Of a stretch of DNA of 32,325 bases, positions 1 through 32,325 are shown in pieces. The notes beneath the pieces are model-generated. The model made no database searches, was not told where the DNA came from, and saw nothing but the letters and a program-made list of their open reading frames with translations. Position 1 is the stretch's first letter, and each line of letters starts with the position of its first letter. Both the position numbers and the translations under genes were made by a program. This stretch comes from an uncultured Oscillospiraceae bacterium (GTDB lineage: Bacteria; Bacillota_A; Clostridia; Oscillospirales; Oscillospiraceae), in contig CAAEDK010000091.1 of NCBI GenBank assembly GCA_900754605.1, positions 1 through 32,325 of the forward strand, written 5' to 3'.

Positions 1-1359
1 AAGGTCAACGCCGCGGACAAGACGGAGCGGCTTTCTGACGCTGTTTTTGAGATCCGCAAGGCATCGGATGACGCCCTAGTGGACACCGTCACCACGGGAG
101 ACACCGGCACTGTGTTTGCTCCGCTTGCCGAGGGCGATTATTATGCTCTGGAACTGGAAAGCCCCTCCGGATTCAAGCTGGACTCTACCCGGCACTATTT
201 CACCGTCAAGGATGGCGAGGTCACCCAGGAGGTCATTGAAAATGAGGCCGTCTCCGGCATTCTGCTCCATAAGGTGGACAGCGCCACTGGGGATGGAATT
301 TATGGCGTCACCTTCCTGCTCTACGATGATACCAACACCCCCATTGGCCAGTACACCTCGGATGACCGAGGCTATGTTTACATTGAGGGGTTGGAGAGTG
401 GCCGCTTTTATTTGCGTGAATTGGAAAACGAAGGTTATATCGTAGACACGGAGAAAAAGACCGTCTATGTAAAGTCTGGGGAGACCACGGAGATCACCTG
501 GAAGAATACCCCCATCACCGGTCAGATTCAGATCACGAAAACCTCGGCAGACTATAACAGTATGAATGGCTGGCCCGCCGGGACGCCCATCCCCAACACG
601 GAGTTCGAGATTTATAACGCCCGGACCGGCAAGCTGGTAGATACCATCCGCACGGACAAAAATGGTGTCGCCGTCTCCAAGCCCTTGCCTTTGGCGCGCT
701 ACGAAGTGATCGAATCCAAAGCCGCGGATTTCTATGGCCTGGACAAGACTCCCATCGAGGTGGAGATCGAGTACGCCGGGCAGATCGTGAAAGCCGCCAT
801 GACCAACAAGAGCCTCTACACCAACGTCTCCATCAAGAAGACCGGCTATGTGGAGGTCATGCCCGGCCAGACCCTACGCTACGACTTCACCGACATCGCC
901 AACAACTCCACCACATCCCTCGAGTCTTTCTACTGGAGGGAGCGCCTGCCTGCTTTCGCGCACTTGCAGAAAATCGTCACCGGCACCTGGAACGTCCCCG
1001 GCAGCTACAAGATCGTCTATAAGACCACGCTCAGCGGAGATACCTACCGGGTCCTGGCGGACAATCTCAGCACCCAGCAGAACTATGTGCTGGATGCCTC
1101 GCCAGCGGCCCTGGGCCTCGCCTCCGGGGAGAAGGCAACGGAGTTCATGGTGGTGTTCGGGATCGTGCCGGCCAACTTCCGGCAGGTGGAGGCGCCCGTG
1201 GTGTACTGCACCGCCAGCCAGTGGCTCACCGGCGGCAGCCAGATCGTCAACCAGACAGATGTGGGCGGCATCCACGATGGGCAGTGGATCATGGCCACCT
1301 CCCGGTGGGCGACCAAGGTCTATAAGCCTGCTGAACCCCTGCCCAGAACCGGATATTGA
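1..1359 (+). CDS. SpaA/Cna-B-like surface protein, 5' end outside window
   Basis: The frame is open from base 1, so the N-terminus lies outside the window. The visible 452 residues contain successive prealbumin-like (SpaA/Cna-B) modules; typical strings are DAVFEIRKASD, GVTFLLYDDTN and NTEFEIYNARTGK, followed by segments such as GRFYLRELENEGY. Such modules build Gram-positive pilins and adhesins, often stabilised by isopeptide bonds. After about residue 275 there is a different beta-rich region. The protein ends in LPRTGY and then a stop codon. This looks like a sortase motif, but the hydrophobic helix and basic tail that normally follow are absent. It heads the conjugation module, and a class B sortase lies at 21581-22396, so a role in donor-recipient contact or at the cell surface is likely. 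The family assignment is firm; the anchoring mode is inferred. Confidence 0.8.
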   Translation, partial: KVNAADKTERLSDAVFEIRKASDDALVDTVTTGDTGTVFAPLAEGDYYALELESPSGFKLDSTRHYFTVKDGEVTQEVIENEAVSGILLHKVDSATGDGIYGVTFLLYDDTNTPIGQYTSDDRGYVYIEGLESGRFYLRELENEGYIVDTEKKTVYVKSGETTEITWKNTPITGQIQITKTSADYNSMNGWPAGTPIPNTEFEIYNARTGKLVDTIRTDKNGVAVSKPLPLARYEVIESKAADFYGLDKTPIEVEIEYAGQIVKAAMTNKSLYTNVSIKKTGYVEVMPGQTLRYDFTDIANNSTTSLESFYWRERLPAFAHLQKIVTGTWNVPGSYKIVYKTTLSGDTYRVLADNLSTQQNYVLDASPAALGLASGEKATEFMVVFGIVPANFRQVEAPVVYCTASQWLTGGSQIVNQTDVGGIHDGQWIMATSRWATKVYKPAEPLPRTGY

Positions 1360-1374
1360 GAAGCATCAGAAACT

Positions 1375-1412
1375 GGAGAGCCGCCCCGATTTGGGTCGGC
1401 TCTCCCATTTTC
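1375..1412 (+). terminator. Hairpin between surface-protein gene and VirB2-like gene
   Basis: The arms GGAGAGCCG and CGGCTCTCC (1375-1383 and 1397-1405) pair. Past one mismatch, CCC/GGG extends the stem over a short loop. A weak T-rich tail (CATTTTCG) follows. It could be a leaky terminator or attenuator, because the next gene starts only 17 bases downstream. Confidence 0.45.
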
Positions 1413-1428
1413 GATAGGAGGAACAACG

Positions 1429-1761
1429 ATGAACCGTAAGAGATTCCTGCCTATGCTGACAGCATTCTACCTGCTGGCGGCTCTGTTCTGCACCCCAGCC
1501 CTGGCGGTCGGCAGTGTGGCGGATGCGGTGGAACAGACTTGGGGCGACGCCTCAGAGCAGATCAAGGCTGTAGTGGACAGCGTAGTGTTTCCGGCGTTGA
1601 GCATGGTGCTGGCCATTGCGTTTTTTGTGAAGCTGGCGCTGACGTATTTTGAGTATCGGAAGCACGGACAATTTGAGTGGACGGGCCCGGCCATCCTGTT
1701 CGTCTGCCTGATCTTCGTCCTGCTGGCCCCCAACTACATCTGGGGCATCATCGGAGGATAA
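1429..1761 (+). CDS. VirB2-like pilin subunit (DUF3852-like)
   Basis: This 110-residue protein starts at ATG 1429 behind AGGAGG. It has a typical signal peptide: basic start MNRKR, a hydrophobic core, and a probable cleavage site after CTPALA. Two hydrophobic helices follow, at about residues 48-64 and 83-107. Size, cleaved signal and two-helix layout fit VirB2/TrbC-type pilins; in clostridial conjugative elements the equivalent is usually annotated DUF3852. It would be processed in the membrane and form the pilus or channel subunit of the type IV secretion system. The VirB6-like, VirB3-like and VirB4 genes follow in the same direction, which supports the role. The VirB2 role is inferred from topology and position rather than from a diagnostic motif. 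Confidence 0.7.
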   Translation: MNRKRFLPMLTAFYLLAALFCTPALAVGSVADAVEQTWGDASEQIKAVVDSVVFPALSMVLAIAFFVKLALTYFEYRKHGQFEWTGPAILFVCLIFVLLAPNYIWGIIGG

Positions 1762-1772
1762 GGAGAATGGTA

Positions 1773-2336
1773 ATGCAGAGAGAGGAATTTTCGGAGAGGG
1801 CCCAGACACAGAAGATGGATACGAACCAGGGAGAGCGGGCACGCCTGGAAAATAGGAGGCGGTTTTCAGGGGAACTGGCGGAGGGGGCCCTTCAGTTTTT
1901 CGCCCTGGAACAAACCCTTGGTGGCCAGGCGGGAGGCTTTGGAGCGTGGCTGCAAGCCACATACGAGTTGAATGAAGATTTTGAAGAGCCCTATTCAAAA
2001 GTAGTGGATGACATCTGTCAGGCATTTCGGGAGGTGGAGCGCCGCCATGGGACAGCAATCGCCCAACATTTATATGACGTCCACTCTGTCATCCTTCCGA
2101 CGGAGATTCAGAACGCTGCCGATTACCTGGCTCTTGGCGGGCAGCCGGAGGATCTCCCAGCGTTGGCAAGGAGCGGCATTTTTCTGGAGCATCTGGACCC
2201 AGATGCCATCACCAGGGCTATCGACTACATGGAGTCTGCCGGAGAGGCATCCGGCGCCTATCAGGCCGCAAAAGTTGAGACACAGGATAAGACCTGGGAT
2301 TCCGGACAGAAGTTCCAGCAGACCATGGGGAGGTAA
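1773..2336 (+). CDS. Hypothetical ICE protein
   Basis: I do not recognise this 187-residue, soluble and rather acidic protein. The start at ATG 1773 is chosen because AGGAG at 1761-1765 is 7 bases upstream; the ATG at 1767 would be too close. It begins 11 bases after the VirB2-like stop, so it is probably co-transcribed. It has no signal peptide or membrane helix. The N-terminal third is rich in Arg, Glu and Gln, and the middle is predicted helical (motifs LQATYELNEDFEEPYSK and ICQAFREVERRHG). An accessory function in conjugation is possible, but nothing visible proves it. Confidence 0.6.
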   Translation: MQREEFSERAQTQKMDTNQGERARLENRRRFSGELAEGALQFFALEQTLGGQAGGFGAWLQATYELNEDFEEPYSKVVDDICQAFREVERRHGTAIAQHLYDVHSVILPTEIQNAADYLALGGQPEDLPALARSGIFLEHLDPDAITRAIDYMESAGEASGAYQAAKVETQDKTWDSGQKFQQTMGR

Positions 2337-2381
2337 CTTGGGTTACCGGAATGCCGCGGCTCGGGAATCATGAAAATCAGA

Positions 2382-2410
2382 TTGCTTAATGTCCTACCGC
2401 AGGGTATAAT
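2382..2410 (+). promoter_or_regulatory. Promoter of the MNT-HEPN cassette
   Basis: A consensus -10 box TATAAT lies at 2405-2410, with TTGCTT at 2382-2387 exactly 17 bases upstream. It is 24 bases before the start of the nucleotidyltransferase gene. This gives the toxin-antitoxin cassette its own transcription inside the conjugation operon. Confidence 0.65.
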
Positions 2411-2434
2411 AAATTCAGCGAGGAGGTGCTGAGG

Positions 2435-2785
2435 ATGACGGTTAAAGTGAAAGAGGAATTGTCCCATATCTGCCAAATCATTGCGGAAACAGTGGATGCT
2501 GAAAAAATATACCTGTTTGGCTCCTATGCCTACGGCACCCCGAGTCGGGATAGTGACTATGATCTGTGTGTTCTCGTCTCTGATATGGCATTGCGTCCTG
2601 CAGACGCGGTCAAACGAATTCGCCGCGCCCTGTTCATGGTCCAGGACACGCCGCTGGATGTGATCGTGTATCATACCGGAGTCTTTCGGCAGAGGCAAGC
2701 ACAGCCCTCCCTGGAACGAAAAATTGCGAGAGAGGGGGTGGTCCTGTATGAACGGCCAAGAGACATGGAGCAGCGAATGGCTTGA
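2435..2785 (+). CDS. MNT-family nucleotidyltransferase (MntA-like antitoxin)
   Basis: This 116-residue protein starts at ATG 2435, 8 bases after AGGAGG (2421-2426); the GTG inside that ribosome site is rejected. The minimal nucleotidyltransferase signature GS-x10-DxD is intact (GSYAYGTPSRDSDYD), and a third acidic site is likely in LDVIV. Small proteins of this type pair with HEPN proteins. In studied MntA-HepT systems the antitoxin inactivates the toxin by adding AMP to a tyrosine. The HEPN gene follows with a 38-base overlap, so the pair is translationally coupled. Promoter at 2382 and terminator at 3232 frame the two genes as an independent cassette between conjugation genes. Confidence 0.85.
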   Translation: MTVKVKEELSHICQIIAETVDAEKIYLFGSYAYGTPSRDSDYDLCVLVSDMALRPADAVKRIRRALFMVQDTPLDVIVYHTGVFRQRQAQPSLERKIAREGVVLYERPRDMEQRMA

Positions 2786-3200
2786 CTTGGCGGAAATGGA
2801 CCTTGGCGCTGCGGAATACTTGCTTGGGATGCGTCCAGTACCTGTGGAGATCATCTGCTATCACTGCGAACAGGCAGCTGAGAAAATGCTGAAAGGAACA
2901 CTGGCGCAATTTGGCATGGAACCGCCCAAGACACATGATTTGATTCAGCTCTGCAAGCTCTGTATGGAGCGGGACCCGCAGTTTGAGCAGTTGGCAGACG
3001 CCTGCGTGGAACTGACCCCCTATGGTGTACAGGTGCGGTATCCGTCCCATATGGAGCTGGATGAGTCTGACATGAACTGCGCACTGCGGGAATGCAGGAA
3101 GATCCGCGAATTCGTTTTACAGAGACTGGATCCACATATCTCACAAGACATTAAAGCGGTAACAGAAGCAAAACGGAAGTTTGAGCAACACATGGGATAA
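2748..3200 (+). CDS. HEPN-domain protein (toxin partner of MNT)
   Basis: This 150-residue protein starts at ATG 2748, behind GAGAGGGGG and inside the end of the MNT gene. It shows the HEPN pattern of the PF05168 type: an N-terminal helix with WLDLAEMDLGAAEYLL, the central motif YHCEQAAEKMLKG, and C-terminal RYPSH in the position of the usual RYP signature. The canonical RNase motif R-x4-6-H is not clearly present; only R-x3-H is seen. It could therefore be an RNase toxin with a variant motif or a non-catalytic substrate-binding partner. Pairing with the upstream MNT gene is strongly supported by overlap and shared terminator. Toxicity is inferred. Confidence 0.8.
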   Translation: MNGQETWSSEWLDLAEMDLGAAEYLLGMRPVPVEIICYHCEQAAEKMLKGTLAQFGMEPPKTHDLIQLCKLCMERDPQFEQLADACVELTPYGVQVRYPSHMELDESDMNCALRECRKIREFVLQRLDPHISQDIKAVTEAKRKFEQHMG

Positions 3201-3231
3201 TACAAAGGCAGCAATTCCTGATGGGTTTCAG

Positions 3232-3267
3232 AAGCGGACACAGAAACTGTGTCCGCTTTTGTTTTTT
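3232..3267 (+). terminator. Intrinsic terminator of MNT-HEPN cassette
   Basis: A perfect 12-bp stem (AAGCGGACACAG at 3232-3243 and its complement at 3247-3258) has a 3-base loop and is followed by a T-rich run, TTGTTTTTT. It ends the toxin-antitoxin transcript. Confidence 0.9.
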
Positions 3268-3352
3268 CAACCCCAATTCTAGATGCGCCGCTTGTGCTGT
3301 GCTTCACTTTTGGTGCAGATTATTTGTATATAGAACGGAGGAATTTTTTTCA

Positions 3353-4252
3353 TTGTTTATCTGGGACTTTGTAGCGTCTACGGTCATGGATGATCTCATC
3401 GACTGGTTCTATGGCCAACTGGTGGGCTTTTTGGGGAATTTCTTTGCCCAAATGGGTAATATGGGCGTGGAACTGTTTGACCTGGAATGGGTGCAGGCTG
3501 TGATTTTGTTTTTCTCCAAACTAGCTTGGGCTCTGTTCGCTGTGAGCCTAGTGGTACGAGCATTCGAGTGCGGCATTGAGTACGCCAGCGGCCGGGCCAA
3601 TCTACAGCAAACAGCTCTGGACATGATCAAGGGCTTCTTTGCCGTGTCCCTGTTCACCACGGTTCCCGTCCGGCTGTACGCCCTGTCAGTATCCCTCCAA
3701 GGAACTCTTTCTGTAGGACTGACCGGTTCGGACACCACCATCGGAGAGGTAGGGCAGCAGATCATTACGGACCTCAGTGAAATCGACTCCCTGGCGGACA
3801 TGATCGACAACAGCTACTTCGGCCTTGGTGTCATCACCAGCCCCCTCATGATCCTGTTCTGCGTCATCCTTATGGCTTACGCGGTGATTAAGGTGTTCTT
3901 CGCCAACCTGAAGCGGGGCGGTATCCTGTTGATTCAGATCGCCGTGGGAAGTCTCTATATGTTCTCTATTCCGCGAGGATACATCGACGGCTTCGTCCAG
4001 TGGATGAAGCAGGTCATCGGCCTGTGCCTGACAGCCTTCCTCCAATCTACTATCCTGGTGGCGGGACTTATGGTGTTCAAGGACCATGCCCTGCTGGGAC
4101 TGGGGCTTATGCTCTCCGCAGGAGAGGTCCCCAGGATCGCCGGAACCTTTGGGCTGGACACCACCACCCGGGCGAATATCATGAGCGCGGTCTACACCGC
4201 CCAGGCGGCAATCAACACCACCAGGACGATTGCTGGGACAGTGCTAAAATAG
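3353..4252 (+). CDS. VirB6/TrbL-like inner-membrane channel protein
   Basis: This 299-residue protein has several hydrophobic helices, at roughly residues 40-65, 85-110, 160-190, 195-215 and 220-250. The start is taken as TTG 3353, 10 bases after GGAGGA (3337-3342). The frame is open further upstream, but that stretch crosses the terminator of the preceding cassette and is not protein-like. The multi-helix layout, size and place between VirB2-like and VirB3/VirB4 genes fit the VirB6/TrbL family, which forms part of the membrane channel for DNA transfer. The conserved central string VIKVFFANLKRGGILL and a hydrophilic C-terminus (TTTRANIMSAVYTAQAA) fit clostridial members of this group. Family placement is good; the exact start is uncertain. 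Confidence 0.75.
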   Translation: MFIWDFVASTVMDDLIDWFYGQLVGFLGNFFAQMGNMGVELFDLEWVQAVILFFSKLAWALFAVSLVVRAFECGIEYASGRANLQQTALDMIKGFFAVSLFTTVPVRLYALSVSLQGTLSVGLTGSDTTIGEVGQQIITDLSEIDSLADMIDNSYFGLGVITSPLMILFCVILMAYAVIKVFFANLKRGGILLIQIAVGSLYMFSIPRGYIDGFVQWMKQVIGLCLTAFLQSTILVAGLMVFKDHALLGLGLMLSAGEVPRIAGTFGLDTTTRANIMSAVYTAQAAINTTRTIAGTVLK

Positions 4253-4338
4253 GAATAGGCGGTTATAACTGATTGAAAACGAGCGTAGACAGATGTATCT
4301 CATCGAGAAGGAATTTTTTATGGACTATGGAATATAGG

Positions 4339-4367
4339 TTGAATTTATCCTACTTTTTAGATATACT
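4339..4367 (+). promoter_or_regulatory. Promoter of phd-doc
   Basis: TTGAAT (4339-4344) and TATACT (4362-4367) are separated by exactly 17 bases. They lie just upstream of the phd ribosome site. Confidence 0.7.
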
Positions 4368-4373
4368 AAAAAG
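4353..4373 (+). promoter_or_regulatory. Palindromic operator overlapping the phd-doc -10 box
   Basis: CTTTTTAG and CTAAAAAG form a perfect 8-bp inverted repeat separated by ATATA and cover the -10 box. Phd/YefM proteins bind such palindromes to repress their own operon, so this is the expected autoregulatory site. Confidence 0.65.
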
Positions 4374-4388
4374 CAGGAGGTGAATACC

Positions 4389-4631
4389 ATGCTGATCAAC
4401 ACGGAGCAGATGATTTCCATGAGTGAAGCAAATCAGAATTTTTCCAAGGTTGCCCGAATGGTAGATCAGGAGGGGCAAGCGATCATCCTTAAAAATAACG
4501 TTCCCCGTTATTTGGTGATTGAATTTTCACAGGCAGAACAGGAGCAGACTGCATCCGATGAAGACGTCCGCGAGATATCCCGGCGGCTGATTGCAAGAAA
4601 TCATGCGGCCTATGAGGAGTTAGCTAAATGA
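4389..4631 (+). CDS. Phd/YefM-family antitoxin
   Basis: This 80-residue protein starts at ATG 4389, 8 bases after AGGAGG (4375-4380). Its N-terminal half shows the Phd/YefM fold pattern: SMSEANQNFSKVARMVDQEG, then a strand with AIILKNNVPRYLVIEF. The N-terminal half should bind DNA. The C-terminal half is charged, probably flexible, and would wrap around the toxin. Its stop overlaps the Doc start by ATGA, so translation is coupled. Promoter and palindromic operator lie directly upstream. Because the toxin gene is truncated, this antitoxin may now be orphaned or may serve against a toxin elsewhere. Confidence 0.88.
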   Translation: MLINTEQMISMSEANQNFSKVARMVDQEGQAIILKNNVPRYLVIEFSQAEQEQTASDEDVREISRRLIARNHAAYEELAK

Positions 4632-4879
4632 TTCGGCTGAATATGCAGCAGGTATTGCTGCTCCACGAAGAGCTAATCCAAGAGACTGGAGGCATCCATG
4701 GGTTTCGAGATGAGAACCTGCTTGAGACTGCCCTTACAGCTCCCTTCCAGACCTTCAACGATCAGCCGCTGTATCCGTCGCTCCAACAGAAAGCAGTACG
4801 GCTTTGCTATGGCATTGTGATGAATCATCCCTTCCTAGACGGTAATAAGCGAATAGGTGCTCATGTCATGTTAAAATAA
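4628..4879 (+). pseudogene. Truncated Doc/Fic-family toxin
   Basis: The 83-residue product matches the start of Doc-type proteins, including the active-site motif HPFLDGNKR, with which Fic/Doc enzymes phosphorylate or AMPylate targets (Doc inactivates EF-Tu). Doc proteins are normally about 120-130 residues. Here the frame stops at VMLK directly after the motif, and the AT-rich gene at 4900 begins 20 bases later. The C-terminal helices that complete the fold are missing, so the toxin is probably inactive. The break coincides with a change in base composition, which suggests that acquisition of the next gene cut it. The start at ATG 4628 overlaps the antitoxin stop. Confidence 0.8.
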
Positions 4880-4899
4880 TTTAAAAAGGGGCATTCCTG

Positions 4900-5628
4900 A
4901 TGGAAAATATGCTTGATAAAGCTCTTAAAGTCGCAAGATCTGATACTGTAAAGGCCTCTGGAAAGACCTTGTTTAAAGATATAATTGGAATATTGATGTA
5001 TGACCCTAATGCAGCATGGTCTATGCTAGAAGATGTAAAAAAGCTGTCATCCACGATTAGAGACGGAATTTTTTTTGAATGCCTTGAAACATATATTTTA
5101 TATTCCTATAGGTATAATGAAGAAACAAATCAATTTGAATCGGAAAATTTGCAGTCACTTGCAGAGGCTTTAGCTGATGCAAGTCCTAATACAGAGGCCA
5201 ATTACGAAGGCCGACCAGATAAGTTGAACGAGTATGCTAAGCGACTTATTAAATTGATTGATGATTGCGGTACCAAACAAAAAGCACGCTACATAGCTTC
5301 CTTAACGAGGGCTTTACTTTCTAAGCAAATCGATACTCAAAAATTTTTTCAACTGAGTCGATGTATACGAAATCTAACAGAAGAAGACCTATTATTCTTA
5401 AGCGAAAATATCGACCAGCGTAATGTTTCCGGAGAAAACGATTATGTAGCCGATTACAGAGCATTAGGGCTGCTTTACGAAACTAACAATGGTTTTTCGT
5501 ATTCAAAACGGGCATTTGAACTCAAGAAGTATGCGCTGTGTTATGAAAAACAAATTGCTATTCCAGAGAGCTTTCCAAAGAAACACACACCGTTAGGGGG
5601 GGAGTTGCAGGTGAGTTATAATACATGA
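4900..5628 (+). CDS. AT-rich gene of unknown function
   Basis: I do not recognise this 242-residue protein. ATG 4900 lies about 9 bases after AAAGGGG. Codon use is much more AT-rich than in the surrounding conjugation genes (many AAA, ATT, TTA and GAA codons), a sign of separate acquisition. No signal peptide or membrane helix is visible. It is largely helical and charged, with KTLFKDIIGILMYDPNAAW near the N-terminus, a central ADASPNTEANYEGRPDK linker and a C-terminal half built of short helices (LIDDCGTKQKARYIASLTRA). It sits directly behind a truncated toxin gene and ahead of a DNA repair gene, so it belongs to a cargo cluster; a role in defence or stress response is only a guess. Confidence 0.65.
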   Translation: MENMLDKALKVARSDTVKASGKTLFKDIIGILMYDPNAAWSMLEDVKKLSSTIRDGIFFECLETYILYSYRYNEETNQFESENLQSLAEALADASPNTEANYEGRPDKLNEYAKRLIKLIDDCGTKQKARYIASLTRALLSKQIDTQKFFQLSRCIRNLTEEDLLFLSENIDQRNVSGENDYVADYRALGLLYETNNGFSYSKRAFELKKYALCYEKQIAIPESFPKKHTPLGGELQVSYNT

Positions 5629-5695
5629 GGGATTCTAATTAGTCGGAAATATAGATCAAATTAACACAGGAAAAAGAATATAGCATAGCGTTCTT

Positions 5696-6295
5696 TTAAC
5701 GAGGTTCCATTGATGGGACCTCGTTATTGTTTTGGGGGATTGACCAATTCCCCGGATGACAGAAGCAAGCCAGCTCGTGGTCGTTGACCACGCCCGTTGC
5801 CTGGAGAAACGAATAGATAATGGTCGTGCCCACGAAATTCATGCCCCGGCGCTTCAGGTCCTTGGAGATGCGGTCGGACAGCTCTGTGTGCGTGTGCGGA
5901 GTATCATCTGTATTCAAAATGACCTGGCCTCCGGTAAAGCCCCAGAGATAGCTGTCAAAAAAGCCGAACTCCTCTTGAATGGAGAGAAAGACCTTGGCAT
6001 TCTGGATCGCGGCTAGAATTTTGCGCCGGTTGCGGACGATCCCCGTGTCCTCCATCAGTGCCTCGACTTTTTCTGGGCCGTACTGGGCGACCACGACAGG
6101 TTCAAAGTAGTCAAAGGCAGTGCGGAATGCCTCCCGCTTATTCAAAATCGTCAGCCAGGAGAGTCCCGCCTGAAACCCTTCCAAAATCAGCATCTCGAAG
6201 AGTTTTCGGTCATCGTGTTCCGGCTGCCCCCACTCGTGGTCGTGGTAGGCGACGTAGAGATCGGAACGCGGGTCAGCCCAACGGCATCTCATCAT
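5696..6295 (-). CDS. tag: DNA-3-methyladenine glycosylase I
   Basis: The product removes N3-methyladenine from alkylated DNA in base excision repair. The 199-residue sequence has the family features: RCRW at the N-terminus and YHDHEWG (zinc-ligand Cys and His), LILEGFQAGLSW with the catalytic Glu, and VNDHELACFCHPG near the end with the second pair of zinc ligands. The start is ATG 6295, because GGAGG lies 8 bases upstream; the ATG at 6310 overlaps that ribosome site and is rejected. A TATAAT box is present upstream on the minus strand (6327-6332). It is a cargo gene in reverse orientation inside the transfer region and is complete. Confidence 0.93.
   Translation of the reverse strand: MMRCRWADPRSDLYVAYHDHEWGQPEHDDRKLFEMLILEGFQAGLSWLTILNKREAFRTAFDYFEPVVVAQYGPEKVEALMEDTGIVRNRRKILAAIQNAKVFLSIQEEFGFFDSYLWGFTGGQVILNTDDTPHTHTELSDRISKDLKRRGMNFVGTTIIYSFLQATGVVNDHELACFCHPGNWSIPQNNNEVPSMEPR
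5698..5725. terminator. Convergent-gene hairpin
   Basis: AACGAGGTTCC (5698-5708) pairs with GGGACCTCGTT (5715-5725) with one wobble and a 6-base loop. It lies at the 3' ends of two convergent genes and covers the last codons of tag. The + side continues ATTGTTTTGG, so it may stop the transcript from 4900-5628. Confidence 0.5.
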
Positions 6296-6514
6296 ATTGA
6301 TGGCCTCCATACTTTAAGATAGGTCCATTATACATGAACGCAGGAGTGCGGACCACTGTAAATTTTGTGTGCTGACCTGCAGACTCATGCTGCCGGGTTA
6401 TTTTTCTTAGGCTTTGTGCTTGGCTTTCAAGGTTTTCTTTAGTGGCTTTGGATATGGCTTTATGACCTTCATTGGAGTATGTTTGCTTTACTAACTAGAG
6501 AGGAGGACACAGAT

Positions 6515-6874
6515 GTGGCAGACACAAAAAATCTGTGTGCGCAAATCCCGATAGACCTGCACCGACAGGTCCGGGAACATCAGGAAGAGTCCGGGAAGAG
6601 CCTGGGCGAATACATGACTTGGCTGATCACAACATTTTATCAGACAGAGGTGGAAAAACAGATGAGCAGTACAGAATCCAGAACCGTTGCATTCCAGGTG
6701 CCGGCAGACCTGTTCGAGCAATTCAAGGTTTATCTGGATCGACATCATGTCAAGCAGAAAGCATTCTTCCTGGACTGCATCCAGCGGGCGCTGGCGGATG
6801 AAGCAGAGAGACCGCATGAGGTATCCACGGATGTAGATGAGGAAGAAGAGAATCATACAAGCGAAGAGTTGTAA
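6515..6874 (+). CDS. Ribbon-helix-helix-like accessory protein
   Basis: This 119-residue soluble protein is read from GTG 6515, 7 bases after AGGAGGA. The frame is open further upstream, but without a ribosome site. Two similar segments are visible: LCAQIPIDLHRQVREHQEESGKS and VAFQVPADLFEQFKVYLDRHHVK. Each has a short strand followed by two helices, as in ribbon-helix-helix proteins, so the protein may be a tandem RHH. The last 25 residues are very acidic (DEEEENHTSEEL). It lies just upstream of the VirB3-VirB4 genes behind a hairpin. Regulation of transfer genes or an auxiliary role in DNA processing is likely but not proven. Confidence 0.65.
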   Translation: MADTKNLCAQIPIDLHRQVREHQEESGKSLGEYMTWLITTFYQTEVEKQMSSTESRTVAFQVPADLFEQFKVYLDRHHVKQKAFFLDCIQRALADEAERPHEVSTDVDEEEENHTSEEL

Positions 6875-6884
6875 AAACGACAGA

Positions 6885-6928
6885 CGGCGCCGTCGGGGAT
6901 ATACCCGGCGGCGCCGCATTTTGATTTC
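6885..6928 (+). terminator. GC-rich hairpin before VirB3-like gene
   Basis: CGGCGCCG (6885-6892) and its copy at 6909-6916 pair. CGGG/CCCG extends the stem inside, and CATTTTGATTT follows. It is terminator-like but lies inside the transfer operon, so it may act as an attenuator. Confidence 0.55.
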
Positions 6929-6949
6929 TAATGAAAGGGGCTTGTAATC

Positions 6950-7213
6950 ATGTACATCTATCCCGAAAACCTGAAAGCCAAGCCCATGCTGTGGCTGTGG
7001 CTTCTGCGGGACATTGCCATCATCGGTGTGGCTGCTCTGATCTCCGTACTGTCTCTGGTGCAGGGAGTCGGAATGGCGCCGCTGGTGGTAACCGTTCTAT
7101 ATGCCTTTCTCTCCATTCAGGTGGATGGGGCCAGTATTCTGGATTTTCTCCGTCGGGCGGCCTGCTTCCTGATTTTCCAGCAGCAGAGATACGAATGGAG
7201 GCTGGACCCTTGA
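6950..7213 (+). CDS. VirB3-like membrane protein of the T4SS
   Basis: This 87-residue protein starts at ATG 6950 behind GAAAGGGG. It has two hydrophobic helices (about residues 20-42 and 44-62), short polar ends and a C-terminal amphipathic part (QQQRYEWRLDP). VirB3 or PrgI-type proteins have this size and layout and are encoded directly before VirB4, as here. It would sit in the cytoplasmic membrane and bind the VirB4 ATPase. Its stop overlaps the next start (TTGA at 7210-7213). The assignment rests on topology and gene order. Confidence 0.7.
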   Translation: MYIYPENLKAKPMLWLWLLRDIAIIGVAALISVLSLVQGVGMAPLVVTVLYAFLSIQVDGASILDFLRRAACFLIFQQQRYEWRLDP

Positions 7214-7803
7214 AGTGGCTTCAGAAATGGAAAGAGCGCAAACGGCTGAAGCAGCGTCAATCCACGCGGCAGTTGATGGGTATTCGCAAACTCCTGCCCC
7301 ACGGCGTGGCAATACCAGGCGGCAGCCTGGTGTTCTTCCTGATCCACCCGGATAATCTCTCGGTTCTCTCCGCAGAGGGTATCCGGCAGAGGGTAACGGC
7401 TCTGAGCAACCTGTTTCGAGCGGAGGAACAGGTAGAGGTTCTGGGATTGGATTCCAGAGAGTCGTTTCAGCAGAACCAGGTGTACTATCAGACCCGGCTG
7501 GAAGAGGAAACGACTCCTAAGATCCGGGAGCTGCTCCAAAAGGATATCTCATATTTGGACGAGATCCAGACTACTTCCGCCTCGTCCCGGGAATTTGTCC
7601 TGGTGCTTCGTATGGAGGAGCAGGCCGCGCTGGATGAGGGCGGCCTGCGGCAGAAAGAGAAGTCCCTGTGCGACCACGGCATCTCTGTACGCCTGGCGGA
7701 AGAGCAAGACGTGAAGCGGCTGCTGGTATCCTACTACCTCCATGATGCAGACCCGGAGTCATTGGAAGACGTGGATGGAGAGAGGGTGGTGTTCCATGGC
7801 TAA
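7210..7803 (+). CDS. TrsD/TraD-like conjugation protein (VirB4 N-terminal-like)
   Basis: The 197-residue product lies between VirB3-like and VirB4 genes and overlaps both. TTG 7210 is preferred because GGAGG (7197-7201) lies 8 bases upstream; an in-frame ATG at 7195 has no such site. The protein begins with a very basic helix (KWLQKWKERKRLKQRQ). It continues with alternating strands and helices, such as GSLVFFLIHPDNLSVLS and REFVLVLRMEEQAA. In Gram-positive systems related to pSK41/pGO1, TrsD occupies this place and resembles the N-terminal, non-ATPase part of VirB4. A function in assembling the ATPase complex is inferred. There are no Walker motifs or membrane helices. Confidence 0.65.
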   Translation: MKWLQKWKERKRLKQRQSTRQLMGIRKLLPHGVAIPGGSLVFFLIHPDNLSVLSAEGIRQRVTALSNLFRAEEQVEVLGLDSRESFQQNQVYYQTRLEEETTPKIRELLQKDISYLDEIQTTSASSREFVLVLRMEEQAALDEGGLRQKEKSLCDHGISVRLAEEQDVKRLLVSYYLHDADPESLEDVDGERVVFHG

Positions 7804-9628
7804 GAAGAAAAAGAAGCGGGCGGCGCCGAAACCGCCAACAATCCAGCGGCCAAAAGAGTTCCTGGACCTGATCGCACCGGGCGCCATCCAGTTCAATACG
7901 GACAATTTCGTTTTCGGAAATACTTATCGCACTGTGATGATGCTGCGTGGATATCCTCCCACGACGGAAGAACAGGCTTTGCTGCGGCAGCTTGGAGAAC
8001 TGGAGGGTGTGACCGTGCATCTGGCCGTCCGAAAGGTGTCCGCTGCGGAAGAGGAGGCCATCCTTCATGCCGCCACCAACAAGAGCCTCATGGAGCGGAG
8101 CAACGTCAGCAATGTGAAGCAAAGCGTTACCGCGGAGGCAAAGCTCCAGGACACCGCCTCCCTGATCCTGGGTATGCGGCGGGACCGTGAGCCGCTGCTG
8201 CATACCTCCGTATTCCTGGAGCTGACCGCGAGGACTATGGAGGAACTGCAGCGCCTGCGGGACAGCATCAGCGCCATCCTCCTGCGCGGCAAGCTGTCCA
8301 AAGATCCTCTGCTCCTGCGGCAGCGGGACGGCTTTTTATCATCCAACCCAGCTGGCCGAAACACTCTGGGGACATTTGCGGAGCGGGTCCTGCCCGCCTC
8401 CAGCGCGGCAAATCTCTTTTTTCTGAGCTACTCCGGCAAGACGGACCCCCACGGTTTTTTCATTGGCCGGGACAAGTACGGCTCTAATGTCATTGTGGAC
8501 TTGGACCGGCGGGCGCCGGACAAGACCAACGGCAGTTCCCTGATCCTGGGCAATACCGGACAGGGCAAGAGCTATCTGCTCAAGCTCCTGCTGTGCAATG
8601 TGCGGGAGGTTGGGAAAAACGTGATTGCCCTGGACTCAGAGCATGAGCTGGAGGACCTCTGCGGGCACCTTGGTGGCTGTTTCCTGGATCTTCTCAGCGG
8701 CCAGTATCGGATCAACCTGTTAGAACCCCGGCGCTGGGATGACGGCAGCGAGCCGGAGGATCCGGACGCGCCGCCGGCATTCCGCGGTACGCTTCTGGCC
8801 CAGCACATCTCCTTCCTCCGGGACATCTTCCGGGTCTATAAGGGATTCGATACACCGCACATTGATACATTGGAACTGATGATTGAACGGCTCTACCAGC
8901 AATGGGGCATCTCAGACGAGACGGACCTCTCACAATTTGGAGCTATGAACTATCCGGTGATGACGGATCTCTATGATCTGATCGAGCGGACGTATCAGCA
9001 CTATGATCAGGAGTCTCTCCCCCTGTACCCACCGGAGATGCTGCGGGATCTGCTGCTGGGCCTGCACTCCATGTGCAAAGGCGCCGATTTCCGATTTTTC
9101 AATGGTCACACCAATATCTCATCCGACCGCTTCCTGGTGTTCTGTGTCAAGGGCCTGGATGACGTGGCGGAGAATCTTCGGAATACGCTGCTGTTCAATG
9201 TACTCTCCTATATGTCAGACCGGCTTCTGACAGCGGGCAACACGGTGGCCACGATTGATGAGCTGTACCTGTGGCTGTCCAATCCGGTGGCCATCACCTA
9301 TATCCGAAACGCGCTGAAACGGGTCAGAAAGCGGGGATCTTCCATGGTCCTTGCCTCACAGAATCTGGAGGACTTCGATCAGCCCGGTGTCCGGGAGCTG
9401 ACCCGGCCCCTGTTCGCCATCCCCACCCACCAGTTCCTGTTCAACGCAGGCACCATTGATAAACGGTTCTACATGGACCTCCTTCAGCTGGAACCGGAAG
9501 AGTATGAGCTGATTCGCCAGTCCCAGCGGGGGATCTGCCTCTACAAGTGCGGCAACGAGCGGTATCTGCTTGAGGTCCACGCCCCGTCTTATAAGGAAAA
9601 GCTGTTCGGAGCGGCGGGCGGACGGTAA
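7796..9628 (+). CDS. VirB4/TrsE-family conjugation ATPase
   Basis: This 610-residue ATPase powers assembly and substrate movement in the type IV secretion system. ATG 7796 overlaps the previous gene by 8 bases. The N-terminus is extremely basic (MAKKKKKR). Walker A is GNTGQGKS at about residues 252-259. Walker B is TVATIDEL at about 483-490. Between them is a helical VirB4 insertion with RVYKGFDTPHIDTLE. The later strings KRVRKRGSSMVLASQNLED and FAIPTHQFLFNAG match the C-terminal VirB4 motifs. The length is normal, and no frameshift is visible. It is the most secure conjugation marker with the coupling protein at 19316. Confidence 0.95.
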   Translation: MAKKKKKRAAPKPPTIQRPKEFLDLIAPGAIQFNTDNFVFGNTYRTVMMLRGYPPTTEEQALLRQLGELEGVTVHLAVRKVSAAEEEAILHAATNKSLMERSNVSNVKQSVTAEAKLQDTASLILGMRRDREPLLHTSVFLELTARTMEELQRLRDSISAILLRGKLSKDPLLLRQRDGFLSSNPAGRNTLGTFAERVLPASSAANLFFLSYSGKTDPHGFFIGRDKYGSNVIVDLDRRAPDKTNGSSLILGNTGQGKSYLLKLLLCNVREVGKNVIALDSEHELEDLCGHLGGCFLDLLSGQYRINLLEPRRWDDGSEPEDPDAPPAFRGTLLAQHISFLRDIFRVYKGFDTPHIDTLELMIERLYQQWGISDETDLSQFGAMNYPVMTDLYDLIERTYQHYDQESLPLYPPEMLRDLLLGLHSMCKGADFRFFNGHTNISSDRFLVFCVKGLDDVAENLRNTLLFNVLSYMSDRLLTAGNTVATIDELYLWLSNPVAITYIRNALKRVRKRGSSMVLASQNLEDFDQPGVRELTRPLFAIPTHQFLFNAGTIDKRFYMDLLQLEPEEYELIRQSQRGICLYKCGNERYLLEVHAPSYKEKLFGAAGGR

Positions 9629-9649
9629 CAGGTAGTAGACGCAAGTTAT

Positions 9650-9683
9650 AAGAAAAAGGCCGATGCCCTGTGTGGCATCGGCC
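9650..9683 (-). terminator. Terminator of the 65-aa minus-strand gene
   Basis: A perfect 10-bp stem (GGCCGATGCC at 9658-9667 and its complement at 9674-9683) has a 6-base loop. Read on the minus strand it is followed by TTTTTCTT. It may also slow + strand transcription after virB4. Confidence 0.85.
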
Positions 9684-9703
9684 CTATCTATCCTGATGTG
9701 GGA

Positions 9704-9901
9704 TCACATCTCAAGCCCCAGCTTCTCCGCGATCTGTTCCGCGGTGAGGCCGGCTGCTTTTGCTTTTTCCATGACGGATCGCATGGTGACAGGATGGAGG
9801 AGCTTCTGCTTCTGCGCTTCCAAAACCTTGATCTCCTCCTTCTTTTTTGCGATCTTTGCGTCGATCAACGCGATGCGTTCTTCGGCAGTACGAGCAGCCA
9901 T
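9704..9901 (-). CDS. Small coiled-coil protein, divergent within the transfer operon
   Basis: This 65-residue protein has a strongly charged N-terminal coiled coil (ERIALIDAKIAKKKEEIKV) followed by a helical tail (SVMEKAKAAGLTAEQIAEKL) that resembles a small helix-turn-helix or the DUF4315-type small ICE proteins; I cannot decide between them. The start at 9901 lies about 9 bases after AAAGGATG. It has a near-consensus promoter at 9936-9964 and a perfect terminator at 9658-9683, giving a short transcript antisense to the virB4 to 10057 junction. It could be a regulator of transfer, but this is inferred from its arrangement. Confidence 0.7.
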   Translation of the reverse strand: MAARTAEERIALIDAKIAKKKEEIKVLEAQKQKLLHPVTMRSVMEKAKAAGLTAEQIAEKLGLEM

Positions 9902-9935
9902 TCAGGGCACATCCTTTCAAAAATATGATGTAACT

Positions 9936-9964
9936 ATGATAAATGACAGACTATGGCTTGTCAA
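9936..9964 (-). promoter_or_regulatory. Strong sigma-A promoter of the 65-aa gene
   Basis: On the minus strand, TTGACA (complement of 9959-9964) and TATCAT (complement of 9936-9941) are exactly 17 bases apart. This is the best promoter in the window. Confidence 0.8.
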
Positions 9965-10056
9965 TCAGCTTTTGTCGAATTGTTGTCCGCACACTTCTGC
10001 GGCTGCACAGCGGTTTCAGGAGCGCGGATGGATACAGGAACCGAAAGGAGTATGAA

Positions 10057-11517
10057 ATGAAACCAATCGAATTAGAACGCTGGGAACCCGCCCCGGACGA
10101 TCCTCGGAGGAAGGTGTATGCCGGCCAGCGCACCGCACAGGAGGTCTTTGAAGAACTGAGGTACCGGCTGGAGGGCATGGGTTACCTGCCGGATGAATAT
10201 TTGTTTATGGATCGCGAGTGGGCAAACGGCCGGGAGATCCCCCGCGGCGCGGAGATCTTCTGTATCACCGATTACGGCGGCAGCGAGGGGATCTATACCG
10301 ACATCTCCCTGAGATGGTATCAGGACGGCAAGTCCATAATCGAGAGCTTTGCCACCGGGAAGACCTTGGGGGAAAGCGGTTCCGACCTGGACCGGATGTA
10401 CCTTATTGCCTCCGCCATCATTAAGGCATTCCAAGGGGACAGGGGGACCTACGCCCGGTACCTTCGCTTGGGTGAACAGCCGGAGCCGGAAAACATGATC
10501 CTGCACTTAAATCCCGCCGAACAGCGGACCTTTATCAACGCGCTGGTGGAACAACGGGAGCGGCAGGAGCAGGCCATGTCCCAGACAGAACAGCTCCTGC
10601 GCCGCATGACAGGGAGCATCACCGCCTATATGGACGAGGTTGGCCAACGGCCCCTCCGCCTCAGCGACTATGACAGAGCGGTGCTGGCGATCCGAGACGG
10701 GGAATTTGATGCGTTCTGTTCGCTCTATCCCAAGGTACCGGATCAGGCGGACGATCTGCTGATCGAGGCGGCGGGGCGCCCCGGAAGAACAGGAGGAAAC
10801 ATGGTCCGGGCGCTTCTGTCGGCAGTGGGGCGGTTTTCCCCGGAGGCGTACCTGACCGCCTGCAAGCGGGCGGTGGAGACCGGGGACAGCCAGCGGGTGC
10901 GGACGATGGTGGAGGAGGCGGAAAGCCACCTCTCTGAGCCATACCCGTCCCTCGCCGGCGAGGTCATATTGCACGCCTATGCCAACGACCGAAAGGGCAT
11001 CGTCAAAGACCTGATCGGCAAATGTTCTCCCGAGCAGATCGCCGCCGCACCCCCAATCCTACTCCGTCAGGCCGCTGCCAGCCTGGACTTTCAAACTGCG
11101 GTAACATTGGTGGACAAGGGCATCCAGCCGGGCGATTATGCGGTGGATGTTCTCCATACCCTCACGGGACAGCACCAGGAGTGGATGGCGGAACAACTGC
11201 TGGCGCACGGGATGCCAGTGGGGCCAGACAACTATGCCGCCCTGTATGTCTGCATCAACAACGGGATGCCCGGTGTTGCCAAACTGGTGCTGGACCAGGG
11301 GATCGATTTTGACAAATACCGAGCTTGGGCAGACAATAAGCCCAAAAGCGCAGAGTATGAAGCAGCGATGGAGGCGTTGTATGGATACGTGACGGAACAG
11401 AAGAATACCGTACAGCGCGACGGACCAACCATGGGGGGGAATGTGTCGATGAGTCCTCATGCGGATGATCGTTCCACCCTAAAAAACGCACAGTTCGGAA
11501 CGGAAGGTAGAATATGA
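10057..11517 (+). CDS. ICE protein with ankyrin-like C-terminal repeats
   Basis: This 486-residue soluble protein starts at ATG 10057, 6 bases after GAAAGGAG; an open frame further upstream is ignored. The first 150 residues form a mixed domain with FCITDYGGSEGIYTDISLRW. The next part is helical and Gln/Glu-rich (ALVEQRERQEQAMSQTEQLL). From about residue 210 it contains degenerate helix pairs of the ankyrin type, for example YAALYVCINNGMPGVAKLVL and DFQTAVTLVDKGIQPGDYA. Ankyrin repeats bind proteins. The gene is the first after virB4 on the + strand, and its stop overlaps the next start (ATGA). The role in transfer is unknown. Confidence 0.7.
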   Translation: MKPIELERWEPAPDDPRRKVYAGQRTAQEVFEELRYRLEGMGYLPDEYLFMDREWANGREIPRGAEIFCITDYGGSEGIYTDISLRWYQDGKSIIESFATGKTLGESGSDLDRMYLIASAIIKAFQGDRGTYARYLRLGEQPEPENMILHLNPAEQRTFINALVEQRERQEQAMSQTEQLLRRMTGSITAYMDEVGQRPLRLSDYDRAVLAIRDGEFDAFCSLYPKVPDQADDLLIEAAGRPGRTGGNMVRALLSAVGRFSPEAYLTACKRAVETGDSQRVRTMVEEAESHLSEPYPSLAGEVILHAYANDRKGIVKDLIGKCSPEQIAAAPPILLRQAAASLDFQTAVTLVDKGIQPGDYAVDVLHTLTGQHQEWMAEQLLAHGMPVGPDNYAALYVCINNGMPGVAKLVLDQGIDFDKYRAWADNKPKSAEYEAAMEALYGYVTEQKNTVQRDGPTMGGNVSMSPHADDRSTLKNAQFGTEGRI

Positions 11518-12356
11518 ACATCGTTGGATATGGCGGGGGCACAGACAGCACCGCCATGCTGGTGGGGCTGTGGCAGCATCATGTTCCGGTGGACCTGATT
11601 CTATTCGCTGACCCGGGAGCGGAGCAGCCTCACACCTATCACTACTTGCGGATCATGGATCAGTGGCTGCGAGAACACGGAATGCCTGGGATCACAAGAG
11701 TGTGGTACACAGACCGTCAGGGACAGAGGCTGACACTGGAACAGGAGTGCCTGCGTTCCGCTTCCCTTCCGTCTATCGCGTATGGCTGGAAGAAGTGTTC
11801 TCTCAAACACAAAGTGGCTCCTCAGGAGAAATTCTGTGCCCACTACCCACCATGTCAGAATGCCTGGGCCAGAGGAGAGAATGTTGTGAAGCTGATTGGG
11901 TATGACGCAGGAGAAGAAAAAAGACGGCTGGGAGCCCTACCCCATGATCTGGCGGATCGGAAATATCAGAAAGCGTATCCTCTGATGGAGTGGGGCTGGG
12001 ACAGGAATCGGTGCATCCAGGAGATACAAAACGCGGGGCTTCCCTTACCAGGGAAGTCCTCTTGCTTTTTCTGCCCCTCGATGAAGCGAAGGGAGATCCG
12101 GACCCTCTATCACCGATACCCGGATCTGCTGGCAAGAGCGTTGGCGATAGAGGATCGAGCGCGGCCCAATCTCCTTACTGTGAGGGGATTGGGCCGAAAT
12201 TATGCCTGGCGGGATTTCATTGAGGCAGATCAGGCACAGCTGGCAATTCCCGGTGTATTCTCCTCTGAAGACCTTCCCTGCTCCTGTGTCGAAGAAACAG
12301 AAGAAGTGACCAGAAAGGACGTGGCACAAGATGGCAATAACTGCCGCGGCAGTTAA
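11514..12356 (+). CDS. PP-loop ATPase, PAPS-reductase/DndC-like
   Basis: This 280-residue protein starts with the PP-loop motif GGGTDST at residues 7-13. This corresponds to SGGKDS of adenylating enzymes such as PAPS reductases and DndC, with Lys replaced by Thr. The string LILFADPGAEQPHTY, which follows, is typical of the family. Cysteines at WKKCSL, CAHYPPC and SSCFFCPSMKRREI are spaced as in relatives that hold an iron-sulphur cluster or zinc. Such enzymes activate a substrate with ATP, often to transfer sulphur. No dndB, D or E gene is nearby. It overlaps its neighbours by 4 and 26 bases, so it belongs to the transfer operon. The chemistry is unknown here. Confidence 0.75.
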   Translation: MNIVGYGGGTDSTAMLVGLWQHHVPVDLILFADPGAEQPHTYHYLRIMDQWLREHGMPGITRVWYTDRQGQRLTLEQECLRSASLPSIAYGWKKCSLKHKVAPQEKFCAHYPPCQNAWARGENVVKLIGYDAGEEKRRLGALPHDLADRKYQKAYPLMEWGWDRNRCIQEIQNAGLPLPGKSSCFFCPSMKRREIRTLYHRYPDLLARALAIEDRARPNLLTVRGLGRNYAWRDFIEADQAQLAIPGVFSSEDLPCSCVEETEEVTRKDVAQDGNNCRGS

Positions 12357-13527
12357 GGCTGCACTGGCAGCCCTGACAGATGAACAAGCCAGAAAAACCG
12401 TGGGATGGATCGCGGCAGCGGTCCTTGCCCCGATCATCCTCATCGCCGCCCTGCTGCTGTCGTTGCTCTCTGGCACCACTCAACACAACAACGCCGCCGT
12501 GGACCTGGTGTTCAACGGCGGCGTTGTTCCGTCTTCCATGTCCGCGGAATACGCTGCCCAGGTACGTGTCATGCAGACCTGTTTGGAGGAACTGGACAGT
12601 GCGGTGGCGGAGGTCAACGATCAAATGGAGAGCGGAAGCCTGGACGGGAACTGGGTCAAGGCGGTGTTCTTCTCCCTGTGCTTCTGGGACGAGCACCTGA
12701 AGCTCACCCCGTCCGAGGCGCGGGACTTTGCGGACTGCTTCGTCCGATACGAGGAGCGGACTCGCACGGTGGCCTCCGGTACGGACCCGGACACCGGCGA
12801 GACCATCTACACGGAAGAGACCTACACAGTGGCGGTGCCGGTCGATCAAGAGATCGCCTTTAACAACCTTGACGCAGCAGGGTATCCCATCACCGAGGAC
12901 CTGGTGGTCAATGCCCAGGCGGTCTACGACCGGATCGCCTACGGAGCGGCAGATGGCTACACCGGAGAAATCCAGTATGGCAGCAGCAGGATCACGGAGC
13001 TGGATACTTCGGATTTCACTGCTCCGACTACCAAGAACGCGGAGGATCTGGTGGCATACGTCACCCATGCCTGGGAGTCCGGCTGGGGATATGTCTGGGG
13101 CACCTTCGGTCAGACCTTGACGGAGTCTCTGATGGAGTCCAAAATCCGTCAGTATCCGGATGGTGTGGGCAGCTATGCGGACGTCATCCGCTCCAAGTGG
13201 TTGGGCGGTCGGACGGCGGACTGTGTGGGGCTCATCAAGGGGTACGGCTGGCTGGACACGGACTCCATGACGATCCGGTACGGCACCAACGGGATGCCGG
13301 ACATCGGCGCCGACACCATGTACCGCAATGCCGCAGTCAAGGGGCCCATAAGTACGATCCCGGAGACGCCTGGCCTGGCCGTCTGGAAGAGCGGACACAT
13401 CGGCGTGTACATTGGAGGCGGAGAGGTAATTGAGGCTATGGGTACCCACTACGGCGTGGTCAAGACCCAGCTGACGGACCGAAACTGGACCGCCTGGCTG
13501 GAGATCCCGTACATTCAGTACGACTGA
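12331..13527 (+). CDS. NlpC/P60-like cell-wall hydrolase (CD1108-type)
   Basis: This 398-residue protein has a cytosolic N-terminus, one membrane helix at about residues 24-47 and a long extracellular part. The C-terminus looks like an NlpC/P60 peptidase: catalytic Cys in TADCVGLIKGYGW (about Cys298) and His in KSGHIGVYIGGGEVIEA (about His356). Proteins like this open the peptidoglycan so the conjugation machine can pass, as VirB1 or Orf14 do in other systems. The architecture matches the clostridial mobile-element family called CD1108. ATG 12331 lies inside the end of the PP-loop gene. All catalytic positions that I can place are present. Confidence 0.82.
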   Translation: MAITAAAVKAALAALTDEQARKTVGWIAAAVLAPIILIAALLLSLLSGTTQHNNAAVDLVFNGGVVPSSMSAEYAAQVRVMQTCLEELDSAVAEVNDQMESGSLDGNWVKAVFFSLCFWDEHLKLTPSEARDFADCFVRYEERTRTVASGTDPDTGETIYTEETYTVAVPVDQEIAFNNLDAAGYPITEDLVVNAQAVYDRIAYGAADGYTGEIQYGSSRITELDTSDFTAPTTKNAEDLVAYVTHAWESGWGYVWGTFGQTLTESLMESKIRQYPDGVGSYADVIRSKWLGGRTADCVGLIKGYGWLDTDSMTIRYGTNGMPDIGADTMYRNAAVKGPISTIPETPGLAVWKSGHIGVYIGGGEVIEAMGTHYGVVKTQLTDRNWTAWLEIPYIQYD

Positions 13528-13563
13528 AGATCCCAGAGATATGAGATAAGGATGAGGTGCGCC

Positions 13564-13860
13564 ATGGAAAAGATTGAGATCACGCTGGCCTTTGACGGCG
13601 AGAAGCTCGACGCGCTAGAATACGCGCTCCGAAAGGAGCGGACCACCGTTCAGAAGCAGATGGACGAGGCCCTCCGGCAGCTCTACGAGGCAAAGGTGCC
13701 GGAGGCGGTCCGAGACTACCTGGACAACAAGAACAAGCCCACACCGCCGAAACGGCCGCCCCGGCATACCAAAGCTGCCGATTCTGTTGAGAAGAAACGG
13801 GATTTGGAGGTACAGGAGGATGGGGACAATCGAGACGGACCGGTTCGAGAGCGTCAATAG
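13564..13860 (+). CDS. Small DUF6103-like ICE protein
   Basis: This 98-residue protein is read from ATG 13564; the in-frame ATG at 13552 lies in the ribosome-site region. Its N-terminal pattern (EKIEITLAFDGEKLDALEYA) and the later string LYEAKVPEAVRDYLDNK match small proteins called DUF6103 found in clostridial conjugative elements. That recognition is from memory of the pattern. The C-terminal third is Lys/Pro/Arg-rich and probably unstructured. It follows the wall hydrolase by 36 bases. No function is known. Confidence 0.7.
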   Translation: MEKIEITLAFDGEKLDALEYALRKERTTVQKQMDEALRQLYEAKVPEAVRDYLDNKNKPTPPKRPPRHTKAADSVEKKRDLEVQEDGDNRDGPVRERQ

Positions 13861-14056
13861 TCCCCCCTGGATCAGCGGCATGGTTGCTTTTGCTAAAAGA
13901 GGGATTCTGTTTCTCATTGCTTTTGGTGAAGGGATTTTCCAAGGCACACGTGGCATTGTGTGCTTATCCCAAGTGGAACGAAATAAAAGGAGGATCACAA
14001 AATGGATATCACGAGAGGCAGAGAATTACAGGAGCGGATCGGTCTGGACGCGCTGA
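13820..14056 (+). CDS. Possible small single-helix membrane protein
   Basis: A 78-residue frame starts at ATG 13820, 9 bases after GGAGG, and overlaps the genes on both sides. It contains one hydrophobic segment (GILFLIAFGEGIFQG) followed by GIVCLSQVERNKRR. This faintly resembles the short DUF3789-type ICE proteins. It fills the gap between 13860 and 14002, but it extends 55 bases into the next gene. Coding status is doubtful. Confidence 0.25.
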   Translation: MGTIETDRFESVNSPPWISGMVAFAKRGILFLIAFGEGIFQGTRGIVCLSQVERNKRRITKWISREAENYRSGSVWTR

Positions 14057-14439
14057 CGCAGTGGACACTGTTTGGAACAGCTACGGACACAGGGATGCAG
14101 GAGAGATGCATCCGCATCGTTGGAAAGACATGGGACATCCCGGAAGAGGAAACGCAGGCATGGCTGGATGCCATCGCAAGAGAACGCAGCTATGCCGAGA
14201 GCGGCTCCTCTGAGCACGTGCGGCCGGATGATGAACTGCCCGTCAATCTCAGCGGTCTGGAGACGCTGAATATGACCTGGGACCTGTTCGAAACCGCCGC
14301 CCAGATGGATGATCTGTCAGACCGGCAGGAAATGCTCAACTTCGCAAAATGGATGGAGGAATCCCAGAACCTCCTGGATTGGATCAAATTGACCCAGGCT
14401 GAACGGGAGGCTTGGAAAGAAGGTTCTGCCTCCGCATAA
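14002..14439 (+). CDS. Hypothetical soluble ICE protein
   Basis: I do not recognise this 145-residue acidic protein. ATG 14002 follows AAAGGAGG closely. There is no signal peptide or membrane helix. The sequence is helical with Trp-rich surfaces (DALTQWTLFGTAT, QAWLDAIARERSY, FAKWMEESQNLLDWIKL). It sits in the run of small accessory genes between the wall hydrolase and the relaxase and ends in front of a 12-bp hairpin. Confidence 0.65.
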   Translation: MDITRGRELQERIGLDALTQWTLFGTATDTGMQERCIRIVGKTWDIPEEETQAWLDAIARERSYAESGSSEHVRPDDELPVNLSGLETLNMTWDLFETAAQMDDLSDRQEMLNFAKWMEESQNLLDWIKLTQAEREAWKEGSASA

Positions 14440-14452
14440 CTCCCCCGAGACC

Positions 14453-14487
14453 CGCACCGCCTCGACCACGAGGCGGTGCGCCTTTCT
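14453..14487 (+). terminator. Hairpin after 14002-14439
   Basis: A perfect 12-bp stem (CGCACCGCCTCG at 14453-14464 and its complement at 14469-14480) with loop ACCA is followed by only a weak T tract (CCTTTCT). It is probably a terminator or transcript stabiliser. Confidence 0.6.
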
Positions 14488-14517
14488 GCCCTCTGTAAGA
14501 TTGCTTGAGATGATGAT

Positions 14518-14979
14518 TTGAGAGGGGCCTGCATAAATACGAAAAATGAACCGGAGTTTGATGAACAGAACGTGCCTGAATTGTGCGGTAGTCGGCGGCT
14601 ACTCCTGGAAGAGGTTACTCTCGAGGGTGAGATTGAAGAGGTAGATGGCGTCCTCAATTTCTACCTAGCGTGTTGGTTTGATGTGGACCAGGTCTTCGGT
14701 ACCCATGTGGAAACGACCGAGAATGGCGATTGGATCAACGTCTACGCCAACTACGATATGCGGACGCGGCATGTGTGCGGCGTTCTGGATGTGGTACTCC
14801 ATCGGGAAGATGGGAGCGACGAGTTCTATATCTACAAATTGGATGAGGAAGAGCGCATGGTTGTTCTGAGCAAGATGGAGGATTACTGTGTGCAGAGAAC
14901 GGGCCAGACCTTGGGAGAACTTTGCGAAATGTATCTGGAACCTCCAGATCATCCAGTGATGGAGATGCGGATGCGGTAG
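14518..14979 (+). CDS. Hypothetical ICE protein (DUF6329-like?)
   Basis: This 153-residue acidic protein is read from TTG 14518. The ribosome site is weak, and no better in-frame start is visible. It is beta-rich. The string GDWINVYANYDMRTRHVCG, the earlier EVDGVLNFYLACWFDV and a C-terminal helix with MEDYCVQRTGQTL remind me of small clostridial ICE proteins grouped as DUF6329. This is pattern memory only. There is no membrane segment. It is the last gene before the hairpin-rich intergenic region upstream of the relaxase genes. Confidence 0.6.
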   Translation: MRGACINTKNEPEFDEQNVPELCGSRRLLLEEVTLEGEIEEVDGVLNFYLACWFDVDQVFGTHVETTENGDWINVYANYDMRTRHVCGVLDVVLHREDGSDEFYIYKLDEEERMVVLSKMEDYCVQRTGQTLGELCEMYLEPPDHPVMEMRMR

Positions 14980-15243
14980 CACAGGAACCGCATAGGCCAT
15001 GATGGTTTGCCGGAAACGATGGCTGACCGAAAAAAGTACGAGGATAAAGGACCGCCGTGGAGTGCCCCGGCGGTCCGGCCACAAAGCCCCGCAGTGCGGG
15101 GCTTTTCGGAGGGTTTCATACCGCCGTCGGTTTTGCAGCTTTGAAAAAATTCCGCCGTGGTTCTGCTGCAAGAGACTACTGCCGCAGGGGATTCCGGCTG
15201 CTTTTACCGCCGTATATGGCCTTTTGAGAGATTTGGAGGAAAT
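14980..15243 (+). other. Hairpin-rich intergenic region upstream of relaxase genes (possible oriT)
   Basis: This 264-base stretch has no convincing gene. It contains two adjacent hairpins: GGACCGCCG/CGGCGGTCC (15049-15057 and 15068-15076) and AAAGCCCCGCA/TGCGGGGCTTT (15083-15093 and 15095-15105). The second hairpin, followed by TTTTCGG, could terminate transcription. The first hairpin and the position next to the RHH and relaxase genes also suit an origin of transfer. No nic site is recognised. Confidence 0.4.
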
Positions 15244-15678
15244 ATGGAACAAGAGAACAGATTGAAGATCACTGTCTGGCTGAAGCCGGACGTCGTACAG
15301 CGTATGGATGGCTGGCTCAGAGCGGACAACTGCAAAAGCCGTGGAGAGTTCACAGAGAAGGCCCTCCGGTTCTACATGGGATACCTAGCAGCAGAGGACA
15401 CATCTGTGTTTCTCTCCCGCACGTTGGTGGACACCCTCCAGGGGATCGTAGCGGACAGCCACAACCGCCTGCGCTCCATGATCTTCAAGTGGTGTGTGGA
15501 GCTGAACATGATGGGCCACACCATCGCCGCCCACTTCCGGGCGGACCCCATCAACCGCCGGGAGCTGCGGGCCTATGCCGTGGACGAAGTGCGGCGCACC
15601 AACGGTCAGATCAGCTTCGACAGGGCACTGGATCAGCAGCGCCGGTTCCCGGAGGATGTCTTTGACGATGACGTATGA
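15244..15678 (+). CDS. RHH-type relaxosome accessory protein
   Basis: The 144-residue product starts at ATG 15244 just after GGAGGAAAT. Its N-terminal half has a ribbon-helix-helix pattern (LKITVWLKPDVVQRMDGWL, then CKSRGEFTEKALRFYMGYL). The rest is helical, with HNRLRSMIFKWCVELNMMG. The stop overlaps the relaxase start in ATGA. Small RHH proteins encoded directly before a relaxase usually bind oriT and recruit the relaxase, as MobC or TraY-like proteins do. This role is inferred from fold and position. Confidence 0.75.
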   Translation: MEQENRLKITVWLKPDVVQRMDGWLRADNCKSRGEFTEKALRFYMGYLAAEDTSVFLSRTLVDTLQGIVADSHNRLRSMIFKWCVELNMMGHTIAAHFRADPINRRELRAYAVDEVRRTNGQISFDRALDQQRRFPEDVFDDDV

Positions 15679-17507
15679 GTGACCTTCGATTCATGTCACC
15701 ATATCTCAAAGGCGGAGGAGACAGCGCCCGGAGAGCAAATCGCATCCGCTACTTTGCCACTCGCCCCGGTGTGGAGGTGCTCTCCGATGGGGGAAGTCAA
15801 CCCGCCACCAAAAAGCAGAAAGCCTATATCCAGCGGTTGCTCCGGGCCTTCCCTGACGCCAGGGAGCTATTGGAGTATGAGGACTATCTGAAAAACCAGA
15901 CGCAGGAGTCCGCGTCGGAGTTCATCCGACAGGCTCGAGAGGACTTTGCGGTGCCCATGAGCCAGCGGGAGAACTACCTGGACTACGTGTCCCACCGCCC
16001 CGGCGTGGAATTGCGGGGAGAGCATGGACTCTGGACCAGCGGCGGCAAGGTGGAGAATCTGTCCGAGGCGGTGCGGGAGGTGGCGGAGCATCCCGGCAAC
16101 GTCTGGACGCCAGTGGTGGCGATCCGCCGGCAGGACGCGGAGCGGCTGGGCTACGACAACGCGGAGAACTGGCGCGCCCTGGTAAACGCCAGCCTTTGCG
16201 ACATCGCCAAAGGCTACAAGATCCATCCGGATCACCTGCGGTGGTACGCCGCCTTCCATGAAAAAGAGAAGAGCGTCCATATCCACATGGTGGTCTTCTC
16301 CTCCGATCCCAAAGAGGGCTACCTCACTCCGGACGGCATCCGGCAGGTGAAGTCCGCCTTCGCCCGGCGGATCTTCCAACAGGACCTGATGCATATCTAT
16401 GAGCAGAAGACAGCGTACCGCAACCAGCTGCAGCAGAATGCCGCGGAGGCCATGCAGGAGCTGATCCGGCAGATGCGGGATGGGACCCTGGAGAACCCGC
16501 AGCTGGAAGATCAGATAGAGGCCTTGGCGCGGCGCCTGCGGACGGTCCGAGGGAAAAAGGTCTACGGCTACCTGCCGCCGGAGGTGAAGCTGATGGTGGA
16601 CGGGATCGTGGATGTGCTGGCCGCTGATGAGCATGTGGCAAAAGCCTATGACCTCTGGAATGAAATGCGGGAGTCTATCTGCCGGACCTACTCGGAGCAC
16701 TTGCCAGAGCGGCTGCCGCTCTCCAAACAGAAGGAGTTCAAGCCTGTGCGGAACATGGTAATCCGAGAGGCGTTACTACTGGTACAACAGGAAGAAGGGA
16801 TTGCGGAAGAGCCGCAGCGGGAAGCTGACCTACGCCACGTCCAACACGCTGCGGAGAGCGGCGATCCGGCGGCCATGTGTGATCTAAGCGACCTCCTGAT
16901 GAAGCAGAGAAGAAGCAGTGAGGCGCTGTACTGGCTGGAGCAGTCCGCCCGAAATGGCGATCCTCGCGGGCAATATGTGCTTGGAACGTGGTATCTGAAA
17001 CGAGGAAATGTCCAAAACGCGCTTCGATGGCTGACTGCGGCTGCTGACCTGGGCAGCAGCACCGCCCAGTATCGTCTGGGCGTGCTGTACCTGAAGGGCG
17101 AACAGGTGGAGAAGAATTTGGAGCTGGCAGTCCGATATCTGACTGCTTCTGCGGAGTGCGGAAACCAGTATGCTCAGTACACACTGGGAAGTCTGTATCG
17201 TTCCGGAAATGGGGGCTCCAGAGACGAGGCCCTGGGACGGGAGTGGCTATCCCGTTCTGCGGCCCAGGGAAACCCATACGCCCGACATCTGCTGGATCAC
17301 CCGGACCAGAACTGGACAACTGTGGTCCAGTCTGTGATCCGGCTCCTGTACCACATGAGCCGGATCTTCGAAGACAACTGCAAGACAGACGCTATGCACC
17401 GGGGGCTACAAATCGACCGCAAGCGCCGCCGACAGTTCCGGGAGCGGAGACTCGCTCTGGGGCACAAGCCGGATGACCATGAGAATGAGGAGATCAGGCT
17501 CCAGTAA
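15675..17507 (+). CDS. MobP3-family relaxase with C-terminal Sel1-like repeats
   Basis: Relaxases nick oriT and stay attached to the transferred strand. The 610-residue protein begins FMSPYLKGG and carries the MobP3 pattern: RYFATRPGVEVL with PATKKQ, then YVSHRPGVELRGEHGLW, HPGNVWTPVVAIRRQDA, RLGYDNAENWRAL and RWYAAFHEKEKSVHIHMVV. The two RPGVE strings (about residues 32 and 113) look like a short internal repeat. The metal-binding HIH is at residues 202-204. From about residue 395 to 540 there are four Sel1-like helical repeats (for example AALYWLEQSARNGD-type units, QYRLGVLYLKGEQVEKNLEL). These normally bind proteins. A basic tail follows (RKRRRQFRERR). The frame is complete. Confidence 0.9.
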   Translation: MSDLRFMSPYLKGGGDSARRANRIRYFATRPGVEVLSDGGSQPATKKQKAYIQRLLRAFPDARELLEYEDYLKNQTQESASEFIRQAREDFAVPMSQRENYLDYVSHRPGVELRGEHGLWTSGGKVENLSEAVREVAEHPGNVWTPVVAIRRQDAERLGYDNAENWRALVNASLCDIAKGYKIHPDHLRWYAAFHEKEKSVHIHMVVFSSDPKEGYLTPDGIRQVKSAFARRIFQQDLMHIYEQKTAYRNQLQQNAAEAMQELIRQMRDGTLENPQLEDQIEALARRLRTVRGKKVYGYLPPEVKLMVDGIVDVLAADEHVAKAYDLWNEMRESICRTYSEHLPERLPLSKQKEFKPVRNMVIREALLLVQQEEGIAEEPQREADLRHVQHAAESGDPAAMCDLSDLLMKQRRSSEALYWLEQSARNGDPRGQYVLGTWYLKRGNVQNALRWLTAAADLGSSTAQYRLGVLYLKGEQVEKNLELAVRYLTASAECGNQYAQYTLGSLYRSGNGGSRDEALGREWLSRSAAQGNPYARHLLDHPDQNWTTVVQSVIRLLYHMSRIFEDNCKTDAMHRGLQIDRKRRRQFRERRLALGHKPDDHENEEIRLQ

Positions 17508-17548
17508 AGCATAATTTTCAATCTAAAGAGCAATGGTCGAGTTTCTGC

Positions 17549-17577
17549 TGGACAGAAAAACGTGTATTGAGTATACT
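17549..17577 (+). promoter_or_regulatory. Promoter of the MNT-HEPN fusion gene
   Basis: TGGACA (17549-17554) and TATACT (17572-17577) are separated by exactly 17 bases and lie 45 bases before the fusion gene's start. Confidence 0.7.
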
Positions 17578-17622
17578 ATAGTCAACTGAGAAGGTTCGCC
17601 TGATCGATTAGGAGGAGATTTC

Positions 17623-18294
17623 ATGGACGGAGCCATGGAAAACCTGTATCGAAAAATAGCTGCCATCGGACGAAGGTTCCGGGCAGAGCGTGTCGTGCTG
17701 TTCGGCTCCAGAGCCAGGGGGGACAACCGCTCCCGCAGTGACATTGACATCGCGGTTTTCGGAGTGTCCCCAGATGACTTGCCTGCATTTCGTGAGCAGC
17801 TGGACGAATTGCCGACCCTCCTGGAATTTGATCTGGTTTTTGTGACAGAGCAAACCAATCCAAAATTGGTGGCCAATATTGAACGGGATGGTGTGATTTT
17901 AATGGACAAAATGCAGGAGAAGTATGAAAAGCTGGTCCAAGCCGTTCACCGATTGGATGAGGCCATCGTTGATTACGATCAGATGGGCCTGGATTCCATC
18001 CGCGATGGTGTCATCCAGAGATTTGAGTTCTGTGTGGAGCTGGCCTGGAAGACACTGCGAGAGTATTTGCTGGACCAGGGGTATACAGAGATCAACAGCC
18101 CGAAGTCTGTGATGAAGCAGGCGTTTGCGGACGGTATTCTGGATCACGAAGAAGGCTGGCTCCATCTCCTGGATGCCCGCAATGAAACCTCGCATATCTA
18201 CGATGAAGCAACAGCCACAACTGTATTCGGAGATATCCGGACTGTGTACGATCCGCTCTTGAAAAACCTGATTCAAAAACTAGGGACAAAATAA
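17623..18294 (+). CDS. Single-chain MNT-HEPN (MntA-HepT-like) fusion
   Basis: This 223-residue protein joins two domains that are usually separate genes. Residues 1-100 are a minimal nucleotidyltransferase with GS-x10-DxD intact (GSRARGDNRSRSDID) and a further acidic strand, LEFDLVFV. Residues 105-220 are a HEPN/HI0074-like domain (FEFCVELAWKTLREYLL). It contains RNETSHIY, which fits R-x4-H-x-Y, the RNase site plus the tyrosine that MntA AMPylates in studied HepT toxins. ATG 17623 follows GGAGGAG. Own promoter and terminator make it an independent cassette behind the relaxase. The fusion would place toxin and antitoxin in one chain; whether it is toxic is unknown. Confidence 0.85.
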   Translation: MDGAMENLYRKIAAIGRRFRAERVVLFGSRARGDNRSRSDIDIAVFGVSPDDLPAFREQLDELPTLLEFDLVFVTEQTNPKLVANIERDGVILMDKMQEKYEKLVQAVHRLDEAIVDYDQMGLDSIRDGVIQRFEFCVELAWKTLREYLLDQGYTEINSPKSVMKQAFADGILDHEEGWLHLLDARNETSHIYDEATATTVFGDIRTVYDPLLKNLIQKLGTK

Positions 18295-18324
18295 ATCCCA
18301 GCTTAATTTACGTTCGATTTGGAA

Positions 18325-18364
18325 GCGCCCGTTCTCCATCTGGAGAGTGGGTGCTTTTTCTTTT
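18325..18364 (+). terminator. Terminator of the MNT-HEPN fusion gene
   Basis: A 13-bp stem with three G-T wobbles (GCGCCCG... pairing with ...TGGGTGC, 18325-18353) and a 4-base loop is followed by TTTTTCTTTT. Confidence 0.85.
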
Positions 18365-18373
18365 AGGGGTGAG

Positions 18374-19306
18374 ATGATCATAAAAGAATATATCCTATTC
18401 AGTGACGAGCAAAAGCACCAGGCCAACACGGTGGATCTGGAGGATTACCTGCTCCGCCGGGGCGAGAAACTACTCCCCTCGGGCCGGGATAAGCGTCTGG
18501 CCACAAATCACAGTGTGACTATACGAGGCAGCGAGTGGTTCGACCATGATACGCAGCAGGGCGGTCACGCCATCGACTTCGTACGGATGCACGACGGATG
18601 CTCCTTTCAGGAGGCAGTTGCAAAACTGCTGGGCGGAGAGCAGGGACAGACTTTTCGGTCTGCGTCGGAAAGAAACGCGGAACCACAGAAGCTCTTTGCG
18701 CTGCCACTCCCCCACCACAATATGCGCCGGGTGTATGCCTACCTTATGAAGCAGCGGCACATCGACCGGGATATCATCACCCACTTCGCGCGGGCGGGAA
18801 CGCTCTATGAGGATGCGAAATATCACAACGCCGTGTTCGTCGGAACAGACGAACACGGCGTTTCCCGTCACGCGCAGAAGCGCAGCACCAACAGTCAGGG
18901 CAAGTCCTTCAAACTCAACGTGGCGGGCAGTGACGCGCGATACAGCTTTCACCATCTGGGAGATGATGGGGACCTGTATGTATTTGAGGCCCCTATCGAC
19001 CTTCTCTCCTATATCACCCTGCATCCGGAGAACTGGCAGCAGCACAGCTATGTGGCCTGCTGCGGTACCAGCTATGAACCGGTACGGTGGATTCTGACGC
19101 GGATGGAAGCTCCGCAGATGGTGTCTCTCTGTCTGGACCACGACAATGCGGGAGATCAGGGCTGCGAACGGATGGCGAAACAGATCTCCTCGGAGTTCGG
19201 CTTTCCCACTCGTCGACTGGTCCCGGAGCAAAAGGATTGGAATGAGGACCTCTGCGCCCTGCGGGAAGCCCCAAGGCGTCAGAGAATGGAGATGGAAATG
19301 AGGTGA
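18374..19306 (+). CDS. DUF3991/TOPRIM primase-like protein
   Basis: This 310-residue protein starts at ATG 18374; GGGGTGAG precedes it. The N-terminal part contains SVTIRGSEWFDHDTQQGGHA, typical of a primase-like zinc-finger relative without the full Cys set. A DUF3991-like middle follows (YLMKQRHIDRDIITHFARAG). The C-terminal part is a TOPRIM domain: LYVFEAPIDLLSY supplies the acidic motif and SLCLDHDNAGDQGCE the DxD motif. Such proteins are common in conjugative elements. They probably prime synthesis of the transferred strand or otherwise act on DNA. The gene lies 10 bases before the coupling-protein gene. Confidence 0.85.
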   Translation: MIIKEYILFSDEQKHQANTVDLEDYLLRRGEKLLPSGRDKRLATNHSVTIRGSEWFDHDTQQGGHAIDFVRMHDGCSFQEAVAKLLGGEQGQTFRSASERNAEPQKLFALPLPHHNMRRVYAYLMKQRHIDRDIITHFARAGTLYEDAKYHNAVFVGTDEHGVSRHAQKRSTNSQGKSFKLNVAGSDARYSFHHLGDDGDLYVFEAPIDLLSYITLHPENWQQHSYVACCGTSYEPVRWILTRMEAPQMVSLCLDHDNAGDQGCERMAKQISSEFGFPTRRLVPEQKDWNEDLCALREAPRRQRMEMEMR

Positions 19307-19315
19307 AAATCTCAC

Positions 19316-21067
19316 GTGAATCAGAATATCTGGTCACTGATTGGCTTTGCCGCGGTGGCTTTGATCGTGGTGGGCGGGCTGGCATTTCTCTCCCAGCACT
19401 ACACCCTGGACAATATCAAGAGCAAAACTGTGGGTGACGGGCAGTACGGCACCGCCCGCTGGGCGACGAAGCGGGAGATTCAAAAAACATATCGCCATGT
19501 ACCCTTCCAGCCAGAACTCTGGCGGAAGGGAGAACATCTGCCGAGACAGCAGGGCCTGGTGCTGGGCAGTCTTGGCCGGAAAAATCATGTTACAGCACTG
19601 GTGGATTGCGACGATATCCACTGCCTGATGATCGGCGCAAGCGGTGTTGGCAAAACCGCCTTCTTTCTGTATCCAAATTTGGAATATGCCTGCGCCAGCG
19701 GCATGAGCTATCTGGCACTGGATACCAAGGGAGACCTGGCCCGGAACTACGGCGCCGTGGCCAGCAAATACTATGGCTACCAGGTCTCCGTGATCGACCT
19801 GCGGAATCCCACACGATCCGATGGGAACAACCTGCTGACTCTCATCAATCGCTACATGGATCTGGCCCGAGGGCACCCGGACAACCTGACCTACAAGGCC
19901 CGAGCAGAGAAATACACCAAAATCCTGGCTAAGAGTATTATCAACCCGGAAGGTGAGAGTTCCCGGGGCGAGAACGCCTACTTCTACGAGTCCGCGGAGA
20001 GTCTCCTGGCCGCGGTGATCCTATTGTTGTCGGAATATCTTCCGCCGACGGAAGGGGAGCCGGAGATGCGGCACATCGTGTCGGTGTTCAAGCTGGTGCA
20101 GGACCTCCTGGCCGTAGACCCCAGGAGCAGGGACCAGCGGAACGGCTTCCAGATCCTCATGGACCGGCTGCCGGAGAACCACAGAGCCTATATGCTGGCC
20201 GGCGCCGCGCTGACCGCCTCCGATCAAGCTATGGCCTCCGTCATGTCCACGGTGCTTTCCAGGCTGAATTCCTTTCTGGATACAGAGCTGGAGCAGGTGC
20301 TCTGCTTCGACAGCGCCATTGACGCGGAGACCTTCGCCTCCCAAAAATGCGCCATGTTCCTGATCCTCCCGGAAGAGGACGCCACTAAGAACTTCATGGC
20401 GGGACTCATCATCCAGAATCTGGCGAGAGAGCTGTTTTTCCTGGCGGATGAAAACGACGGAAAGCTGAAGAACCGTGTGGTGTTCTTCTGCGACGAGCTG
20501 GGCACCATGCCGCCCTTTGATATCCTGCCGCTGTTCTCCGCAGGCCGTTCCCGGCGGCTGACCCTGGTTCCCATCATCCAGAGCATTGCGCAGTTGGAGA
20601 AGAACTATGGCAAGGAGGGCGCGGAGATTCTGACCGACAACTGCCAGGATACCATCTTCGGCGGCTTCGCGCCTCAGAGCCAGACAGCGGAGGTGCTGTC
20701 CAAGGCCCTGGGCAGCCGCACCGTCCTCTCCGGCTCCATCTCCCGGGGGAAAAACGATCCCAGCCAATCCCTGCAGATGATGGAGCGGGCACTCATGACG
20801 CCGGATGAGTTGAAATCCATTCCAAAGAGAGAGTTTGTGGTGATGAAGACCGGCACCCATCCCATGAGGACTCGGCTGCGGCTGTTCCTGGAGTGGGGGA
20901 TTACCTTCGGAGAACCTTACCAGATGCCGGAGCAGGCTGCCAGAAAGGTGGTATACGCCAGGAAACGGCAACTGACGCAGGCTATCATAAGGAAAAAGCG
21001 TGGGACTACTCCGCCCGCGAATCAGGACAGGGGCCAGAGCGACTATAACACGGCCCTGGAGGTGTGA
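19316..21067 (+). CDS. VirD4/TraG-family coupling protein
   Basis: This 583-residue ATPase links the relaxosome to the secretion channel. It starts at GTG 19316 after GAGGTG. The N-terminal membrane helix spans about residues 5-26, shorter than in proteobacterial VirD4. Walker A is GASGVGKT at residues 107-114. Walker B is VVFFCDELG with Asp393 and Glu394. The strings YLALDTKGDLARNYG, PIIQSIAQLEKNYG and DNCQDTIFGGFA are standard for the family. The helical all-alpha insertion is present. It is complete and sits between the primase-like gene and a small winged-helix gene. Confidence 0.95.
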   Translation: MNQNIWSLIGFAAVALIVVGGLAFLSQHYTLDNIKSKTVGDGQYGTARWATKREIQKTYRHVPFQPELWRKGEHLPRQQGLVLGSLGRKNHVTALVDCDDIHCLMIGASGVGKTAFFLYPNLEYACASGMSYLALDTKGDLARNYGAVASKYYGYQVSVIDLRNPTRSDGNNLLTLINRYMDLARGHPDNLTYKARAEKYTKILAKSIINPEGESSRGENAYFYESAESLLAAVILLLSEYLPPTEGEPEMRHIVSVFKLVQDLLAVDPRSRDQRNGFQILMDRLPENHRAYMLAGAALTASDQAMASVMSTVLSRLNSFLDTELEQVLCFDSAIDAETFASQKCAMFLILPEEDATKNFMAGLIIQNLARELFFLADENDGKLKNRVVFFCDELGTMPPFDILPLFSAGRSRRLTLVPIIQSIAQLEKNYGKEGAEILTDNCQDTIFGGFAPQSQTAEVLSKALGSRTVLSGSISRGKNDPSQSLQMMERALMTPDELKSIPKREFVVMKTGTHPMRTRLRLFLEWGITFGEPYQMPEQAARKVVYARKRQLTQAIIRKKRGTTPPANQDRGQSDYNTALEV

Positions 21068-21071
21068 ATGG

Positions 21072-21332
21072 ATGAGTTTTTTTAATGATGTCTATGGGGA
21101 CAGGGATCTGTCTGCCCGGACAAAAACGGTATGTCTATACCTTCATGACCGGGCCAATAGTGAGGGTGAGAGCTGGTATGCTATCGGCACCATCGCGGCG
21201 GACCTGGGTCTCTCCCGCTCCACAGTCAAACGCGCTCTTAACGACTTGGTCCGGCTGGGCAGAGTGGAAAAGCAGCCCCGTTACCGGGAGAACGGCGGCC
21301 AGACCTCCAACCTGTACAGATTACGGAAATGA
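21072..21332 (+). CDS. Small winged-helix DNA-binding protein
   Basis: This 86-residue protein starts at ATG 21072, 7 bases after GGAGGTG and 4 bases after the coupling-protein stop. It has a helix-turn-helix with GTIAADLGLSRSTVKRALND and a wing with RVEKQPRYRENGGQTSNLYRL. This is the layout of MarR/GntR-like and replication-initiator winged helices. It probably regulates the transfer operon or takes part in element replication. Either is inferred. Confidence 0.8.
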   Translation: MSFFNDVYGDRDLSARTKTVCLYLHDRANSEGESWYAIGTIAADLGLSRSTVKRALNDLVRLGRVEKQPRYRENGGQTSNLYRLRK

Positions 21333-21340
21333 GAGCAGAC

Positions 21341-21372
21341 GGAAAAACAGCCTCCCCACCAAGGGGAGGCTG
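21341..21372 (-). terminator. Terminator facing the sortase side
   Basis: A perfect 10-bp stem (CAGCCTCCCC at 21348-21357, GGGGAGGCTG at 21363-21372) is followed on the minus strand by TTTTTCCG. It ends transcription coming from the sortase gene, about 210 bases downstream of its stop. Confidence 0.75.
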
Positions 21373-21580
21373 CGCCAATTGACTGGACCTGGGGCCGGGT
21401 CATTGCGGCCCACCCAGAAGGTCCCAGAAGAAGGATTATTATCTTCAGAGAACAGAAATACATTCCTCTCCTGATCTCTCCTGTGCCAGTTGTCATCCAA
21501 CGCCATTTCCCTGATATGGTAATAGGATGCCATGCCGGAGAGTAGCTGCATAAAAGGCAAGGTGCCAAAAGAGCCAGACC

Positions 21581-22396
21581 TTACACAACTTGCTTTGCTA
21601 CGACAACAAATCGCTCATCTGAGGTGTTGTAACTGCAGGTCGAAAGTGTCAGTAACTGCTCACCGAACTCTGCCGTGACGCCAGTGCTATAGAGCGCCCT
21701 GTCCCCTACCTGAGCGAGATACTCTTGGAAGATGGCTTCGTCGCGTAGACCCGTGTATTCGTAGAAGGGAAATGCGACGCCATCTTCTGAAAGTGACACG
21801 TCTATGTAGAATGCCGCAAGCACCTGATACGTTCCAGTCTCCTCCAGGGTATCAAAACGGATCGTAGGATGCTCTTCCCAGAATGTATCATCTGCGTAGT
21901 TCAGAAGGGCTGCGAACATGCTGCCGTCTTTCATATTATGCCCATATATGATATAGTTTCCGCATCCTGTAAAGCAGCCCGCTGCGAGGAATGGAGTCCC
22001 GCTGACAGAATTGCTTCGGTCAAAAGCCCGTCGAAGATAATACTCCTCGTCCTGTGCGGTATGCATCACGGGGTAGTCGATTGCCGTTCCTTCAATGGAA
22101 AGCCATCCGGCCAAATCCTGATTTTTCTCCCACAGCGCCTGATACTGTGGAAGAACGCCGTCCTCTGTAGGCAGAGCGCCGCCCCCCGCCTCCGCGATCT
22201 GTTTCTCCATCTGATGCACTTGTTCGGCAAGCGCATCATAAGCCGCCTGTTCCTGCTGGGAACGGTACAAATTTCGCAGCAGTAAACCGCCGGAAACCAG
22301 GAATGCCGTCAAAAAAATCAGGAATAAGAAAAACTTCCAGTGGGATTTCCGTTGGAACTCCCTTCGACCCCCAAATGAGGCCATTTTGTTGTCCAT
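21581..22396 (-). CDS. srtB: Class B sortase
   Basis: This 271-residue transpeptidase starts at ATG 22396, about 7 bases after AAAGGAG; an upstream in-frame ATG at 22450 lies within the terminator-proximal region and is rejected. It has an N-terminal membrane anchor at about residues 21-41, then a helical stalk (YDALAEQVHQMEKQIAEAG). Catalytic residues are all visible: His153 in YGHNMKDGSMF, Cys254 in TLSTCSY, and Arg262 in DERFVVVAK. Class B sortases attach proteins to peptidoglycan or join pilins. The likely substrate on this element is the SpaA-like protein at 1-1359, which ends in LPRTGY. It is transcribed against the transfer genes. Confidence 0.92.
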   Translation of the reverse strand: MDNKMASFGGRREFQRKSHWKFFLFLIFLTAFLVSGGLLLRNLYRSQQEQAAYDALAEQVHQMEKQIAEAGGGALPTEDGVLPQYQALWEKNQDLAGWLSIEGTAIDYPVMHTAQDEEYYLRRAFDRSNSVSGTPFLAAGCFTGCGNYIIYGHNMKDGSMFAALLNYADDTFWEEHPTIRFDTLEETGTYQVLAAFYIDVSLSEDGVAFPFYEYTGLRDEAIFQEYLAQVGDRALYSTGVTAEFGEQLLTLSTCSYNTSDERFVVVAKQVV

Positions 22397-22444
22397 TATG
22401 GACTCCTTTCCGTATTTCCTCAAATTGTTGTGGTAAGCGTCAAA

Positions 22445-22490
22445 CGGCAAAAAATAGAGGAGGGAACATGGCTAGGCCATGTTCCCTCCT
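22445..22490 (-). terminator. Terminator of the XRE/DUF6514-like operon
   Basis: A perfect 15-bp stem (arms 22458-22472 and 22476-22490, core AGGGAACATGGC) with loop TAG is followed on the minus strand by TCTATTTTTTG. It separates this operon from the sortase gene. Confidence 0.9.
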
Positions 22491-22501
22491 GGTGTTAAAG
22501 A

Positions 22502-22723
22502 TCAAGGTAAAGCGTCTAACACAACATCAAGTAAATGCATAGGACTGAGTTGTCCTCTGGCACATCGTTGGGCAAGAGTATCAACGAAATCTTTGTTACA
22601 GGAAATATCCGGAATATAGGCTGTATATGTACATGTGCCGTTCTCTTCCGTACTGGCCATAATTCCGTAGGACATTCGGCGGAAGGTTGGACTGTATAGT
22701 TGAGTCACTTTGAATTGGTACAA
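22502..22723 (-). CDS. DUF6514-like small protein
   Basis: This 73-residue protein begins with a beta-rich half (MYQFKVTQLYSPTFRRMSYG). Its second half has the pattern YIPDISCNKDFVDTL, then GQLSPMHLLDVVLDAL, typical of small clostridial proteins grouped as DUF6514, which are usually found near mobile-element regulators. The assignment is from pattern memory. It starts 14 bases after the stop of the XRE gene and ends before a strong terminator, so the two form a two-gene operon. No function is known. Confidence 0.7.
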   Translation of the reverse strand: MYQFKVTQLYSPTFRRMSYGIMASTEENGTCTYTAYIPDISCNKDFVDTLAQRCARGQLSPMHLLDVVLDALP

Positions 22724-22737
22724 AAGGATTCCCCCGC

Positions 22738-22969
22738 TTATGTAGTTTCGTCTCCAACAAGCTCATCAATCCGGCAGTGGTAGACTTTAGCCATAATTCG
22801 CGCGTCCTCCAAAACCGGAGAAGAATCACCCGCTTCATAGGCTTGCAAAGTGCGCAGTTCAAACGGAAAGAACTCCACCGCCTCCACCTGCGTAAGTCCG
22901 GCTTTCACACGCGCCCGCTGAATTGGGTTTTCTGGATGCCCGCCTTTTTTTTTGAAATGTCTTACTCAT
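22738..22969 (-). pseudogene. XRE-type HTH regulator split at a nine-A run
   Basis: On the minus strand, ATG 22969 is preceded at 8 bases by a perfect AGGAGG. It reads MSKTFQKK and then meets nine A (22945-22953). In the given sequence this frame runs to an early stop. If the run is counted as eight A, a continuous 76-residue protein results, with NPIQRARVKAGLTQVEAVEF and FELRTLQAYEAGDSSP. This is a classic XRE helix-turn-helix with the terminal string MAKVYHCRIDELVG. The extra base could be a sequencing error, a real mutation, phase variation, or a site of transcriptional slippage. The DUF6514-like gene follows. Confidence 0.8.
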
Positions 22970-23005
22970 CTTAGTATCCTCCTCTATTAGAATAATTATT
23001 GGTTG

Positions 23006-23034
23006 GAAGCCCAGCATCCGGCTGGGCTTCTTTC
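23006..23034 (+). terminator. Hairpin between XRE gene and IS110
   Basis: GAAGCCCAGC (23006-23015) pairs perfectly with 23021-23030 over a 5-base loop, followed on the + strand by TTTCC. It lies upstream of the XRE gene and outside or at the left edge of the IS110 element. Confidence 0.55.
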
Positions 23035-23048
23035 CGTCTCATGCCTAA

Positions 23049-23140
23049 GCTACAATAAGGGGAGCAACTGGCTGACCATCACCTCCTTGGGCTTAGATGT
23101 CCGTTGATAAGACTGTCAGCCATCCCTCTTATTGCAGTGT
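23049..23140 (+). ncRNA. Candidate bridge RNA of the IS110 element
   Basis: CAATAAG (23053-23059) pairs with CTTATTG (23128-23134), and inside it TGGCTGAC (23069-23076) pairs with GTCAGCCA (23115-23122), leaving an internal loop and a 38-base terminal loop. IS110 elements of this type encode a structured bridge RNA between the left end and the transposase start. Position and nested stems fit. RNA limits and the target and donor guide loops are not determined. Confidence 0.5.
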
Positions 23141-23246
23141 TCGATTTGAGCAGGTTGAGCCATAGAGTTCGCGTCACCCAATAGATTGAATCGGCAATGA
23201 GAAAAAAGATGGATTCCGGTTGCAAATTCGTATGGGAGGCAGATAC

Positions 23247-24455
23247 ATGAACTCTGTAGGTATTGACATCTCCAAAGGCAGGAGCACGATTGCCGTCATG
23301 CGTCCCTTTGGAGAGGTTGCCATCTCACCCTTTGAAGTGCGTCACACCGACAGTGAACTGAGCGAGCTGGCAAGGCGGCTCAAAAGCCTGAACGGTGAGA
23401 CGCGTGTGGTCATGGAGGCCACAGGAAACTACCATGCGCCGGTGGCAAAGCAGCTTCACGACGCAGGGTTATATGTTTCCGTTGTCAATGCAAAGCTGGT
23501 GCATGGCTACGGGAACAATGATTTGAGGCGTGTCAAGACTGACCGGAAGGATGCTATAAAGCTGGCGAACTATGGTCTTGACCGCTGGCTTACCTTGCCG
23601 AGATATATCCCGGAGGAAAATACCCGGCTGTTGCTGAAGAACTGCTATCGCCAGTACCGACAGTATTCCAAGGTGCAGACTGTGTTGAAGAACAATCTGA
23701 TTTCTTTGCTGGATATGACCTTTCCAAATGCAAATCGCCTGTTTAACAGCCCTGCCCGTGCAGATGGAAGTGAGAAGTGGGTGGATTTCGTAGCGGAGTT
23801 TTGGCATTGTGAATGCGTCTCTGAACGCCCCCTAAAGTCATTCGTGAACAAGTACTGGCGGTGGTGCCGAAAGCATGGGTACAACTTCAGTGAAGAAAAA
23901 GCACACGCCATTTACGATGAAGCCAGCGGACACATTGGTGTCATGCCGAAATCTGAAACCACAAAGCTACTTGTGGAGCAGGCTGTATCTCAGCTTAGCG
24001 CTACTTCCGCTGCGCTTGCTGTGCTCAAACAGGAGATGCAATCTCTGTCCTCTCAGCTGCCGGAATATCCTGTTGTCATGGACATGTTTGGCGTTGGCCC
24101 GACTCTTGGGCCGCAGCTCATAGCTGAAATTGGGGATGTTCGCCGTTTTTACTCCAAGAAAGCACTCGTTGCCTATGCTGGTATTGATGCCCCACCGAAT
24201 GACTCTGGTGATGTGATCGGTAGGCACAAGAGCATGAGCAAGGTAGGCGCATCGTCGCTACGCCGGACGCTATTCCTTGTCATGAGCGTCTATTTGCAAA
24301 ACTCGCCGCCGAATGAACCAATTTACCAGTTCATGAACAGAAAACGAGCCGAAGGCAAACCCTACCGCGTCTACATGATGGCATCCGCGAATAAATTCCT
24401 GCGGATCTACTACGCCACAGTGAAAGCCTATCTGGAAATATTAGAACAGATCTGA
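23247..24455 (+). CDS. IS110-family transposase (DEDD plus Transposase_20)
   Basis: This 402-residue recombinase starts at ATG 23247, 8 bases after GGGAGG. The N-terminal RuvC-like DEDD domain shows VGIDISKGRSTIAV, VVMEATGNYH and RRVKTDRKDAIKLA. The C-terminal domain has MFGVGPTLGPQLIAEIGDVR and YAGIDAPPNDSGD, where the Ser is the expected catalytic serine. These enzymes move DNA under guidance of a bridge RNA. Length and motifs indicate an intact gene, and the element may be active. Confidence 0.93.
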   Translation: MNSVGIDISKGRSTIAVMRPFGEVAISPFEVRHTDSELSELARRLKSLNGETRVVMEATGNYHAPVAKQLHDAGLYVSVVNAKLVHGYGNNDLRRVKTDRKDAIKLANYGLDRWLTLPRYIPEENTRLLLKNCYRQYRQYSKVQTVLKNNLISLLDMTFPNANRLFNSPARADGSEKWVDFVAEFWHCECVSERPLKSFVNKYWRWCRKHGYNFSEEKAHAIYDEASGHIGVMPKSETTKLLVEQAVSQLSATSAALAVLKQEMQSLSSQLPEYPVVMDMFGVGPTLGPQLIAEIGDVRRFYSKKALVAYAGIDAPPNDSGDVIGRHKSMSKVGASSLRRTLFLVMSVYLQNSPPNEPIYQFMNRKRAEGKPYRVYMMASANKFLRIYYATVKAYLEILEQI

Positions 24456-24696
24456 CCTTATTGCGTTGCATAGCGTTGGCTGGCCGCCGTTTCATTTTGA
24501 AATGCAAAGCGGCTTGAATAGGTGCACCGATTTTCAGCTACTTACAATGTTTGCTTTTTCTTCTTGACAAAACTTAGCAGGTCTTGTCATATTTTAGGGA
24601 AAAATATTCCTGTACCAAGTGTATCTGAAATTTTGTGATTTGTCCCCGCAGACAAATGCGGGTTGCATCTTTTCAATCAGAGGCATTCGGGAGGAT

Positions 24697-24722
24697 AAAA
24701 AAGGGCTGGAATTCTCCAGCCC
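24697..24722 (-). terminator. Terminator after IS66 tnpC
   Basis: GGGCTGGA (24703-24710) pairs with TCCAGCCC (24715-24722) over 4 bases. The minus strand continues with TTTTTT and lies 12 bases past the tnpC stop. Confidence 0.85.
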
Positions 24723-24734
24723 CTCAGGCAGTAT

Positions 24735-26303
24735 TTAATTTTGGAGTGCCAGACAAGCCTTGGAAACATTTTCCGGGAGTAATCCCACAGCCCAGTCCGG
24801 CTCATGGGCGGCCGCCAGAACCGGAGCTTTGGTCAATATATAAACCAGGTAGCGGTACGGATCCAGGCCATTGGCCTTGGCGGTTTCAATCATACTGAAT
24901 ATCACCGCGCTGCTCTGTGCCCCGCGGGGCGTGTTAGCAAACAGGAAGTTTTTCCGCCCAATCACAAAGGGCTTTATGGAACGCTCCGCAAGATTGTTGC
25001 TCAACTCCAGCCGTCCGTCTTCCAGGGCACGGATCAAGTAGGGCCATTGTTCTTCAAGATAGTACAGCGCCTTTCCCAATGCGGATTTTGGAGCGGCTCT
25101 GTTTGTAGATGCCCATGCCAACAAAGCGTCCATCACGGGTTTAGACCGTTGCAGACGCTGTTCATATCGTTCTTTTGGCGGCAGGTCCCGCATTTCCTGT
25201 TCTATGAAGAACAGCTTGCTGCAATATGCCTGCCCTTGCAGTGCCGCAGAGCCTGGCTGGTCTTTCTGCGGCAAAGACTTCACCGCCTCGTCAAACTTGC
25301 GCCGCAGGTGCACCCAGCAGCCCACCACTCGGATGTGCTCCGGCAGGCTGTGGTAACCTGGGTAGCCGTCCGCATGGAGCCAGCCAGAGAACCCTTTCAA
25401 GAATCGCTCCGCGTTGCCGGCTTTCCGGTCCGGTCGGTACTCGTAGAGCACCATCGGATAGCTGGTATGGGCGCCCGCCCGGTAAAGCCACATATAGCTC
25501 TTGGACTGGGCGGATTTCCCAGGCTCCTTCAATACCTGGAGCGTTGTCTCATCCGCGTGAAGCACATCTTCCCGCACCAGCCTGCGGTGCATTTCCTCGT
25601 AGACCGGCATCAGCCAATCGTCTGAGGCACGCAGGATCCAGTTGCTCATCGTCTGCCGTGAGAGCTGGATACCGGAACGGTTCAGCTCCTGCTCCTGCCT
25701 GTATAGCGGAGAGGCCATCACAAACTTCTGCACCATAATATGTGCAATCGCCTCCGGAGAGGCAAAGCTGCCTGGGATCACACTGGGAACCCGGCCGGTC
25801 TTTCGGACCGGCGTTTCCGCCGCGTCTGTTTTGCATTCGGGGCAGGCGTAGGTGTAATAGACATCCTCACGGATCGTGGCGGTGGCAGGACGCAGAACCA
25901 GCGTTCGCACAGTCTCTTTGCCAATTCGCTCCATCACAGTACCACAGGCATCACAGACCCGCTCTCCTTCCGGGATACCATGCTCCACAACTTCTACCGA
26001 AATGTTCTCTGGCAGAACGCCATCCAGATTGCTGGAGCGCTTCTTCCGGGTGTGGGCAGACACTGTGGTGCTTTTGGTGGGTTGCTCCTCTTTTGGCGTC
26101 CACGCTTCGGCTTCGTTAAAGAGGAGGCTGAGCTGTCCCACAAGCTGTTCTGTAGCCTGCTCGGAGGACACGCCAAAGGTCTTTTGCTTCAACAGGCGCA
26201 GTTGTCCCATGAGGTAATCCAGCTTCTTGTTCAGCTCGGCATTCTCCGCAAGCAGCGCATCATATTCCTCGCGGGAGATGAAACTCCGTTCATCCTTTCC
26301 CAC
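24735..26303 (-). CDS. tnpC: IS66-family transposase TnpC
   Basis: This 522-residue DDE transposase is read from GTG 26303; no clear ribosome site is seen. It starts with a leucine-zipper helix (EEYDALLAENAELNKKLDYL), followed by a zinc-finger-like part (CDACG and CPEC). The catalytic core has HADETTLQVL, WLHADGYPGYH and SNNLAERSIKPFVIGRKNF. The C-terminal part has SSAVIFSMIETAKANGLDPY. All standard IS66 motifs are present at the standard length. It acts with TnpA and TnpB. Confidence 0.92.
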   Translation of the reverse strand: MGKDERSFISREEYDALLAENAELNKKLDYLMGQLRLLKQKTFGVSSEQATEQLVGQLSLLFNEAEAWTPKEEQPTKSTTVSAHTRKKRSSNLDGVLPENISVEVVEHGIPEGERVCDACGTVMERIGKETVRTLVLRPATATIREDVYYTYACPECKTDAAETPVRKTGRVPSVIPGSFASPEAIAHIMVQKFVMASPLYRQEQELNRSGIQLSRQTMSNWILRASDDWLMPVYEEMHRRLVREDVLHADETTLQVLKEPGKSAQSKSYMWLYRAGAHTSYPMVLYEYRPDRKAGNAERFLKGFSGWLHADGYPGYHSLPEHIRVVGCWVHLRRKFDEAVKSLPQKDQPGSAALQGQAYCSKLFFIEQEMRDLPPKERYEQRLQRSKPVMDALLAWASTNRAAPKSALGKALYYLEEQWPYLIRALEDGRLELSNNLAERSIKPFVIGRKNFLFANTPRGAQSSAVIFSMIETAKANGLDPYRYLVYILTKAPVLAAAHEPDWAVGLLPENVSKACLALQN

Positions 26304-26334
26304 GGTTTTTGTGAAAATTGTTCGGTTTGGAGAG

Positions 26335-26691
26335 TTAAACCATACTCAGACCTGTCACCGTTTTGTGGGCTTTCGGCTGCTCGATTTTCAGCCCCTCCAT
26401 TAACCATCTTTACTGCTGTGGCGTCAGCAGCTTCACCTCTGCCTCGCTCCTCGGCCACTGGTACGCCCCCTGCTCCAATCGCTTGTAGAGAAGAATGAAC
26501 CCATCCCGTTCCCAGTACAACCCTTTGATTCGGTCCCGCTTTCGCCCGCAGAACAGAAACAGTGTGTTGGTAAAAGGGTCCAGCTCAAATTGCTGCTGTA
26601 CCATTGTGGCTAAGCCGTCAATTCCTTTCCGCAGGTCTGTGTACCCGCAGGCGAGGTACACCTTATCCGCTCCGCCGAAATCATTCAGCAT
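26335..26691 (-). pseudogene. tnpB: IS66 TnpB with internal stop codon
   Basis: The frame encodes the IS66 accessory protein TnpB (KVYLACGYTDLRKGIDGLA, FLFCGRKRDRIKGLYWERDGF). It stops at TAA 26410-26412 after LLTPQQ, giving 93 residues. The same frame continues with RWLMEGLKIEQPKAHK, the normal conserved end of TnpB, to TAA at 26335, which would give about 118 residues, the family's usual length. A single-base change from a Tyr codon explains the stop. Loss of the end probably reduces or abolishes transposition. Overlap with tnpA is 7 bases. Confidence 0.85.
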
Positions 26692-27056
26692 GACTTCAGC
26701 GCCAGCAGGAGAGCCTGCACCATCTTCGAGTCAGCTCCGGAATAAATATTTACAGATGTCTGACCTACCTGGATGTTAGCCACGAGTTCGCTGGCAGCCT
26801 GCCGCAGTTGCTGTGGTGGCGGTAGTTCCACGAAGCAGCTTTCTTGATCTTCCGCCTCCAGTTGGAGTTTCTGCTGCTCCACCATAAAGGAAAATACTTT
26901 CTTCTGCCAGCTGTAATAGGTCTTAGGGGTCACTCCATTTTCCTCGCACCACCGCTTTACGGACATTCCACTCTGTCTGCAGTCGGCCACCCGCTGACTC
27001 CACTCAAACAGCCGCTGCCGCTGGCCCATGCTCTGAATGCTTACTTCTCGGCTCAT
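26685..27056 (-). CDS. tnpA: IS66 TnpA (HTH protein)
   Basis: This 123-residue protein starts at ATG 27056 after GGGAGGT; an in-frame ATG at 27077 has no such site. Its N-terminal half is a helix-turn-helix, with WSQRVADCRQSGMSVKRWC and ENGVTPKTYYSWQKKVF. The C-terminal end has SVNIYSGADSKMVQALLLAL, a normal IS66 OrfA ending. It likely binds the element ends. Confidence 0.85.
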   Translation of the reverse strand: MSREVSIQSMGQRQRLFEWSQRVADCRQSGMSVKRWCEENGVTPKTYYSWQKKVFSFMVEQQKLQLEAEDQESCFVELPPPQQLRQAASELVANIQVGQTSVNIYSGADSKMVQALLLALKSC

Positions 27057-27130
27057 TGTGTACCTCCCTCGCTGCATCCTCTCACCCCCACTGACGGTGA
27101 CTTAGGGTGATTATTACCTTCTAGGCCGAA

Positions 27131-27165
27131 AACTCACCGGGACTCTCCGTGAGTCCCGGTGAGTT
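27131..27165. repeat. 15-bp perfect inverted repeat next to IS66
   Basis: AACTCACCGGGACTC (27131-27145) and its exact complement (27151-27165) enclose TCCGT. It lies 14 bases outside the presumed right end of IS66. It could be a terminator of a lost gene; the minus strand continues with TTTCGG. Confidence 0.6.
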
Positions 27166-27361
27166 CCATAGACATTCTGGCACATCCAGAGCCGTGATTC
27201 AATCCACCCTAAAATTTGACGCTTACGAAAGACAGACCAGAGATTGACAGTGGTACACAGAAAATAGACAATAAGTTTGGCAAAAGAGCAAACGCTGTAG
27301 ACACTGCCTTGACAGAGGTCAAGATCATCGTGCAAAATAGGTCAGAGGCTATGGGTGGAAA

Positions 27362-27582
27362 ATGGCTGTTAAATTTGTTCCCAAGCGGTATTCACTTGGA
27401 GAAATAGAGGCCCTGAAAAAGAATCCAAATGTGCTGGAGGTACAGGAAAACCGTTTGCTACTGACAATAGAGTTCAGACAGCAGGTCTATGAAGCGTGGA
27501 TACGGAGGCCAGAGCGGTCAACTGTCAGAAGGATGCTGGAGGCAAACGGATTTGATACCCAGCGCCTTGGCCTAAACTTCAC
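27362..27582 (+). pseudogene. Fragment of an IS3-associated HTH protein
   Basis: The frame from ATG 27362 reads KRYSLGEIEALKKNPNVLE, LLLTIEFRQQVYEAWIRR and MLEANGFDTQRLG. This looks like the first 70 or so residues of the HTH proteins that accompany IS3-family elements. After the RLG string the sequence changes to the complement of an IS110 transposase, so the gene is cut there. Confidence 0.6.
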
Positions 27583-27759
27583 AAAATCGGTGGAATCTCC
27601 ACCACGCGTCGAACGAACACGATCCATGTATTTCAGTATCTCATGGTAGTCTGGCTTCACATTCACGACAGCAAATGTATCGTCCGCATCTACGGTATAG
27701 CAGCAAAGTGTGTAATTTGTGATGTGGACATCCATCCCGATGTAGATTATACTTGTCAT
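27583..27759 (-). pseudogene. N-terminal fragment of a second IS110-family transposase
   Basis: From ATG 27759, with GGAGGGG upstream, the frame reads SIIYIGMDVHITNYTLCCYT and PDYHEILKYMDRVRS, the start of an IS110-type DEDD domain. Homology appears to end around STDFV, at the junction with the HTH fragment. It differs from the intact IS110 transposase at 23247. Only about 59 of some 400 residues remain, so it is dead. Confidence 0.75.
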
Positions 27760-27985
27760 GATGACCCCTCCTTGTATGTGGCAAGTCTGGTTACTTTGGG
27801 TTCGCACTTAAAGTATGACAGGCAAATCCACGCTTTACAAGTGTTGAGGTCATTTCATATTGTCTTACGTTGTTAACGTCGGTCTGACTTGTCCCTCCCC
27901 AAGTAGCCAGCCCATTCTGTCAAGTAGACAGGTCGTTTTTTCTCAGTAACCGAGTTGATTTTTATATGATTTCTTATATAACTGA

Positions 27986-28015
27986 ATTGCAAATTGGGGG
28001 GGGGGAATTTGCACA
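27986..28015. repeat. 10-G homopolymer flanked by inverted repeat
   Basis: Ten G (27996-28005) are flanked by GCAAATT and AATTTGC, which pair perfectly. Homopolymers of this length vary readily in copy number. Confidence 0.8.
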
Positions 28016-28249
28016 ATCAAGCAACAACACGCAAAAACAGTACCTTCTCGTGTTACAGGTTAAGTTCAAAGAAACGCCGTGAGGATGTCCCTTCCCGTTG
28101 GATGAGTTCTTTGGGTCAATTCTCATTTAGCGCTGAGTCAGAACTGTTATTCAACATCTCCCCCGGCCAATCCTGGGGAGTTTCACATATATTTTGTCGT
28201 TCCCAACTCCCAAATTCAATCCGCTAATCCTTGGATATTTTTCTTGTGA

Positions 28250-28272
28250 CAGTGACATTCACGATGTCACTG
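28250..28272 (-). terminator. Possible terminator of envelope operon
   Basis: CAGTGACAT (28250-28258) pairs perfectly with 28264-28272 over a 5-base loop, about 35 bases beyond the lipoprotein stop. There is no clear T run on the minus strand, so termination is uncertain. Confidence 0.45.
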
Positions 28273-28306
28273 CTATTGCCTACAAACCGGATCGCATTGT
28301 ACCATT

Positions 28307-29521
28307 TTATTCGATATAATATTTCTCCAAAATCTGAGCAGCTTCCGTAGAGGTTCCGATAACCAGCACGGCTCTGTTTTCCGGGGCGTTCTTTTCATTG
28401 AGGCTTCCATCTGCGTTCAGGTCTTCAACATGAAATTCATGGTCATATCCCAAGCCAATCACATGTTTGATCTGAGTCTCTGAGGTGCCCATATCAATCA
28501 TCAGCTGACGGACAGCCTCCGCACGCCTCAAGCTAAGCTCTTTACATTGTTCATTTGTCCCCGCTGTCGCTGTCGTCCCCGCTAAAATCACCGTGTAGTC
28601 GGGATGCTCTAGGAGGTAGTCCACAATAGGGGACAGCTCCGAGACCGCATCATCCCTGTCCACAAAGGTCGCTTCATCACCATTGAACAGGGGCTTGACC
28701 TGATTGACTTGCAAAGGGTCAAAATCGTTAGAATCGTGGACAATAGGGATTGGAGTTACTTCCGGTAGTTCTCTATCCGTACTCCCCTCCTCTGTAAGCG
28801 GGAGATTTTTGAATGTGACCTCCGCACCTGATGTAGTCAGCACAGCCTCCCACAGCTCTTTCAGTGTATTCTTGTTGCGAGAAGTCAAATCTTCCTGCTT
28901 ATCCGCTGCATCGCCGAGGCCGATCCATACGACTTGTACACCAGTCAAATCCGGTAAGGCATGATCTTTTTGTAATTTATCGACTATCGGCTGGACATCA
29001 ATTAGGCGGTGCAGATTTTCGCTTAGTACATTCAGTTCACCTTCAGTCGATAGTCCGCTGTCCAAAATATACAGGCATTTATCCCCGGCTTCGCCGGTCA
29101 GGCCTCTCGCCGCTTGCTTGATTGCCTCAAAGGTGTCTACCTCTGGGTCATTGGCTTTTGAACTGGCCAAAGCGTTGTTCGTGCTATCTATCACTTCGGA
29201 AATTTGTTGTTCCAGGCGGGCTTCCGATAAACCCGAAACAGCACTTTCGTCTATTTCAAAGTCTACCACAGCTGCAGGGTCTCCATCGTTCACCACAATG
29301 GTCACAGAACCGTTATTTCGGGTACTGTATTCAAATGCTTTCAGGATTTCGGAATTATTTATTGGGGGTGTGACTGCATTTTGATGGTAGCCAGATACAA
29401 TGGCAATATCTGTGGCTTCGATTTCAGGAGGGCCAGCGGGAACATCAGAAGATCCGCACCCAACCAAAGAAATCATAATCGCGGCAGCCACTCCCGCAGC
29501 AATCTCTGTCCTCATCTTCAT
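28307..29521 (-). CDS. Lipoprotein with vWA-like and OmpA-like domains
   Basis: This 404-residue protein starts at ATG 29521, 8 bases after GGAGG. It has a lipoprotein signal with lipobox LVGC (Cys22), so it should be anchored on the outer face of the membrane. Residues 35-250 resemble a vWA/Rossmann-like fold: TDIAIVSGYHQNA, GDKCLYILDSGLSTEGEL and GVQVVWIGLGDAAD. Residues about 270-395 are OmpA-like (YTVILAGTTATAG, LSLRRAEAVRQLMID, GLGYDHEFHVEDL, ENRAVLVIG). OmpA domains bind peptidoglycan. Here the usual Asp of the GHTD motif is Ala, though the Arg of LSxxRA is kept. It is the last gene of the operon. Confidence 0.8.
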   Translation of the reverse strand: MKMRTEIAAGVAAAIMISLVGCGSSDVPAGPPEIEATDIAIVSGYHQNAVTPPINNSEILKAFEYSTRNNGSVTIVVNDGDPAAVVDFEIDESAVSGLSEARLEQQISEVIDSTNNALASSKANDPEVDTFEAIKQAARGLTGEAGDKCLYILDSGLSTEGELNVLSENLHRLIDVQPIVDKLQKDHALPDLTGVQVVWIGLGDAADKQEDLTSRNKNTLKELWEAVLTTSGAEVTFKNLPLTEEGSTDRELPEVTPIPIVHDSNDFDPLQVNQVKPLFNGDEATFVDRDDAVSELSPIVDYLLEHPDYTVILAGTTATAGTNEQCKELSLRRAEAVRQLMIDMGTSETQIKHVIGLGYDHEFHVEDLNADGSLNEKNAPENRAVLVIGTSTEAAQILEKYYIE

Positions 29522-29540
29522 CTCAAAATCCTCCTTCCAA

Positions 29541-30311
29541 CTATGTATCGGTCAATTCGGAAATACTCTCAGCATCCCCCAATTTTTTCGCCAGCGCGAG
29601 CCTTGCCCATTTCTTGATTCGATCCGAATCTGCCTGAATGGTACCCTTTGCGGCTTTCAGCCTCTCCGTTTCCGTTTCAGGCAGGGCATTTTCCCAATTT
29701 CGATTCAGCTCACACTCAGCAGCGTATAGACGGTTGACCTGTTCTTTCAGGAGCGCACTCTGGTATCTGAGCGTATCCAGCCGGCGCTTGATCGGATCGC
29801 TAATCACATAGCCCAGTGCCAGATTCACAGCGGAAGTCACCAGAGGGATGATACCCATGACCAAAGTAAATGCAGTTTCAGCTTCCGGATTGGCCTCTGT
29901 TTCCGGGAGGATTGATCCTTTCGCGAAAACGTTCGCAGCTCCATCCATACCACGCGTTTCCCATCTCAAATAGAACGTGGCAAAGAACAGCAGTAAAAAT
30001 ACAATGACTAGTCCTACAATCATCCACAACTTGACTCCGTTCATGCCATACCGGTGGTAGTGAATATATCTGCCCACTACGAGAGGAATAAAATTTAAAA
30101 CAACGGCGATGCCAACGGTCAGCAGGTAGAGCGCCTCTTTTTCCGCTGATTCAGTCATTTTAAAGAAAACCTCATACAAGGTCACGCCGTCCATGCAGGA
30201 AAGTCCAATAATCAGTGGATAAATTATAACCCCCCGCATCCACAGTTCTTGGTCCGCGCGATTGATTTTCCTGATCCGTTTAGACAGGGTATACAGTTCT
30301 CTCTGTCTCAC
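29541..30311 (-). CDS. Four-helix membrane protein with cytosolic coiled-coil tail
   Basis: I do not recognise this 256-residue protein. GTG 30311 is chosen because GGAGG lies 8 bases upstream. A basic N-terminus (QRELYTLSKRIRKINR) is followed by helices at about residues 28-50, 58-82, 94-115 and 147-170. A polar loop lies between helices 3 and 4 (GSILPETEANPEAE). The last 85 residues form a charged coiled coil (DTLRYQSALLKEQVNRLYAA). It is encoded between a coiled-coil protein and the OmpA-like lipoprotein, with gaps of 33 and 19 bases. It may be the membrane partner of the lipoprotein. Confidence 0.75.
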   Translation of the reverse strand: MRQRELYTLSKRIRKINRADQELWMRGVIIYPLIIGLSCMDGVTLYEVFFKMTESAEKEALYLLTVGIAVVLNFIPLVVGRYIHYHRYGMNGVKLWMIVGLVIVFLLLFFATFYLRWETRGMDGAANVFAKGSILPETEANPEAETAFTLVMGIIPLVTSAVNLALGYVISDPIKRRLDTLRYQSALLKEQVNRLYAAECELNRNWENALPETETERLKAAKGTIQADSDRIKKWARLALAKKLGDAESISELTDT

Positions 30312-30344
30312 CTGACATCCCTCCCATACCAAAAACCAATAGGC

Positions 30345-30752
30345 CTATCTGTTCATTCTGTCGTAAATCGCCTGCAGCAAATCGATTTCCGCATCGACTT
30401 TTCGAATGAGGTCCTCGGCCTGCTTGATCTCCGCACGCAGGCGGATCAATTCGCTCTCGTGTTTTAGAACTATGGAGCTGTTGACGCCTTCGTGCCAGGT
30501 TTTCTGCTCTTCCAACAAAGATATCAGGAGTTTCCCCTCTTGTTCTGTGTAGGCATCAAAAAAGCTGCCGCTGAATCGATCCGGCGAAGTTTCTTTCAAA
30601 AACTTGTCGATCTGCAACTCCGCTCTGCGGAGCCGTTTCTCAGGGGATATAGGTTCTATATAGTCGACAGCCGTCAAGCCAACATCCGGTGCATAATGGG
30701 GCACATCCTTCAAGCCCATGCGCCGCATTCGCCATTTCCGAATCCAACCCAC
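30345..30752 (-). CDS. Small coiled-coil protein of the envelope operon
   Basis: I do not recognise this 135-residue protein. GTG 30752 lies 8 bases after GGAGG. It has a basic N-terminus (IRKWRMRRMG) and a middle part with SPEKRLRRAELQIDKFLKE. It ends in a long coiled coil (ELIRLRAEIKQAEDLIRKVD). No signal peptide or membrane helix is present, so it is probably cytosolic and may bind the coiled-coil tail of the neighbouring membrane protein. Confidence 0.7.
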   Translation of the reverse strand: MGWIRKWRMRRMGLKDVPHYAPDVGLTAVDYIEPISPEKRLRRAELQIDKFLKETSPDRFSGSFFDAYTEQEGKLLISLLEEQKTWHEGVNSSIVLKHESELIRLRAEIKQAEDLIRKVDAEIDLLQAIYDRMNR

Positions 30753-30779
30753 CTACAATACCTCCATTCTTCCGGAACA

Positions 30780-31529
30780 CTAACTTTCTTCTTCCGTCTC
30801 TGATGCCGTAGTTCGATCATTTGGTGGTTCCGCCCCTGCCGCCGTAGTTTGGCCATTTTGCGGCCCTGTCTCTGATGCCGTAGTTTGATTATTTGATGAA
30901 TCCACATTTTTCTCCAGCACTGCTTTCAACAAGGATTTCCGGACATTATCGTTCCATAGATGTTTTTCCCGATAACTTTCCTCATTGCTAAGCAGAACGG
31001 GTACCGTGTATTCAACCGGGAAATTCACGGCCCTGGCCGCAAGAGTTGCTCCGTGCAAATAGGCGTGGATTCGCCGTTCTGTCAGCGCGGCAGCTTCCCG
31101 CTGAATTGCTCCTGCCTCAACGATGTTTTGGATCAGATCCTCTTCAATTCCGGCCATATTCAATTTTATGGTCCGCTTCCTGTCGCGGAGCGTCGGTTCG
31201 ATTGTAGCTGCGCGGGCTTTTTGGCGAGCTTGAGAAGAATTTGTCCCCCCACTTGGAATCGGATCTGGCTTTGTCAGCTGTTCCAGGATGTTGTGATACT
31301 CTACCGCCAGACTTACGCTCTCCTTGTGAAGCTGAGATGTTTTTTCTTCCAGCTCCCGGTATGTACGATGGACAAATGAATGAAAGATAGCCTCTTTCTT
31401 TTGAAGATAGTGGCCCTCCCATTTCCCGTCCTTGAAGGCCACGACGTTTCGTTTGCCATCCAACCTGCCGTGAAAACGCACAATAAACAGCGGCATCCCT
31501 GTGATACCTCGTATTTTCAGTCGTTTCAT
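30780..31529 (-). CDS. Unknown soluble protein with C-terminal repeats
   Basis: I do not recognise this 249-residue protein. ATG 31529 follows GGAGGTACATA; an in-frame ATG at 31559 has no ribosome site. The N-terminus is beta-rich (GMPLFIVRFHGRLDG). The centre is helical (RTYRELEEKTSQLHKES). A later part has VNFPVEYTVPVLLSNEESYR and then NVRKSLLKAVLEKN. The last 37 residues are three imperfect 12-residue repeats rich in Thr, Ala and Glu. It is the second gene visible in the operon. Confidence 0.7.
   Translation of the reverse strand: MKRLKIRGITGMPLFIVRFHGRLDGKRNVVAFKDGKWEGHYLQKKEAIFHSFVHRTYRELEEKTSQLHKESVSLAVEYHNILEQLTKPDPIPSGGTNSSQARQKARAATIEPTLRDRKRTIKLNMAGIEEDLIQNIVEAGAIQREAAALTERRIHAYLHGATLAARAVNFPVEYTVPVLLSNEESYREKHLWNDNVRKSLLKAVLEKNVDSSNNQTTASETGPQNGQTTAAGAEPPNDRTTASETEEES
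30798..30900 (-). repeat. Three imperfect 36-bp tandem repeats
   Basis: The repeat core GCCGTAGTTTGxxxATTTG occurs three times. The outer copies share TCTGATGCCGTAGTT. On the minus strand it encodes units of the form NQTTASETGPQN, with GQTTAAGAEPPN and DRTTASETEEES as variants. Confidence 0.75.
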
Positions 31530-31584
31530 TATGTACCTCCAATTCAACTCTGCGGCCATATCTCAATCTATTTGACAGGCGGAT

Positions 31585-32325
31585 TTAACGGTTCCACAGC
31601 CGGATCCCCTGTCCCCTAGGAATTCCGCTTTTCTTCAAATAGTCAAAGGTTCCTGTCATCGTCCGCTTCATGACGAACTCCACCATTTTGTCTTGAATGA
31701 AGTTGAAGCACTCGTTGATTTTCCAGACTACCTTGCCCAAGGCGGCACCGATCCAGATCGCTTCCATCATCTTGTGAACCCCCTCGTAAAACGAACCAGT
31801 CACAATTACCGCGATTGCCGCAAAAACGAGACGTACAATAACCGCCGCTATAATCGTCCACAGCTCGATAAATCTCAAGATCAACACATAACAGAAAATC
31901 GAGAGAAGGAGAGTCTTTCGGCTCAGAACCAGATTGGGGATGTATGCTTCATCGGGGACATCCCGGTATAAGTTCTCATCATAATCGTGGATCAAGTAAT
32001 CTTCCAGAGCCAGGGAAAGAACCACCCGCTTCCGGCTGATAGGGATAAAGTAGGGAATCCGGCTTTCTGCATAATAAAACCTGCATTTTGGCTTTAAATA
32101 GCCTTTTCCTGATATAGCCTCCCGAAGATACCGTCGTAGCGCCGGCATGATCAGTGCCTCCTCCGGCACAGCTTTTGCATAGAATACGAACAGGATTGAG
32201 AGCCAATCCCCGACTGGATTCCATGCGGTCAGTCCTAACAGCAAAACCGCGAACCCGCAGTATACGCCATAGAGGACCAAGTCCCAGCCTACCAGGAACG
32301 GCAGGCCTGCGACTGCCACATTCAA
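31585..32325 (-). CDS. Multi-pass membrane protein, 5' end at window edge
   Basis: The 246 visible residues may start at TTG 32325, but the frame may continue outside the window. Hydrophobic helices lie near the start (FLVGWDLVLYGVYCGFAVLL), at about residues 135-150 (LLLSIFCYVLILRFIEL), and at about 155-175 (IIAAVIVRLVFAAIAVIV). A cytosolic or external stretch of about 90 residues with PIPYFIPISRKR-like and LALEDYLIHDYDENLY strings lies between them. I see no HExxH or other enzymatic motif. It precedes the repeat-bearing protein by 55 bases. Confidence 0.6.
   Translation of the reverse strand: MNVAVAGLPFLVGWDLVLYGVYCGFAVLLLGLTAWNPVGDWLSILFVFYAKAVPEEALIMPALRRYLREAISGKGYLKPKCRFYYAESRIPYFIPISRKRVVLSLALEDYLIHDYDENLYRDVPDEAYIPNLVLSRKTLLLSIFCYVLILRFIELWTIIAAVIVRLVFAAIAVIVTGSFYEGVHKMMEAIWIGAALGKVVWKINECFNFIQDKMVEFVMKRTMTGTFDYLKKSGIPRGQGIRLWNR

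Follow-up and report, generated by a model that had tools for sequence, protein, structure and literature searches.

A block of five genes at positions 28,307 to 32,325 of the window (the whole stretch of DNA analysed, 32,325 nucleotides from an uncultured Oscillospiraceae bacterium) is, as judged by comparative sequence analysis, a real unit and more than a chance assembly, because diverged homologues elsewhere keep the same gene order. We tentatively interpret the block as a wall-tethered envelope sensor module of conflict (defence) systems, tied here to a conjugative element.

Layout and context of the gene block

All five open reading frames lie in the same orientation on the minus strand (window sequence and ORF list). 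The first gene of the block, g5 (31,585..32,325), encodes a membrane protein of at least 246 aa; it runs past the window edge, which cuts its 5' end, and its true start lies outside the window. It is followed by g4 (30,780..31,559), encoding a soluble, coiled-coil-like protein, g3 (30,345..30,752), whose ORF predicts a small soluble protein of 135 aa, g2 (29,541..30,332), encoding a membrane protein with four predicted passes and a long helix at its C-terminus, and g1 (28,307..29,521), encoding a lipoprotein of 404 aa. The best start of g4 is an ATG at 31,529 that follows GGAGG and yields 249 aa, the same length as its relative P0018, and the best start of g2 is a GTG at 30,311 after GGGAGG. 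With these two starts, both downstream of ribosome-binding-like sites, the gaps from g5 to g1 measure 55, 27, 33, and 19 bases, confirming the co-oriented arrangement with gaps of 19 to 55 bases described in the initial annotation. Its division into two membrane and two non-membrane proteins beside the lipoprotein likewise holds, as hydropathy analysis finds four hydrophobic segments in g2, three in the visible part of g5, and none in g3 and g4.

A Pfam scan returned no family over its cut-off for g2, g3, g4, or g5, so family annotation does not reveal the unit. PADLOC (2023) found no known defence genes among the five window genes, its single weak match (E = 0.014) falling in the OmpA part of g1.

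The IS elements reported to border the block are indeed present: IS66 genes (24,735 to 27,077) and IS110 genes (23,220 to 24,455) adjoin it. The window also contains TrbL, VirD4/TraG, MobL, and sortase genes. The sortase, IS110, and IS66 genes stand between the block and the transfer genes, and the block lies on the strand opposite to TrbL, MobL, and VirD4. The link to a conjugative element is a better sign of mobility than the adjoining IS elements.

The g1 lipoprotein

The g1 protein has a lipobox (LVGC) with the cysteine at C22, and hydropathy detects no hydrophobic segment past the signal peptide. It comprises a vWA-like N-domain (approximately residues 38-238) and a C-terminal OmpA/Pal-type domain (approximately residues 267-391), the latter matching the Pfam OmpA domain over the Pfam cut-off (E = 1.5e-10). 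Characteristic of vWA domains is a topology of alternating strands and helices; the AlphaFold model of the N-domain shows such an alternation, and the strand/helix order of residues 38-238 fits the vWA fold. Among ten relatives or pieces scanned with Pfam, VWA_2 was detected in L036, L038, L099, L107, L110, and L004 at E-values of 4.7e-4 to 0.11, none of the ten exceeding the Pfam cut-off, and was absent from L010, L079, P0013, and the window N-domain. The lipoprotein assignment and the OmpA-like domain of the earlier description stand, and its vWA-like domain fits by model topology with no Pfam VWA_2 match.

In a tree of g1 (42 rows), the window lineage groups with clade 1, a four-gene clade, with support of 100/99. 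The MIDAS metal site has the motif D-x-S-x-S, which a simple pattern search finds in 15 of 21 clade-2 loci. This motif is missing from the window N-domain; in its place the window lineage, like clade 1, carries G-x-R/H-x-N.

OmpA/Pal-type domains bind DAP via a conserved aspartate and a conserved arginine. The arginine (R333) is kept in all 38 rows of the g1 OmpA alignment; the aspartate column holds alanine in 25 rows, serine in 11, proline in one (L009), and aspartate in one (L004, which belongs to clade 2), leaving the usual DAP-binding aspartate missing in 37/37 rows from outside clade 2. Judging from this alignment, the conserved pair is not retained in g1: the arginine is kept and the aspartate replaced.

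The membrane protein g2 and its upstream genes

The window g2 matches an HMM of 31 actinobacterial relatives at E = 1.1e-17, the best of 1,500 shuffled decoys reaching 7.8 bits. An aspartate in TM1 and an arginine after TM3 are invariant in 32/32 sequences; the invariant residues D48, G87, and R123 are numbered from a TTG start at 30,332. The predicted structure (mean pLDDT 84) has a helix spanning residues 180-251, and Foldseek returned no match for g2 at E ≤ 0.001. In clades 2 and 3, g1-like lipoproteins are accompanied by more distant relatives of g2, which score 73.9 and 68.6; the maxima over 30 shuffles each were 41.6 and 38.2.

For g4, which carries a GRLDGKR motif, 18 database matches were found, and profile-profile comparison with actinobacterial g4 gave a probability of 94.4 and a score of 57.6, whereas none of 40 block shuffles scored above 19.8. 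The g3 gene shares its place and size class with the g3 gene of the actinobacterial loci, with no significant sequence match between them, and database and profile searches found no relatives of g5.

Conserved order and distribution of relatives

The order g4>(g3>)g2>g1 on one strand recurs in 26 of 36 strong actinobacterial loci, a set in which L078 duplicates L016 and which also contains the clade-2 locus L004. Across the set, g2 is present in 31 loci, g4 in 31, and g3 in 20; of the ten rows without the conserved order, five (L004, L009, L016, L078, and L085) yielded neither g2 nor g4. Diverged relatives of g1 and g4 are apparently linked as well, their longest contigs being of equal size (12,076 for P0010 and P0026; 48,887 for P0014 and P0029). 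The genes g4, g2, and g1 are linked in actinobacteria, and the proposal of a defined system is supported for these three genes, to which neither refuting outcome named in the initial annotation (membership of known unrelated families, or separate travel) applies; g3 joins them by place and size, and no match supports the inclusion of g5.

Presence of the block is patchy, with 10 of 396 genomes in a sample of the phylum (the centre genome included; four at E < 1e-30) and 37 of 250 genomes of one family. In actinobacterial genomes, several relatives are found on contigs of megabase size. Four relatives are on plasmids, two of them no more than about 10 kb from relaxase genes (mobF in L002; mobC and a relaxase in L003).

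Neighbouring genes of relatives

One kinase gene family lies near the block in nine loci, and domain scans of chosen neighbours of the actinobacterial loci detected Pkinase in 8/8 tested. The kinase starts within 10 bases of the g1 match or overlaps it in L033, L079, L082, and L091, and does not adjoin g1 in L083, L090, L094, and L096. Single representative neighbours gave AAA_2, TIR_2, PycTM, CHAT, Csm6-HEPN, and a weak caspase match.

CHAT genes, which like TIR genes were picked for testing after these neighbours had been seen, occur within 25 kb of 9/26 clade-1 loci versus 0.87 expected, but within 10 kb of only 3/26; TIR genes occur within 10 kb of 3/20 clade-2 loci versus 0.15 expected, all these counts coming from large genomes in which kinase, CHAT, and TIR genes occur frequently and from loci of which many are related by descent. 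The reverse pairings are not enriched within 25 kb, with TIR genes near 1/26 clade-1 loci (0.83 expected) and CHAT genes near 1/20 clade-2 loci (0.41 expected).

A possible sensor mechanism and its alternatives

In many of the bacterial defence systems known so far, sensing takes place inside the cell. The block may instead belong to a superfamily of wall-tethered conflict sensors not yet described, in which a vWA-like lipoprotein, with or without OmpA, and a four-pass Asp/Arg membrane protein form the constant part and intracellular effectors are interchangeable. Such a superfamily could plausibly span actinobacterial chromosomes, plasmids, and a Gram-positive conjugative element, and its effectors might comprise a kinase with AAA+ or CHAT proteins, an NTPase with TIR, cyclase-like, or Pycsar effectors, and CARF-HEPN proteins.

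Given its lipobox, g1 would be exported and lipid-anchored; its OmpA domain would attach to peptidoglycan or a different ligand in the wall, while a partner would be bound by its vWA-like domain via the conserved G-x-R/H-x-N at the metal site of its relatives. From this position, g1 would exert its effect through the outer loops of g2, whose invariant TM1 aspartate and post-TM3 arginine would form a switch, and the predicted long C-terminal helix of g2 would relay its state to g3 and g4. The actinobacterial output would be swappable effectors encoded nearby: in some clade-1 loci either CHAT proteins or a ClpB-like AAA+ protein together with a Ser/Thr kinase, and in clade 2 an NTPase accompanied by genes of the TIR, cyclase-like, or Pycsar-effector type. 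The window itself shows no effector; its output could come from g5 or from genes past the edge. Candidate triggers include phage entry, foreign conjugation, and wall damage. If this holds true, an outward-facing lipoprotein/membrane protein pair at the Gram-positive wall would be coupled to different effector sets. The invariant Asp/Arg of g2 and the altered ligand sites of g1 make the sensor idea testable.

The transfer and sortase genes of the window, and the two plasmid relatives near relaxase genes, would also suit an accessory of conjugation, either a device for surface or entry exclusion or an envelope part that fits the mating channel to the Gram-positive wall. We consider this unlikely: several relatives reside on megabase-size actinobacterial contigs, some beside kinase, AAA+, or CHAT genes, and in the window the block is set apart from the transfer genes by the intervening sortase and IS genes and by its strand. 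Also improbable is an envelope upkeep unit with no conflict role, be it a wall tether resembling Tol-Pal or a receptor that signals wall stress to a Ser/Thr kinase; the Pal-type domain of g1 and the kinase gene that immediately follows g1 in four of the loci measured speak for it, whereas the patchy presence, the carriage on plasmids and a conjugative element, and the proximity of CHAT in clade 1 and of TIR in clade 2 argue against it.

A motor of the Zorya ZorAB or MotAB type, powered by ions, in which g2 is the membrane ring and g1 provides the anchor to the wall, would make use of the invariant membrane acid and long helix of g2 and of the peptidoglycan-binding-type domain of g1, and Zorya is described as requiring its peptidoglycan-binding domain and tail (PMC11890865). 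Nevertheless, this reading is very doubtful, as the key aspartate of Zorya sits in the wall-binding subunit, g1 is a lipoprotein that lacks a membrane helix of the ZorB kind, and g2 has no Foldseek match at E ≤ 0.001. That IS elements gathered five unrelated genes is hardly credible: IS66 and IS110 border the block and g5 and g3 have no relatives found at the sequence level, but homologous genes keep their order in actinobacteria and diverged relatives are apparently linked, so that this explanation is already contradicted for g4, g2, and g1.

Comparison with known systems

The kinship with Gram-negative trans-envelope machines suggested in the initial annotation finds no homology support, motor and secretion subunits giving no match to g2. 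The proposed sensor module resembles Zorya in its general design. In ZorB, the aspartate lies in the protein's own membrane helix. This conserved key residue belongs to the wall-binding subunit of a system that, like the block, combines a multi-pass membrane protein bearing a cytoplasmic helical tail with a peptidoglycan-binding domain (PMC11890865). In contrast, g1 is a lipoprotein rather than a subunit carrying such a helix and aspartate, no relation of g2 to MotA/ZorA was detected, and ZorC, ZorD, and ZorE are not among the five genes (PADLOC 2023; the window ends at g5).

Themes of vWA, OmpA, caspase-like, TIR, and cyclase domains are shared with iSTAND and other NTP-dependent conflict systems (Kaur et al, 2020; PMC7159879). 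The iSTAND systems join vWA with MoxR and iSTAND proteins, count OmpA among a number of effector domains, and are described there as almost wholly absent from actinobacteria. Here, vWA-like and OmpA domains are joined in one exported lipoprotein that forms the constant part together with g2, and Pfam detects no MoxR AAA+ ATPase, iSTAND, or VMAP among the five genes up to the window end at g5. Compared to Pal of Tol-Pal, g1 lacks the usual DAP-binding aspartate in all 37 rows outside clade 2 and has an additional vWA-like domain, and the five genes have no Tol family among their Pfam matches. Transducers that are driven by a motor and end in a vWA domain have a vWA fold on the envelope side, as the vWA-like domain of g1 would, but are TolA/TonB-like with a predicted motor box, whereas g1 has a lipobox (PMC12204202). 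If the sensor reading is correct, the block would thus embody a logic comparable to that of Zorya, made of other parts.

Gene content of the envelope block and its surroundings

ORF calling in the window confirmed the block described in the initial annotation: five ORFs, all on the minus strand (28307..32325), encode a lipoprotein with a vWA-like N-domain and an OmpA/Pal-type domain (g1), a four-pass membrane protein (g2), a small soluble protein (g3), a soluble coiled-coil-like protein (g4), and a membrane protein (g5) that is incomplete and extends to the window edge. Intergenic gaps of 55, 27, 33, and 19 bases, taking starts behind a ribosome-binding-like site, likewise bear out the described spacing of 19 to 55 bases. 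The OmpA domain of g1 is the sole Pfam match above the cut-off among the five genes; an NCBIfam scan of the same genes gave nothing above cut-offs, and their PADLOC and PHROGs matches were weak or confined to the OmpA part. Directly downstream of g1, at about 28250-28275, lies an 8-bp inverted repeat (CAGTGACA ... TGTCACTG) with no clear T run.

The remainder of the window carries conjugation genes, among them TrbL_5, a MobL relaxase carrying Sel1 repeats in a single protein (15675-17507, plus strand), a TraG-type P-loop protein, and a VirD4-type coupling protein; a class B sortase is also encoded. One ORF (17623-18294, plus strand) combines a Polbeta/MntA-like nucleotidyltransferase part with an HI0074-type substrate-binding part, which normally reside on separate genes.

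Relatives of the window block

Searching plasmids with g1 (tblastn) returned four actinobacterial records at 23-31% identity, three of them with at least 80% g1 coverage, and a scan of genome contigs added 12 more actinobacterial loci. A profile of the g1 N-domain matched at E ≤ 0.001 in 10 genomes of a 396-genome phylum sample (four at E < 1e-30, the weakest being doubtful) and in 37 of 250 genomes from a single family, both samples containing the centre genome G001, a previously known g1 carrier. The protein database held 18 matches to g4 and 17 to g1, several of the latter being near-copies or broken copies; diverged g1 relatives (P0010, P0011, and P0013-P0016) share 69, 61, 41, 38, 31, and 30% identity. 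The longest contigs of P0010 and P0026 are equal (12076), as are those of P0014 and P0029 (48887). These equal lengths suggest that diverged g1 and g4 share contigs. Some database relatives are chimeric: P0017 (four contigs, the longest 76.9 kb) joins g1 residues 1-63 in frame to the window sortase (29333-29521 and 21581-22450, both minus strand), as if by deletion of the intervening IS region or by an assembly error. In P0001 and P0012, g1 is joined to IS66 genes, and P0008 has unrelated residues at its end.

In a 65-sequence g1 tree, the window lineage (7 rows, support 100/100) groups with the actinobacterial four-gene loci, here clade 1 (42 rows jointly, support 100/99); the tree program flagged the letter composition of some rows, among them that of the window. 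Clade 2, comprising further loci with g1-like lipoproteins, is not a single branch, since four of its 21 rows (L108, L111, L113, and L114) fall on the clade-1 side. A third group, L036 and L038, has a lipoprotein without OmpA.

The initial annotation proposed a defined envelope system, and conservation in actinobacteria upholds this for three genes and makes it likely for a fourth. Profiles of g1-g4 were derived from actinobacterial loci and run against six-frame translations of the retrieved loci. A g1 match below E = 1e-75, taken as strong, was obtained in 36 rows, which represent 34 distinct clade-1 loci: L078 duplicates L016, and L004 is a member of clade 2. These 36 rows contain g2 31 times, g4 31 times, and g3 20 times; the order g4, g2, g1 on one strand is kept in 26 of the 36, with g3 in between in 19 of these. 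Both g2 and g4 are nearby yet rearranged in L001, L003, L083, L090, and L094, and neither was found by profile search in L004, L009, L016, L078, and L085. The 31-sequence actinobacterial g2 profile matched window g2 with 60.6 bits (E = 1.1e-17), versus a maximum of 7.8 bits among 1,500 locally shuffled decoys. Single window g4 was not significant against the actinobacterial g4 profile (E = 0.057); a nine-sequence window-lineage profile matched the 31-sequence actinobacterial one at 94.4% and score 57.6, versus at most 19.8 for 40 block-shuffled controls. Window g3 was not significant against its actinobacterial profile (E = 28).

Conserved sites and structural models

The g1 alignment comprised L004 and 37 rows from the window lineage and clade 1. 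Across these 38 rows, G44 is conserved in 35, position 46 is R or H in 37, and N48 is conserved in 36 (exceptions P0015 and L004), while R333 and R383 are invariant. The column of the usual DAP-binding Asp is occupied by Ala (25 rows) or Ser (11 rows), apart from Pro in L009 and Asp in L004. By simple pattern, D-x-S-x-S occurs in 15 of 21 clade-2 loci, L098 and L112 being counted through FDGSAS only, irrespective of position, and G-x-x-D-x-x-G in 12 of 21. Both g1 domains thus appear to have altered their ligand sites jointly in clade 1. D48, G87, and R123 of g2 are invariant (32/32 rows). AlphaFold models of g1 and g2 reached a mean pLDDT of 85 and 84, respectively, with a 72-residue helix behind TM4 of g2; we infer an N-in topology for g2 and an outward location for the lipoprotein.

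An apparent constant core with varying neighbour genes

Hhalign matched the g2 profile to membrane proteins from clade 2 and from the third group (96% each, scores 73.9 and 68.6), versus shuffled controls (30 each) of at most 41.6 and 38.2, so that a g1-like lipoprotein and a g2-like membrane protein look like the constant core. In seven kinase-type loci, a match to g2 (97%, score 84.0, shuffled maximum 59.9) was also obtained for another 4TM protein.

One kinase gene family recurs in nine loci, and Pfam Pkinase matched in all eight tested (the nine less L094) as well as in third-group L036. In L033, L079, L082, and L091, no more than 10 bases separate the g1-match end from the kinase start, or the two overlap; the kinase lies elsewhere in the locus in L083, L090, L094, and L096; in L012, its start was set by hand, the called ORF overlapping g1. 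L079 carries a ClpB-like AAA_2 gene, of an AAA+ family present in four loci (L079, L012, L082, and L091), and a radical SAM gene, of a family present in five. Its layout (1245-9264, minus strand) runs g1, kinase, a 421-aa protein with a hydrophobic N-terminus, ClpB-like AAA+, a second g2-like 4TM protein common to six other loci, and radical SAM. Further neighbours are CHAT (L033), a TPR protein weakly matching caspase (L010, E = 0.0085), TIR_2 (L102), PycTM (L084), and Csm6-HEPN (L036). In L036 (1892-9375; a low-GC genome in the actinobacterial sample), five co-oriented genes encode a kinase, a small membrane protein, a g2-like protein, a vWA-like lipoprotein, and Csm6-HEPN; upstream of them is a gene that looks CARF-like by eye.

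Genome-wide searches for CHAT in 42 genomes, with expectations from the density in each genome and near-match counts as lower bounds, placed CHAT within 25 kb of at least 9 of 26 clade-1 loci (0.87 expected) and within 10 kb of at least 3 (0.35 expected); this count leaves out plasmid loci, L005, L006, L008, L009, L011, and L014. By our reading, the nine loci represent about four gene arrangements. For TIR, the clade-2 counts are 3 of 20 loci at 10 kb (0.15 expected) and again 3 at 25 kb (0.37 expected). TIR was not enriched near clade 1 (1/26 at 25 kb, 0.83 expected), nor CHAT near clade 2 (at least 1/20 at 25 kb, 0.41 expected), which narrows the enrichment to particular pairings, CHAT with clade 1 and TIR with clade 2. 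P values for this proximity are overstated, because both families were picked after being sighted as neighbours and several loci are closely related.

Clade-2 partners comprise an NTPase-like protein (about 775 aa; 17 loci), a roughly 510-aa membrane protein (16), a 305-aa protein (13), a cyclase-like protein (9), and Crp-type (9), TIR-type (4), and PycTM-type (4) genes, the Crp and PycTM types being present also in clade-1 L084. With one or two members of each tested, Pfam matched the Crp, TIR_2, and PycTM partners and gave no match for the other four, so that "NTPase" and "cyclase" are labels given by eye.

Possible function and comparison with known systems

An exported lipoprotein and a membrane protein that stay constant while intracellular signalling- or killing-type genes vary are what would be expected of a sensor with interchangeable outputs. 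We infer the function of the window block by analogy, as no effector is visible in the window and g5 is cut: it may be the sensor component of a conflict system that travels with a conjugative element, to which we give slightly less than an even chance. Alternatively, the block could be an accessory of conjugation or a unit for envelope upkeep.

Our literature search, which had most subscription papers outside its coverage, found no description of the present gene set. A reading of the block as Zorya proper does not hold up, given how the wall-binding subunit is anchored. According to Kaur et al (2020; PMC7159879), OmpA is one of the peptidoglycan-associating domains in iSTAND systems, and these systems are almost entirely absent from actinobacteria.
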